From Limonium bicolor (Eukaryota > Streptophyta > Magnoliopsida > Caryophyllales > Plumbaginaceae), in the NCBI GenBank assembly GCA_023374045.1, contig CM041776.1:46134171-46198170 (forward strand): 64,000 nt of DNA, in the 5' to 3' direction. Below the pieces are notes generated by a model. It searched no databases, had not been told where the DNA came from, and worked only from the letters and a program-made list of their open reading frames with translations. Positions 1 to 64,000 of this stretch are shown here, one piece after another. How positions within the stretch are numbered: position 1 is the first letter of the stretch; the number at the start of each line of letters is the position of its first letter. Made by a program: the position numbers and the translations under genes.

Positions 1-1339
1 AGTCCCGGACCAGGTGTTGTTTTTCACCCGAGAGTTATTTATTAATGAGTTGGTCCGGGACTTAGGGTAAGGACCAAGTCCCGGACCACACCCAGAAACC
101 CTACAGAGAGTATTGTTATTTTTAAAGGTTGTAATGATGGGGTTTGAATGTTAATGATGTTATAAGATGTTAAGGCTTGTTGGTGGCATATAAAAGGCCC
201 TAGGAAGTGTGAGAAAGTGTTAGAAGTGATTGAGAAGTGAGAACTCAAATTAATAAAAGTAAAACCGAGAAAACGGGATAACGGGGTAGGTAGCTACGGG
301 AGTAACATTTTATTGTGTTCCGTATGATGTTTTTATTAATAATAATGTTTTGGAACATTATCAGAGAGTCGTGCGTGACCCGGCTTGGTGATGTGACACG
401 GTAAAAGTAAAAAACCCCGTGTGAAAGGTATGATTTTCTCATGCCCCGTATGCTAACCGAGTTACTCTGATTTGTGTGTTTGTGTGCCGGCTTAATCAAG
501 ATTAAAAAGCATGAAAATAATCCTTGTTTGATTATGTATTCCTTGATGTATGTTGAATGAACTAACATACTTGTATGCCGGGTGTGGTCTAACATAGTGT
601 AAAGACCGACTCATAGTGAGTAACGTTCGGGCTTAGATCCGTAGAACGGAACGATGCGTCTATATACTAAACGAAAATATGCAAACACACACAAGCTATC
701 GTTAAAGTATAAGCGATAACGCAAACATATGAACTCCCTAAACGTGAGGAGATGAACGGGTTGAGTAATATACCCATACGGTTAGAAATACCTTACTGAA
801 ACAATCCACGAAATAATTATGAGTGGAGAGATAAATGAACCTCCGTCGAGAGGATTGAAGTTAATCCAATAATGTGAACTTATAAGGAAGGTAAAAGAGA
901 CCTAGGGATTAGTAACTCCCTTGAGACATGGTCGACCTCCGATAAGAGGGTTTACCCGGTATAAGAATATAACCGAAAGTATGAGTATATGTATTGTAAA
1001 GGTAACTCTACTAAAACCTAAGATAAACCAAACTTGAGTAATGTTCCCTAAGTCATTAGAAACATCGAGAATGATGCTTCTAGACTAATATACATGATAT
1101 AAATTATAACTCCGAGAGAGGAGTATATGGGAATGTGAGTAGTCCGAGAGTAGTCGGACCTATGTAAAAGAGTAGGAACTAAGAGAGAGTTCCGTGAGCT
1201 AGTTGAACCTTCCCACCATGCTAGACCCAGTAGGGTCGAAACCGGGGAAGTAAGACTATGCTAGAGAGCCATGAGTTTTGGCTTAAGTGTGTAATAAGAG
1301 TAACAAGCGTGACGTAGGAGACCTGTATGTCTCGAGAAT

Positions 1340-1535
1340 CTACAAGAGCTTGAGTATGAATAACCCAAGAGTGTGGGTGATAATGAGTATAAATAACCCG
1401 AGAGAAAGGGTGAGTATATGTATGTAACCCAGAGAATGGGTAAGTATAAGTATGGGTAGCCCAAGAGAATGGGTGTGTATACGAATAAGTAACCCGAGAG
1501 AGAGGGTGAGGTATTGAATAAGTAAACAAGGCATA
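1340..1535. repeat. Short tandem repeat in E0 LTR, about 36-bp unit
   Basis: Roughly five degenerate copies of a unit like 'gagtatgaataacccgagag' followed by 'aaagggt'. Each carries a small accc/gggt dyad. The ORFs crossing it on the minus strand are repeat artefacts. Confidence 0.7.
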
Positions 1536-1772
1536 GTGAGGAATAACCCTCAATGCCTAAGAGTAACCAGTTACCACTAACAACATTGTTATGTTGGTTA
1601 GGAATCGTGTTCCGTGATTGAATGTAGATTCCTTGTGTGATATACATATATATTGTATTGCCATGATGCATGTTTTTGATTAAAATGAACTCCATGTATA
1701 TCCGACCCAAAGTAGTCGGCGTACCGCGGTTAGCACGCGGTATATGCGAATTTCATGCGCAGCGTAAGCTGA

Positions 1773-1784
1773 CCCCCTAGGGGG
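1773..1784. promoter_or_regulatory. Conserved CCCCC-TA-GGGGG dyad of the LTR
   Basis: The perfect palindrome ccccctaggggg is flanked by 'gcgcagcgtaagctga'. Equivalent dyads with similar flanks occur in both E1 LTRs (10231-10240 and 20753-20763) and in the E2 LTR (25982-25991), each about 380-500 bp from the LTR edge that adjoins the PBS. The function is unknown; an RNA hairpin in the transcribed part of the LTR is possible. Confidence 0.5.
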
Positions 1785-4700
1785 AACGTTTTTAGTGTGC
1801 AGGTACTTGAAGCTGACCACCGTTCGAGAGAGTAGGACGGGGACAGTTATGAAGCGTGGGTAGTTAAATCGTAAATACTTATGCATTTAAATGAGGTGTA
1901 AGTCCGAGTATGTTATCGGCATCCGTATTTTGTAGACTCGGTATAGTAAAGAAGTGAAATGAGTATTGTATTTGTATGAAGTACTCGGTTGATCCAGTCC
2001 ATCAGACCGTTACTGTATGTGAGATAGGCCTGGTTAGCCATAGGGTGGCTAACGGCGTTGTTTCACCCCTCGTTGTAGTTAGAGTTCCGCTGCGTGAGTA
2101 AGAGTAATTGGTGTCAAATAAAGAGGTAATGACGAGATTAACGGTTGGTGTGTTACACCACCAGTACCACGCACTTGCCAGGGCAAGTGCAGTAAGGACA
2201 AGAACATGTAGAGGAACCCTAACACACCACAGGTACATAGTAATGTACCATGACCGCAATGAAGCGACTACAGGATCACACATCCTAACAACTGGAAGAA
2301 TAGAAACTTGGAAAGGCCTAACAGCCTGACCATTGTATTAAGGACATCCAGTCAGCAAGAAGCTGGACTGGTCAAAACCTCGGACATGGCTAAGCCATGA
2401 AGAACCTCTTTTAACACTGAACCGTTATTTTTCAAAAACCCAACCTTTTCTTTCAAAACTACAACCTTTCTTTTAAACCTTGGATTTTAAAACCAAACCA
2501 ACATAATTACGGTGAGTATCATAGAATGATACAAGAGGAGTTGACAATAGAATACTTCACCTAGGCGTGTGACGAACACTACGAGTGTACCCAAATATGG
2601 GATGTGGGACGACCGCACTCCGAAGGAGCTTACGGGCCTGATATATAGTTGGAGGGTGGTAACGTATCAACAGGCACCCCACGTATGTATACATGTAGTG
2701 CACGAAACACGGGAAGTAGTCAACTCCGTTCTACGGACCGTCAGTAAATTCAAACCAGAACAGCTGGATACCTCAGACGATCAAGGAGAAGAAATAAACA
2801 GTTACGTAATAAGTATAAAAAACTTAGAGGATCCATCTGAGATAAGGAATAAGAACTAAAAGTGCAAAGAGCACATACTAGTAAGTATAGACATTGGATA
2901 TGTCTTAAGGACTTTAAACAATACATGACAGCTGGAAAGTATATCCAGCCCAACACAGTAAGGCAAATGCCTAATGTGAACGCCACAACGTTCAACAACG
3001 GGACGGAGTTCCCAAGAACAAGTACAAAAACTACCAGAGAGCATAATCCATCATTGGAGAGGATGTTAAACCTAGTCAAGAATACTAGGGGGAACTACAA
3101 ACGGTCTACCCAAGGACGGGAGACGCTATAACCCACAAAGGGATAACTCAAAATACAATACCACAAGGCGGTATAGTGATAACATATCATAAACATTAGC
3201 CGGATGCAACAGCGTAACCAACAATACCCAGGAGCGATCCTTGAAGGGTGTCTGGATTAACAACAGTTGTACAAGCAGCATGATAAGAGCACGGAAGCTA
3301 GAACGAACATTCGGTTAGGACACCGAAGGGATTTCGCATAACGAGAAATACCCTAAATCACAAAAGGCACTGATTAGCACCAGATTGCCTAAAGGGCCTC
3401 CCATGAACGGAAGCGTGATGTCCGACTTACCATGGAGCCCAGCAATACCTCCAACCTATGGGTATACAATGAGTGGAAAACATATAAGCAGCTTGCAAAG
3501 AGCATAGCTTGCAGCAATTTGGCTTAAAAGCCATGAACCAACTACGTTATGTAAACAAAAACGGTTGGAAACCCACACCATTTAATAACAAGACTCGCAA
3601 GAGATATTGCTTCATACGGCAAATAGATCGTCAACTGAACAACCCAATTAAAGCTCAACATAGAGAGCGGCTTGGAGTAATGGCTACCTCAATGTCACTG
3701 TCACTAGAGCACCAGCCTAGTATATAGCTGACGAGCTTTTAATTTCCCTTCATGCCTTCTGTAGAAATGGTAACACAGAGGCATAAGAATCATGATAATG
3801 CCAACAATGGCCTAGTCCACACTTGGACACTACGGGAAACTTGAGGAGGATACCTCTTGTAACCGAAGACCATCAACGTGGTGAAGATGTGAACCCTTAC
3901 AAAAGGCTTCCATCAACAATAGCAACAAAGCATGTGCATGTAGATATTGCCAAGAGGCGATTGAACACACAATTACGGTCTAAAAGAGTAAGTATACTCC
4001 ATATGCAGTACATAAAGAATACTGACATAGTAACCTTGCCATGAGGCATATGAGTGGAGATAGACCCCTCAACAAGAACTTTCATTTACCAATGATAGAG
4101 TACTCCTCAATTAGAGAACGGGACCAGAAAACCCTTGAAGTTTCTTGGGATGTCCCGGTGATGTACATACCAAAAATAAATTGCACAGCTAGAGCCTATA
4201 ACTAATGCTTAGCATCGAGGAGACAATAATTGTCAAAACAATCGATGTGAATGCACATTGCACACATGAATGACAAATGCTCAAGAGAGCTTGTAACTCG
4301 ATAAATTACTTCATCCATTATCAACCAAGATACTTGGTAAATTGTATCTTAAATGGTGAAGAAATATGAGGTAAGCTAACCTTCACATGAAACCTAAATT
4401 GGAATAAAACATCTCCACATTGGAAAGATGGTAATATTGTGGTATGCTACGACAACCGACATACACACGAATATAAAGAAACCCTCGGTGTATTCACACC
4501 ATAAGGAAATGGTGCCAACGATAATGGCAATGAGTAAAGATAGACTACCACAGTAACGGAATCAGTAAAAACGATGTTGTATAATGAGTAAGAATATGGT
4601 GCGCAACAGCGACCGCTATGAGGAAGTAGTTAGACAAGACACGGAGTATAAGTACGAGATGATAGGCAAAAATATTCTTTCCTATCACATAGTGACTTAC

Positions 4701-5593
4701 TGTCAAGCGTTTACGCCTCTGCACTCTGTATGACTGAGTGTTTTGGTATTGCACTTGTGCAACTAATGATCTAATGGGATAGCTAGGAATATAGAGAATG
4801 TAAACCGTAGTAAACCCTTCTTTTCACCAACGAACATGGCATAAGCCAGTTAAGCAAGCTCAGCAACAAACTGTGCGGTCTAAGGCCAAAGAAGCACGAA
4901 GAGTGTAAAACACACTAACAATCACAAGATGTGAATTCTGTTGGAATAAAGGTGAAAGGAGACTTAAGAAAGTCACTAGGACCACACATAGAAAATGCAA
5001 GGTCATACAAGCAAAGAACACTTGTACTGAACTGGTATAATTTCAAAAGCTAGTGACAACAGAGGAAGCACTACAACTAAGTAGTGACTTAACCTCGCCC
5101 GACAATAAGTCGGAGGAGCTTAGCGAATGATCGTGGAAGTAAAAATAGTATGTACGATAGATTGCCAGAGAGCTGGTCATAAATCTAAACTCATTGAGTT
5201 CAAGCACGGTAAAAGAATACCATCTTTGTTTAATAACCTTATTCCCACAATAGAGGATAAAAAGGAGATGTGTAGCATATTAAGGATAACAAGAAGGGTG
5301 AGTAACCCAAGTTATCAGGGTCACACAGCAGAAGCTAGTGGGCCCTAGCTAGGAGATTAATATACCTAGTAAGTATGAAAGAATGGCTACCAATGCCTTG
5401 AAGCCTGATAGGGTAGAACCGAATTAATTATGAGTTAAATAAACCCATATAGGAATTCCTAGTGCAAAGACTAAACCATTGGCATGGTTAAGACCCTTTG
5501 ACCAGAGCACAGTATATATAGACCGTAGTGGAGCTAAATGCTTCAGAGTGCCCGAATTAAATAACCAATGTTTAATAATAATAACATATGGTA

Positions 5594-5630
5594 GATTACG
5601 TGGGCGTAATCCCTTTTAAGGGGGGTAGAG
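5594..5630 (+). promoter_or_regulatory. Stem-loop with internal polypurine tract (E0)
   Basis: The sequence reads gattacgtgggcgtaatccc then ttttaaggggggtagag. It closely matches the motif in E1 (minus strand, 14104-14138) and in E3 (54546-54580 and 62315-62350). The TAATCCC/GGGGGTA arms can pair around a TTTTAA loop. It lies about 1.2 kb upstream of the true PPT and may act as a second plus-strand primer or as an RNA structure. Confidence 0.5.
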
Positions 5631-6821
5631 TGAAAACCGCTTAATATAAGTTTCATGAATAAAACCTTAAACTATAATGTGCATAGCATAAATGAGAATC
5701 AAATTGATGATTGGTACTATGTATATAAACATTGTATTCATTCATATTGTAATTGTGGTAATTAGGCACCAGAGATGCAAATACCATAGAATGATATACC
5801 TACCTTGTAACACTATGTAAGTATTAGTAAAGAAGAGTAATGAGTAGTGGACGGAGCTCCACAAGTATCGTAGCCTTTGAAGAAGTAGTACAACTAATTG
5901 AGAGTAATTGATGAATGACGTTCACGAGTATGTATTCATAGGTAAATTATTGGAAGCAAATTAAAGATGACTAAATTTCATAGGTATAGTATTCCTTAGT
6001 CAGAATATTGGAGATGATGGAGAGTAATGGATGAAAGTAGCGAAGGTTGATGAAATGAGCATTAGGTATTGAATCGCGGAGTAAGCATTTGGGAAGTAGA
6101 GTGAGGATGATTGATGGACTGATTCCATCCTTTGGAGATGTATGAATTCGTAATCACGACTAGAAGGAGTAAAAAGATTGAAAATGAAAATAGTTATATT
6201 ATTTGTTTGTTTGAAACTGATGTGGAAGTCGAACTTGATCCTGATCAGATCAAGGGAAACCGAACACAAATTGGGGTGGAAAGATAGTTCAACACTGATG
6301 CTGATCACATCAGGGTCAAATGATTCTTGAAGCTCCCCTTAAGTGGTCACAGAATCACGCATAGGATAGATGTAATGAATATAAATTGAAATTTGGAGTT
6401 GTATGCTATAGGAAGATTTCTAATTAGCTGCTGGAAGGATTTTCCTTAGACTGAGAATGAAGATTTGGTTAGAAGCTTATATCGGAGAAGATAGTAGTAG
6501 CATGTTGTATTATTCCAAGGGCAGCGGGACATAGAGGAGTCCTGTGTCGAGATGACCTGAGTGCCTGCAGAATTGTAATGTGTATTGCATTGCTTGGGGA
6601 TAGCTTTGCACTGTATGTATGTATAAACCTTGTAGAGTAACCGGATGGTTGGATGTGATGCGGATTGGAGTAATTAGGTATATTGGTATGGTATGGAATG
6701 TAGAAACCTTGAGTAATGAATTTGGGAATTGTAAGGAGGAGGAATGTATGGCTTTGGTATTAGGCAAGCATAAAGGAGTAAGTATAGTAATCCTATAACC
6801 TCGAACAACTTTGAGGACAAG

Positions 6822-6839
6822 TTCTTAAGGGGGGTAGAT
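6822..6839 (+). promoter_or_regulatory. Polypurine tract of E0
   Basis: ttcttaaggggggtagat lies immediately before the LTR start 'tgaatacaccgacc'. The same sequence precedes the E1 3' LTR on the minus strand. Confidence 0.8.
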
Positions 6840-9730
6840 TGAATACACCGACCTTAAATATAGTTATTAAAATTATCCTAATAGGTATTTAAGGGCTTAA
6901 TGGTGCTTAAGTAATGTTGGAAAGGAAGAATAAATCCAAAAGAAATAAAGGAACACTTAAAAAGTGAAAAACGCTAAATAAGCGTTAAATAACCATAGGA
7001 GGTATGAGACCTCGGTTAGCGTATTATATGAATTATAAGGGATTAATAAGGCCTAAATAATATACGGGAACAACTCCCGAAGAAACGGATCCAAAAAACG
7101 CACTAAAACGCTAATAGAGCTTTAGCGCACGTTTATCGAGGAAACCCGAAAACGTGATTCTATGTGGTCAAACAAACCAGAAAAATTATAAATCATTAAA
7201 TAAAAATTATTAGGCATTAATGGAAGCTTAATAACCAATAAAAATAAAGAAACGAGAAAATTCCGAAAAACGGGCCCGGTTAGTGAATAGTACCGAAACC
7301 GGTAAAATAACGGGCGTTTTCTATAAAAGACGAAAAACGCTCCAACTAGTAGTAATGTGAGGGGCCGGTTTTAATGAGTTATTTACCCCTCTCTCACACA
7401 CTCACACAACTAACAAAAAATAAACCAAAGCAAAAACACAAATAAAGTAAAAAGGGAAGGGGGAATACTCTCTCACCTCTACTCCCTCACACCTCACGTA
7501 CTGCACTCCCTCCTCCTTCTCTGATTTCTCTCTTCCTTCTTGCGACAGCCATGGCGATTTGCCAAAACCTCACACAACCCTCCTCTTCTCCCCTCTTGTT
7601 GAAGGCTCAATCCTTCTCCAAATGCAACAAAAATTACACCATTAGATTCCCTTGCAAAGGAGATCATCTTCCTCCTTTCAAAAATAGAAAACACCCATTT
7701 TAATCTCCATGGGTATTCTCATTTGAAGGTTTGAGACTACCATTGGAAGCTCCTCCTCTTTCTTGATGTTTTAAGGTAAAAAAGTCTTGAAACTCCACCT
7801 TTTTCTAGCCCTTATGGCAAAACGAAAATACAAAACTTAGCCTTGTCTTGTGCTTTGTGTACCAGCCGATTTTGGCTTCTTCCAAGGGCTAGAAATCTCA
7901 CTCTCTTGCTAACCAAGTACCTCACTCATTGGTTGGAAGGTAATGCTCTTTCTAAACCCTAAAAACATCTAAATTCTAGGGTTAGTTAAGAATGAATGCT
8001 AAGTTAGAATTTATGTATTGGTATGGCTGTAGCATTGGAGTGTGGACTCCATTTGGAAACAGAGAACAGAAGAAGGGAAGGAAAAGGAAGAAGAAAGAAA
8101 GAGAAGGGAAGAAAGAAAGAGGAACTAAATCACAAGGTAAATGCATTACCTTGAGCTAGATTTGTATGGTGTAGTGTAACAGTTTTGAGTATTGGAAATG
8201 AGTAGTGTATATGAGAATGAATAATAAGTATGTTGTAGTATAATGAGGAAGATAATGTAAGAGTTTTTAAGGTTTAAAAGATGTTAAAACGGTAAAACAT
8301 TGGGTAATGTATGTGTATGTGCAGGAAAAAAAATATTGTGGTATAGTGTGTAGAATGATGTGTGACTTGATATGGGCATTGGGATGAATGTGTGAGCTGA
8401 AAATGTATGTGGGCATGTTAAAAATATAGGGGAACCTCTGCCAAATTTGTATGGAAATTGGAGGACTTAGATGTGGAAGAAGAAGGATAACCTAGGTGGT
8501 AACTAGGTGTATTGGAGAGTTTAGTTGAGTAGTTTAGTATTTTGAAACAGATTTGGAGAAGAGCTAGTATGAGAATGAACTAGGATAGAGGTAATGCATT
8601 GAGGATGTTAGGAGTAGCATTAGTAGAGGAGTATTGAACGGTAAAGAAAAAAGAAGAATCTGTAACATTGTTGAAGAAGGAAAAACTATAACAGTGGAGG
8701 AAAACTGACAATGGAGTTGTTGTAACAGATTTGGATAGAGATGGATTAGGGTAGTCTTGATTGCCTAATTAGGGTCAAAACACCCTAGATTATATGTAGG
8801 AATATTGGGGAAGAGATTGGTAAAGATTGAAGTTGAAACAAAGCTTTAAAACTGGAATTTGCAACAGACTGGATTGGTCCTGGTTTGCAAACAAGTACAC
8901 AAACCAGGACCACCTCTTAAACTTGGTAGAATGCCTTCTCGCTGGAATGGTCATGGTTTGCAAAACAAGTACGCAACCAGGACCACCTCAAAAACTTGAC
9001 AGAAAGTATCGCCGAAGATGGTTCGGGTTTTGCAAACTAGTTTAAGGACAACAAACCCGGACCACCATAAAAACTTGACAGAACGTTCCCAAAGTGTTGG
9101 TCCGGGTTTACAAACTCGGACACAAACCCGGACCAACACAAAAATGCTACAGAAAGTGTAAAAATGGAATTTTACTTGGAGAATTGAGTGGTAATGATAG
9201 TATAAGGTAATTAGTAACTTAATTAATGATGTTTAAAAAGGTCATTAAGGGTAGAACAATTTTAAACAAGTATGAAGAGTTGTGAACAAGTTTTAAAAGT
9301 AATGAAGAGTAAGTAAACAATGTGTAAGTGTAAGAATTGTAAAGACATAGTAACTATAAGTCGGGAAATATAAAAGTTGAAACAAGTTAAGTTAATTATA
9401 GTTAATTAACCGCTCGATCGCATGTATGTGATAGGATTTGATTAGTTGAACACCAAAGAAAAGTCGATGAGTCCAATCACGGTGCAAGGTATGATTTCTT
9501 CATGCTCTGTATCCTAACCTGGTTACCCCGATTTGTGTGCTTATTTGATCACCTAAATAAGATAAATGCATGAATCAGACTATATTGCACTTACTTGTGC
9601 TTGTTTATATTGTTCTTGGTTATATTTCTCTTGAACAACAGTTTGTATAATTTCATGAATGTATAATGATATAAGTGTGATGTACTGACCTTCGTAGTGT
9701 TTTGTATATTATATTGTTTACTTGTGAGAA
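6840..9730 (+). mobile_element. E0 3' LTR, truncated at its 3' end
   Basis: The LTR begins tgaatacaccgacc directly after the PPT. The block 9478-9580 resembles 411-520 of the 5' LTR and the reverse complement of about 10965-11070 in E1. It stops at 9730, where the minus-strand E1 LTR starts; comparison with the 5' LTR suggests about 1.5 kb is missing. There is no coding content. A CT-rich tract lies at about 7380-7520. Confidence 0.75.
8876..9139. repeat. Hairpin minisatellite in E0 LTR (GGTCC type)
   Basis: Four hairpins spaced about 75-85 bp apart lie near 8876-8911, 8948-8986, 9019-9066 and 9101-9139. Each has arms like ggtccgggttt / aaacccggacc around a 12-25 nt loop. ORFs across it are artefacts of the palindromic repeats. 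Confidence 0.75.
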
Positions 9731-10230
9731 TGTAACACCACCCCAACCGTTAATCCTATGCTTACCGTCTAATCGTCCTGTTAATCCACGAGTTCGCAGC
9801 GGAAGAATACTACTTACTTACTACGGCGGGTGAAACAATGCCGCTAACCGCCCATACGGCTAGCAAGGCTACTAATACTTACAGTGACGGTCTGATGGCC
9901 AATAGATACCGAGCTACTAAAACAACTTACCAATTACAAATACATTCACTACCAAGGATTACCGAGTATTCGAAGTGCATTCATTACAACCTTCCAAGTT
10001 TCCCAAAAGAATGAGTATCTACCAACTACTCATCTATACCAATCAATCCCTTCACAATATCCCAAAAGGTGTACCCCATGGTACACCGGCTATTCAAAAA
10101 TCTAAGCCATGTACTACTCAGTACACCGATCTCAAATTCATTGTTTACATACAAAAAGAAGACAAGAAATTAACTAAGTCTTCATCCGCTTCACCCTTCT
10201 CTTGCACCTGCATTTATATTAAAAATGGTG

Positions 10231-10240
10231 CCCCAAGGGG
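10231..10240. promoter_or_regulatory. Conserved CCCCAAGGGG dyad, E1 3' LTR
   Basis: ccccaagggg is followed by 'ctcagcaaattgctgcgcat', the same context as the dyads at 1773, 20753 and 25982. Confidence 0.45.
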
Positions 10241-11354
10241 CTCAGCAAATTGCTGCGCATAAACTCCGCATATACCGATTGCTAGCAAGGGTACGCCGAC
10301 TAATTGGCGACCGCTAAACATGCTTGTTCATTACTCATACATACATGCTTTACATACAATCATACATACATTACATACATCATTCACTTCAAGGCAACAA
10401 TACAATAGAGTTCACAATACTTACCTTCACAAGGTTAGCCAATTGTGCATCCGGGTTAATCGGAATGCATATTACTCTTTTACTCATTACTTACTTCTTC
10501 TTACTTACAATTACTTACTTCCTTTTTACTTTACTTACTCATTCTTACTTACTTACTTATACTCAAGTCAAGTCGTCGGGACCTCCGGCCTTGGGGACTA
10601 CTACCGTCCCACATCCGGGATTTACTTGACTCACTAATCCGGGATGCTACCCACTTAAGGGATTTGGGCCGCGGACCAGTTTAAGAGTCAGGAATTGGAG
10701 CCAACCTCTCGTGACTCCGCATCCTCACGCGTGGCCGAAACTATATCGGACTTCTACTCATTCCAATTTATTTACCAATTTAAGTTAGGAGTTAGCTTGT
10801 TAGGAACAAGTTAGAAGTCCAATAATAATAGCAAACTCGGTCACAGTACAATACAACATACATACACACATTCATATCATCCATACATTTCATGAATTAT
10901 ACAAACTAAGATTAAGAAAATATACATCATACAACACTACATATTCACAAGTAAGCATATTAACTCCGATTCGTGCATTTATCTTTATTGGTGATCAATT
11001 AGCACACAACACACAAATCAGAGTAGCCATGATAGCATTCGGGGCATGAGGAATTCATACCGTTCACCGTTGTACGTAATTCCAAACGTCCTTCCGTGTC
11101 ACAAATCAATCCTATTATACATACAATTAATGATTAATTTAACTATCATTAACTTAACTCCTACTTACTATGTCCTTACATTTCTTACACTTATACTTTA
11201 CTTACTTATTTTCCCTTTACTTAAGTTTCCATCCTCTTACTTAAGGTTTGCATGCTTACACACATATACATATACATATATGTATGGGTATACATATACA
11301 TATATATATACAATTATTATTTAAATTAAATAATTTTTTTTTTTTTTTTTTTTG

Positions 11355-11880
11355 TCAGGACCGGACTTGCGACCGACCTTGCAAGTCCGGTCCATTCCAG
11401 TAGCACCGGTACCGAATTCCTGGCCCGACCGACTTGCAAGTCCGGTCGCAAGTTCGGTCGCTTCCAGTAGCTCAGGTTGCGGAAATTCTTCTGGCCGACC
11501 GAACTTGCAAGTCCGGTCGCAAGTTCCGGTCGATTCCAGTAGCTATCCTCGGGAAATTTTTCTGGGCCGACCGACTTGCATGTCCGGTCGCAAGTCCGGT
11601 CGATTCCAGTAGGTTACAGGATGGAAATTTTTCTGGCCGACCGAACTTGCAAGTCGGTCGCAAGTTCGGTCGATTCCAGTAGGTTCGGGGAATCGGTCCG
11701 ACCGACTTGCATGTCCGGTCGCAAGTCCGGTCGATTCCAGTTACAGACGGGAAAATTTCTGCCGACCGAACTTGCATGTCCGGTCGCAAGTCCGGTCGAT
11801 TCCAGTAGCTCACCCGTCTTTGTAAGTCTGGGCTCGACCGAACTTGCAAGTCCGGTCGCAAGTTCGGTCCGGCCCAGTAT
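11355..11880. repeat. Palindromic minisatellite in E1 3' LTR, about 70-bp unit
   Basis: Eight copies, each carrying gaccgaacttgcaagtccgg then tcgcaagttcggtc. The flanking arms gaccgaacttgc/gcaagttcggtc form a hairpin around aagtccggtc. Spacers contain 'gattccagtagc'. The arginine- and serine-rich ORFs on both strands are repeat artefacts. Confidence 0.85.
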
Positions 11881-13731
11881 TTGCATTTTAATTCTGTTTT
11901 CAATCCTCTCTTTAACCCATTACTTCCCCATTGTTCCTACACTTATTCCCACATGTTATAACACTAATTACACCTCCTAATACACCTTAGTTCACCATTA
12001 ACTCCTTACACAATTCTATACTCATTCACTCACATAATTTTCCAAGTTTCACTCAACACTGCACTAGTTACTTCCTAGTTACATTATGCTACAGATTTTA
12101 GTTCTAACTCTCTCCAACATTAGTTCCCTCTTCTAATGCCATTTCTAGCACTCTCAACGCATTATAATACATTATCTACTCTCTCAACTTATCTTCTATC
12201 TTCCTCAAACAAATCTGTTACAACTCACATTAGTTCACCTAGTTTTAAATTCACTAAGTGTTCTAATCCTAGGTAAATTTTGCCATAGTCTCTCTTGTAT
12301 TTCTATACACTCACCACATGGTCTAGTTCATATTTTAACACTTATCTCACCTGTTACAATAACATCAAAAACACAAGCTCCCATACACAACTACTAACAA
12401 AACACTACAAAATTCCTGCACTCAACTCCACATTCCCAATCTGTTTTAACAAGTTTTAAAATGTTCTTTAAGGTTTAAAACCTTGTTTCTCTTACACATT
12501 ACACTACTACCACATTGCCATTTTCATTACCAAATTTCAACTTATAAAATCTGTTACATACATATATACTCAGACTACACAATGAGAGTTCTCACCTTGT
12601 TTCCCTTCTAGGTTTCTTTCTCTTCTTTCTTTTCCCTTCTTCTCTCTCTCGGTTTTGGTACTTCAATCCACTAACACTACAACCATTCACATACATATCT
12701 CAATACACATACTAACCCTAACCATTCCTTAAAGCTTAAATGTACATTTTAGGGTTTAGGATTTTATATTACCTTCCACTAGAGCAAGTGCTGTTTGGAG
12801 TGGCTCAACAACAAAATTCCAACTCCACCAAGATGCCAAAATCGGCTAGATACACAAGAGAACCAACAAGGGTTTTAGCTTAAATTCGTTTTGCCCATAG
12901 ACAAGAAAAACGAAGGAGTTTAAAGAGATTTTTACCTCCAAAGAACAAGGAGACCAAGGTGGCTCTAATGGTGGTGTTGAAGCTTCAAATGGGATATACC
13001 CACAAAATCGAAAGCTTGTTTTGGATTTTGGAAAGATAAAGTGTAGCTCTTGGGAGAGGATTCCAATGGTGGTGTTTTTATAATTTTTGGAGAGGTTTGA
13101 GAGTTACAAGAGGAGAGAAGGGAGTTTTGTGTGGGTTTCTCTCTTTTCACCATGGAAATCGCATGGAAAGAAGGAGAAGAAGAGAGTGGTGAGGGGGCTT
13201 GTTCACGTGAGAGAGGAATGAGGATAGGAGAGAGAATGAAGAAAAGTGGGTAGAGTAATAAGGAGGTTTATTATTTTGTTGTTTTGTAAATAGAGAGGTG
13301 AGTGTGTGTGAGAGAGGGAATGGGGGGGGGGGGGTCCGATCGGACACACACACACACACCAACACTTTCACTTTTATTTTCAAAGTGGACACATAAGTTT
13401 GTGTTATTTATATTTCTACCCCACAACTTCCCGTTTTTGACAGTTTTTACTAATCTCTCGTTTTATTGATTTTATTGGTCCTAAAGCTTCACTAATATTT
13501 ATTAATGATTATTTAGTTGACCAAAACTGTTACGAGTCTATTTGACCCGCTTAAAGACACGTTTTCCCGGTTACCTCGAAAAACGCGCTTTAAGGTTCGT
13601 TAGTGATTTTAATCCATTTTAAGGATCCGTTTTCTTCGGGATTTGTTCCCTAATAATTATTTATACTTAATTAAGCTTCTAAATTACTTATTAGCCTAAT
13701 TAATCACTATTTTTAAATACGGGGTATTTCA

Positions 13732-13749
13732 ATCTACCCCCCTTAAGAA
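13732..13749 (-). promoter_or_regulatory. Polypurine tract of E1
   Basis: On the minus strand it reads tttcttaaggggggtagat and lies directly against the 3' LTR. It primes plus-strand DNA synthesis in this family. Confidence 0.85.
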
Positions 13750-14103
13750 ACTTTGCCCTCAAAGTTGCTCAAGGTTAATAGTTTAATATTATTCTACTCA
13801 TTAGGCAAACCAATTGTCCTAATGTGTCTTACTACACCTATGAGGTGTTTACTCCTTTCACATCACAAGCAACAATACACCATTCACCAATTCATACACA
13901 ATGCATCATTTCATTCATACCATACCACAATACACAATACACCATTACATTCACAATACACATTACAATCCACAATACACATTACACATACACATCCATA
14001 CACTACACTTACACATACATACACATCCATACTAAGTTCACTTGCACTACATGTGCCATACAAAATGCAATGCTTACCCCGAAGCAATGCAAAAGCAAAA
14101 GGG
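13750..14103. other. E1 3' untranslated region with simple repeats
   Basis: Lies between the end of pol and the PPT. It is dominated by degenerate acattacac/cacaatac repeats (about 13870-14040). The threonine/histidine/tyrosine-rich ORFs here are repeat artefacts, and no gene is seen. Confidence 0.7.
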
Positions 14104-14138
14104 CTCTACCCCCCTTAAAGGGGTACGACCCGTACCCG
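14104..14138 (-). promoter_or_regulatory. Stem-loop with internal polypurine tract (E1)
   Basis: The minus strand reads cgggtacgggtcgtacccct then ttaaggggggtagag. TACCCC and GGGGTA can pair around the TTTAA loop. It begins about 20 nt downstream of the pol stop codon and about 370 nt upstream of the PPT. Matching copies exist in E0 and in both E3 internal regions. Confidence 0.6.
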
Positions 14139-14158
14139 TATATTACATACTAGACTAA

Positions 14159-14647
14159 CTAGTCTACGAATAACTGTGGATACTTAGCCTTCATGGCATC
14201 TTCCAACTCCCATGTCGCTTCTTCGACATCATGGTTAGACCATAGGACCTTCACCATTCGTATCGACTTATGGCGAGTGTCTCTGGTCTTCCTATCAAGA
14301 TTCTCACTGGGGGTTTCAACATATCTCATGTTTGGCTCAATGGAAAGTCTCTCGGGCTCTAAGACATGAGAAGGATCAGCCATATACTTCTTGAGTTGTG
14401 ACACATGAAATACATCATGGACACGTCCCAAGTCCTCAGGTAATGCTAACCTGTAGGCTACTGAACCAACTCTTTCGGTGATAGTGTACGGCCCTACAAA
14501 CTTCGGGCTTAGCTTGCCCTTCTGACCAAAACGGAAGACACCCTTCATAGGTGAAACGCGCAAGAACACTTGGTCGCCCACGGCGAACTCAAGGTCGCGT
14601 CGTCTCACATCCGCATAGGATTTCTGTCTATCTTGGGCTGCCTTCAT
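14159..14647 (-). CDS. pol: Integrase C-terminus with chromodomain (E1 pol)
   Basis: This 162-codon segment continues the integrase one frame away. The N-terminal part has the GPY/F-type module (FVGPYTITERVG near residue 50) that follows the integrase core in gypsy elements. The C-terminal part (about 122-160) ends with a chromodomain-like stretch containing VKVLWSNHDVEEATWELED. In chromoviruses this domain is thought to bind histone marks and guide integration into heterochromatin. The frame break with the upstream integrase ORF at about 14645 is a single-base offset and may be a consensus error. The stop is at 14159-14161. Confidence 0.9.
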   Translation of the reverse strand: MKAAQDRQKSYADVRRRDLEFAVGDQVFLRVSPMKGVFRFGQKGKLSPKFVGPYTITERVGSVAYRLALPEDLGRVHDVFHVSQLKKYMADPSHVLEPERLSIEPNMRYVETPSENLDRKTRDTRHKSIRMVKVLWSNHDVEEATWELEDAMKAKYPQLFVD

Positions 14648-15726
14648 ATTAGCTCTAATTTGTTGACTTCGGCTTGCACTTGCTCAAGGTACTCCGGTCC
14701 TATGATGACCGCTTCACTTGACTCATCCCAACACAAGGGTGTACGGCAAGGTCTACCGTATAGAGCTTGGAAAGGCGACATCTTAATCGAGGCGTGATAA
14801 CTATTATTATACGAGAACTCGATAAGATGAAGCTTATCTAACCAACTCCCCTGAAAGTCCAAGGCACATGCCCGAAGCATGTCCTCCAGTGTCTGGATGG
14901 TCCTTTCTGTCTGACCGTCGGTCTGAGGATGGAAGGCGGTACTCAACTTCAATTCTGTACCCAACGCTTCCCTTGTAGCTCTCCAGTATCTCGAAAGAAA
15001 TCTGGTGTCGCGGTCAGATACTATGGTCTTAGGGACTCCGTGGTGTCTGATAATCTCCTTATCAAAAAGCTCAGCTAGCTTTACTACCTTCCAGGTGTCC
15101 TTCATCGGTATGAATCTGGCAACCTTGGTAAGGCGATCTACTACAACCCAGATCATGTTGAGTCCTCCCCTAGCAGGTGGGAGTCCTACAACAAAATCCA
15201 TGGAGATATCATGAAATTTCCACTCCGGAATTGGCATTGATTGTACCATTCCGCCCGGTCTACGATGTTCAAATTTCACCTTCTGGCATGTTAAGCATCT
15301 CAATACAAATTCTGTCACATCTGACTTCATTCCAGACCACCAGAAGTACCTCTTCATGTCTTTGTACATCTTGGAGGCTCCCGGATGGACTGATAATGTA
15401 GAACTATGTGACTCTCGCAGGATGCGATCCCTTAGCTCTGCATTGCTTCGGGGGACGCATAGCCTGCCATTCAACCGAATCAAACCATCTTCATGTAACT
15501 TGAAGTCATACTTTTTCTTTTCAAATGTACCATTTTCGATCTTTTGTCTGATTTCGGTTAGGTAAGGGTCGCTCAACTGAGCATCTCGCACCTCGTCAAC
15601 CAAGCTAGAAGAAGCGAGTAGCGAATGGAGCGAGTGTGCTCGACGGCTCAGGGCGTCGGCTACCACATTAGCCTTCCCTTCCTTATACTGCAGATTGATG
15701 TCGTAGTCTGAGAGAACTCCATCCAT
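14644..15726 (-). CDS. pol: Integrase (E1 pol)
   Basis: An uninterrupted 360-codon segment. The zinc-binding HHCC module is visible (His107, His114, Cys144, Cys147). The catalytic D,D-35-E triad is present: Asp177 in SMDFVVGLP, Asp238 in IVSDRDTRF and Glu274 in DGQTERTIQ. The first 30 residues are the tail of RNase H ([20 protein letters not shown]), which overlaps the upstream RT-RNase H ORF in another frame, so a frameshift lies at about 15700. The enzyme would insert the reverse-transcribed DNA into the genome. It looks functional apart from the frame breaks at both ends. Confidence 0.93.
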
Positions 15727-16925
15727 CTTCTCTGTCTCAAGTTGAGTTCTTTCTGAGTGAATACATACTGTAAGCTCTTATGATCGGAGTAGATGGTGAT
15801 GCTTACCCCATAGAGATAGTGTCGCCATATCTTCAAGGCGAAGACAATGGCTCCTAACTCTAAGTCGTGAGTCGGGTAATTCTCCTCATGTTTCTTCAGC
15901 TGGCGGGAGGCATAAGCAACAACCTTGCCATGCTGCATGAGTACGCATCCCATTCCTTTGCCTGATGCATCACAGTATACCTCAAATCCCTCTGTGCCCT
16001 CTGGAAGAGTAAGGATGGGCGCTGAGGTCAATGAGTCTTTAAGGCTCTGAAATGATACTTCGCACTCGTCTGTCCATACAAACGGTGCATCCTTTTTCAT
16101 CAATGTAGTCATGGGCTTAGCGACTTTCGAGAAGTCCTTTACGAATCTCCGGTAGTAACCGGCTAGACCAAGAAAGCTCCGAATGTCGGTAACAGTCTTA
16201 GGTCTAGGCCATGATCGTACAGCTTCTTTTAGAAGGGTCAACTGAGATACCTGCGCTCGAGATGACATGTCCAAGGAATGATACCTGATCAAGCCAAACT
16301 CGCATTTGGAGAACTTCGCATACAGCTGGTTCTCGCGCAGTGTCTCTAGCACTTTCCTCAAGTGAATTTCATGTTCCTCTGGTGACTTAGAATATACAAG
16401 GATGTCGTCGATGAAGACCACAACCGAAGTGTCCAACTGCTCACTGAATAAACGATTCATGAGGTCCATGAATTTTGCCGGTGCGTTTGACAAACCGAAT
16501 GGCATCACTGTGAATTCGTAGTGGCCATATCTGGTACGGAATGCCGTTTTCTCGATGTCTTGCTCTTTGATTGCAATCTGATGATACCCAGAACGGAGGT
16601 CAATCTTGGAAAAGACCGATGCTCCTTTCAACTGGTCAAATAGGTCGTCGATGCGTGGCAATGGGTATTTGTTTTTGACTGTGACCGCATTCAGCTCGCG
16701 GTAGTCAATACAAAGGCGGAGACTACCGTCCTTCTTCTTCACGAAGAGGACCGGTGCTCCCCAGGGTGATACGCTCGGGCGTATAAACCCTTTGTCTAGA
16801 AGATCTCTCAATTGTTCTTTCAGTTCGGTCATCTCTGCTGGTGCCATGCGGTACGGTGCCCTAGCAATGGGACCGGTACCTGGCAATAGATCAATTTCGA
16901 ATTCAACTGCTCTCGGTGGTGGCAT
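15660..16925 (-). CDS. pol: Reverse transcriptase and RNase H (E1 pol)
   Basis: A 421-codon ORF. The RT domain spans about residues 35-210: the first catalytic Asp is in [13 protein letters not shown] (Asp109) and the FIDD box holds Asp173-Asp174. RNase H spans about 310-390, with Asp319 (YCDAS), Glu355 (HDLELGAI) and Asp381 (YSDHKSL). Residues 213-232 do not fit the family although both sides do, which indicates two compensating single-base indels near 16230-16290. The end past residue 405 has run into a wrong frame. It copies element RNA into DNA and removes the RNA strand, in virus-like particles. Confidence 0.93.
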
Positions 16926-16938
16926 GCCGGGTAGCTCC

Positions 16939-17352
16939 TTAGGGAATACATCGGATACTCAGATACATCGGTACATCATCACTGAACTCTGGATCTCTCT
17001 CCAGGTCTTGCACATGACACAGATACACTTCGTGGCCCTTTCTGAGCTCCCGGTACATAGCCATAGCAGATATAAGGGTGGTCGAAGGCTCTCTCGGTCT
17101 CTGGCGGTAAGATACGGTAACCCCAGAAGGACTCTTGAGCAGCAGTCGATGCTCGGCGCAGAGGATTCTACCCTTGTGCCGCTCCAACCAATTCATCCCA
17201 ATGATTAAGTCGAATCCCAATCCATTGAATTCGATGAAGGAAATGGGAAACGCTTCCTTTTTAATTTCGATGGTGGCTGATTGATAGTATTTGGTGCACT
17301 TTACTCGCTCCTTCGATGGGAGTAACCATGAAGTTCGGTATCTCATCCGCAT
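16939..17352 (-). CDS. pol: Protease to RT linker (E1 pol), frameshifted
   Basis: Continues the protease in a different frame. It holds the conserved C-terminal protease part with the hydrophobic [16 protein letters not shown] motif (about residues 51-66). It is then followed by the linker to RT, which re-enters the RT frame near 16925-16940. Frame breaks at both ends indicate single-base indels. Confidence 0.8.
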
Positions 17353-17617
17353 CTAGCTTCAACCTCTTCACAAAGGATGGTGATACGAAGGTGTGAGAGG
17401 CGCCGGAGTCGAATAACACATTGGCATCAATGCCATTTACTGGGAAGGTTCCCGTTAGAATGGTGCCGCTTCTGCCGGCTTGTGCTTCGGTGAGGATGCT
17501 CAGGTTACCTTCGGTACCGAGTCCACAACCTATTGGATTCACAATTGGATAAGTATTGATGGTGGACACAAGTGGAATTAAATCAACACTGCTCTTTATT
17601 GATAAACCAACCATCAT
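17261..17617 (-). CDS. pol: Aspartic protease (E1 pol), N-terminal part
   Basis: A 118-codon ORF beginning with a double Met at 17617. The retropepsin active site is Asp70-Ser71-Gly72 in NVLFDSGASHTFV, and the preceding ILTGTFPVNG stretch is typical of plant gypsy proteases. It loses its frame after about residue 100 (near 17320) and continues in the next ORF. Unusually, it does not follow gag directly: an AlkB-like ORF with its own stop codon (17666-17668) and a 48-nt spacer lie between. Translation of pol would therefore need a separate start, readthrough or alternative splicing. Confidence 0.85.
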   Translation of the reverse strand: MMVGLSIKSSVDLIPLVSTINTYPIVNPIGCGLGTEGNLSILTEAQAGRSGTILTGTFPVNGIDANVLFDSGASHTFVSPSFVKRLKLDADEIPNFMVTPIEGASKVHQILSISHHRN

Positions 17618-17665
17618 GTCGTGTCTCTAATACACGTTACTAATAGATTACATGATACTATGAAT

Positions 17666-18422
17666 TTAATACTTCCTAAAGGTAAGGTTCAGGCGTCCTG
17701 GTTTCATGTGTGTGGCATTGATTATTGCCGGCGGTGCCGTATTCAACTTGATCTTGTTGATCCCGTGATACAGCATCCTGAGTTTCCACCCATGATGAGG
17801 ACATCTCCTGATCTCAATACCAATTTCTCTGCGAGGTCCACACGCTTCTGCTGCTCGCTATACAGGAATATGGCGTCATCACCAATGGACCAAGACACTA
17901 CGGGCACTCCTTGTTCAGAGATTCCGCTGTCTCGTCCTTGTCTTGGTGTAACCCAAGTCGTCCTTCTTTTTCATAGAAGTTGACGATACAAAGGTCCGCT
18001 TCAAGTGCGGGGATTGGTTCAGTTCACATTGCTGTGCAAGTTCTACTGCTTGAGTGATGAGGGTCTGAAACTCTGGTGGTATTGTCGGTGGCGTCGCTCC
18101 ATCTTGTGTTCGTGTCTCCTGGTATGTCTTGGTATAAGGATTCCAGTCCTTTCCCAAGCACATCATCTTCAGCTTCATCTTCGCTCCACCGGGAATTCGG
18201 GTGTGTAAAATCCACCTTGACCCGTTCCTAGCTCGTTGCATCGTCGAATAATTGAGATTTGCGCTTCGGGTGTCAGGTATCCCTTAATAAGATCATACCT
18301 GGGCGGATGACCTGACACTGTTTGTTGGTGTAGTCGTTGTTGGTGATGTCGATCTCTTCTTGATTCAAGGTTACCGGTATTGGGTAACAGATACTAAAGC
18401 TTCCTATGGTTACAAATTTCAT
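17666..18422 (-). CDS. AlkB-like Fe(II)/2-oxoglutarate dioxygenase ORF inside the retrotransposon (frameshifted as sequenced)
   Basis: About 251 codons from an ATG at 18422 to TAA at 17666, read across at least five single-base frame changes. AlkB-type signatures appear in the right order. The iron ligands HxD lie in GLHQDKDE (His at 17946-17948, Asp at 17940-17942). A SGDVLIMGG block follows, then the distal His in YHG (17765-17767), then the RLNLTFR ending with both 2-oxoglutarate/substrate arginines (17693-17695 and 17675-17677). An upstream KMMCLGKDW block fits the ALKBH1-like plant subgroup, in my judgement. Members oxidatively remove methyl groups from nucleic acids. The ORF has no intron, which suggests capture from a spliced mRNA. 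It sits in sense orientation between gag and protease. The catalytic residues survive, so the indels may be sequence errors; demethylation of element RNA or DNA is only a hypothesis. Confidence 0.85.
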
Positions 18423-18559
18423 CTACGGTGAGTACTAGTTTTAACTACTTCATTTCATGCTCAATACATACTTCAATTCATTCATTTACTCATGCATTCA
18501 CTCATACAATTACTCTAATACTAGGCATGCTATCAAGGATTAAAGGTTTAGGTGATTAC
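18423..18559 (-). other. Predicted intron 3 between gag and AlkB-like ORF
   Basis: A 137-nt AT-rich segment with donor CAG|GTAATC and acceptor CCGTAG|ATG on the minus strand. It contains many stops. Splicing joins a complete gag codon to the AlkB ATG in frame, which would give a Gag-AlkB fusion. The segment could instead be an untranslated spacer. Confidence 0.5.
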
Positions 18560-18902
18560 CTGGCCGGATTTCGAACCGGGCCCATCGCGGTCAATCACAT
18601 GCAGAACAGGCTGCCTCTGAGGTGCGCCTCTCTGAGGGCCCCGGGATCCCTGTCCCTGAGGTGCCTGCTGGGCCGGTGCATCGCCGGATGCCACCTCCTT
18701 GCCCTCTCTCTGCTTATAGCTCTGGAAGTTTCCTTTGGGCTTCCCATTCTCCGGGCATCGATTAGCAGTGTGCCCCAACTTCTGACAGTTGTAACACTTG
18801 ATGTCTCTCCCAAACAATCTTTACCAGGGTGGTCCTGGTTGCACTTCCTGCACACATAGGTGCGGCCGTCGGTGAAGGTTTTGGCGGCTCCGGAGCTAGA
18901 AC

Positions 18903-18984
18903 CTGAGGTTAGAGGGTTAGCACATGTGTGCGTGGGTATACTAGAAATGATACTTATATGAATACGAATTGGAATAGAATTTAC
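18903..18984 (-). other. Predicted intron 2 in gag
   Basis: 82 nt with donor AAGG|GTAAATTC and acceptor CTAACCTCAG|GTTCTAGC on the minus strand, the latter preceded by a pyrimidine-rich stretch. Removal joins a Lys-rich linker (KSWKKKKGNFF and following) to the first zinc knuckle with the frame preserved (G+GT = Gly). Confidence 0.6.
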
Positions 18985-19258
18985 CCTTAGGAGGGTGTGA
19001 TCTCAGTGGCTTAGCTGCCACCGGTGCAGAATAACCAAGCTGAAGGATCTCAGCTGGTTTGCCCTGCTCAGCATGGGCACTGCTCTCACTTGGGGACTTC
19101 TTCTGAGAAAAGAAGTTCCCTTTCTTCTTCTTCCAGCTTTTACCCTGGTTCTGCTCCTCGGTGCTGGTGTTTTTGTTGTTAGCCTTGCGCTTCAGCGCGG
19201 TTTCCTCATCCCTTAACTGGCAAGTGATCTCAACGCGAGAAGCCGCGTGATAACACTC

Positions 19259-19371
19259 CTGAAGTTTCAGGTATTAGCCGGGATGATGTTTAAGAAAGAA
19301 TAAGGAAAAGATTCAAGGAATTCAAGGAATTGAAATGAATTGAATTGATACTAGGGTCAACCGATATTTAC
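19259..19371 (-). other. Predicted intron 1 in gag
   Basis: 113 nt, AT-rich, with donor TTCAG|GTAAATATC and acceptor ACTTCAG|GAGTG on the minus strand. It separates the capsid end (GMGYTRLP) from the ECYHAASRVEITCQ stretch that normally follows it in chromoviral gag. A one-base offset remains at the junction, attributable to a nearby indel. Confidence 0.6.
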
Positions 19372-20025
19372 CTGAAGGGAGGTAACCTGGTATAGCCCAT
19401 ACCGTACCGAAGGCGATGGCTCAGACCGCCATAGAAGCGATCGACCAACACCTGGCCGGTGTATCCAGATCGGGGAGGAGACGAGAATGGAGGTGAAGGT
19501 GCGGTAGTACTCATCACAGACATCTTGTCTGTCATCTTTAAGCGTCTAGCTCTAGCCTTTTCTTCGTTTTTACATGCTCCGGATAGTACTTGGATCGGAG
19601 GAGAGATGCGAAGGAATCCCAATCGAAGGTGGGGTCGCTTACGTGCTCTTGCTTCACCATTTCCACCAATCCATTGCCGCATCCTTTAAGTAGTACGCAG
19701 CAACTCTGACTCGAACTCCAGCAGGAGCTTCGAGTGTCTCAAAAGCGGTCTCCATTTCGGAGATGTACGCTTCTAGCTTAGCCGGATCACTCTCGCCCCT
19801 AAAGCAAGGAGGGCGGAGTTCCGCTACAGCTTTGACCCAGTTAGCTTCTCTGGGTGGAGGGGCGGGATTGGCCCCGTTGAGTTTGTTGGTTTTGCTGAGT
19901 TTGTTGTACAGCTTGTATACTTGTGGTAGCATCTGCTACCGTGGCGGCACGATCTCAGCTATCGTCTGCGCGCCGGTTCCATCTGAGGCTTCGCCTCTAG
20001 GTCGGCCTCGGCCTCGTCCTGACAT

Positions 20026-20235
20026 CTGAATGTTTTAACAGTTACATTAGGCTCCACAAGAATGACTCAAAGGTCTTGGAATTAAAACATGGTATCGTTT
20101 CATATGAACGTTAAGGGTATCCGTTGTTAACAAGGTATTCCTAGTTAGGTGTTTCTAAGTATCCGTCTTGACGGTTGAAATCCTAACTCGGTAATCTCCT
20201 ATGCTCGGTACTTTAGGACATCAGAGCGTAACTAC
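20026..20235 (-). other. E1 5' leader
   Basis: Untranslated segment of about 210 nt between the PBS and the gag ATG. No gene is seen. Like other elements here it carries an inverted repeat of agcgtag around the PBS (near 20224-20240). Confidence 0.6.
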
Positions 20236-20247
20236 GCTCTGATACCA
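20236..20247 (-). promoter_or_regulatory. Primer binding site, tRNA-iMet type (E1)
   Basis: The minus strand reads TGGTATCAGAGC, complementary to the 3' end of plant initiator tRNA-Met. It begins five bases from the 5' LTR end (tgttaca). Confidence 0.95.
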
Positions 20248-20752
20248 CTTTTTGTAACACCCCAACCGTTAATCCTATGCTTACCGTCTAATCGTCCTGT
20301 CAACCTACGAGTTCGCAGCGGAATATTACTACTTACACGGCGGGGGTGAAACAATGCCGCTAACCGCCCATACAGCTAGCTAGGCTACCAATACTTACAA
20401 TCACGGTCTGATGGCCAATAGTACCGAGCTACTAAAAACAACTTACCAATTACAAAATACAAGTGCTTACATCAAGGGATTACCGAGTATTTAAAGTGTG
20501 TTCATTACAACCTTCCAAGCTTACCAAAAGAATGAGCTCCTATCCTATGCTCATCTATACCAATGCCATCCGTTCACAGTATCCAAAAAGGTGTACCCCA
20601 TGGTACACCGGCTAATCAAAAACTGTAGCCCTGTACTACTTAGTACACCCATATCCAATTCATTGTTTACATACAAAAAAGAAGATAAAAGGAATGGAAG
20701 TAGATCTTCACATCTTCATCAATCTCGAGTACCTGCGTGTAGTAAAAATGGT

Positions 20753-20763
20753 CCCCCAGGGGG
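20753..20763. promoter_or_regulatory. Conserved CCCCC-A-GGGGG dyad, E1 5' LTR
   Basis: cccccaggggg followed by 'tccagcttacgctgcgcatg'. It occupies the same LTR position as the dyad at 10231. Confidence 0.45.
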
Positions 20764-21869
20764 TCCAGCTTACGCTGCGCATGAACTCCGCATATACCGA
20801 TTGCTAGCAGGGTACGCCGACTAATGGCGACCGCTAAACATGCTGTTCATTACTCATCATACATGCTTTACATACAATCATACATGCATCACAATACATC
20901 ATTCACTTCAAGGCAACAATACAATGGAGTTCATAATACTTACCTTCACAAGGTTAGCCAAATTGTGCATCCGGGTTAATCGGAGTGCATATTACTCTTT
21001 TACTCATTACTTACTTGTTCTTACTTACAATTACTTACTTCCTTTTACTTTACTTACTCATTCTTACTTACTTACTTATACTCAAGTCCAGTCGTCGGGA
21101 CCTCCGGCCTTGGGGACTACTCCGTCCCACATCCGGGATTTACTTGACTCACTAATCCGGGATGCTACCCACTTAAGGGATTTGGGCCGCGGACCAGTTA
21201 AGAGTCAGGAATTGGAGCCAACCTCTCGTGACTCCGCATCCTCACGCGTGGCCGAAACTATATCGGACTTCTACTCATTCCAATTTAATTACCAATTTAA
21301 GTTAGGAGTTAGCTGGTAGGAATAAGTTAGAAGTCCATTCATAACATATTCGGTCACAGTACATTCATCATACATACACCATTCATATCACATATATTTC
21401 ATGAAGTATACAAACTAAGATTTAAAGAAAATATACAACATCATGCAACACTACATATTCACAAGTAAGCATATTAACTCCGATTCGTGCATTTATCTTT
21501 ATTGGTGATCAATTAGCACACAAACACACAAATCAGAGTAGCCATGATAGCATTCGGGGCATGAGGAATCCATACCGTTCACCGTCGTACGTAATTCCAA
21601 CGTCCTTCGATGTCACAAACCAAGTCCTATTACATACATACCATAAATGATTAATTTACCTATCATTACTTAACTCTACTTACTATGTCCTTACATTTTT
21701 ACACTTATACTTTACTTACTTATTTTCCCTTACTTAAGTTTCCATCTCCTTACTTAAGATTTGCATGCTTACACACATATACAATACATATACATATATG
21801 TATGGGTATACATATACATATATATATACAATTATTATTTAAATTAAAATAATTTTTTTTTTTTTTTGT

Positions 21870-22350
21870 CAGGACCGGACTTGCGACCGACCTTGCAAGT
21901 CCGGTCCATTCCAGTAGCTACCAGTACCGAAAAATCCTGGCCCGACCGAACTTGCAAGTCCGGTCGCAAGTTCGGTCGCTTCCAGTAGCTCAGGTTGCGG
22001 AGATTCTTCTGGCCGACCGAACTTGCAAGTCCGGTCGCAAGTTCGGTCGATTCAGTAGCTATCCTCGGGAAATTTTCTGGGCCGACGAACTGCATGTCCG
22101 TTCGCAAGTCCGGCATCCGTCGGTCGATTCCAGTAGGTTACAGGATGGGAATTTTTCTGGCCGACCGAACTTGCAAGTCCGGTCGCAAGTTCGGTCGATT
22201 CCAGTAGGTTACAGACGGGGAAAATCTCTGGCCCGACCGAACTTGCAAGTCCGGTCGCAAGTCCGGTCGATTCCAGTAGCTCACCCGTCTTTGTAAGTCT
22301 GGGCTCGACCGAACTTGCAAGTCCGGTCGCAAGTTCGGTCCGGCCCATTT
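21870..22350. repeat. Palindromic minisatellite in E1 5' LTR
   Basis: About seven copies of the roughly 70-bp gaccgaacttgcaagtccgg-type unit. It is the counterpart of 11355-11880 with a different copy number. Confidence 0.85.
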
Positions 22351-24230
22351 GCATTTTAAATTCTGTTTTCAGTCCTCTCTTTAACCCAATACTTCCCATT
22401 GTTCCTACACTTAATCCTACATGTTTTAACGCTAATTACGCCTCCTAATACACCTTAGTTCATCCATTAATTCCTTACACAATTCTATACTCATTCACTC
22501 ACATAACTCTCCAAGTTTCACTCAACACTTGCACTAGTTATTTCTTCTAGTTACATTATGCTACAGATTTTAACCCTTACACCTCTCCTCTACATCTCCC
22601 TCTCTTAATGTCATTTCTAACACTCTTACTATATCTAGAATCCATTATCTAGCTCTCTCAACTTTCCCTCTAACTACCCAAATCAAAATCTGTTACAACT
22701 CACATTAGCCATCTAGTTTTAATTCTCTAAGTGTTCTAATCCTAGGCAAATTTTGCCATAGTCTCCCCTATAATTTATACTCTCACCACATGTTCTAGTT
22801 CACATTTTCAACACTCATCTCACCTGTTTCGACAATCAATATACACAAGCTCCCATATACAATCCCAATACTAAAACAACACTAAAAACACTACAAAATT
22901 CCTGCACTCAAGATACCATTCCCAATCTGTTTAAATGAGTTTTACAACATCTATTAAAGCTTCCAAAATACTTATATTCTCCTACACATTACACTACTAA
23001 TACATTATCATTTACAATACACATTTTTACTTCTAAAAATCTGTTACATTACATATACAAGGCTATACAAGGGTGAGCATTATTACCTTGATTCTCTTCT
23101 AGATTTCCTTTCTTCTTCTTTCTCCTTCCTTCTCTCTCTCTCTACCGGTTTTCAACCCAAACTTCCAATGCTACAGCCCATCAAACACACATCTCAATAC
23201 AACCATTTTAATACCAACTAACCTAACCATTATATAAGTTCTAATATAGATTTTAGGGTTTAGCAATTTGGTTACCTTTCAAGAGTGCAAATGAAGCTTG
23301 GAGTGGTTCAAGAATGAGATTTCCAACTCCTTCAACAAGCCAAAATCGCGCTAGAACATAAGAGACCAAACAAGGGTTTAGTCTAAAACTCGTTTTGCTC
23401 TTAAGGCTAGAAAAACAATGGAGTTTTCGAAATATTTTTACCTTAGAAGAAAGGAGACCAAGGTGGCTCTAATGGTGGTGTTGAAGCTTCAAATGGGGTA
23501 TACCCTCAAAATCGAAATTGCTCCTTTTGGATTTTGGAAAGGTGGAAGTGTAGCTCTTGGAGAGAGGACACAATGGTGTTTTTACAATTTTGGAGAATGT
23601 ATGAGGGAGTTACAAAGGAGAGAAGTAGAGGTTTTTAGTTGTTCTTCTTGTTCACCATGGAAACCGATGGAGAGGTTGGAGAAGAAAGAAAAGAGAGTGA
23701 GGGGAAGGGCATTCACGTGAGAGAGAAGAGAATGAGAGGAGAGAGGAGAGAGTAGAAAGTGAGGTGGGGGTTACTTTTATGATTTTGTCTTTTGTAAATA
23801 GTGAGTGAGTGTGTGAGAGAGAGGGGGAAAAGAGCCCATCGGCTAGCATACACACTCACACACAATCTTCACTTTTTATTTTAGAAGTGGACACATAAGT
23901 TTCAGTTATTTATACTTCTACCCCACAACTTCCCGTTTTGACAGTTTTACTAATCTCTCGTTTTATTGATTTTATTGGTCCTAAAGCTTCACTAATATTT
24001 ATTAATGATTATTTAGTTGACCAAAACTGTTACGAGTCTATTTGACCCGCTTAAAGACACGTTTTCCCGGTTACCTCGAAAAACGCGCTTTAAGGTTCGT
24101 TAGTGATTTTAATCCATTTTAAGGATTCGTTTTCTTGGGATTTGTTCCCTAATAATTATTTATACTTAATTAAGCCTCTAAATTACTCATTAGCCTAATT
24201 AATCATTATTTTTTTAAATACGGGGTTTCA

Positions 24231-25578
24231 TATACATATATGGGGTATCATACTGATACATTACTACTTACCTAACTAACCTATAAGTAGGTCTGTCAGG
24301 TCCACATGCTCCTATCGGAGTGCGGTCGTCCCACAACACAGTGGTACACTTGTAGTGTCCGTCACACGCCTAGGTGAAGTATTCTGTTGTCAACTCCCTT
24401 ATGTTGTCCCGTGACAATATTCATTCCCTGCTTCCCGAACTTAATCGAGGGAAAGTTTATCCACTGTTGCATCCTTGTCAGTTGCTCTTGGTTTCACTGG
24501 TTTGGTTTAAAGAAGGTTGGAAAGAAGTGTTGGTTGAAAGAAAATCTGGGTTGAAAAGAAAAGAGTTTGCGAAAGATTAGGTTTGAAAGAAAAATTTCCA
24601 TGGTCTCACAACATCTTCTTACCTTAGCCAAGTCTAGCTTCTTGCTGACTGGTGTGTTTACAATTACAGAGGTTAGGCTAACAGGCCCTTCCACTGTTAT
24701 GACAATCACATTTAACTTCATTGTACTTCCAAGTACTTCGTAGTGGTTATAATTTCCCGAACAGCCCTGTTATAGCAGCACTTGCTATGGCAAGTGCGCC
24801 ATGCTAACTGGCTATCGGTCAACACATACCGGTTGTGGTATGTGTTTTGACCCATATTGTCATCAGTGGCTGTGTTGCCCTCACTGATCTTACTGCCTTG
24901 TAAATACTCCTCTAGGTGACTTCTCACTGTTTTCACATGATGATCAGTAGCTAGGGTGTTTCCCTTTCTGGGAGACCCCGTTCTCATAGTATTGTATTCA
25001 CTTTGTAGTCCGTTCCACGTATTTGGGCACTACCTTGTAGTTCCCTTGTCGGTTGGTATACCGTTGGTGCATTATTTATCAACTGTGGTCCCGTAGACAC
25101 TCGTCTCGGGTTTTACTAATCCATTTCTTGCCTGTTGCACAGTTAGTGCATTGCAAGTTGGTTGTTTTCGACTGCTCGGCATGTCGACCCAGGTGCTGGA
25201 AATTCTATTCTCTTATACACAAAATTCTTCATTCTTCACTATTAAATGCGGTTAACACTGTCCAGATGGAGACCGTCTCCGGGATTCCCAGTTTCGGGAT
25301 CTACCGTATGACAGGTTCTCCGTACCCTTAAAGGTATTTACTAACAGCCAGATCGGGTATTCCCGAGTAAGAGAGAGACTTTCATCTCTCTGGCGTTGTT
25401 TCCCAAGTTATATAACAGGGATTGTGGGAGGGTGGGATGGATATAGTAGGTTTCAGTATTCATTGGAGTTCCTTACTAGCGTATCTCTCACGCTATCACT
25501 CAACCCTTAACCCAAAGTACTTAAATCCTAACTCGGTACTTTCTAAGCTCGGTAATTCAGTCATCAGAGCGATACTTC
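24231..25578 (-). mobile_element. E2 internal region, 5' part only
   Basis: Follows the E2 PBS on the minus strand and is cut at 24230 by E1. The reverse complement of 24280-24660 matches E0 at about 2340-2660. A 90-codon ORF (24987-24718, minus, starting MRTGSPRKGN) is the best coding candidate. It is not recognised, and no pol motif is seen. Confidence 0.65.
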
Positions 25579-25590
25579 GCTCTGATACCA
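25579..25590 (-). promoter_or_regulatory. Primer binding site, tRNA-iMet type (E2)
   Basis: The minus strand reads TGGTATCAGAGC, five bases inside the LTR end at 25596. Confidence 0.92.
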
Positions 25591-25981
25591 CTTTTTGTAA
25601 ACCCCATCCAACAACAAACACATAATAACAATCCGCAGCGGAAACTCAACTCATCACATTATTTATTCCAATGGTGTACACGCCGTTAACCACCCCACGT
25701 GGCTAACAAGGCTAATACATGTACATTTGTATCGGTCTGATGGACTAGATTCCCGAGCAACTACACAATACGATCCTCATTCCATCTTCAACATTTATTA
25801 TATACTACACTCCCCCTGTACCGAGTATTTACAACTACTGCCGATAACAGCTTCGGTCTTACTACGCCTATCATATTCATGCCATTTAAATGGCTACCCA
25901 TGTATAAACATCTGCCCCGTCCTACTCTCGAACGGCTTCCAGCACTTCGTACCTGAAATAGGAAAAGAAGAGAAGGGGTGG

Positions 25982-25991
25982 CCCCAAGGGG
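25982..25991. promoter_or_regulatory. Conserved CCCCAAGGGG dyad, E2 LTR
   Basis: ccccaagggg followed by 'ctcagcacctttgctg', as in the E0 and E1 LTRs. Confidence 0.45.
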
Positions 25992-27535
25992 CTCAGCACC
26001 TTTGCTGGTATGGTAATCCCGCAGCCCACATGCTACCGGCCACGCACGACTAATTGTCGTCTTAGCATGCAGTTGATTATATTTAATATGCATACAAACC
26101 ATTAACACACCACACATAATATTTCGCCTCATTGGGCTCAACCAATAACCAACACATCCACACTTAACCAACCATCCAATGATTCCTTTAACCCTAGAGT
26201 GGCTCTCCTCCAAACGGAGCTACTTCCTAACAGACGACATGTACCCATTAATCGGGTTACCCTTAAACGCCTCTTGTCACAAGCTGGGATTCATTTCCAT
26301 GATCCACACATTCCATATCATACAACATATCTCATTTCTCACATAACAAAACATAACAAACCTTTCCTGTTTCGACAGACATGATATCATCACCATCATT
26401 TTAAAACATCAATATATATATATATACGCCATATCATAGCAAGGGAATTTGCATAACATCATAACATTACATAACACCATGAAAACGGTTCTCACAAGGA
26501 ACCTCCACCATAGTTAGTATACCATGTGAGCCTAGGGATTTTTGCCAATCCCATGTTAAGCTCGTTACCAACCTCGTTACCGTCCGGTTATATAGAACGG
26601 TTAACTTATACCCAAGGTGTGTCGGGATAGTAATCCCAAGCACACCGAAATAACATACGCATGCCCCTGTGGCCCGACGTGAGTCAGTAACTAGCTTTGG
26701 ATAAGCTAAGGAAGGTAGAAACCAAATTGGAATACCACCTATACATACACCAAGAGAGCCGAACCGGATAAGATAACGACTCCCGTCCATCACACGCGTG
26801 GCCGGAACAACCGACTCCTCACCCCCATTAGACATAAACACTTAATAATAAGTAGTTGGGATCCATTATGGAGCCCTACCACATCCACACACCATACGGT
26901 ATCATAACCGAGTTAAGCACACAAGGGAGGTTCACACACTTGCATACAACAACAATATCCAACTAACTCACACATAGCCGTGGTTAGCACGTTCCAAAGG
27001 TTTGGGCCGTCAACTCCGAATACCGATCACTCATGTGTTCCTAGTTTTAGTTAGCTAAGGTTTAACAATATTTGAGGTTAAACGGCACCGGATACCAAAT
27101 TCGCCACATAAATGAATTACTATAAACTCATTACATGTTTTAATCTTACAAGGTGGCAAACACTCAAGAAAACATATTGGCATACAAGCCGGTGTAATCC
27201 GTTAGGACACAGGTTGCAAGAAAACCATACCTGTCACCGGAGTCCACTTATCCTGTCCATGTATGTACCTCGAGCAATTCTCGAACAACTGTTAACATCA
27301 CATGTGTTTTTATTAACATCGGGTTTGCTTGATTATTTAGTGTCCAAAGCTTATAATTTTTCCCCGTTAACTTAATTACATAACTTACTTTTAAACTTGT
27401 TTTACCCTCACATTAATACAACTTTTCACCCACCTAATTGCCATTAAACTCACCTAACATTCCTTAACAACCTTATGGCATCATTACCTATCAATCCCCA
27501 TCATCTCATATCATTTCATAACCTTAAACCATGTT

Positions 27536-27802
27536 TTTGGTCCGACCGACCCACCGTCCGACCCACAACTGGGTCGGTCCATTACAGACCCTTTTACTTC
27601 CTTACAATCATGCCCGTCCGACCCACGTCCGACCCACCATTCTGGGTCGGTCCATGTGCGAACATTTTCCTTCCTTTGAAACTTGACCGACCGACCCATG
27701 TCCGACCCAACCTTCTGGGTCGGTCCATTTACCGAACATTTCCCAACATCTACAGAGGCTCGACCGACCCAAAAACTGGGTCGGCCCCTGGGTCGGTCGC
27801 CT
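27536..27802. repeat. Hairpin minisatellite in E2 LTR (GGGTCGG type)
   Basis: Four copies, about 75 bp apart, of a unit with gtccgaccca...tgggtcggtcca arms. They lie near 27550-27580, 27610-27652, 27683-27726 and 27762-27800. Confidence 0.8.
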
Positions 27803-30247
27803 TCTATACTTACCAAACTTTGCCAATCTTCACCAAACTTCTCCTAAGGCCTCTTAATGTGTTCTAACATCATTTGGCACTTCAAACACACCCTTAAGAT
27901 ATTCTTAAGCACTCACAAAACTATGTCTCCTAATTCCTTAAACCTTACTTATCTCCACAAAATTCCTAACACTTACAATGTTTTCTCCTTATGATTTCTA
28001 GGTGGCATTTCACCTATAATGACCACACACACCAGGGTTTCTCTACACCTTATCATCATCTCTCAACTTCTTTTCTTACTAACTAAATCTCCTTTTTCAC
28101 ATCATACCTAAACATCACTTATTCCTTGAACACCAACCTTACCTAAACCTAAACAACTTCTCCAAGACTTTAATACATTCACAAAACACCCATTGAATTC
28201 CTAGAACTTCCAAGACAACACCTAAATCCTTGCATCACTCTAAATCACCTTAATACAGTTTTCTTCTCAAGTAAAATTCATTCACCTTTAATCCTTCCTA
28301 GTTCACCAAACTCACTTACCACACTTAGAACTTCTTACACATTTCCCAATTTGGCCATAGCTTCTCTAGTATATACCCACATCCAAACACTTAGGTTTCT
28401 ACCTTATTTCATCCAAGAACACCTAAAATCCATCAACACATTTTATACACAAACTTCACACATCAAGCACTACATCACAATATAGTGCATAACTTAAATT
28501 GCTTGGCACTTAGGCCCTTAAATGCATGGCTCTTAGGCCCTTAAATGCATGCTCTTAGGCCCTTAAATGCATAAACCTTAAACACTGAATTTCCACATAA
28601 TAATGCCTTTGACCTGCAAATACACCCAACAATTCATATGCCCTTTATAAACTCCTTGAGAGCATTTTACTAGCTCATTTACCATTTGCTCTTAGGTAGC
28701 TTTAACAAGCATTATAAGCTTATTTCTCCTAAGGCATTAAACCACATTGAGATAGCATATACCTCTTTTCCTCCCAAATTTCTTTCTTGTTTCCTTACAA
28801 AACCGGTAGGGCATTTGGTCCTTGCCAACAACTAAACAATATACTAACATTGAAATGAGTATATAAGCTTTAGCTTTATCTCATTGTAAACCCTAGTTAC
28901 ATATATTATCTTAAGGTATTAACATGATTGTTTTACCTTGGAATGGAAGGAGAGCTTGAATATATATCAAGAGAGGACTCCTCCTAGCCCTTGGAAATTC
29001 AAATGAAGCAAAGCTAAAACAAGCAAGGTAAAACACCTTGGTGAGGAGAATTTTGGACATCATAAAACATAAAAGGAACATCATTTTTCTTTGAGGTTTC
29101 CTTACCTTGAAGCAAAGGAGAACAACTGATATGTGAAAAGGTGAGCTCAAGCTCCTTCAATGGTGAATCTCCATGGCACCAAAATTGAGTATTGGAGATT
29201 TGAAAAGATAGAAGTGTAGAGCTTGACCTAACTAAGACAAATATGGTCTTAGAATTTGATTTGGAGCATGGATTTGGATTTGGCAAGGAAATGAAGATGG
29301 AGAAGAAGGTACTATTGCAAACCGTGAGAGAATGAAGAAGAGAGGTTAGTGGTGGGTTTGGAACCGTGGGAAATGAAGGAAAGGAAGGGAGAATGAGGAT
29401 AGAACTTACTTTTGAAGATATTTTAAGTTAAAGCAAAATAGTACTTTACTTATAGGCTTTACTGACTTATTTGATTTCTTTTACATGTTGGTGACTCACA
29501 CCATGAAAAACCGCCCCCCATATATTAGAAGGGTATAATAGTCTTGTTTTTCATTTAATTACTTAACATAACATATGTTATAAACTAGCTTGTAAAGTTA
29601 CTATTCACAATACAAGGCACATAGAAGTGAAATTTTTGATTTCCCACTAATATGGCCACCCAATGTGATACTATATAGTACACATGTTAATTAAAGAGTA
29701 ATGATGGACATTTAGCCATTCAAAACTCATTTACAAGACAATTTTTCAAAAACGTGCTTTAAGACTTCTTAAAGCACATTTGTGTGTTTTAACTTGTTTC
29801 AAGCTTGGTTTTCTTTGGTAATGATTTATTATGTTCATTAACATATTTATAAAGTATAGGTATGACCATTAGGTCTTATACACATTTATCCCAAGCTTAG
29901 AGCACATTTTTGCCCTTATGACCTTAAGGTATTTATTTGTGTTTGTTTGGTTTCATTGTCTACCAAAGTTTCCTAAGGACTTAATAGCCTTATAAAGTCA
30001 TAATAATAATTATCAAGTCTTGGTAGGCTCTTTGGGTCCTAGCCAAGTTCACTCCAACCTTAGAGCATGTTTTTGCTCAAAACCGTGTCTTAATGCTTTA
30101 TTGCATTTTACTATGGTTTAAATCGTACACTGATGTTCCTAAGGCACTTTTTAGCCTTTAAAACCATAGTTTAAGTTTTACACAACATACCAAAGTTTGG
30201 GTATTTCAATATGAAAGTAAAAAACAAGAAGAGTCGAGAAAAAAAAG

Positions 30248-30366
30248 AGGGGTGCAACACGAGGACTTCCCAGGAGGTCACCCATCCTAGTACTACCCTC
30301 GCCCAAGCACGCTTAACTTCAGAAATCTGATGGATCCAGTGCATTAGTGCTGGTATGGTCGCACCC
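30248..30366 (-). rRNA. 5S rRNA gene, unit 1
   Basis: 119 nt, matching plant 5S rRNA along its full length. Differences include taccctcg, agaaatctga, a missing g in gatggatcc, and ccagtg. It is the copy next to the E2 LTR. 5S rRNA is a Pol III product of the large ribosomal subunit; whether this copy is expressed is unknown. Confidence 0.93.
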
Positions 30367-30592
30367 GTTATGATTGTTGCAACAATTACCACTTATACGG
30401 TTTTAGACACTAATCAAGAACAACGACAAAACTACATTTTCGACGACCTGCGAAAAGAGTATTGAACGCTTTCTCAATAAAAAACGATAACACACATAAA
30501 TGATTCAAATGGAGGCGCACTATAAACTCAGTTAAATTACTCGTCAAATATCCACAAAATATGGAAGTAAAAAAAGAAGTCAGGAAAAAAAG

Positions 30593-30637
30593 AGGGGTGC
30601 AACACGAGGACTTCCCAGGAGGTCACCATCCTAGTAC
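30593..30637 (-). pseudogene. Truncated 5S gene, unit 2
   Basis: Only the 3' 45 nt remain. ctagtac runs straight into spacer cacttatatgg, removing the first ~75 nt of the gene and the proximal promoter. Confidence 0.9.
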
Positions 30638-30841
30638 CACTTATATGGTTTCAGACGCTAACCAAGAACAATGACAAACTACATTTTCGACGACCTGCAA
30701 AAGAGTATTGAACGATTTCTTAATAAAAAACGATAACACACCTAAACGATTCAAATGGAGCGCACGATAAACTCAATCAAATTACTCGTAAAATATCACA
30801 CTAAATATAAAAGTAAAAAACAAGAAGAGTCGAGAAAAAAA

Positions 30842-30968
30842 AGGGGGTTGTGAACACGACGAGGACTTCCCAGGAGGTCACCCATCCTAGTACTACTCTC
30901 GCCCAAGCACGCTTAACTTCAGAGTTCTGATGGGATCCGGTGTCATTAGTGCTGGTATGGTCGCACCC
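30842..30968 (-). rRNA. 5S rRNA gene, unit 3
   Basis: Full length, with small insertions near its 3' end (gggggttgtgaacacgacgagg) and one extra t in gtgtcattag. First unit of higher-order block 1. Confidence 0.88.
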
Positions 30969-31192
30969 GTTATGATTGTGCAACTTTACCACTTATACGG
31001 GTTGAGACGCTAAATCAAGAACAACGACAAAACTACATTTTCGACGACCGGGAAATGAGTATTGAACGATTTCTCAATAAAAAAACGATAACGCACATAA
31101 ATGATTCAAATGGAGCGCACGATAAACTCAATTAAATTACTCGAAAAATATCACCTAAATATGGAAGTAAAAAAAAAGAAGTCAGGAAAAAG

Positions 31193-31238
31193 AGGGGTGC
31201 AACACGAGGACTTCCCAGGAGGTCACCCATCCTAGTAC
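31193..31238 (-). pseudogene. Truncated 5S gene, unit 4
   Basis: Same truncation junction as unit 2 (ctagtac|cacttatatgg). Confidence 0.9.
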
Positions 31239-31441
31239 CACTTATATGGTTTCAGACGCTAACCAAGAACAACGACAAAACTACATTTTCGACGACCTGC
31301 GAAAAGAGTATTGAACGATTTCTCAATAAAAAACGATAAACACATAAATGATTCAAAGGAGCGCACGATAAACTCAATCAAATTACTCGTCAAATATCCC
31401 ACAAAATATGGAAGTAAAAAAAAGAAGAGTCAAGAAAAAAG

Positions 31442-31562
31442 AGGGGTGCAACACGAGGACGTCCAGGAGGTCACCCATCCTAGTACTACTCTCGCCCAAG
31501 CACGCTTATCTTCGAGTGTCTGATGGGATCCGGTGCATTAGTGCTGGTATGGTCGCACACCC
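31442..31562 (-). rRNA. 5S rRNA gene, unit 5
   Basis: Full length with gacgtcc, cttatcttcgagtgtctg and an extra ac in gcacaccc. The gacgtcc/cttatcttcg variant recurs in units 13 and 26. Confidence 0.9.
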
Positions 31563-31784
31563 GTTATGATGTGCAACTTTTACCACTTATACGTTGGTTC
31601 AGACGCAAAATCAAGAACAACGACAAACTACATTTTCGACGACCTGCGAAAAGAGTATTGAACGATTCTTAATAAAAAACGATAACACACATAAATGATT
31701 CAAATGGAGCGTACGATAAACTCAATTAAATACTCGAAAAATATCACACTAAATATGGAAGTAAAAAGAAGGTCAGGAAAAAAG

Positions 31785-31901
31785 AGGGGGCAAACAGAGG
31801 ACTTCCCAGGAGGTCACCCATCCTAGTACTACTCTCACCCAAGCACGCTTAACTTCGAGTTCTGATGGGATCCGGTGCATTAGTGCTGGTATGGTTGCAC
31901 C
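31785..31901 (-). rRNA. 5S rRNA gene, unit 6
   Basis: Full length with a disturbed 3' end (gagggggcaaacagagg), ctctcaccc and ggttgcacc. Confidence 0.88.
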
Positions 31902-32128
31902 GTTATGATTGTGCAACGATTACCACTTATACGGTTTTAGACACTAAATCGAGAACAACGACAAAACTAGATTTTCGACGACCTGCGAAAATAGTATTGA
32001 ACGATTTCTCAATAAAAAACGATAACACACATAAATGATTCAATGGAGCGCACTATAACTCAGTCAAATTACTCGTAAAATATCACACTAAATATGGAAG
32101 TAAAAAAAAAGAAGAGTCAGGAAAAAAG

Positions 32129-32247
32129 AGGGGTGCAACACGAGGACTTCCCAAGAGGTCACCCATCCTAGTACTACTCCGCCCAAGCACGCTTAACTTC
32201 GGAGTTCTGATGGGATCCGGTGCATTAGTGCTGGTATGGTCGCATCC
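32129..32247 (-). rRNA. 5S rRNA gene, unit 7
   Basis: Full length with ccaagagg, ctactccgccc and gcatcc at the 5' end. The ccaagagg/gcatcc pair recurs in units 10 and 15. Confidence 0.92.
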
Positions 32248-32476
32248 GTTATGATTGTGCAACTATTACCACTTATATGGTTTCAGACGCTGAACCAAGA
32301 ACAACGACAAAAACTACATTTTCGACGACCTGCGAAAAGAGTATTGAACGATTTCTCAATAAAAAACGATAACGCACATAAATGATTAAAATGGAGCTCA
32401 CGATAAACTCAATCAAATTACACGCCAAATATCCCACCAAATATGGAAGTAAAAAAAGAAGAGTCAGGAAAAAAAG

Positions 32477-32594
32477 AGGTGTGCAACACGAGGACTTCCC
32501 AGGAGGTCACCCATCCTAGTACTACTCTCACCCAGCACGCTTAACTTCGGAGTTCTGATGGGATCCAGTGCATTAGTGCTGGTATGGTCGCACC
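32477..32594 (-). rRNA. 5S rRNA gene, unit 8
   Basis: Full length with gaggtgtgc, ctctcacccagcac (one a missing), ccagtg and a missing c at the 5' end. Confidence 0.92.
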
Positions 32595-32825
32595 GTTATG
32601 ATTGTGTTGCAACTATTACCACTTGTACGGTTTCAGACGCAAAATCAAGAACAACGACAAAACTACATTTTCGACGACCTGCGAAAAGAGTATTGAACGA
32701 TTTCTTAATAAAAAACGATAACACACATAAATGATTCAAATGGAGCGCCACGATAAACTCAATTAAATTACTCGAAAAATATCACACTAAATACGGAAGT
32801 AAAAAAAAGAAGTCAGGAAAAAAAG

Positions 32826-32945
32826 ACGGGTGCAACACGATGACTTCCCAGGAGGTCACCCATCCTAGTACTACTCTCGCCCAAGCACGCTTAACTTCAG
32901 AGTTCTGATGGGATCCGGTGCATTAGTGCTGGTATGGTCGTACCC
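32826..32945 (-). rRNA. 5S rRNA gene, unit 9
   Basis: 120 nt with gacgggtg, gatgactt, cttcagag and cgtaccc. Same variant set as unit 17. Confidence 0.93.
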
Positions 32946-33172
32946 GTTATGATTGTGCAACATTACCAGTTATACGGTTTAAGACACTAAATCAAGAACA
33001 ACGACAAAACTACATTTTCGACGACCTGCGAAAAGAGTATTGAACGATTTCTCAATAAAAAACGATAACACACATAAATGATTCAAATGGAGCGCACTAT
33101 AACTCAGTCAAATTACTCGTAAAATATCACACTAAATATGGAAGTAAAAAAAAGAAGAGTCAGGAAAAAAAA

Positions 33173-33292
33173 AGGGGTGCAACACGAGGACTTCCCAAGA
33201 GGTCACCCATACTAGTACTACTCTCGCCCAAGCACGCTTAACTTCGGAGTTCTGATGGGATCCGGTGCATTAGTGCTGGTATGGTCGCATCC
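33173..33292 (-). rRNA. 5S rRNA gene, unit 10
   Basis: 120 nt with ccaagagg, catactag and gcatcc. Last unit of higher-order block 1. Confidence 0.93.
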
Positions 33293-33522
33293 GTTATGAT
33301 TGTGCAACTATTACCACTTATATGGTTTCAGACGCTGAACCAAGAACAACGACAAAACTACATTTTCGACGACCTGCGAAAAGAGTATTGAACGATTTCT
33401 TAATAAAAAACGATAACACACATAAACGATTCAAATGGAGCGCACGATAAACTCAATCAAATTACTCGTAAAATATCACACTAATATAAAAGTAAAAAAC
33501 AAAGAAGAGTCGAGAAAAAAAG

Positions 33523-33640
33523 AGGGGTGCAACACGAGGACTTCCCAGGAGGTCACCCATCCTAGTACTACTCTCGCCCAAGCACGCTTAACTTCAGAGT
33601 TCTGATGGGATCGGTGCATTAGTGCTGTATGGTCGCACCC
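33523..33640 (-). rRNA. 5S rRNA gene, unit 11
   Basis: Two single-base losses (gatcggtg, gctgtatgg) and cttcagag. First unit of higher-order block 2, counterpart of unit 3. Confidence 0.92.
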
Positions 33641-33866
33641 GTTATGATTGTGCAACTTTTACCACTTATACGGTTTGAGACGCTAAATCAAGAACAACGA
33701 CAAAACTACATTTTCGACGACCTGGAAATGAGTATTGAACGATTCTCTCAATAAAAACGATAACGCACATAAATGATTCAAATGGAGCGCACGATAAACT
33801 CAATTAAATTACTAGAAAATATCACACTAAATATGGAAGTAAAAAAAAAGAAGTCAGGAAAAAAAG

Positions 33867-33911
33867 AGGGGTGCAACACGAGGACTTCCCAGGAGGTCAC
33901 CCATCCTAGTA
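33867..33911 (-). pseudogene. Truncated 5S gene, unit 12
   Basis: Counterpart of unit 4, with junction ctagtag|cacttatatgg. Confidence 0.9.
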
Positions 33912-34116
33912 GCACTTATATGGTTTCAGACGCTAAACCAAGAACAACGACAAAACTAATTTTCGACGACCTGCGAAAAGAGTATTGAACGATTTCTCAA
34001 AAAAAACGATAACACACATAAATGATTCAAATGGAGCGCACGATAAACTCAATCAAATTACTCGTCAAATATCCCACAAAATATGGAAGTAAAAAAAAGA
34101 AGAGTCAAGAAAAAAG

Positions 34117-34236
34117 AGGGGTGCAACACGAGGACGTCCCAGGAGGTCACCCATCCTAGTACTACTCTCGCCCAAGCACGCTTATCTTCGAAGTTCTGAT
34201 GGGATCCGGTGCATTAGTGCTGGTATGGTCGCACAC
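34117..34236 (-). rRNA. 5S rRNA gene, unit 13
   Basis: 120 nt, gacgtccc and cttatcttcgaag, with gcacac at the 5' end. Confidence 0.93.
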
Positions 34237-34460
34237 GTTATGATTGTGCAACTTTTACACTTATACGGTTTCAGACGCAAAATCAAGAACAACGACAAAA
34301 ACTACATTTTCGACGACCTGCGAAAAGAGTATGAACGATTTCTAATAAAAAACGATAACACACATAAATGATTCAAATGGAGCGTACGATAAACTCAATT
34401 AATTACTCGAAAAACATCACACTAAATATGGAAGTAAAAAAAAGAAGTCAGGAAAAAAAG

Positions 34461-34580
34461 AGGGGTGCAACACGAGGACTTCCCAGGAGGTCACCCATCC
34501 TAGTACTACTCTCACCCAAGCACGCTTAACTTCAGAGTTCTGATGGGATCCGGTGCATTAGTGCTGGTATGGTTGCACCC
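34461..34580 (-). rRNA. 5S rRNA gene, unit 14
   Basis: 120 nt, ctctcaccc, cttcagag and ggttgcaccc. Counterpart of unit 6. Confidence 0.93.
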
Positions 34581-34808
34581 GTTATGATGTGCAACGATTA
34601 CCACTATACGGTTTTAGACACTAAATCGAGAACAACGACAAAACTAGATTTTCGACGACCTGCGAAAATAGTATTGAACGATTTCTCAATAAAAAACGAT
34701 AACACACATAAATGATTCAAATGAAGCGCACTATAAACTCAGTCAAATTACTCGTAAAATATCACACTAAATATGGAAGTAAAAAAAAGAAGAGTCAGGA
34801 AAAAAAAG

Positions 34809-34927
34809 AGGGGTGCAACACGAGGACTTCCCAAGAGGTCACCCATCCTAGTACTACTCTCGCCAAGCACGCTTAACTTCGGAGTTCTGATGGGATCCGG
34901 TGCATTAGTGCTGGTATGGTCGCATCC
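34809..34927 (-). rRNA. 5S rRNA gene, unit 15
   Basis: 119 nt, ccaagagg, tcgccaag (one c missing) and gcatcc. Counterpart of unit 7. Confidence 0.93.
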
Positions 34928-35154
34928 GTTATGATTGGCAACTATTACCACTTATATGGTTTCAGACGCTGAACCAAGAACAACGACAAAACTACATTTT
35001 CGACGACCTGCGAAAAAGAGTATTGAACGATTTCTCAATAAAAACGATAACGCACATAAATGATTAAAATGGAGCTCACGATAAACTCAATCAAATTACA
35101 CGCCAATATCCCACAAAATATGGAAGTAAAAAAAAAGAAGAGTCAGGAAAAAAG

Positions 35155-35275
35155 AGGGGGTGCAACACGAGGACTTCCCAGGAGGTCACCCATCCTAGTA
35201 CTACTCTCACCCAAGCACGTTTAACTTCGGAGTTCTGATGGGATCCAGTGCATTAGTGCTGGTATGGTCGCACCC
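35155..35275 (-). rRNA. 5S rRNA gene, unit 16
   Basis: 121 nt with an extra g at the 3' end, ctctcaccc, gcacgttt and ccagtg. Counterpart of unit 8. Confidence 0.93.
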
Positions 35276-35501
35276 GTTATGATTGTGCAACTATTACCAC
35301 TTGTACGGTTTCAGACGCAAAATCAAGAACAACGACAAAACTACATTTTCGACGACCTGCGAAAGAGTATTGAACGATTTCTTAATAAAAAACGATAACA
35401 CACATAAATGATTCAAATGGAGCGCACGATAAACTCAATTAAATTACTCGAAAAATATCACACTAAATATGGAAGTAAAAAAAAGAAGTCAGGAAAAAAA
35501 G

Positions 35502-35621
35502 ACGGGTGCAACACGATGACTTCCCAGGAGGTCACCCATCCTAGTACTACTCTCGCCCAAGCACGCTTAACTTCAGAGTTCTGATGGGATCCGGTGCATT
35601 AGTGCTGGTATGGTCGTACCC
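35502..35621 (-). rRNA. 5S rRNA gene, unit 17
   Basis: 120 nt, same variants as unit 9 (gacggg, gatgac, cgtaccc). Confidence 0.93.
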
Positions 35622-35851
35622 GTTATGATTGTGCAACAATTACCAGTTATACGGTTTTAAGACACTAAATCAAGAACAACGACAAAACTACATTTTCGAC
35701 GACCTGCGAAAAGAGTATTGAACGATTTCTCAATAAAAAAACGATAACACACATAAATGATTCAAATGGAGCGCACTAAAACTCAGTTAAATTACTCGTA
35801 AAATATCACACTAAATATGGAAGTAAAAAAAAGAAGAGTCAGGAAAAAAAG

Positions 35852-35971
35852 AGGGGTGCAACACGAGGACTTCCCAAGAGGTCACCCATCCTAGTACTAC
35901 TCTCGCCCAAGCACGCTTAACTTCGGAGTTCTGATGGGTTCCGGTGCATTAGTGCTGGTATGGTCGCACCC
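35852..35971 (-). rRNA. 5S rRNA gene, unit 18
   Basis: 120 nt, close to the array consensus apart from ccaagagg and gatgggttccgg. End of higher-order block 2. Confidence 0.94.
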
Positions 35972-36198
35972 GTTATGATTGTGCAACTATTACCACTTAT
36001 ATGGTTTCAGAAGCTAAACCAAGATCAACGACAAAACTACATTTTTGACGACCTGCGAAAAGAGATTGAACGATTTCTCAATAAAAAACGATAACACACA
36101 TAAATGATTCAATGGAGCGCACGATAAACTCAATCAAATTACTCGTCAAATATCCCACAAAATATGGAAGTAAAAAAAAGAAGAGTCAAGAAAAAAAG

Positions 36199-36318
36199 AG
36201 GGGTGCAACACGAGGACGTCCCAGGAGGTCACCCATCCTAGTACTACTCTCGCCCAAGCACGCTTAACTTAGAAGTTCTGATGGGATCCGGTGCATTAGT
36301 GCTGGTATGGTCGCACCC
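36199..36318 (-). rRNA. 5S rRNA gene, unit 19
   Basis: 120 nt, gacgtccc and cttaacttagaag. Confidence 0.94.
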
Positions 36319-36544
36319 GTTATGATTGTGCAACTTTAACCACTTATACGGTTTCAGACACAAAAATCAAGAACAACGACAAAACTACATTTTCGACGAC
36401 CTGCGAAAAGAGTATTGAACGATTTCTTACTAAAAAACGATAACACACATAAATGATTCAATGGAGCGTACGATAAACTCAATTAAATTACTCGAAAAAT
36501 ATCACACTAAATATGGAAGTAAAAAAAAGAAGTCAGGAAAAAAG

Positions 36545-36664
36545 ACGGGTGCAACACGAGGACTTCCCAGGAGGTCACCCATCCTAGTACTACCCTCGCC
36601 CAAGCACGCTTAACTTCAGAGTTCTGATGGGATCCAGTGCATTAGTGCTGGTATGGTCGCACCC
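36545..36664 (-). rRNA. 5S rRNA gene, unit 20
   Basis: 120 nt, gacggg, taccctcg, cttcagag and ccagtg. Confidence 0.94.
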
Positions 36665-36889
36665 GTTATGATTGTGGAACAATTACCACTTATACGGTTT
36701 TAGACACTAAATCAAGAACAACGACAAAACTACATTTTCGACGACTGCGAAAAGAGTATTGAACGATTTCTCAATAAAAAACGATAACACACATAAATGA
36801 TTCAAATGGAGCGCACTATAAACTCAGTTAATTACTCGTCAAATATCCCACAAAATATGGAAGTAAAAAAAGAAGAGTCGAGAAAAAAG

Positions 36890-36922
36890 AGGGGTGCAAC
36901 ACGAGGACTTCCCAGGAGGTCA
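36890..36922 (-). pseudogene. 5S gene unit 21, 3' fragment left of the CACTA element
   Basis: The gene runs to ...caggaggtca and then breaks into transposon sequence (aacgggtacggg). Its 5' part lies at 43747-43805; about 32 bp of the gene are missing between the two. Confidence 0.9.
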
Positions 36923-38347
36923 AACGGGTACGGGTCAGCGGCCGGAGCACAACTAGACGAGGAAGACATTCGAGGAGGATTGCTGCTGCTGCTGAGTAGT
37001 CGCATGTGCAATCGCATTCAACGCTTCCTGCAGCCTCTCCTCGATCCCGGCGCCTCAGCAGCATTTTTCTCGTCATTAGCTTGGCGCTCAGCAGCGAACT
37101 TACGCTCTACCATCGCCTCGACTTCAGCAGCACTCATCTGACCCTTCCTAGCAGATGGCGGGAATACGTTCTTCTGACGTACTTCTCCCCAAATCCTCTA
37201 ACACGCCCCGGGTGATCCTTCTCCCAAGCATTTGATTCAGCCGTCGTCTTGAGAAGGAGGAGCGTGTAAGTCCACTTCTCCTCTCTGTGCCGCTTCGTAC
37301 TGTCCAATTTTCAAAGAAGTTAATGACGAGATTTAAGATCAACAAACACTTGAGTATAAAGTAAATTATTTAACAGCTACTTTCAAATACTTACAATTTG
37401 GTTTGCCATTTGTTCCATCGCAGCATTAGGAAATATCCTCTGACCTTCGCTGGTCGTTTTCTAGCGTCCCAAATGTACATCTGCACCCTCCTCGCCTCAG
37501 AGGCATCCTCGATCGGGCATTCACTTCCATCCTCGTTCCTCCGTGTCAGCAAACCAGCTTCTTTCCATCCCTCGAGGCTGCCCACATATCCCCTTCGTCC
37601 CATGGTGTGGGGGTAGAGATTAGCTTCACGGTTTTGCCGTGCTTGTTCTTGTACTTGCTGTTAAGAAAGTACAACAGGAAATTAATTAGAAAATCAGGGA
37701 TAAAGCATTATGAGCATTAATTAAGAAAAGAGTACACAGAAACATACCCTGAACTCGGGGGTGGCGTGCCGCTCAACGAACTCCTTCCACTCCTCTTCAG
37801 TGATCATGCCGTGTACACAACATACGGCGGAGGCTCACGTGGGGGCACCCTGTTGATCCAATGCTCAACCAAGTAGTGGCGGAATGATTTAGCTTTGCCG
37901 GCCACCAAAGAAAGAACGGTCTTCTTCACTTCTTCTGGGATCTTGTACCGTTCTTGCACCTTCTTCCAGATGGTCTCCTTTACTTCTTGCGGGACTTGTT
38001 TCCATGTGTGGTTGATGCAGCAATGTGATCTGGCCAGAGTCCCTAGCATACTAGGAACTCTGAACCTGCTGCCCCCACCATACCTCCTCCCATACTGGTC
38101 CCACAGAAGACTAATTGATCCGTTCTGCAGTTTCAAACCCACGGGTCGGACCTCTACCTCTGGGTCTCTGAGTAGCACTCGTAGAAGGTGCACTCATGGA
38201 AGGGCCAACAGCAGCAGCGGCAGATGTGGATGGGGCAACAGCAGCAGCGGCAGATGTAGATGGGACCGGTACCATTTGCTGCTCATTTTCCTCCTCCTGA
38301 CGACAATATAAATCGAACTCTTCATCAACCATGTCCTGATGAGCCAT
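36923..38347 (-). pseudogene. Second CACTA gene (Transposase_24/TnpA-like), 3' truncated
   Basis: Starts at ATG 38347 with an acidic, Ser/Ala-rich region containing repeated APSTSAAAAV. Next comes a core (ETIWKKVQERYKIPEEV, then FRHYLVEHWINR near 37830-37990). After a 91-nt intron-like segment (37658-37748, GTATGT...AACAG) the RQVQEQARQNREANLYPHT block follows, typical of plant En/Spm Transposase_24 proteins. A second GT-AG segment lies at 37300-37394. Some frame breaks occur. The 3' end is lost at 36923. In En/Spm the companion protein binds subterminal repeats; that role here is inferred. Confidence 0.75.
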
Positions 38348-38472
38348 GCCTGCAAGGATTTGAAATACAATTTGAATTAAATAATAAGAATTTCATAATG
38401 GTCATAAACAAGCAATAAATAAAACAGTGTTAATTTCATATAAATTTTTATAGTAATAACTTACATACACCA

Positions 38473-41400
38473 TTATCTCTCAACCCACATGCCCTCGTTA
38501 TGGTCTGATCGTATATACTCACGATGACCTGTGACCTCAGCCTCTTCCAATGAAATAGGAACAATTGGAGGTTCATCTTCTGCATCATACTCATCCTCAT
38601 CAACCACACCATCCACACCAACTATTCCTCTTCTCCCTTTAAGCACAACAGACCATCTAGGATTACAGGGATCAGTTACATAAAATATCTGCTTAACCTT
38701 CGTCCCAACAACGAATGGCTCAACCGTGGGAGTAGCTCTAGATAGATCAACCAGTTTCATACCATGCTCCTCCTCACGGTAGCCATGATTGTTGTTTAAC
38801 CCAGTTACAGCGGAAAACACACATTTCGTAGCTGTTGTAGTCCAATACCAGATGTCTTGTATAACACCGAAATATGATTGTTGTACTGAGACAGGACTAT
38901 GACCCACGACACCGATGTCATATAAGTTTGATAAGCTCAAGCTCTACACCACTGTTTTGATTCGTTGACTTCTGATCCTGACGTCTCTGTGAAAAAGGTG
39001 AATCCGTTGACATCGTACCCCTCATAAGAAATTACATCCAGATTTGGTCCAAATGCAACTACTTTAATCAGTTCAGGCACATTCGTGGACTGATCGGACA
39101 ACACTCTCTCTTTGAACCATCGGACAAATGTCCTATTCTGCTCATTTTGTAGTCTAACGTCACTCATGTTTGGATATTGTGCTCTTAAAACACACAAGTG
39201 TTCATCAAAGTATGGTTCAACATCTTCAAGATGACTTAGCACAACTAAATGAGCTTTGTTAAGAGTGTCTATGTCAATTCTTTTCAGTTTCCTTCCAACC
39301 GTGCCAACACCCTTCAATCTGCCCTCGTGTCTAGAACGTGGAAGTCCAATGGTATCGACACCTTCTAGTAAATGGTGCAGAAGTCTACAACTTCCTCTGT
39401 GATAGTGCCCTCTATATAACTACCCTCTGGGTGACGACGGTTCTTCATTTTCTTCAGGACACCCATGTACCTTTCGAACGGATACATGTAGCGAAGGTAC
39501 AAAGGACCACACATCAGAATCTCTCTTACAAGATGCACGAGGAGATGTATCATTATGTCGAAGAACGATGGAGGAAAATACATCTCCAGCTGGCACATTG
39601 TCAATAAGATCCTTTGTAATTTAGACAGAGTGTCCACATCAAGAACCTTAGACGAAATGGATTTGAGGAAGACACTGACGTTTGTGATTGTGTGTCTGAC
39701 AGCATCCGGCAAGATCCCACGTAGTGCAATTGGCAAAAATTCTTGAAGTAGGACATGATAATCGTGAGATTTCATTCCTACTAATTTGAAATCTGTCATG
39801 GACACTAGGTTTCTTATGTTGAGGAGTAACCTGATGGCACCTTAATGTTGTAAAGGGTACTGCATAGACTATGTTTCTCTTCTTTAGACAGAGTGTGACA
39901 GGCAGGAGGCAAGAATGGCGTTTTCCACGTTCTTGCGGGCCAAGCTCTGTGCGTATGCCCAACTCAATTAAATCTTTTCTTCCTTTCAAATGATCCTTTG
40001 TCTTTCCTTTTATGTTCAAAAGAGTGCTGGTGATACTTTCACCCACGTTCTTCTCGACATGCATCCCATCGATACAATGTCTAACCTCCAGATGCTGCCA
40101 GTACTCTAGTTCCCAAAATATTGATTTCTTTTCCAGACACTTTTTTCACCACTTTTGGTTGGCGGCCCGAAGTTGTTCACAATATTATCCAAATTTTTGT
40201 AAATCTCTTTACCTGTCAAAGGCTGGCGCGCCATGCTGTGATCAGTTTCCCATCGAACTCTTTCGCCATCTTTCGATACTTATGTCCTTTGGAAGCATCT
40301 TTCGGTGGCCCATATACACGGTTTTCCCACTATGTTTCAAGCGAATGCTACAAAGTGTTTTCACCACAAATCGGACACGCCAACGCCCCCCTTGATTGAA
40401 TAGCCTGAAAGATTACCATAGGCGGGGAAATCATTGATTGTGCAGTACAACATAGCACGCAAATTGAAGTCCTCTTTACTGAATGAGTCGTAAACCGTAG
40501 CCCCTTCATTCCACAAGAGTTGTAGATCCTCTATCAAAGGTTGTAGGAATACGTCAATTTTGTTGCCCGGTTGCTTTGGACCAGATATTAACAAAGACAA
40601 CAAGATGTGTCTTGGTTTCATGCATAACCACGGCGGTAGATTGTAATAACCAAAAGCACAGGCCAGGTACTGTGTATGCTACTCAAAGTACCGTAAGGGT
40701 TCATCCCATCCGTGCACAAGCCTAGCCTTAGGTTTCTCGGTTCGTTACCAAACTCAGGAAATTTTACGTCTATGTTTCTCCACTGTGGTGCATCAGCGGG
40801 ATGTCTCAATCTGCCATCCTTTTTCCTGTGAACTGAATGCCACCGAAGATTCTCTGCGTCTTTCTCAATGGAGAACAAACGTCTGAACCTTGGAATGATG
40901 GGCAGGTACCACAGTACCTTAGCTGGTGAACCTTTCTTACTACCGTTGATGTGAGTTTGTTGTTTCTTATACCGTGACGCTCCACATGCTGAACAGCTTT
41001 CAGCAAATTCATCCGATTTCCAAAAACAGCATGCAACCATTTGGACAAGCATGAATTTTCTGGTACCCCATACCCATTGGGCACATCATTTTTTGGCTGA
41101 GTACGTAGTCATTGGTTAAAACGTTGTCCACCGGAAGAACGTATTTCAATAGTTCCAGGAGGTCAGTGTGAAACTTACGTCGCTCCAGCCATGTTTCGCT
41201 TTCAAGTTGAATAGCTTGAGGATGACACTCAACTTGCTTAACTTTGTAGGGTCACACCCGGGGTACAACGGTGTTTTGGATGAATCCAACAATTTTCATG
41301 CTTGTCTGGCGTGTTAGAGTAATGTCGTTCCACATCTTCGAGCATAGTCTCAATGTCATCATCCCAGAAATCTGGCTCAACGTTCCCTGTAACGTCTTCT

Positions 41401-41728
41401 GTGTCACCAGCAACTGTATCATCTCCAAGTTCTGTTTCTGTGTTTGCCTGACCATTATCCCCTTCGTCAGGCTTAATAACATCGAACACACTCTGACCAT
41501 GCCATCGGATTATGTCTTGGAAATCTTTTGTAAAACCGCGGCGGATCAGATGTTCCTTAATTGTTTCAACGCCGCGATATCTCAGATTGTTTTGGCAGTC
41601 GATACACGGACAAAATATGTATCCCTTGTCTGTAGGTTTCAGATTGTTCGCCAACACCGTGCATAACTTATCAACTCCTTCTAAAACTTGTCGTCCAAAT
41701 TTCCGCTGTAAATCCACGAACGTTCCAT
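38473..41728 (-). pseudogene. CACTA transposase, Tnp2 type (frameshifted)
   Basis: Starts at ATG 41728 with MERSWIYSGNLDDKF. The transposase-associated domain follows, with CPCIDCQN and the EHLIRRGF stretch. Next is the Transposase_21 core, with LCTDGMNPYG, YNLPPWLCMK and LISGPKQPGNKIDVFL (about 40560-40800), then the CIDGMHVEKNVG block (near 40035-40070). A DUF4218-type region follows (LEMYFPPSFFDIMIHLLVHLV, then YMYPFERYMG, 39450-39590). The end is a DUF4216-type region (VISYEGYDVNGFTFFT, then VKQIFYVTDP, 38680-39060). At least six frame changes break it. It would cut and rejoin CACTA ends. Confidence 0.9.
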
Positions 41729-41819
41729 CTCCTTCTAGCTATTTATATGACGGCAGCCATTTCATACCGTCACCCGTGGCAGAGTCTTTACACTTTTGTA
41801 TCTTATCAACCTAAATCCA

Positions 41820-43000
41820 TCCATGACTATTAAATCCCACGGTGAACGTGTTTTTAATATGTAATTTATTGAAAATTTCGGCAGCATCTCCCTACAGTTC
41901 TTCAAATGCACGATATTATGATATTAATCAATAATATATGCATTCGAAGAACATAAGAGATACTGCTGAAAATAATCAAAAAGTACAATTTAAAAACACA
42001 TTCACACCCTAGGCGTGAGATTTAACAATCATGGACAGTCCCGACAGGGACTGCCGAAGATATACCTCTATTAGGTAATCTGGGCGGATAACTATGTTTG
42101 GTAGTTTGTCAAATATTATATGTATATATGTAAATCTTACCTCTGGTAGACGATTAGCCGATGCTAAGACGGTTGAGGTCGGAAGCCAAAATAAAGTCGT
42201 AGTCCTGATGCATAAATGAAAAACGACAACATTAGAATTCATCAAAAAATCAAGGTTAAATGCTAGCTAAACCGTGGTGGAAAAAAATCGACAGCATCTC
42301 CCCTATATTTCTAACGTGTCCAAATCAGTTTTATCAAAGTCAGATTTGCACGCATTAAACAGAGAGCATCTGGCATAGCAGATTGAGCAGTTGAAAATGA
42401 ATACAGCAGTTTACAGAGAGCAGTTTACAGAGAGCAGTTGAAAATGAATCAAACAGAAAGCATCTGGCATAGCTTGTCGGTAATACACTATTATGTATTA
42501 ATTGTAATACTAAATGCTAAGAATAAATAAATACATCAGTTTACAGTTTGGTTTGCAAAATTACCGTTACTAAGCACCGAAGTGGGGCAAGTAGTGTAGA
42601 AATCAGCCCACGAACTAGGTTGCAATTAACGGTGAATCTGGGCACAAATATATGAACAAGGTTAGAACATTTGCAATTACACTCTCAGGATTAGATACAA
42701 CGAGGTACTTAGACTTGCAATCGAAATGCATGTATATGAACAAAGTAAGGAAAAAAACGACAATCAATCGATCCCATACCCAATACGCGACAGAGACGTC
42801 GACGGTGAGACCAGTGGTAGATGGGTGGTGACCGGCGGCGATGGGAGTGACAAAGGTGGTGGGAGCGACGGCGGCGATGGCCGTTAGCAAGGTGACGGGA
42901 GAGAGGAGGCGATTTCAGTGAGGAAGATAGAAGCGCGAAAGAGAAGAAGAGTTACTGTGAGTAGAGTGTGCAGAGTGTAGGCAAATGTTTTAATGGACTT
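41820..43000 (-). other. CACTA 5' untranslated region
   Basis: Lies between the transposase start and the subterminal repeats. No gene is seen. A duplicated cagtttacagagag/gcatctggcatagc patch lies at about 42365-42475, and a short GC-richer stretch at 42820-42920. Confidence 0.5.
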
Positions 43001-43090
43001 TAGATTACGGTTTACATGTAAACCGTAAACTAAAGTCGCAACTTTACATGACGGTTCCCAACCAAACCGTAATCTAAAGTGTAACGATAT
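42990..43090. repeat. Subterminal inverted motifs, actttagattacggttt
   Basis: Several direct and inverted copies of a ttagattacggttt-type motif (for example 42998-43014 and its inverse near 43062-43080). They resemble transposase-binding subterminal repeats of CACTA elements. Confidence 0.6.
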
Positions 43091-43104
43091 TTTTAAAAAA
43101 AAGC

Positions 43105-43445
43105 GCGATAATTATTTGGCATATGTTGGGTTTCAAACATAGGTAACACATTAATATAAAGTTTTATTAATCTAAAATACACTGGTAAAACGACGTCGTT
43201 AAATGTAATCTAAAGTGTAACGAAATTAAAAAAATAGCGCGATATTATTTGGCATATGTTTCAAACATAGGTAACACATTAATATAAAGTTTTTATTAAT
43301 CTAAAATACACTGCTAAAACGACGTCGTTAACTGTAATTTAAATACTTCGCGCGGAGTCGAATAAATCAAATTATTTGGCATATGTTTCAAAACATAGGT
43401 AACACATTATATAAAGTTTTTCGTTAAGGGCAAACGACGTCGTTG
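43105..43445. repeat. Subterminal direct repeats, about 110-bp unit, three copies
   Basis: Three copies of a unit with 'atttggcatatgt', 'aacataggtaacacatta', 'ataaagttttt' and the palindrome aacgacgtcgtt. The third is shortened. Confidence 0.75.
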
Positions 43446-43453
43446 ACTATCAG

Positions 43454-43624
43454 TCGGAGGTTGGCGCGCCTTTTTTAGGAGGGACTTTAGATGACGGTTT
43501 TTAGTAAAACCGTAATCTAAAGTCCGTTGACCGTAAAGCGCGCGTCAACACGGGACTTTAGATTACGGTTTACTAAAAACCGTCATCTAAAGTCCCTCCT
43601 AAAAAAGGCGCGCCAACCTCCGAT
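43454..43624. repeat. Long inverted repeat (about 75-bp arms) in CACTA 5' end
   Basis: The left arm starts tcggaggttggcgcgccttt at 43454 and the right arm ends with its inverse at 43624. The arms are nearly identical and the centre is about 20-25 bp (around ccgtaaagcgcgcg). It contains the subterminal ttagattacggttt motif. It could be a nested foldback or MITE. Confidence 0.8.
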
Positions 43625-43728
43625 CGATTTTTGATTACGGTTAATTTAATCATCGTCGCTAATTAATTCCGGCCTTCCTATTAATCACGGTGTCTGTTTA
43701 AGCCGTGATTAAACCACCGTCATTAAAG

Positions 43729-43746
43729 CCTCGCGTTCCACTAGTG
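43729..43746 (-). repeat. CACTA terminal inverted repeat, 5' end
   Basis: The minus strand reads CACTAGTGGAACGCGAGG and abuts 5S sequence at 43747. The partner terminus at the left end is absent. Confidence 0.8.
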
Positions 43747-43805
43747 ACGCTTAATTTCGGAGTTCTGATGAGATCCGATGAATTAGTGCTGGTATGGTCG
43801 CACCC
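43747..43805 (-). pseudogene. 5S gene unit 21, 5' fragment right of the CACTA element
   Basis: The first ~59 nt of a 5S gene with extra substitutions (aatttcgg, gatgagatccgatgaattag), consistent with loss of constraint. Confidence 0.88.
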
Positions 43806-44036
43806 GTTATGATTGTGCAACAATTACCACTTATATGGTTTCAAACGCTAAATCAAGAACAATGACAAAACTACATTTTCGACGACCTGCGAAAAGAGTA
43901 TTGAACGATTTCTTAATAAAAAACGATAACACACATAAACGATTCAAATGGAGCGCACGATAAACTCAATCAAATTACTCGTAAAATATCACACTAAATA
44001 TGAAAGTAAAAAACAAAGAAGAGTCGAGAAAAAAAG

Positions 44037-44156
44037 AGGGGTGCAACACGAGGACTTCCCAGGAGGTCACCCATCCTAGTACTACCCTCGCCCAAGCACG
44101 CTTAACTTCAGAATTCTGATGGGATCCAGTGCATTAGTGCTGGTATGGTCGCACCC
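44037..44156 (-). rRNA. 5S rRNA gene, unit 22
   Basis: 120 nt with taccctcg, cttcagaattc and ccagtg. Counterpart of unit 1. Confidence 0.94.
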
Positions 44157-44383
44157 GTTATGATTGTGCAACAATTACCACTTATACGGTTTTAGACACT
44201 AAATCAAGAACAACGACAAAACTACATTTTCGACGACCTGCGAAAAGAGTATTGAACGATTTCTCAATAAAAAACGATAACACACATAAATGATTCAAAT
44301 GGAGCGCACTATAAACTCAGTTAAATTACTCGTCAAATATCCCACAAAATATGGAAGTAAAAAAAAGAAGTCAGGAAAAAAAG

Positions 44384-44429
44384 AGGGGTGCAACACGAGG
44401 ACTTCCCAGGAGGTCACCCATCCTAGTAC
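44384..44429 (-). pseudogene. Truncated 5S gene, unit 23
   Basis: Same junction as unit 2. Confidence 0.9.
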
Positions 44430-44640
44430 CACTTATATGGTTTCAGACGCTAAACCAAGAACAATGACAAAACTACATTTTCGACGACCTGCGAAAAGAG
44501 TATTGAACGATTTCTTAATAAAAACGATAACACACATAAACGATTCAAATGGAGCGCACGATAAACTCAATCAAATTACTCGTAAAATATCACACTAAAT
44601 ATAAAAGTAAAAAACAAAGAAGAGTCGAGAAGAAAAAAAG

Positions 44641-44760
44641 AGGGGTGCAACACGAGGACTTCCCAGGAGGTCACCCATCCTAGTACTACTCTCGCCCAAG
44701 CACGCTTAACTTCAGAGTTCTGATGAGATCCGGTGCATTAGTGCTGGTATGGTCGCACCC
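44641..44760 (-). rRNA. 5S rRNA gene, unit 24
   Basis: 120 nt, differing from the array consensus mainly at cttcagag and gatgagatcc. Counterpart of units 3 and 11. Confidence 0.95.
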
Positions 44761-44989
44761 GTTATGATTGTGCAACTTTTACCACTTATACGGTTTGAGA
44801 CGCTAAATCAAGAACAACGACAAAACTACATTTTCGACGACCTGAAAAGAGTATTGAACGATTTCTCAATAAAAAACGATAACGCACATAAATGATTCAA
44901 ATGGAGCGCACGATAAACTCAATTAAATTACTCGAAAAATATCACACTAAATATGGAAGTAAAAAAAAAGAAGAAGTCAGGAAAAAAAG

Positions 44990-45035
44990 AGGGGTGCAAC
45001 ACGAGGACTTCCCAGGAGGTCACCCATCCTAGTAC
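44990..45035 (-). pseudogene. Truncated 5S gene, unit 25
   Basis: Same junction as units 4 and 12. Confidence 0.9.
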
Positions 45036-45240
45036 CACTTATATGGTTTCAGACGCTAAACCAAGAACAACGACAAAACTACATTTTCGACGACCTGCGA
45101 AAAGAGTATTGAACGATTTCTCAATAAAAAACGATAACACACATAAATGATTCAAATGGAGCGCACGATAAACTCAATCAAATTACTCGTCAAATATCCA
45201 CAAAATATGGAAGTAAAAAAAAGAAGAGTCAAGAAAAAAG

Positions 45241-45360
45241 AGGGGTGCAACACGAGGACGTCCCAGGAGGTCACCCATCCTAGTACTACTCTCGCCCAAG
45301 CACGCTTATCTTCGAAGTTCTGATGGGATCCGGTGCATTAGTGCTGGTATGGTCGCACCC
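45241..45360 (-). rRNA. 5S rRNA gene, unit 26
   Basis: 120 nt, gacgtccc and cttatcttcgaag. Counterpart of units 5 and 13. Confidence 0.94.
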
Positions 45361-45584
45361 GTTATGATTGTGCAACTTTTACCACTTATACGGTTTCAGA
45401 CGCAAAATCAAGAACAACGACAAAACTACATTTTCGACGACCTGCGAAAAGAGTATTGAACGATTTCTTCATAAAAACGATAACACACATAAATGATTCA
45501 AATGGAGCGTACGATAAACTCAATTAATTACTCGAAAAATATCACACTAAATATGGAAGTAAAAAAAAGAAGTCAGGAAAAAAG

Positions 45585-45704
45585 AGGGGTGCAACACGAG
45601 GACTTCCCAGGAGGTCACCCATCCTAGTACTACTCTCACCCAAGCACGCTTAACTTCAGAGTTCTGATGAGATCCGGTGCATTAGTGCTGGTATGGTCGC
45701 ACCC
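45585..45704 (-). rRNA. 5S rRNA gene, unit 27
   Basis: 120 nt, ctctcaccc, cttcagag and gatgagatcc. Counterpart of units 6 and 14. Confidence 0.94.
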
Positions 45705-45927
45705 GTTATGATTGTGCAACTTTTACCACTTATATGGTTTGAGACGCTAAATCAAGAACAACGACAAAACTACATTTTCGACGACCTGGAAAAGAGTATT
45801 GAACGATTTCTCAATAAAAAACGATAACGCACATAAATGATTCAAATGGAGCGCACGATAAACTCAATCAAATTACTCGAAAAATATCACACAAAATATG
45901 GAAGTAAAAAAAGAAGTCAGGAAAAAG

Positions 45928-46047
45928 AGGGGTGCAACACGAGGACTTCCCAAGAGGTCACCCATCCTAGAACTACTCTCGCCCAAGCACGCTTAACTTC
46001 GGAGTTCTGATAGGATCCGGTGCATTAGGCTGGTAGTAGTCGCACCC
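45928..46047 (-). rRNA. 5S rRNA gene, unit 28
   Basis: ccaagagg, ctagaactac, gataggatcc and a disturbed 5' part (cattaggctggtagtagtcg). Confidence 0.88.
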
Positions 46048-46274
46048 GTTATGATTGTGCAACTATTACCACTTATATGGTTTCAGACGCTAACCAAGAA
46101 CAACGACAAAACTACATTTCGACGACCTGCGAAAAGAGTATTGAACGATTTCTCATTAAAAAACGATAACGCACATAAATGATTCAAATGGAGCTCACGA
46201 TAAACTCAATCAAATTACTGTCAAATATCCCACAAAATATGGAAGTAAAAAAAAGAAGAGTCAGGAAAAAAAAG

Positions 46275-46392
46275 AGGGTGCAACACGAGGACTTCCCAGG
46301 AGGTCACCCATCCTAGTACTACTCTCACCCAAGCACGCTAACTTCGGAGTTCTGATGGGATCCAGTGCATTAGTGCTGGTATGGTCGCACCC
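46275..46392 (-). rRNA. 5S rRNA gene, unit 29
   Basis: Two single-base losses (gagggtg, gcacgctaac), ctctcaccc and ccagtg. Counterpart of units 8 and 16. Confidence 0.92.
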
Positions 46393-46618
46393 GTTATGAT
46401 TGTGCAACTATTACCACTTGTACGGTTTCAGACACAAATCAAGAACAACGACAAAACTAATTTTTCGACGACCTGCGAAAAGAGTATTGAACGATTTCTT
46501 AATAAAAAACGATAACACACATAAATGATTCAAATGGAGCGCACGATAAACTCAATTAAATTACTCGAAAAATATCACACTAAATATGGAAGTAAAAAAA
46601 AAGAAGTCAGGAAAAAAG

Positions 46619-46738
46619 AGGGGTGCAACACGAGGACTTCCCAGGAGGTCACCCATCCTAGTACTACTCTCGCCCAAGCACGCTTAACTTCAGAGTTCTG
46701 ATGGGATCCGGTGCATTAGTGCTGGTATGGTCGCACCC
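46619..46738 (-). rRNA. 5S rRNA gene, unit 30
   Basis: 120 nt, the cleanest copy in the window, differing from the array consensus only at cttcagag. A good candidate for an expressed gene. Confidence 0.96.
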
Positions 46739-46962
46739 GTTATGATTGTGCAACAATTACCACTTATACGGTTTGAGACGCAAATCAAGAACAACGACAA
46801 AACTACATTTTCGACGACCTGCGAAAAGAGTATTGAACGATTTCTTACTAAAAAACGATAACACACATAAATGATTCAAATGGAGCGCACGATAAACTCA
46901 ATTAAATTACTCGAAAAATATCACACTAAATATGCAAGTAAAAAAAAGAAGTCAGGAAAAAG

Positions 46963-47082
46963 ACGGGTGCAACACGAGGACTTCCCAGGAGGTCACCCAT
47001 CCTAGTACTACTCTCGCCCAAGCACGCTTAACTTCGGAGTTCTGATGGGATCCGGTGCATTAGTGCTGGTATGGTTGCACCC
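46963..47082 (-). rRNA. 5S rRNA gene, unit 31
   Basis: 120 nt, gacgggtg and ggttgcaccc, otherwise consensus. Confidence 0.94.
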
Positions 47083-47308
47083 GTTATGATTGTGCAACAA
47101 TTACCACTTATATGGTTTCAGACGCTAAATCAAGAACAACAACAAAACTATATTTTCGACGACCTGCGAAAAGAGTATTGAACGATTTCTCAATAAAAAA
47201 CGATAACGCACATAAATGATTCAAATGGAGTGAACGATAAAATAATAAATTACGTCAAATACCCCACAAAATATGGAAGTATAAAAAAAGAAAAGTAACG
47301 AAAAAAAT

Positions 47309-47432
47309 AGGGGTGCCACACGATATACTTCCCAGGAGGTCACCCATCCTAGAACTACTCTCAACCAAGCACGCTTAACTTCGGACGTTCTGATAGGATC
47401 CGGTGCATGCATTAGGACTAATAGTCGCACCC
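47309..47432 (-). pseudogene. Degenerate 5S gene, unit 32
   Basis: Many changes (tgccacacgatatac, ctagaactactctcaacc, cggacgttctgatagg, tgcatgcattagg). The internal promoter region is altered. Confidence 0.85.
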
Positions 47433-47654
47433 GTTAGATGTGCAACAATTACCACTTATATGTTCAAGACGCTAAATATAGAACAAGACAAAAAACAACA
47501 TTTTCGACGACCTGCGAAAAGAGTATTGAAAGATTCTCATAAAAAATGAACGCACATTAAATGATTCAAATGGTGCGCACGATAAACTCAATCAAATTAC
47601 TCGTAAAAATATACACTAAATATGGAAGTAAAAAAAAAAAAAGAAGAAAAAAAG

Positions 47655-47773
47655 AGGGGTGAAGTCGAGGACTTCCCATCAGGTCACCCATCCTAGTACT
47701 ACTCTCGCCCAAAGCACGCTTAACTTCGGAGTTCTGATGGGATCCGTGTGCATTAGTGCTGGTATGTTGCACC
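47655..47773 (-). pseudogene. Degenerate 5S gene, unit 33 (array edge)
   Basis: Changes at both ends (gtgaagtcgagg, cccatcagg, ggtatgttgcacc). Last recognisable unit. Confidence 0.82.
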
Positions 47774-49039
47774 TATGATTGTGCAACGATTACAACTTAG
47801 GTTTTAGACGCTAAACCAAAGAAAAAACGACAAAACTACATTTTCGACGACCTCAGAAAAGACCATGAACGATTTCCTCATAAAAAACGATAACGCACAT
47901 AATGATTCAAATGGACTGAAATAACCCTAAATATTAAACGTATAAAATCATAACCCGGTTTAGTATGGACATAAAATTTGTACAAAAACCAGAAGCAATC
48001 CACTTCAGATTCTGTTGTTGGCAACACCACTCACCAATACTGACCTGGGGACATTCTCGTTTTCAGTAAAAGCTAACCAGAACAACGCCATGCATTCAAA
48101 GTTTACTTCTGTTTCCAACCTCCACGCATCAGAGGCTATGCCTTTTTCAACCTACCACAAGCATTTCATTGGGACTTTAGCCCACTATCAATTAATCAAT
48201 TCCCGCACACAGTCCTCCCTTGCCTTGTGCAATCTGAATAACTCTCCTCCTCAGTCATTTCTAACTCCACGCTTGCATACTCACGCAAGTAGCCACTCAG
48301 GAGTTCCCTGCTATCCTTTGTTTTCCTCTGTCATACGAGAAGGTAAGCCAAGCTCAGGACTGTACTCCTGCCTCAACTGATCTCTTTCTTTCCTGATCCA
48401 CTCGTGACTCATGCAGTATAGCCAAGCCTCCTTGCAAGCTGCTGCGTCTGCATTCAAACAAAAGAAAAAAAAAGAAACTGATTAAGAACCAGCACTCTGG
48501 TTCAAACAGCAGCATCAGGTAAAATACCATTTCCCTGTTCTGTCTTCCTACCCTTATGTCGTGTGTGACAGTAGAAGTTCTTACCCATTCCTTTTCTGGT
48601 TCCTGCTACGTAACAACCACACATGCAGCCGTCTAAGCCTTATCAGGACCATACGGGAGTGCAGCTGCTGAATACCCCACCTGAAACAGAAACCAGAAGG
48701 TAAAGAACTTACAAAGAAATTTCAGTTCTTGCACCAACCCTTAACTGTGTCGTTTTCTGTTGTGCCAAAAATAACACCTGAGAAACCATTCCAGTGGAGC
48801 TGTGAGTGCAAGAGCCTGAGAGTTATATTGCGCCAAGAATCACCAGGAGGAACCCCATTCCCAAAACACAGAAAGGAACCAAAGGTATTCAAATCACCCA
48901 ACCATCTGTACAGATTCTTTTAAACTCAGTGCCGTCCTGTATAACTACAATTTCAGAGAGAAACCTGACATGGTTTGAGTTTCTAATACACTTATAATCT
49001 TATGAATGCACCTGACTTAGGATTTACACGTGAGTTTGT

Positions 49040-51540
49040 AAAAGAAAAATAAACAGAAACAGATGGCTCCTCAAAAGAACAGAAAACAATGTATCAGTTT
49101 ACACCTCCTGTTTCAGTACATTTCCTGTAAACAAACCGTCATGTTTTAGGTCTGTTTCGAGATTTGAAGACCTGACCACACACTTAACTAGTCGGGAAAT
49201 CAATTGAGGGAAAGTTTCAAAGAAAACAAAAAAAAAAAACAGCTAGGTGAATAACAGAAGAGAATCAAGGGGAATATCAGTTTCTGTTGTTTCAGTTTCC
49301 TAGCCTTGTCTGAGAAGTGAGGTTCTGTAAAGAAAAAATCGTGTTTCAGTGAAAATAACAGTAACGCGTTGGATTTGTTCAGGGGTTTCTGATAAATCTG
49401 ATGCATTATTAACGCACTTAACTAAGTCATGCACACCTTGGGAAAACTAGAATCAGACTTAGAGAACAGAAGAGGAAAAGACATCTGTTCCATGTTTCAG
49501 ATTTTTGAGATTCCTTGTTCAGTAAGCTTGAGTTCAGTAGATTTAACTTAGTGTCTCAAGTTGCTTGAGAGTTAAGATTGTCTCGAGACATTAACTAAAC
49601 AGCTAAGGTTTCAGGGAGGAAGTTGTAAGTCAGTCTAGAAAAGAAACAGAAGTAAACAAACAAAAGTAAGGTGAGAATTAATTATCAGTTTCTGTTAGTT
49701 TGCAGGTTCTGAAACCTTACGTGCTGCTGTGTATTAATTCCCTGGGGTAACATAGAAGCTGTAGTAACTTAATGACAGATCTAAGGGATTACTAAAACGT
49801 GAGTTTAATAGGATTGTCTGGGAAGTTGAGCAAGTTGGGAAAAAAAAACCGATGCGTGAACAAAACTGAAATGTAACAGGAGAGGGAAAAGATATCAGTT
49901 TCAGTTTGTGGGTTCTATATCAAGAGTTTTCAGGAATCGATATTTCAGGTTGGTGTTTCGGGTTCTGAAATTCCTTTCTGGTGCTTGAGTACTAAGCTGG
50001 GTGAGTGTTTTAGTTGGTGTTTCGGGTTCTGAAATTCCTTTTCTGGGTGCTTGAGTACTAAGCTGGGTGAGTGTTTTATTGGGGTGATTTTGAGTTTACA
50101 ACGTTACTAACACTTATAGCTAGATGGGTAATCAAGTGAGGAAGAATTAAAATCTGAAGTAAGAATAAACAGAAGGAAGACAAGGGAGTATATCAGTTGC
50201 TTTCCTAAACGTGCAGTTGCTCTTCCTGTTCAGTATATGGGATACAGCAGTGACTTAACAGAGCTGTCTTCAGGTTGTTTGGAGTTGGAAACAAAATTAA
50301 AACACTGAATTAAGTAAGTAGATGCTTAGGGAATGAGTTAAATGACAGACATAGGAGCAAACAGAGAGAAATCAATAAGAGTTTATCAGTTGTATCAGTT
50401 CTGTCTAGTGCCAGTTGAGGTTTCAGTTTCCTCGATTCACTTTGGGACATCTCAATATTCTATCTAAATGCTTGGGTCTATCTTAGATGTTAAAACCCTG
50501 GAGAACACACAGGGATAACTGGGTAAGAAATTTGGGCGAGAATTAAAAGAAACTCAGGAACAAAGAGAAGGAAACAGAATATAGAAGTGCAAGTTTTGTG
50601 TGCTGTGTTTTCAGTTTTGTGTGGACTGCTGTTTTCTCTGTAACTTACCACAGCAGTTCTTTGGGTTCTCAATGGTTTAATTCGTGCCATATTAAAACAC
50701 ATAACAAGGAAGCCAAACATCTTGGGAGAGGTGAAAGGCAGATTACAGAACAGAAAGAAAAACAGTATCATAACTGCAGTTTTGTGAGAATTTCCTTGTT
50801 TCAGTATAAGCAAACTTCAGAGAGTGTAACCGTGCCACCTGGGGTGTGTTGGAGTTAAAAACTGGATAAACTACCTAAGTAAATGAGTAAGCAAGCTGAA
50901 TAAACAGGAAACAGATTCGTGAGCAAGGAAGGGGGTGAAATGAAGCATATCAGATCTTGGTTTCAGTCCTCCAGTTTTCTGTCTTCTGTAGAACCAGTTC
51001 TCAGAGTTATTAACAGCCTTATTTTGAGTTTTTGAAAGTAAAGCCTCCCTAATGCACTCATCTAGTTGGGTGAAAGTCTTGGGTGGGATTAGGAACAGGT
51101 CGAGGAACTAAAAGAAGAGTGGAAGAAGAGATATACAAATTGTGCCTTTCAGTTTTTCTGAAAACTGTCGGTTCTGTATAACTTGGCATAGAGGGGATTG
51201 ATGGGGTTGTAGTGAACTGCTAATGAATCTAAAATACCCCTAATATACCTAAGTAAGTTTGTAGATATTGTGAGAATGAATGAAACAGCAGTTGAACTAA
51301 ACCGAAACAAGAATCAAGAAGTAATATGTAAGTTATGTTTTCAGTTTCGGTAAAGCTGTACCTTCTGTATAACTGTTGTTCATGGGTGGTATGAGGGTGA
51401 TGACAGATTGGTAGTAAACCCAAAACCCTCTAATACATCGAGCTAAATTTACAAGACAACTTGGGAAATCTAGACACCCTTAGATACATTAAAAGTGTTA
51501 TAATATAAGGATATGTACAAGAACCTTATTTCGGTTTTGG
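49040..51540. repeat. Diverged ~200-bp repeats in E3 LTR copy 1
   Basis: The motif tatcagtttctg or tatcagttg, followed by gttctgta, recurs about every 180-300 bp, usually near 200 (49094, 49276, 49684, 49892, 50190, 50390 and on). Between copies lie aacagaag-rich and acttaactaag-type blocks. Confidence 0.5.
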
Positions 51541-52494
51541 AACGCTTAAGCTTCTGTACAAAGGAGTTCTAGAAATAATTGAGGAGTGTTATTGTGTAAA
51601 TAACAAGCTTAAAACATAGCTACTTAGCCAGGAAAAAAAAATACACCCTAGACAAGTTCAATCCATCTTAGGAAAACTTGTTACCTTGAATACTCTAATA
51701 CGTAGCTAGAGAATAGACTTAGTTAACGTGTGAAATGACTATGTAAATGCCCTAGGAGTAACATAAAGTATAACACGTGGGAAGTCCTAAGGGTTAATAA
51801 AGGTTGAACTTTCAACGAAGATTTATCTAGGAAAAACACCCGTTAACAATTTAATAATTTCGGGGAGTGTCACAAAGGTTGTCACATGAAATCATAAACT
51901 GACACATTGTTTGTAATTAACGCTAGGGCCGTAGCGAACTCCGACCAGGACTCCGTGTGTGAGACTACTTGCTTCTAAATCAGGTATGGACATGTGTGGT
52001 TCGTATGTTGCCGTGTTACACGGCTTGTTTGCTTTGTGTGCTGTGTGCTTTGTGTGAAAATGACATAAGATCAAAGCATGAAATTGGCTTGCTTGTTTAG
52101 CATGTTGTATGATTTCTATATCATTGTTGCATATATCATTGCGCGCACACAGTAGTTTAGTCCCTTTCGCGTTACGGAACTTTGAGATGAGACTCAACGA
52201 ACTATGTAAACAAAGAAACTTCATAAAGGGAAACTATACGAGAACTACTACGAATTATGAAAATAAAGAAAACTCAATAAGGGGAACTCCTCTCTAAACC
52301 ATTGAGGACTACCATGACACCCACTATGGTGTCTATTCATTAATCATAATGAAGAGCAAGTCTCCTTGGTGAGACATGACGAACCACGTAGACAAAACAA
52401 AAGAACTATACAAAGAGAAAACCCCTCTTGACTATAGAGGACCCCTAAAGACACCCACTATGGTGTCGAGTTATCAAAGATGATGATAAACCAG

Positions 52495-53200
52495 TAACAT
52501 TGAGAATGAATAGGGAGACGGACCCTTTGTATCCGGGGTAAAGACCATAACATTGAGAATGAATAGGGAGACGGACCCTTTGAATCCGGAGCAAAGGCTA
52601 GTAACATTGAGAAGGAATAGGGAGACGGACCCTTTGAATCCGGAGCAAAGGCTAGTAACATTGAGAATGAATAGGGAGACGGACCGTTTGAATCCGGAGC
52701 AAAGGCTAGTAACATTGAGAATGAATAGGGAGACGGACCCTTTGAATCCGGAGCAAAGGCTAGTAACATTGAGAATGAATAGGGAGACGGACCCTTTGAA
52801 TCCGGAGCAAAGGCTAGTAACATTGAGAATGAATAGGGAGACGGACCCTTTGAATCCGGAGCAAAGGCTAGTAACATTGAGAATGAATAGGGAGACGGAC
52901 CCTTTGAATCCGGAGCAAAGGCTAGTAACATTGAGAATGAATAGGGAGACGGACCCTTTGAATCCGGAGCAAAGGCTAGTAACATTGAGAATGAATAGGG
53001 AGACGGACCCTTTGAATCCGGAGCAAAGGCTAGTAACATTGAGAATGAATAGGGAGACGGACCCTTTGTATCCGGGGTAAAGACCATAACATTGAGAAGG
53101 AATAGGGAGACGGACCCTTGAATCTGGAGCAGAGGCTAGTAACATGGAAAAAGGAATAGGGAGACAGACCCTTGGTATCCGGGGCAATGGCCAGTAACAT
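52495..53200. repeat. 54-bp minisatellite in E3 LTR copy 1, about 13 units
   Basis: The unit starts taacattgagaatgaatagg and includes gacggaccctttgaatccgg. Inner copies are nearly identical and edge copies vary (ccggggtaaagacc, tctggagcagagg). The length is a multiple of three and the unit lacks stops in several frames, which creates long but spurious ORFs on both strands. Confidence 0.95.
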
Positions 53201-54278
53201 TTAAAAACATTAGAGAGAGAAAGAGCTATCCGGGAGTGGAGGAGGATTAGCTATGGACAAGATGTACTCCAAATTGTGGTGATAAGAGAATTTACAAATA
53301 ACCCTTAAAGAAACAAGGAATGAATAGCACCTACATAACAAAGTCTCGGGATCTAATCTATACCCCTGACTCGGTGCCAGAGAATAGAGGAAAACATGTG
53401 TAATGAGACCAAGCAAATAAGAAAATTCACAAATGTGATTCTTTAAGAAACAAGAAAAGATTGGCACCAATATGATATGGTCACGGGATCTAAACTATAT
53501 CCCCAGACCTGGTGCAAGGAAAAGAAAAGAAAATACACATCATGGGAACAAGAGAAAAGAAATGAAAACACACAACGCTCGAACGATCCCCTAGTGAGGA
53601 TCATTGGTAAACATACCTATGCACATGTCTGATGACTTACATGATTGTTGTTGCTATATTAGCAGCTTGTTGTGCTTGGATGCGTTTTGATGGGCTATGA
53701 TGCCAGCTTGATATGCTTGGATGTTTGTTGATGTTGCTATGCTACCTTGAAGTGTGTTTGATATTATGATGTAATGTGATGTGCTTTACTGCTTTAATAT
53801 AGCATGTAAAATGACTTAATAATATTCGACCAAGTAGTCGTGTGGCCCGGTAACATGCGGGCTTCACACGTTCATACTCGGCATAGTTTGCTGAGTCCTT
53901 TATTTTTACAGGTAATCATCTGGATCATGACGGAGTGTAGGTGAAGGACTATCATGGGGGTAGTCCACTATGGCAAGACTTTCAGTAGTATGCTTTTAAT
54001 GTATGGGTTGTACTTCCAGTCTATGTCATTGGATTAAGAACTTATGTTGTAGACTCTCGGTACTCGGTTTGTATCTTTTATGTTGTATCTGGACTTCGTT
54101 AAGTTGGACTTCCGGTCATTCAGACCGTAACTTGGTGTTAGTAAGGTGGTCTGTCAACCACGTGGGTGGTTGGCGTCTGTAGCACCCGAATAGAGTAGGA
54201 GCCGCTGCGTAGATATCTCATGTCACCTTTAGGCGCGTTGTTTAATTGTGGTAAGTTATTCGGGGGTGTTACAGAAAG

Positions 54279-54290
54279 TGGTATCAGAGC
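54279..54290 (+). promoter_or_regulatory. Primer binding site, tRNA-iMet type (E3 copy 1)
   Basis: TGGTATCAGAGC lies five bases after the LTR end tgttaca. Confidence 0.95.
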
Positions 54291-54545
54291 GTAGTTGCGC
54301 TCTGATGACTGGAACAGAGGAGTACCGAGTATAGGAAAACCTAAATTTGAGAAACGGGGTTACGGGTTAGTTTGTGAGGCTCGTTAGTTAGGGTCCATTT
54401 CAATCCGTAGGAAAACGCTGGAGAGGTAGAAAGCCTCCTCACACTCGGGAAAAACCCGATCTGGCGTTTACACAATGGCATATAATCAATCCGGTAAGGA
54501 AAAACTAGATACCTCTATCTTGTCATCGATGTTCGGCTTAGTGTA

Positions 54546-54580
54546 GGGTACGAGGGCGTACCCCTCTTTTAGGGGGGTAA
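54546..54580 (+). promoter_or_regulatory. Stem-loop with internal polypurine tract (E3 copy 1)
   Basis: gggtacgagggcgtacccct then cttttaggggggtaa; TACCCC pairs with GGGGTA. Counterpart of the E0 and E1 motifs. Confidence 0.6.
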
Positions 54581-54984
54581 GCGCGTTTTGTTTTGGACGT
54601 TTTTGCTAGTGTCACTGTGTTGTAATCCCACAACCACATGTTGATGGTTGATGGACTTGTGTATGAGAATGATAAGAACGTTGATGTACGCTTTGTATGA
54701 ATGAATGTGTGTGCCATGGTTTGCACTCTAGCATGTTGTATGCTCTGAATGAATGAATATTGCGTGTCTTGGCCTGCACTTTAGCATGTGATGCACATTG
54801 CTAACATCTTGGGTTACCATAATAACTCGTGTGAAGCCACTGATGTGGCATGGTGCTTAGAAGCACTGAGAATTTTAATTATGAACTTAAGCCTTTGTGT
54901 ATCGTGAATAAAAGCGGTACTAGATCCCTAAGATTACTAGGGTAGAAAATATAAGTTAAGGAAGTGAGACTTCGGGACGAAGTC

Positions 54985-55003
54985 TCTTTTAAGGGGGGTA
55001 AGC
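54985..55003 (+). promoter_or_regulatory. Polypurine tract (E3 copy 1)
   Basis: tcttttaaggggggtaagc directly before LTR copy 2 (tgaaataccc). Confidence 0.85.
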
Positions 55004-55082
55004 TGAAATACCCCTAAATATTAAACGTATAAAATCATAACCCGTTTTATAGTATGGACATAAAATAACGTACAAACAATTA

Positions 55083-55112
55083 AATCTAGTACATATATAT
55101 ATATATATATAT
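55083..55112. repeat. (AT)n microsatellite in E3 LTR copy 2
   Basis: A run of at repeats. The same site in copy 3 (about 62855-62930) is longer and irregular. Confidence 0.85.
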
Positions 55113-55310
55113 GTGCGAACACGAAAGAACATATGCGTAACGTTACGTTACGAAATTATGACGTTGTAAATAAGTGACAAGGTCGTCACCTAACTTCGTA
55201 ACCAAAGAAAATAATAAATAATAATAATAACAACACAAAGTAATATATAGTCACATATATGTAAGTACACATATATAACTTATTCAAATAAAAAGAAAGA
55301 AAAAAAGGGG

Positions 55311-55391
55311 AGCAAAGACGCTCCCGTTGAGGCTCAAACCCGAGACCTCTGGTATGCCTTATAAAGGTTGTAACCGGTTGAGCTATGCTCA
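55311..55391 (-). repeat. tRNA-like (SINE-type) sequence in E3 LTR copy 2
   Basis: The minus strand has TAGCTCAACCGG (55374-55385), a perfect match to the Pol III A box. It also has GGTTTGAGCC (55331-55340), one base off the B box. A T-run follows the gggagcgtctttgctccc end. It looks like the head of a tRNA-derived SINE or a decayed tRNA copy, not a working tRNA gene. Confidence 0.6.
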
Positions 55392-56879
55392 AATTCAGTA
55401 ATACATGCCAACGAATTAACACTAGTACTATGACTACTAAGTAAATACAAATTAAAACAGAAGCAAACAAGCCTCTGTAATGTCGAATTCCTTCTCCTCC
55501 TATCATGTATACCCGTTACTTATTGTGATCAGTACTCGCCCCAACTCGAACAGAATGTTTCCTCAGCCATAGATCAATCACGTGGCTCTTTGCTCCTGTA
55601 CAAGCACTAATGGATTCCCGATGCAACAGACGCATGCGGCCTCCTGCATGCTGCTGAGCGAATTCACAAACTTCCACACCAAATTGCTAACTCTCAGGTA
55701 GTGGCCACCAGGACCTTTCTTCCCTAAGTACAAGTGAGCTCCCGGGACTGATAAACTACTCAGATTATCCATCCTTATACACATACGCCTTGAGCTGCTA
55801 ATGTCCGAAAATTTGTGCCAAAAACCAGAAGCAATCCACTTCAGATTCTGTTGTTGGCAACACCACTCACCAATACTGACCTGGGGACATTCTCGTTTTC
55901 AGTAAAAGCTAACCAGAACAACGCCATGCATTCAAAGTTTACTTCTGTTTCCAACCTCCACGCATCAGAGGCTATGCCTTTTTCAACCTACCACAAGCAT
56001 TTCATTGGGACTTTAGCCCACTATCAATTAATCAATTCCCGCACACAGTCCTCCCTTGCCTTGTGCAATCTGAATAACTCTCCTCCTCAGTCATTTCTAA
56101 CTCCACGCTTGCATACTCACGCAAGTAGCCACTCAGGAGTTCCCTGCTATCCTTTGTTTTCCTCTGTCATACGAGAAGGTAAGCCAAGCTCAGGACTGTA
56201 CTCCTGCCTCAACTGATCTCTTTCTTTCCTGATCCACTCGTGACTCATGCAGTATAGCCAAGCCTCCTTGCAAGCTGCTGCGTCTGCATTCAAACAAAAA
56301 AAAAAAAAAGAAACTGATTAAGAACCAGCACTCTGGTTCAAACAGCAGCATCAGGTAAAATACCATTTCCCTGTTCTGTCTTCCTACCCTTATGTCGTGT
56401 GTGACAGTAGAAGTGTTCTTACCCATTCCTTTTCTGGTTCCTGCTACGTAACAACCACACATGCAGCCGTCTAAGCCTTATCAGGACCATACGGGAGTGC
56501 AGCTGCTGAATACCCCACCTGAAACAGAAACCAGAAGGTAAAGAACTTACAAAGAAATTTCAGTTCTTGCACCAACCCTTAACTGTGTCGTTTTCTGTTG
56601 TGCCAAAAATAACACCTGAGAAACCATTCCAGTGGAGCTGTGAGTGCAAGAGCCTGAGAGTTATATTGCGCCAAGAATCACCAGGAGGAACCCCATTCCC
56701 AAAACACAGAAAGGAACCAAAGGTATTCAAATCACCCAACCATCTGTACAGATTCTTTTAAACTCAGTGCCGTCCTGTATAACTACAATTTCAGAGAGAA
56801 ACCTGACATGGTTTGAGTTTCTAATACACTTATAATCTTATGAATGCACCTGACTTAGGATTTACACGTGAGTTTGTAA

Positions 56880-59330
56880 AAGAAAAATAAACAGAAACAG
56901 ATGGCTCCTCAAAAGAACAGAAAACAATGTATCAGTTTACACCTCCTGTTTCAGTACATTTCCTGTAAACAAACCGTCATGTTTTAGGTCTGTTTCGAGA
57001 TTTGAAGACCTGACCACACACTTAACTAGTCGGGAAATCAATTGAGGGAAAGTTTCAAAGAAAAAAAAAAAAAACAGCTAGGTGAATAACAGAAGAGAAT
57101 CAAGGGGAATATCAGTTTCTGTTGTTTCAGTTTCCTAGCCTTGTCTGAGAAGTGAGGTTCTGTAAAGAAAAAATCGTGTTTCAGTGAAAATAACAGTAAC
57201 GCGTTGGATTTGTTCAGGGGTTTCTGATAAATCTGATGCATTATTAACGCACTTAACTAAGTCATGCACACCTTGGGAAAACTAGAATCAGACTTAGAGA
57301 ACAGAAGAGGAAAAGACATCTGTTCCATGTTTCAGATTTTTGAGATTCCTTGTTCAGTAAGCTTGAGTTCAGTAGATTTAACTTAGTGTCTCAAGTTGCT
57401 TGAGAGTTAAGATTGTCTCGAGACATTAACTAAACAGCTAAGGTTTCAGGGAGGAAGTTGTAAGTCAGTCTAGAAAAGAAACAGAAGTAAACAAACAAAA
57501 GTAAGGTGAGAATTAATTATCAGTTTCTGTTAGTTTGCAGGTTCTGAAACCTTACGTGCTGCTGTGTATTAATTCCCTGGGGTAACATAGAAGCTGTAGT
57601 AACTTAATGACAGATCTAAGGGATTACTAAAACGTGAGTTTAATAGGATTGTCTGGGAAGTTGAGCAAGTTGGGAAAAAAAAAACCGATGCGTGAACAAA
57701 ACTGAAATGTAACAGGAGAGGGAAAAGATATCAGTTTCAGTTTGTGGGTTCTATATCAAGAGTTTTCAGGAATCGATTTTTCAGGTTGGTGTTTCGGGTT
57801 CTGAAATTCCTTTTCTGGGTGCTTGAGTACTAAGCTGGGTGAGTGTTTTATTGGGGTGATTTTGAGTTTACAACGTTACTAACACTTATAGCTAGATGGG
57901 TAATCAAGTGAGGAAGAATTAAAATCTGAAGTAAGAATAAACAGAAGGAAGACAAGGGAGTATATCAGTTGCTTTCCTAAACGTGCAGTTGCTCTTCCTG
58001 TTCAGTATATGGGATACAGCAGTGACTTAACAGAGCTGTCTTCAGGTTGTTTGGAGTTGGAAACAAAATTAAAACACTGAATTAAGTAAGTAGATGCTTA
58101 GGGAATGAGTTAAATGACAGACATAGGAGCAAACAGAGAGAAATCAATAAGAGTTTATCAGTTGTATCAGTTCTGTCTAGTGCCAGTTGAGGTTTCAGTT
58201 TCCTCGATTCACTTTGGGACATCTCAATATTCTATCTAAATGCTTGGGTCTATCTTAGATGTTAAAACCTGGAGAACACACAGGGATAACTGGGTAAGAA
58301 ATTTGGGCGAGAATTAAAAGAAACTCAGGAACAAAGAGAAGGAAACAGAATATAGAAGTGCAAGTTTTGTGTGCTGTGTTTTCAGTTTTGTGTGGACTGC
58401 TGTTTTCTCTGTAACTTACCACAGCAGTTCTTTGGGTTCTCAATGGTTTAATTCGTGCCATATTAAAACACATAACAAGGAAGCCAAACATCTTGGGAGA
58501 GGTGAAAGGCAGATTACAGAACAGAAAAAAAAACAGTATCATAACTGCAGTTTTGTGAGAATTTCCTTGTTTCAGTATAAGCAAACTTCAGAGAGTGTAA
58601 CCGTGCCACCTGGGGTGTGTTGGAGTTAAAAACTGGATAAACTACCTAAGTAAATGAGTAAGCAAGCTGAATAAACAGGAAACAGATTCGTGAGCAAGGA
58701 AAGGGGTGAAATGAAGCATATCAGATCTTGGTTTCAGTCCTCCAGTTTTCTGTCTTCTGTAGAACCAGTTCTCAGAGTTATTAACAGCCTTATTTTGAGT
58801 TTTTGAAAGTAAAGCCTCCCTAATGCACTCATCTAGTTGGGTGAAAGTCTTGGGTGGGATTAGGAACAGGTCGAGGAACTAAAAGAAGAGTGGAAGAAGA
58901 GATATACAAATTGTGCCTTTCAGTTTTTCTGAAAACTGTCGGTTCTGTATAACTTGGCATAGAGGGGATTGATGGGGTTGTAGTGAACTGCTAATGAATC
59001 TAAAATACCCCTAATATACCTAAGTAGTTTGTAGATATTGTAGAGAGAATGAATGAAACAGCAGTTGAACTAAACCGAAACAAGAATCAAGAAGTAATAT
59101 GTAAGTTATGTTTTCAGTTTCGGTAAAGCTGTACCTTCTGTATAACTGTTGTTCATGGGTGGTATGAGGGTGATGACAGATTGGTAGTAAACCCAAAACC
59201 CTCTAATACATCGAGCTAAATTTACAAGACAACTTGGGAAATCTAGACACCCTTAGATACATTAAAAGTGTTATAATATAAGGATATGTACAAGAACCTT
59301 ATTTCGGTTTTGGAACGCTTAAGCTTCTGT
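56880..59330. repeat. Diverged ~200-bp repeats in E3 LTR copy 2
   Basis: Counterpart of 49040-51540, with the single form of the 66-bp segment (near 57785-57850). Confidence 0.5.
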
Positions 59331-60268
59331 ACAAAGGAGTTCTAGAAATAATTGAGGAGTGTTATTGTGTAAATAACAAGCTTAAAACATAGCTACTTAG
59401 CCAGGAAAAAAAAAATACACCCTAGACAAGTTCAATCCATCTTAGGAAAACTTGTTACCTTGAATACTCTAATACGTAGCTAGAGAATAGACTTAGTTAA
59501 CGTGTGAAATGACTATGTAAATGCCCTAGGAGTAACATAAAGTATAACACGTGGGAAGTCCTAAGGGTTAATAAAGGTTGAACTTTCAACGAAGATTTAT
59601 CTAGGAATAACACCCGTTAACAATTTAATAATTTCGGGGAGTGTCACAAAGGTTGTCACATGAAATCATAAACTGACACATTGTTTGTAATTAACGCTAG
59701 GGCCGTAGCGAACTCCGACCAGGACTCCGTGTGTGAGACTACTTGCTTCTAAATCAGGTATGGACATGTGTGGTTCGTATGTTGCCGTGTTACACGGCTT
59801 GTTTGCTTTGTGTGCTGTGTGCTTTGTGTGAAAATGACATAAGATCAAAGCATGAAATTGGCTTGCTTGTTTAGCATGTTGTATGATTTCTATATCATTG
59901 TTGCATATATCATTGCGCGCACACAGTAGTTTAGTCCCTTTCGCGTTACGGAACTTTGAGATGAGACTCAACGAACTATGTAAACAAAGAAACTTCATAA
60001 AGGGAAACTATACGAGAACTACTACGAATTATGAAAATAAAGAAAACTCAATAAGGGGAACTCCTCTCTAAACCATTGAGGACTACCATGACACCCACTA
60101 TGGTGTCTATTCATTAATCATAATGAAGAGCAAGTCTCCTTGGTGAGACATGACGAACCACGTAGACAAAACAAAAGAACTATACAAAGAGAAAACCCCT
60201 CTTGACTATAGAGGACCCCTAAAGACACCCACTATGGTGTCGAGTTATCAAAGATGATGATAAACCAG

Positions 60269-60975
60269 TAACATTGAGAATGAATAGGGAGACGGACCCT
60301 TTGTATCCGGGGTAAAGACCATAACATTGAGAATGAATAGGGAGACGGACCCTTTGAATCCGGAGCAAAGGCTAGTAACATTGAGAAGGAATAGGGAGAC
60401 GGACCCTTTGAATCCGGAGCAAAGGCTAGTAACATTGAGAATGAATAGGGAGACGGACCCTTTGAATCCGGAGCAAAGGCTAGTAACATTGAGAATGAAT
60501 AGGGAGACGGACCCTTTGAATCCGGAGCAAAGGCTAGTAACATTGAGAATGAATAGGGAGACGGACCCTTTGAATCCGGAGCAAAGGCTAGAACATTGAG
60601 AATGAATAGGGAGGACCCTTTGAATCCGGAGCAAAGGCTAGTAACATTGAGAATGAATAGGGAGACGGACCCTTTGAATCCGGAGCAAAGGCTAGTAACA
60701 TTGAGAATGAATAGGGAGACGGACCCTTTGAATCCGGAGCAAAGGCTAGTAACATGAGAATGAATAGGGAGACGGACCCTTTGAATCCGGAGCAAAGGCT
60801 AGTAACATTGAGAATGATAGGGAGACGGACCCTTTGTATCCGGGGTAAAGACCATAAATTGAGAAGGAATAGGGAGACGGACCCTTGAATCTGGAGCAGA
60901 GGCTAGTAACATGGAAAAAGGAATAGGGAGACGGACCCTTGGTATCCGGGCAATGGCCAGTAACATTTAAAAACA
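60269..60975. repeat. 54-bp minisatellite in E3 LTR copy 2, about 13 units
   Basis: Same unit and order as 52495-53200, with several single-base or short deletions (gagaacattg, agggaggaccc). Confidence 0.95.
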
Positions 60976-62046
60976 TTAGAGAGAGAAAGAGCTATCCGGG
61001 AGTGGAGGATTAGCTATGGACAAGATGTACTCCAAATTGTGGTGATAAGAGAATTTACAAATAACCCTTAAAGAAACAAGGAATGAATAGCACCTACATA
61101 ACAAAGTCTCGGGATCTAATCTATACCCCTGACTCGGTGCCAGAGAATAGAGGAAAACATGTGTAATGAGACCAAGCAAATAAGAAAATTCACAAATGTG
61201 ATTCTTTAAGAAACAAGAAAAGATTGGCACCAATATGATATGGTCACGGGATCTAAACTATATCCCCAGACCTGGTGCAAGGAAAAGAAAAAGAAAATAC
61301 ACATCATGGGAACAAGAGAAAAGAAATGAAAACACACAACGCTCGAACGATCCCCTAGTGAGGATCATTGGTAAACATACCTATGCACATGTCTGATGAC
61401 TTACATGATTGTTGTTGCTATATTAGCAGCTTGTTGTGCTTGGATGCGTTTTGATGGGCTATGATGCCAGCTTGATATGCTTGGATGTTTGTTGATGTTG
61501 CTATGCTACCTTGAAGTGTGTTTGATATTATGATGTAATGTGATGTGCTTTACTGCTTTAATATAGCATGTAAAATGACTTAATAATATTCGACCAAGTA
61601 GTCGTGTGGCCCGGTAACATGCGGGCTTCACACGTTCATACTCGGCATAGTTTGCTGAGTCCTTTATTTTTACAGGTAATCATCTGGATCATGACGGAGT
61701 GTAGGTGAAGGACTATCATGGGGGTAGTCCACTATGGCAAGACTTTCAGTAGTATGCTTTTAATGTATGGGTTGTACTTCCAGTCTATGTCATTGGATTA
61801 AGAACTTATGTTGTAGACTCTCGGTACTCGGTTTGTATCTTTTATGTTGTATCTGGACTTCGTTAAGTTGGACTTCCGGTCATTCAGACCGTAACTTGGT
61901 GTTAGTAAGGTGGTCTGTCAACCACGTGGGTGGTTGGCGTCTGTAGCACCCGAATAGAGTAGGAGCCGCTGCGTAGATATCTCATGTCACCTTTAGGCGC
62001 GTTGTTTAATTGTGGTAAGTTATTCGGGGGTGTTACAGAAAGAAAG

Positions 62047-62058
62047 TGGTATCAGAGC
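62047..62058 (+). promoter_or_regulatory. Primer binding site, tRNA-iMet type (E3 copy 2)
   Basis: TGGTATCAGAGC, nine bases after tgttaca because of the extra gaaa. Confidence 0.93.
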
Positions 62059-62314
62059 GTAGTTTGCGCTCTGATGACTGGAACAAGAGAGTACCGTACC
62101 GAGTATAGGAAAACCTAAATTTGAGAAACGGGGTTACGGGTTAGTTTGTGAGGCTCGTTAGTTAGGGTCCATTTCAATCCGTAGGAAAACGCTGGAGAGG
62201 TAGAAAGCCTTCTCACACTCGGGAAAACCCGATCTGGCGTTTACACAATGGCATATAATCAATCCGGTAAGAAAAACTAGATACCTCTATCTTGTCATCG
62301 ATGTTCGGCTTAGT

Positions 62315-62350
62315 AGGGTACGAGGGCGTACCCCTCTTTTAAGGGGGGTA
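62315..62350 (+). promoter_or_regulatory. Stem-loop with internal polypurine tract (E3 copy 2)
   Basis: gggtacgagggcgtacccct followed by cttttaaggggggta. Confidence 0.6.
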
Positions 62351-62753
62351 AGCGTTTGGTTTTGGACGTTTTTGCTAGTGTCACTGTGTTGTATCCCACA
62401 ACCACATGTTGATGGTTGATGGACTTGTGTATGAGAATGATAAGAACGTTGATGTACGCTTTGTATGAATGAATGTGTGTGTGCCATGGTTTGCACTCTA
62501 GCATGTTGTATGCTCTGAATGAATGAATATTGCGTGTCTTGGCCTGCACTTTAGCATGTGATGCACATTGCTAACATCTTGGGTTACCATAATAACTCGT
62601 GTGAAGCCACTGATGTGGCATGGTGCTTAGAAGCACTGAGAATTTTAATTATGAACTTAAGCCTTTGTGTATCGTGAATAAAAGCGGTACTAGATCCCTA
62701 AGATTACTAGGGGTAGAAAATATAAGTTAAGGAAGTGAGACTTCGGGACGAAG

Positions 62754-62773
62754 TCTCTTTAAGGGGGGTAAGC
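62754..62773 (+). promoter_or_regulatory. Polypurine tract (E3 copy 2)
   Basis: tctctttaaggggggtaagc before LTR copy 3. Confidence 0.85.
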
Positions 62774-64000
62774 TGAAATACCCCTAAATATTAAACGTAT
62801 AAATCATAACCCGTTTTATAGTATGGACATAAAATAACGTACAAACAATTAATCTAGTATATACTATATTTATATATATAATATATATATCTTATAATAT
62901 ATATATATAATATATAGATATATTATATGTGCGAACACGAAAGAACATATGCGTAACGTTACGTTACGAAATTATGACGTTGTAAATAAGTGACAAGGTC
63001 GTCACCTAACTTCGTAACCAAAGAAAATAATAATAATAATATAATAACACACAAAGTAATATATAGTCACATATATGTAAGTACACATATATAACTTATT
63101 CAAATAAAAGAAAGAAAAAAAAGGGAGCAAAGACGCTCCCGTTGAGGCTCAAACCCGAGACCTCTGGTATGCCTTATAAAGGTTGTAACCGGTTGAGCTA
63201 TGCTCAAATTCAGTAATACATGCCAACGAATTAACACTAGTACTATGACTACTAAGTAAATACAATTAAAACAGAAGCAAACAAGCCTCTGTAATGTCGA
63301 ATTCCTTCTCCTCCTATCATGTATACCCGTTACTTATTGTGATCAGTACTCGCCCCAACTCGAACAGAATGTTTCCTCAGCCATAGATCAATCACGTGGC
63401 TCTTTGCTCCTGTACAAGCACTAATGGATTCCCGATGCAACAGACGCATGCGGCCTCCTGCTGCTGCTGAGCGAATTCACAAACTTCCACACCAAATTGC
63501 TAACTCTCAGGTAGTGGCCACCAGGACCTTTCTTCCCTAAGTACAAGTGAGCTCCCGGGACTGATAAACTACTCAGATTATCCATCCTTATACACATACG
63601 CCTTGAGCTGCTAATGTCCGAAAATTTGTGCCAAAAACCAGAAGCAATCCACTTCAGATTCTGTTGTTGGCAACACCACTCACCAATACTGACCTGGGGA
63701 CATTCTCGTTTTCAGTAAAAGCTAACCAGAACAACGCCATGCATTCAAAGTTTACTTCTGTTTCCAACCTCCACGCATCAGAGGCTATGCCTTTTTCAAC
63801 CTACCACAAGCATTTCATTGGGACTTTAGCCCACTATCAATTAATCAATTCCCGCACACAGTCCTCCTTGCCTTGTGCAATCTGAATAACTCTCCTCCTC
63901 AGTCATTTCTAACTCCACGCTTGCATACTCACGCAAGTAGCCACTCAGGAGTTCCCTGCTATCCTTTGTTTTCCTCTGTCATACGAGAAGGTAAGCCAAG
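62774..64000 (+). mobile_element. E3 LTR copy 3 (cut by window end)
   Basis: The first 1.2 kb of a third LTR, matching copy 2 and including the segment deleted from copy 1. Confidence 0.87.
63124..63206 (-). repeat. tRNA-like (SINE-type) sequence in E3 LTR copy 3
   Basis: Counterpart of 55311-55391, with the same A and B boxes. It was therefore present before the E3 copies arose. Confidence 0.6.

What the first reader, a model, noticed from the sequence alone, without database searches (positions are those of the whole stretch)
17666..18422. AlkB-type demethylase ORF carried by a Ty3/gypsy chromovirus
Seen: between the gag zinc knuckles and the protease, in sense orientation, lies a roughly 250-codon stretch. 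It has the AlkB signature in order: HxD in GLHQDKDE, SGDVLIMGG, the distal YHG histidine, and RLNLTFR with both arginines. Known: these are the iron and 2-oxoglutarate ligands of AlkB/ALKBH nucleic-acid demethylases, and AlkB domains occur in some plant RNA viruses. Inference: the element took up a host ALKBH gene and may use it to remove methyl marks from its own RNA or DNA, a possible anti-silencing device. I do not know of a standard chromovirus with this module.
Basis: partly seen in the sequence, partly recalled or inferred. Interest (0 to 1): 0.92.

Follow-up and report, generated by a model that had tools for sequence, protein, structure and literature searches.

The report
Jumping gene carries spliced-on demethylase exon
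A plant retrotransposon present in many copies carries an AlkB-type demethylase that appears to be made by splicing it onto the capsid protein, which suggests the element uses it to erase chemical marks from its own RNA or DNA.

Summary
The AlkB observation is real and larger than reported. On the minus strand, an LTR element (9733-24216) with gag, protease, RT, integrase and a weak chromodomain match carries an ALKBH1-type dioxygenase exon (18403-17666) between the gag zinc knuckles and protease. The window copy is broken. In the host genome the best 150 of 38,325 first-look PF13532 candidates were scored: 150 match the whole domain, 149 without a stop. Forty fetched copies keep the Fe/2OG motifs; median dN/dS is 0.08-0.12 (sample biased to good copies). 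Eight LTR pairs differ by 0.0015-0.025.

The "ORF" is not independent: it lacks a start codon. Gag holds three GT-AG introns at conserved positions; the third joins Gag in frame to AlkB in two subfamilies read. A second acceptor of the same phase, after the AlkB stop, would join Gag to Pol instead. AlkB and Pol thus look like alternative 3' exons of gag (sequence evidence, no transcripts).

One precedent is in print: an ALKBH5-type domain in orchid Tat/Ogre elements (PMC9289625). Lineage, AlkB subfamily and expression scheme differ here: a new variant of a known kind. Substrate and benefit are inferred.

The parts
9733..13732 (-). 3' LTR (about 4.0 kb)
   Evidence: direct repeat with 20253-24216; exact ends set by eye
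20253..24216 (-). 5' LTR (about 4.0 kb); mosaic divergence from the 3' LTR
   Evidence: exact ends set by eye
20236..20247 (-). primer binding site TGGTATCAGAGC (complementary to tRNA-iMet, recalled)
   Evidence: read; the same 12-mer upstream in 34 of 40 genome copies
19372..20025 (-). gag exon 1 (capsid part), broken frame in this copy
   Evidence: Ty3_capsid match to one piece, below cut-off; lesions at least 2
19259..19371 (-). intron 1, GT-AG; phase 0 in the genome copies read
   Evidence: GT in 37 and AG in 38 of 41 aligned rows; phase
18985..19258 (-). gag exon 2
   Evidence: open frame
18903..18984 (-). intron 2, GT-AG, phase 1
   Evidence: GT in 37 of 41 rows; AG in 30 of 41 at the reference column, position differs between subfamilies
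18560..18902 (-). gag exon 3 with two zinc-knuckle motifs (one by Pfam, one by eye), broken frame in this copy
   Evidence: zf-CCHC E 1.2e-6, one stretch; lesion at least 1
18404..18559 (-). intron 3, GT-AG; phase 1 and in-frame Gag-AlkB junction in the genome copies read
17666..18403 (-). AlkB (ALKBH1-type 2OG-Fe(II) dioxygenase) exon with its own stop codon; frame broken in this copy
   Evidence: PF13532 in pieces; best solved relative 5xeg/5xoi, titled OsALKBH1
17530..17665 (-). spacer ending in a second 3' splice acceptor (YAG, phase 1) for Gag-Pol
14159..17529 (-). pol: protease, RT, RNase H, integrase, SH3_Tf2-1, weak chromodomain match; broken frames
   Evidence: lesions at least 4

Best explanation
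The element is a Ty3/gypsy LTR retrotransposon of chromovirus type that has stably taken up an ALKBH1-type Fe(II)/2-oxoglutarate dioxygenase and expresses it as an alternative 3' exon of gag. Shown by sequence: three introns at conserved positions in gag; an AlkB exon without a start codon, entered in frame from gag; a second acceptor of the same phase that leads to Pol when the AlkB exon is skipped; preserved catalytic motifs and low dN/dS in the sampled copies; young LTR pairs. Inferred: splicing yields two products, Gag-AlkB and Gag-Pol, while unspliced RNA serves as genome; Gag-AlkB is built into the virus-like particle, so that the enzyme sits on the element's own nucleic acid. Inferred further: it removes N-methyl marks or alkyl damage (m6A/m1A-type on RNA, or 6mA/3mC-type on single-stranded cDNA), protecting the genome copy from methylation-dependent host control or from blocks to reverse transcription.
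For: PF13532 in three separate window pieces, one above cut-off alone; 150 of 150 scored genome hits cover the whole profile above cut-off, 149 of 150 without a stop. HxD in 40 of 40 copies (35 LHQD, 5 with I or M before the H), R.LYHG and GR..LTFR in 40 of 40. Median dN/dS of AlkB 0.10-0.12 in each dS class with more than one pair (0.08 in the class with one pair), 764 pairs in the classes out of 780 possible among 40 copies; PR-RT medians 0.08-0.25 (13 copies, 53 pairs); gag exon 2 0.23-0.56 (32 copies, 334 pairs). Splice dinucleotides in 41 rows: donor 1 GT 37, acceptor 1 AG 38, donor 2 GT 37, acceptor 2 AG 30, donor 3 GT 39 (the window counted as a miss, its GT one column off), AlkB acceptor AG 40, Pol acceptor AG 41, although between L099, L089 and the window 9 of 12 intron/spacer comparisons do not exceed the best of 30 shuffles. 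In-frame stop in retained intron 3 in 40 of 40; no Met upstream of the conserved N-terminal motif in 34 of 34 copies that show the motif. From the Pol acceptor the phase-1 frame is open for at least 100 codons in 22 of 40 copies, the other two frames in 0 and 1. Model of relative P0002: pLDDT 96, best match OsALKBH1, TM 0.93-0.94. LTR ends K2P 0.0015-0.025 in 8 copies.
Against: No transcript data: splicing is predicted, not seen. The copies came from the top of a score list (best 150 of 38,325 first-look candidates; I fetched 40 of the 150), so intactness, dN/dS and youth are biased towards good copies; dS above 1 is saturated. The acceptor of intron 2 sat at the reference column in only 30 of 41 rows. 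In three of 12 comparisons the intron or spacer is somewhat more alike than shuffles, so shared ancestry may explain part of the conserved sites. Pol frames are often broken in these copies: 18 of 40 are open for fewer than 100 codons from the acceptor. The window copy is broken, and its frames do not line up at introns 1 and 3. Substrate, particle packaging and benefit are untested; the nearest characterised plant relative is described as a DNA 6mA demethylase (PMC10469495, abstract), which fits RNA demethylation less directly. AlkB-less sister elements could not be searched.
Confidence: 0.62

Rival explanations
1. The AlkB protein is made separately (from internal initiation or a subgenomic RNA), as a diffusible enzyme acting on host and element RNAs, as proposed for the orchid elements.
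For: PMC9289625 treats its ORF2 as expressed independently of Gag-Pol (Discussion read). The AlkB frame has its own stop, and Met codons exist further in, for example before the GYLTP stretch.
Against: No Met in the open frame upstream of the conserved IC(Y/F)P motif in 34 of 34 copies that show the motif, so an internal start would drop a conserved N-terminal part; the AlkB acceptor is kept in 40 of 41 rows.
Confidence: 0.2
2. It works in damage repair: reversing m1A/m3C-type alkylation in packaged RNA or in single-stranded cDNA, so that reverse transcription is not blocked, with no role in silencing.
For: Sequence and fold are nearest to OsALKBH1 and then bacterial AlkB rather than ALKBH5; bacterial AlkB is a repair enzyme (recalled); plant RNA-virus AlkB domains have been suggested to repair RNA (statement in PMC9289625 Discussion).
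Against: No direct evidence for or against; the rice ALKBH1 abstract read is about 6mA (PMC10469495).
Confidence: 0.3
3. It is a passenger: a transduced gene fragment without function that spreads with the element.
For: The window copy is broken; LTR retrotransposons do capture gene fragments (PMC7264820, passage); the sample of copies is biased to intact ones.
Against: 149 of 150 scored hits have no stop; dN/dS medians 0.08-0.12, also between subfamilies with dS above 1; active-site motifs 40 of 40; splice link kept.
Confidence: 0.05
4. The 'introns' are spacers and Gag, AlkB and Pol are joined by frameshifting or reinitiation rather than splicing.
For: No RNA data. Many LTR elements use frameshifting (recalled).
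Against: In the window the blocks have 63-67% AT against 41-48% in the three gag exons (intron 3 measured to 18423); GT and AG at the ends in 37-41 of 41 rows, except acceptor 2 with 30; in-frame stops inside the blocks in 37, 34 and 40 of 40 copies; phases match on both sides in the copies read.
Confidence: 0.08

Closest known systems
Gypsy_Pa_2799 family of Phalaenopsis orchids (Alvarado-Marchena et al. 2022, PMC9289625; read: abstract, introduction, methods, first two results sections, section 14, discussion; not read: sections 15 and 16)
   Same: Ty3/gypsy LTR element that carries an extra AlkB (2OG-Fe(II)) domain with intact cofactor residues, many copies; there shown in vitro to bind RNA and remove m6A (abstract).
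   Different: That one is Tat/Ogre lineage (about 25 kb, PBS as in Ogre, tRNA-Arg; dual RNase H), AlkB of ALKBH5/9/10 type, in a separate ORF2 beside a single Gag-Pol ORF. Here: chromovirus-like pol, PBS TGGTATCAGAGC, ALKBH1-type, joined to Gag between gag and protease. The paper's screen of consensus sequences from 121 angiosperm genomes detected PF13532 in no other species.
Plant ALKBH1 (OsALKBH1, PDB 5xeg/5xoi; ALKBH1C/1D-like and abh1-like proteins)
   Same: Best match in sequence and fold (profile of six relatives E 7.8e-81; TM 0.93, 52% identity for P0002).
   Different: The element-type relatives lack a stretch of up to about 10 residues present in the host proteins aligned and fall outside the host clade. 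Host gene structure was not seen.
Ogre elements of pea and Medicago
   Same: Use a spliced intron to express the polyprotein (as summarised in PMC6317226, passage).
   Different: [quoted passage not shown] here three gag introns plus a competing acceptor, in a chromovirus-like element.
Tekay elements with additional 5' ORFs (sunflower, grasses; PMC11728184, passages)
   Same: Chromoviruses with conserved extra ORFs.
   Different: Their 5'aORF lies at the 5' end; the sunflower protein is largely disordered, and no dioxygenase is mentioned in the text (term count 0).

Membership tests
Ty3/gypsy LTR retrotransposon | Two LTRs flanking gag and pol in the order PR-RT-RH-IN | tested here: met
Chromovirus | Chromodomain at the C-terminus of integrase | tested here: inconclusive
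   PF00385 E 0.0046, 17.3 bits against a cut-off of 25.1; SH3_Tf2-1 E 1.2e-26; seen in the window only
Chromovirus, Tekay clade | RT/IN phylogeny with reference elements | not tested
   no reference sequences at hand; long LTRs and the PBS are only suggestive
AlkB (2OG-FeII_Oxy_2) | HxD...H iron ligands and RxxxxxR for 2-oxoglutarate | tested here: met
   motifs present in the window pieces and in 40 of 40 genome copies
ALKBH1 subfamily (plant sense) | Closest to ALKBH1 rather than other ALKBH types | tested here: met
   OsALKBH1 (5xeg/5xoi) first by sequence and fold; then E. coli AlkB, then mammalian ALKBH1; ALKBH2, 3, 5 and 6 lower among the 50 rows shown. Bacterial AlkB ranks above mammalian ALKBH1, so the label rests on the rice protein
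ALKBH1 subfamily (plant sense) | Nucleic-acid demethylase activity | not testable with these tools
   needs a purified protein
Orchid AlkB-Gypsy (Gypsy_Pa_2799) | ALKBH5-type domain in a separate ORF2 | tested here: not met
   AlkB type and position differ
Orchid AlkB-Gypsy (Gypsy_Pa_2799) | RT within the Tat/Ogre lineage | not tested
   no RT tree was made
Isolated transduced gene fragment | Single copy or no constraint | tested here: not met
   (biased sample)
Splice-regulated retroelement (Ogre-like expression) | Conserved GT-AG introns with matching phases that join coding frames | tested here: met
   (sequence only; acceptor 2 in 30 of 41 rows; phases read by eye in L099, L083 and L089)
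Splice-regulated retroelement (Ogre-like expression) | Spliced transcripts observed | not testable with these tools
   no RNA data

The most novel reading that the evidence does not exclude
A plant chromovirus uses a retrovirus-like, splice-controlled expression scheme in which one gag donor chooses between two mutually exclusive 3' exons of equal phase, a nucleic-acid demethylase or Pol, so that an ALKBH1-type enzyme is delivered inside the particle as a Gag fusion to clean or unmark the element's own RNA or cDNA. This would be a second, independent capture of AlkB by plant Ty3/gypsy elements.
Probability: 0.45. Interest if true: 0.9.

Novelty: new variant of a known kind. Interest (0 to 1): 0.78.

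Why it matters
If true, plant retrotransposons have recruited AlkB enzymes at least twice, from different subfamilies and in different lineages, which points to adenine methylation or alkylation as a real pressure on retrotransposition. An ALKBH1-type enzyme fused to Gag makes the question testable: does it act on packaged RNA, on cDNA or on host molecules? The predicted choice between an AlkB exon and Pol would also be a new way for a chromovirus to regulate Gag and Pol.

Tried and rejected
Rejected: that AlkB is an independent ORF starting at 18422 (other copies have no start there). I first placed the intron 3 acceptor at 18423 and moved it to 18404 after seeing the genome copies. Left open: whether frame breaks in the window are partly assembly noise. 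The 27 5S genes show 121 substitutions against 18 indel events, which does not look indel-rich, but 36 of 83 LTR gaps are homopolymer-type.

Led nowhere: viral-contig scans with P0001 and with the RT and integrase pieces gave nothing; the scan with A2 gave 3 distant AlkB loci (33-37% identity) that I did not examine. Genome contigs gave 70 loci, all with bacterial titles. A gag search gave no protein at E <= 0.01 (77 candidates). The genomic context of relatives P0001-P0004, P0018 and P0019 could not be fetched, so that they are element-borne is inferred from sequence. A structure job with 6 sequences was poor (pLDDT 43); with 78 it was good (pLDDT 96). The AU test does not reject one clade of all element-type proteins (p 0.288) but does not show it. 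Not done: genome search for AlkB-less sister elements and a pattern count (asked, never answered), and a search for the host's own ALKBH1 gene (never asked).

Full report
What is there. The element lies on the minus strand between two LTRs of about 4.0 kb (3' LTR 9733-13732, 5' LTR 20253-24216; ends set by eye), with a primer binding site TGGTATCAGAGC just inside the 5' LTR. Pieces searched apart with Pfam give, in order, Ty3_capsid (below cut-off), zinc knuckle, 2OG-FeII_Oxy_2, retroviral protease, reverse transcriptase, RNase H, integrase, SH3_Tf2-1 and a weak chromodomain match. Between zinc knuckle and protease, three of four pieces in different frames match consecutive parts of PF13532 (16-89, 119-163, 163-194); only the middle one passes the curated cut-off alone. 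The stretches carry at least 2, 0 and 1 (gag exons 1-3), 3 (AlkB) and 4 (pol) frame switches or stops (lower bounds). The window copy is therefore a broken member. Its LTRs are mosaic, with K2P about 0.03 in the middle blocks and roughly 0.07-0.30 elsewhere.

Type of AlkB. Single pieces match 5xeg best among solved structures (E 6.4e-9 and 4.5e-12); the entry is titled OsALKBH1. One search of the protein collection with a window piece gave one relative, P0001; a search with P0001 gave 107 proteins at E <= 0.01, itself included, out of 185 candidates. Six unnamed proteins (sources ena and lgn: P0001-P0004, P0018, P0019) are the closest group to the window: in 5 of 5 window pieces the best match is one of them, above the 13 plant and 8 bacterial proteins compared, although not every one of the six beats the best host protein in every piece (P0003 in piece a, P0019 in pieces h and c). 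A profile of the six hits 5xeg at 7.8e-81. A model of P0002 (pLDDT 96) matches OsALKBH1 with TM 0.93, then E. coli AlkB, then mammalian ALKBH1; ALKBH5 stands at rank 49 of the 50 rows shown. In trees the 13 angiosperm proteins form one clade (99/97 and 100/100) and the element-type proteins fall outside it (one search used 19 of the 40 genome copies). One clade of all element-type proteins is not rejected (p 0.288) and not shown. So the donor is not identified; a capture older than the sampled angiosperm proteins, or fast evolution, are both possible.

Copies in the genome. The window lies in a 2.92-Gb assembly. The PF13532 search listed 38,325 first-look candidates and scored the best 150; the true copy number is not known. 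All 150 cover positions 1-194 above the cut-off, 149 have no internal stop, and open frames are mostly 253 residues. I fetched 40 of these 150 with flanks: 20 spread down the list and 20 chosen for varied frame length. The 19 put in the tree form two well-supported groups, and the window aligns to the eight loci at 66-75% nucleotide identity, so I treat it as a third subfamily. HxD is present in 40 of 40 (35 LHQD, 5 with I or M before the H), and R.LYHG and GR..LTFR in 40 of 40. Pairwise dN/dS of the AlkB frame is low in every dS class: medians 0.12, 0.12, 0.10, 0.08 (one pair) and 0.10, over 764 pairs in the classes; of 780 possible pairs, 765 had dS above 0.02. PR-RT gives 0.08-0.25 (13 of 40 copies open for 200 codons) and gag exon 2 0.23-0.56 (32 of 40 without a stop). 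The caveat is strong: copies came from the top of a score list, which favours conserved frames. The comparison between subfamilies (dS above 1, saturated) is less exposed to this than the comparison within them. LTR ends (about 670-780 bases) were compared for 15 copies; 6 gave no match, 9 did, one of them (L097) in a tandem array where the next PBS follows the LTR. The other eight have K2P of 0.0015-0.025, with 0 to 14 gaps, so recent insertions carry the domain.

The AlkB 'ORF' is an exon. In the genome copies the open AlkB frame has no Met before the conserved N-terminal IC(Y/F)P motif (0 of 34 copies that show the motif; 6 of 40 do not show it in the open frame). Gag is interrupted three times by short blocks that begin with GT and end with AG; in the window these have 63-67% AT against 41-48% in the gag exons (intron 3 measured to 18423). 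Reading two subfamilies (L099 and L083; L089) shows the same three positions and phases (0, 1, 1; intron 2 printed for L099 and L089 only). The window has the same positions; its phase fits at intron 2 and cannot be judged at introns 1 and 3, where its frames are broken. In 41 aligned rows the dinucleotides are: donor 1 GT 37, acceptor 1 AG 38, donor 2 GT 37, acceptor 2 AG 30 at the reference column (L089 and the window use a shifted acceptor), donor 3 GT 39 (the window's GT is one column off and counts as a miss), acceptor 3 AG 40. In-frame stops lie in the retained introns in 37, 34 and 40 of 40 copies. Between L099, L089 and the window, introns and spacer are near the level of shuffled sequence: 9 of 12 comparisons do not exceed the best of 30 shuffles, and three do modestly. 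Intron 3 links Gag in frame to AlkB in the copies read.

A competing acceptor. After the AlkB stop, a median of 180 nt (122-188) further on, every one of 41 rows has AG at one column; in 40 of 40 copies it is YAG followed by G. The frame that fits the gag donor (phase 1) is open for at least 100 codons in 22 of 40 copies, the other two frames in 0 and 1. Looking back from the acceptor, an in-frame stop comes after a median of 6 codons, and 4 of 40 copies have an ATG there. Pol therefore also seems to depend on the gag donor. One donor with two acceptors of the same phase would give Gag-AlkB or Gag-Pol. No transcript was examined; this is inference from conservation.

How it may work. Unspliced RNA would be the genome, since copies keep the introns; spliced RNAs would make Gag-AlkB and Gag-Pol. 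A Gag fusion would carry the enzyme to the packaged nucleic acid. [quoted passage not shown] For m6A on retrotransposon RNA there is published support that it restrains an element: ONSEN RNA and ALKBH9B, as told in PMC9289625 (Discussion) and PMC12786077 (passage).

What is known. PMC9289625 (parts read) reports an ALKBH5-type domain in orchid Tat/Ogre elements with in vitro m6A demethylase activity and no other PF13532-bearing consensus in 121 angiosperm genomes. Searches for AlkB or ALKBH1 with Tekay, gypsy or retrotransposon terms showed no other such element in the listings: 0 papers; 122 papers, 20 listed; 7 listed; 2 listed. Searches on introns in chromoviruses (27 papers, 15 listed; 15 papers, 12 listed) and the passages and section seen of PMC6317226 named Ogre as the spliced plant element; I did not open the other listed papers for this. 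The library holds open-licence papers only, so absence there is weak.

Verdict. Observation confirmed and extended; interpretation partly supported; a new variant of a known kind with an unusual, testable expression scheme.

Noticed in passing
window 30249-47776, minus strand: A 5S rRNA gene array: 27 genes at Rfam's gathering score, unit about 346 bp.
   Followed up: partly
window 38473-41738, minus strand: CACTA-type transposase ORFs between the two blocks of the 5S array: Transposase_21 (tnp2), Transpos_assoc and DUF4218 matches in 3 of 4 ORFs scanned.
   Followed up: partly
window 52493-53201 and 60267-60967: The same 54-bp minisatellite twice, about 7.8 kb apart, 13 units each, 92-93% matches; open frames run through it.
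   Followed up: no
window 11381-11869 and 21895-22340: A 71-bp tandem repeat inside the LTRs of the element.
   Followed up: no
window 9733-13732 against 20253-24216: The two LTRs are mosaic in divergence (K2P about 0.03 in the middle blocks, up to 0.30 elsewhere) and no target-site duplication was seen by eye: possibly a recombinant element.
   Followed up: partly
window 25523-25595: A stretch 85% like the region beside the element's PBS (75 alignment columns): probably the remnant of a second related element.
   Followed up: no
G000:C1:497439466-497470353: Four AlkB copies spaced about 10.1 kb in the same orientation; in one (L097) the 3' LTR is followed directly by another PBS: a tandem array sharing LTRs.
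   Followed up: partly
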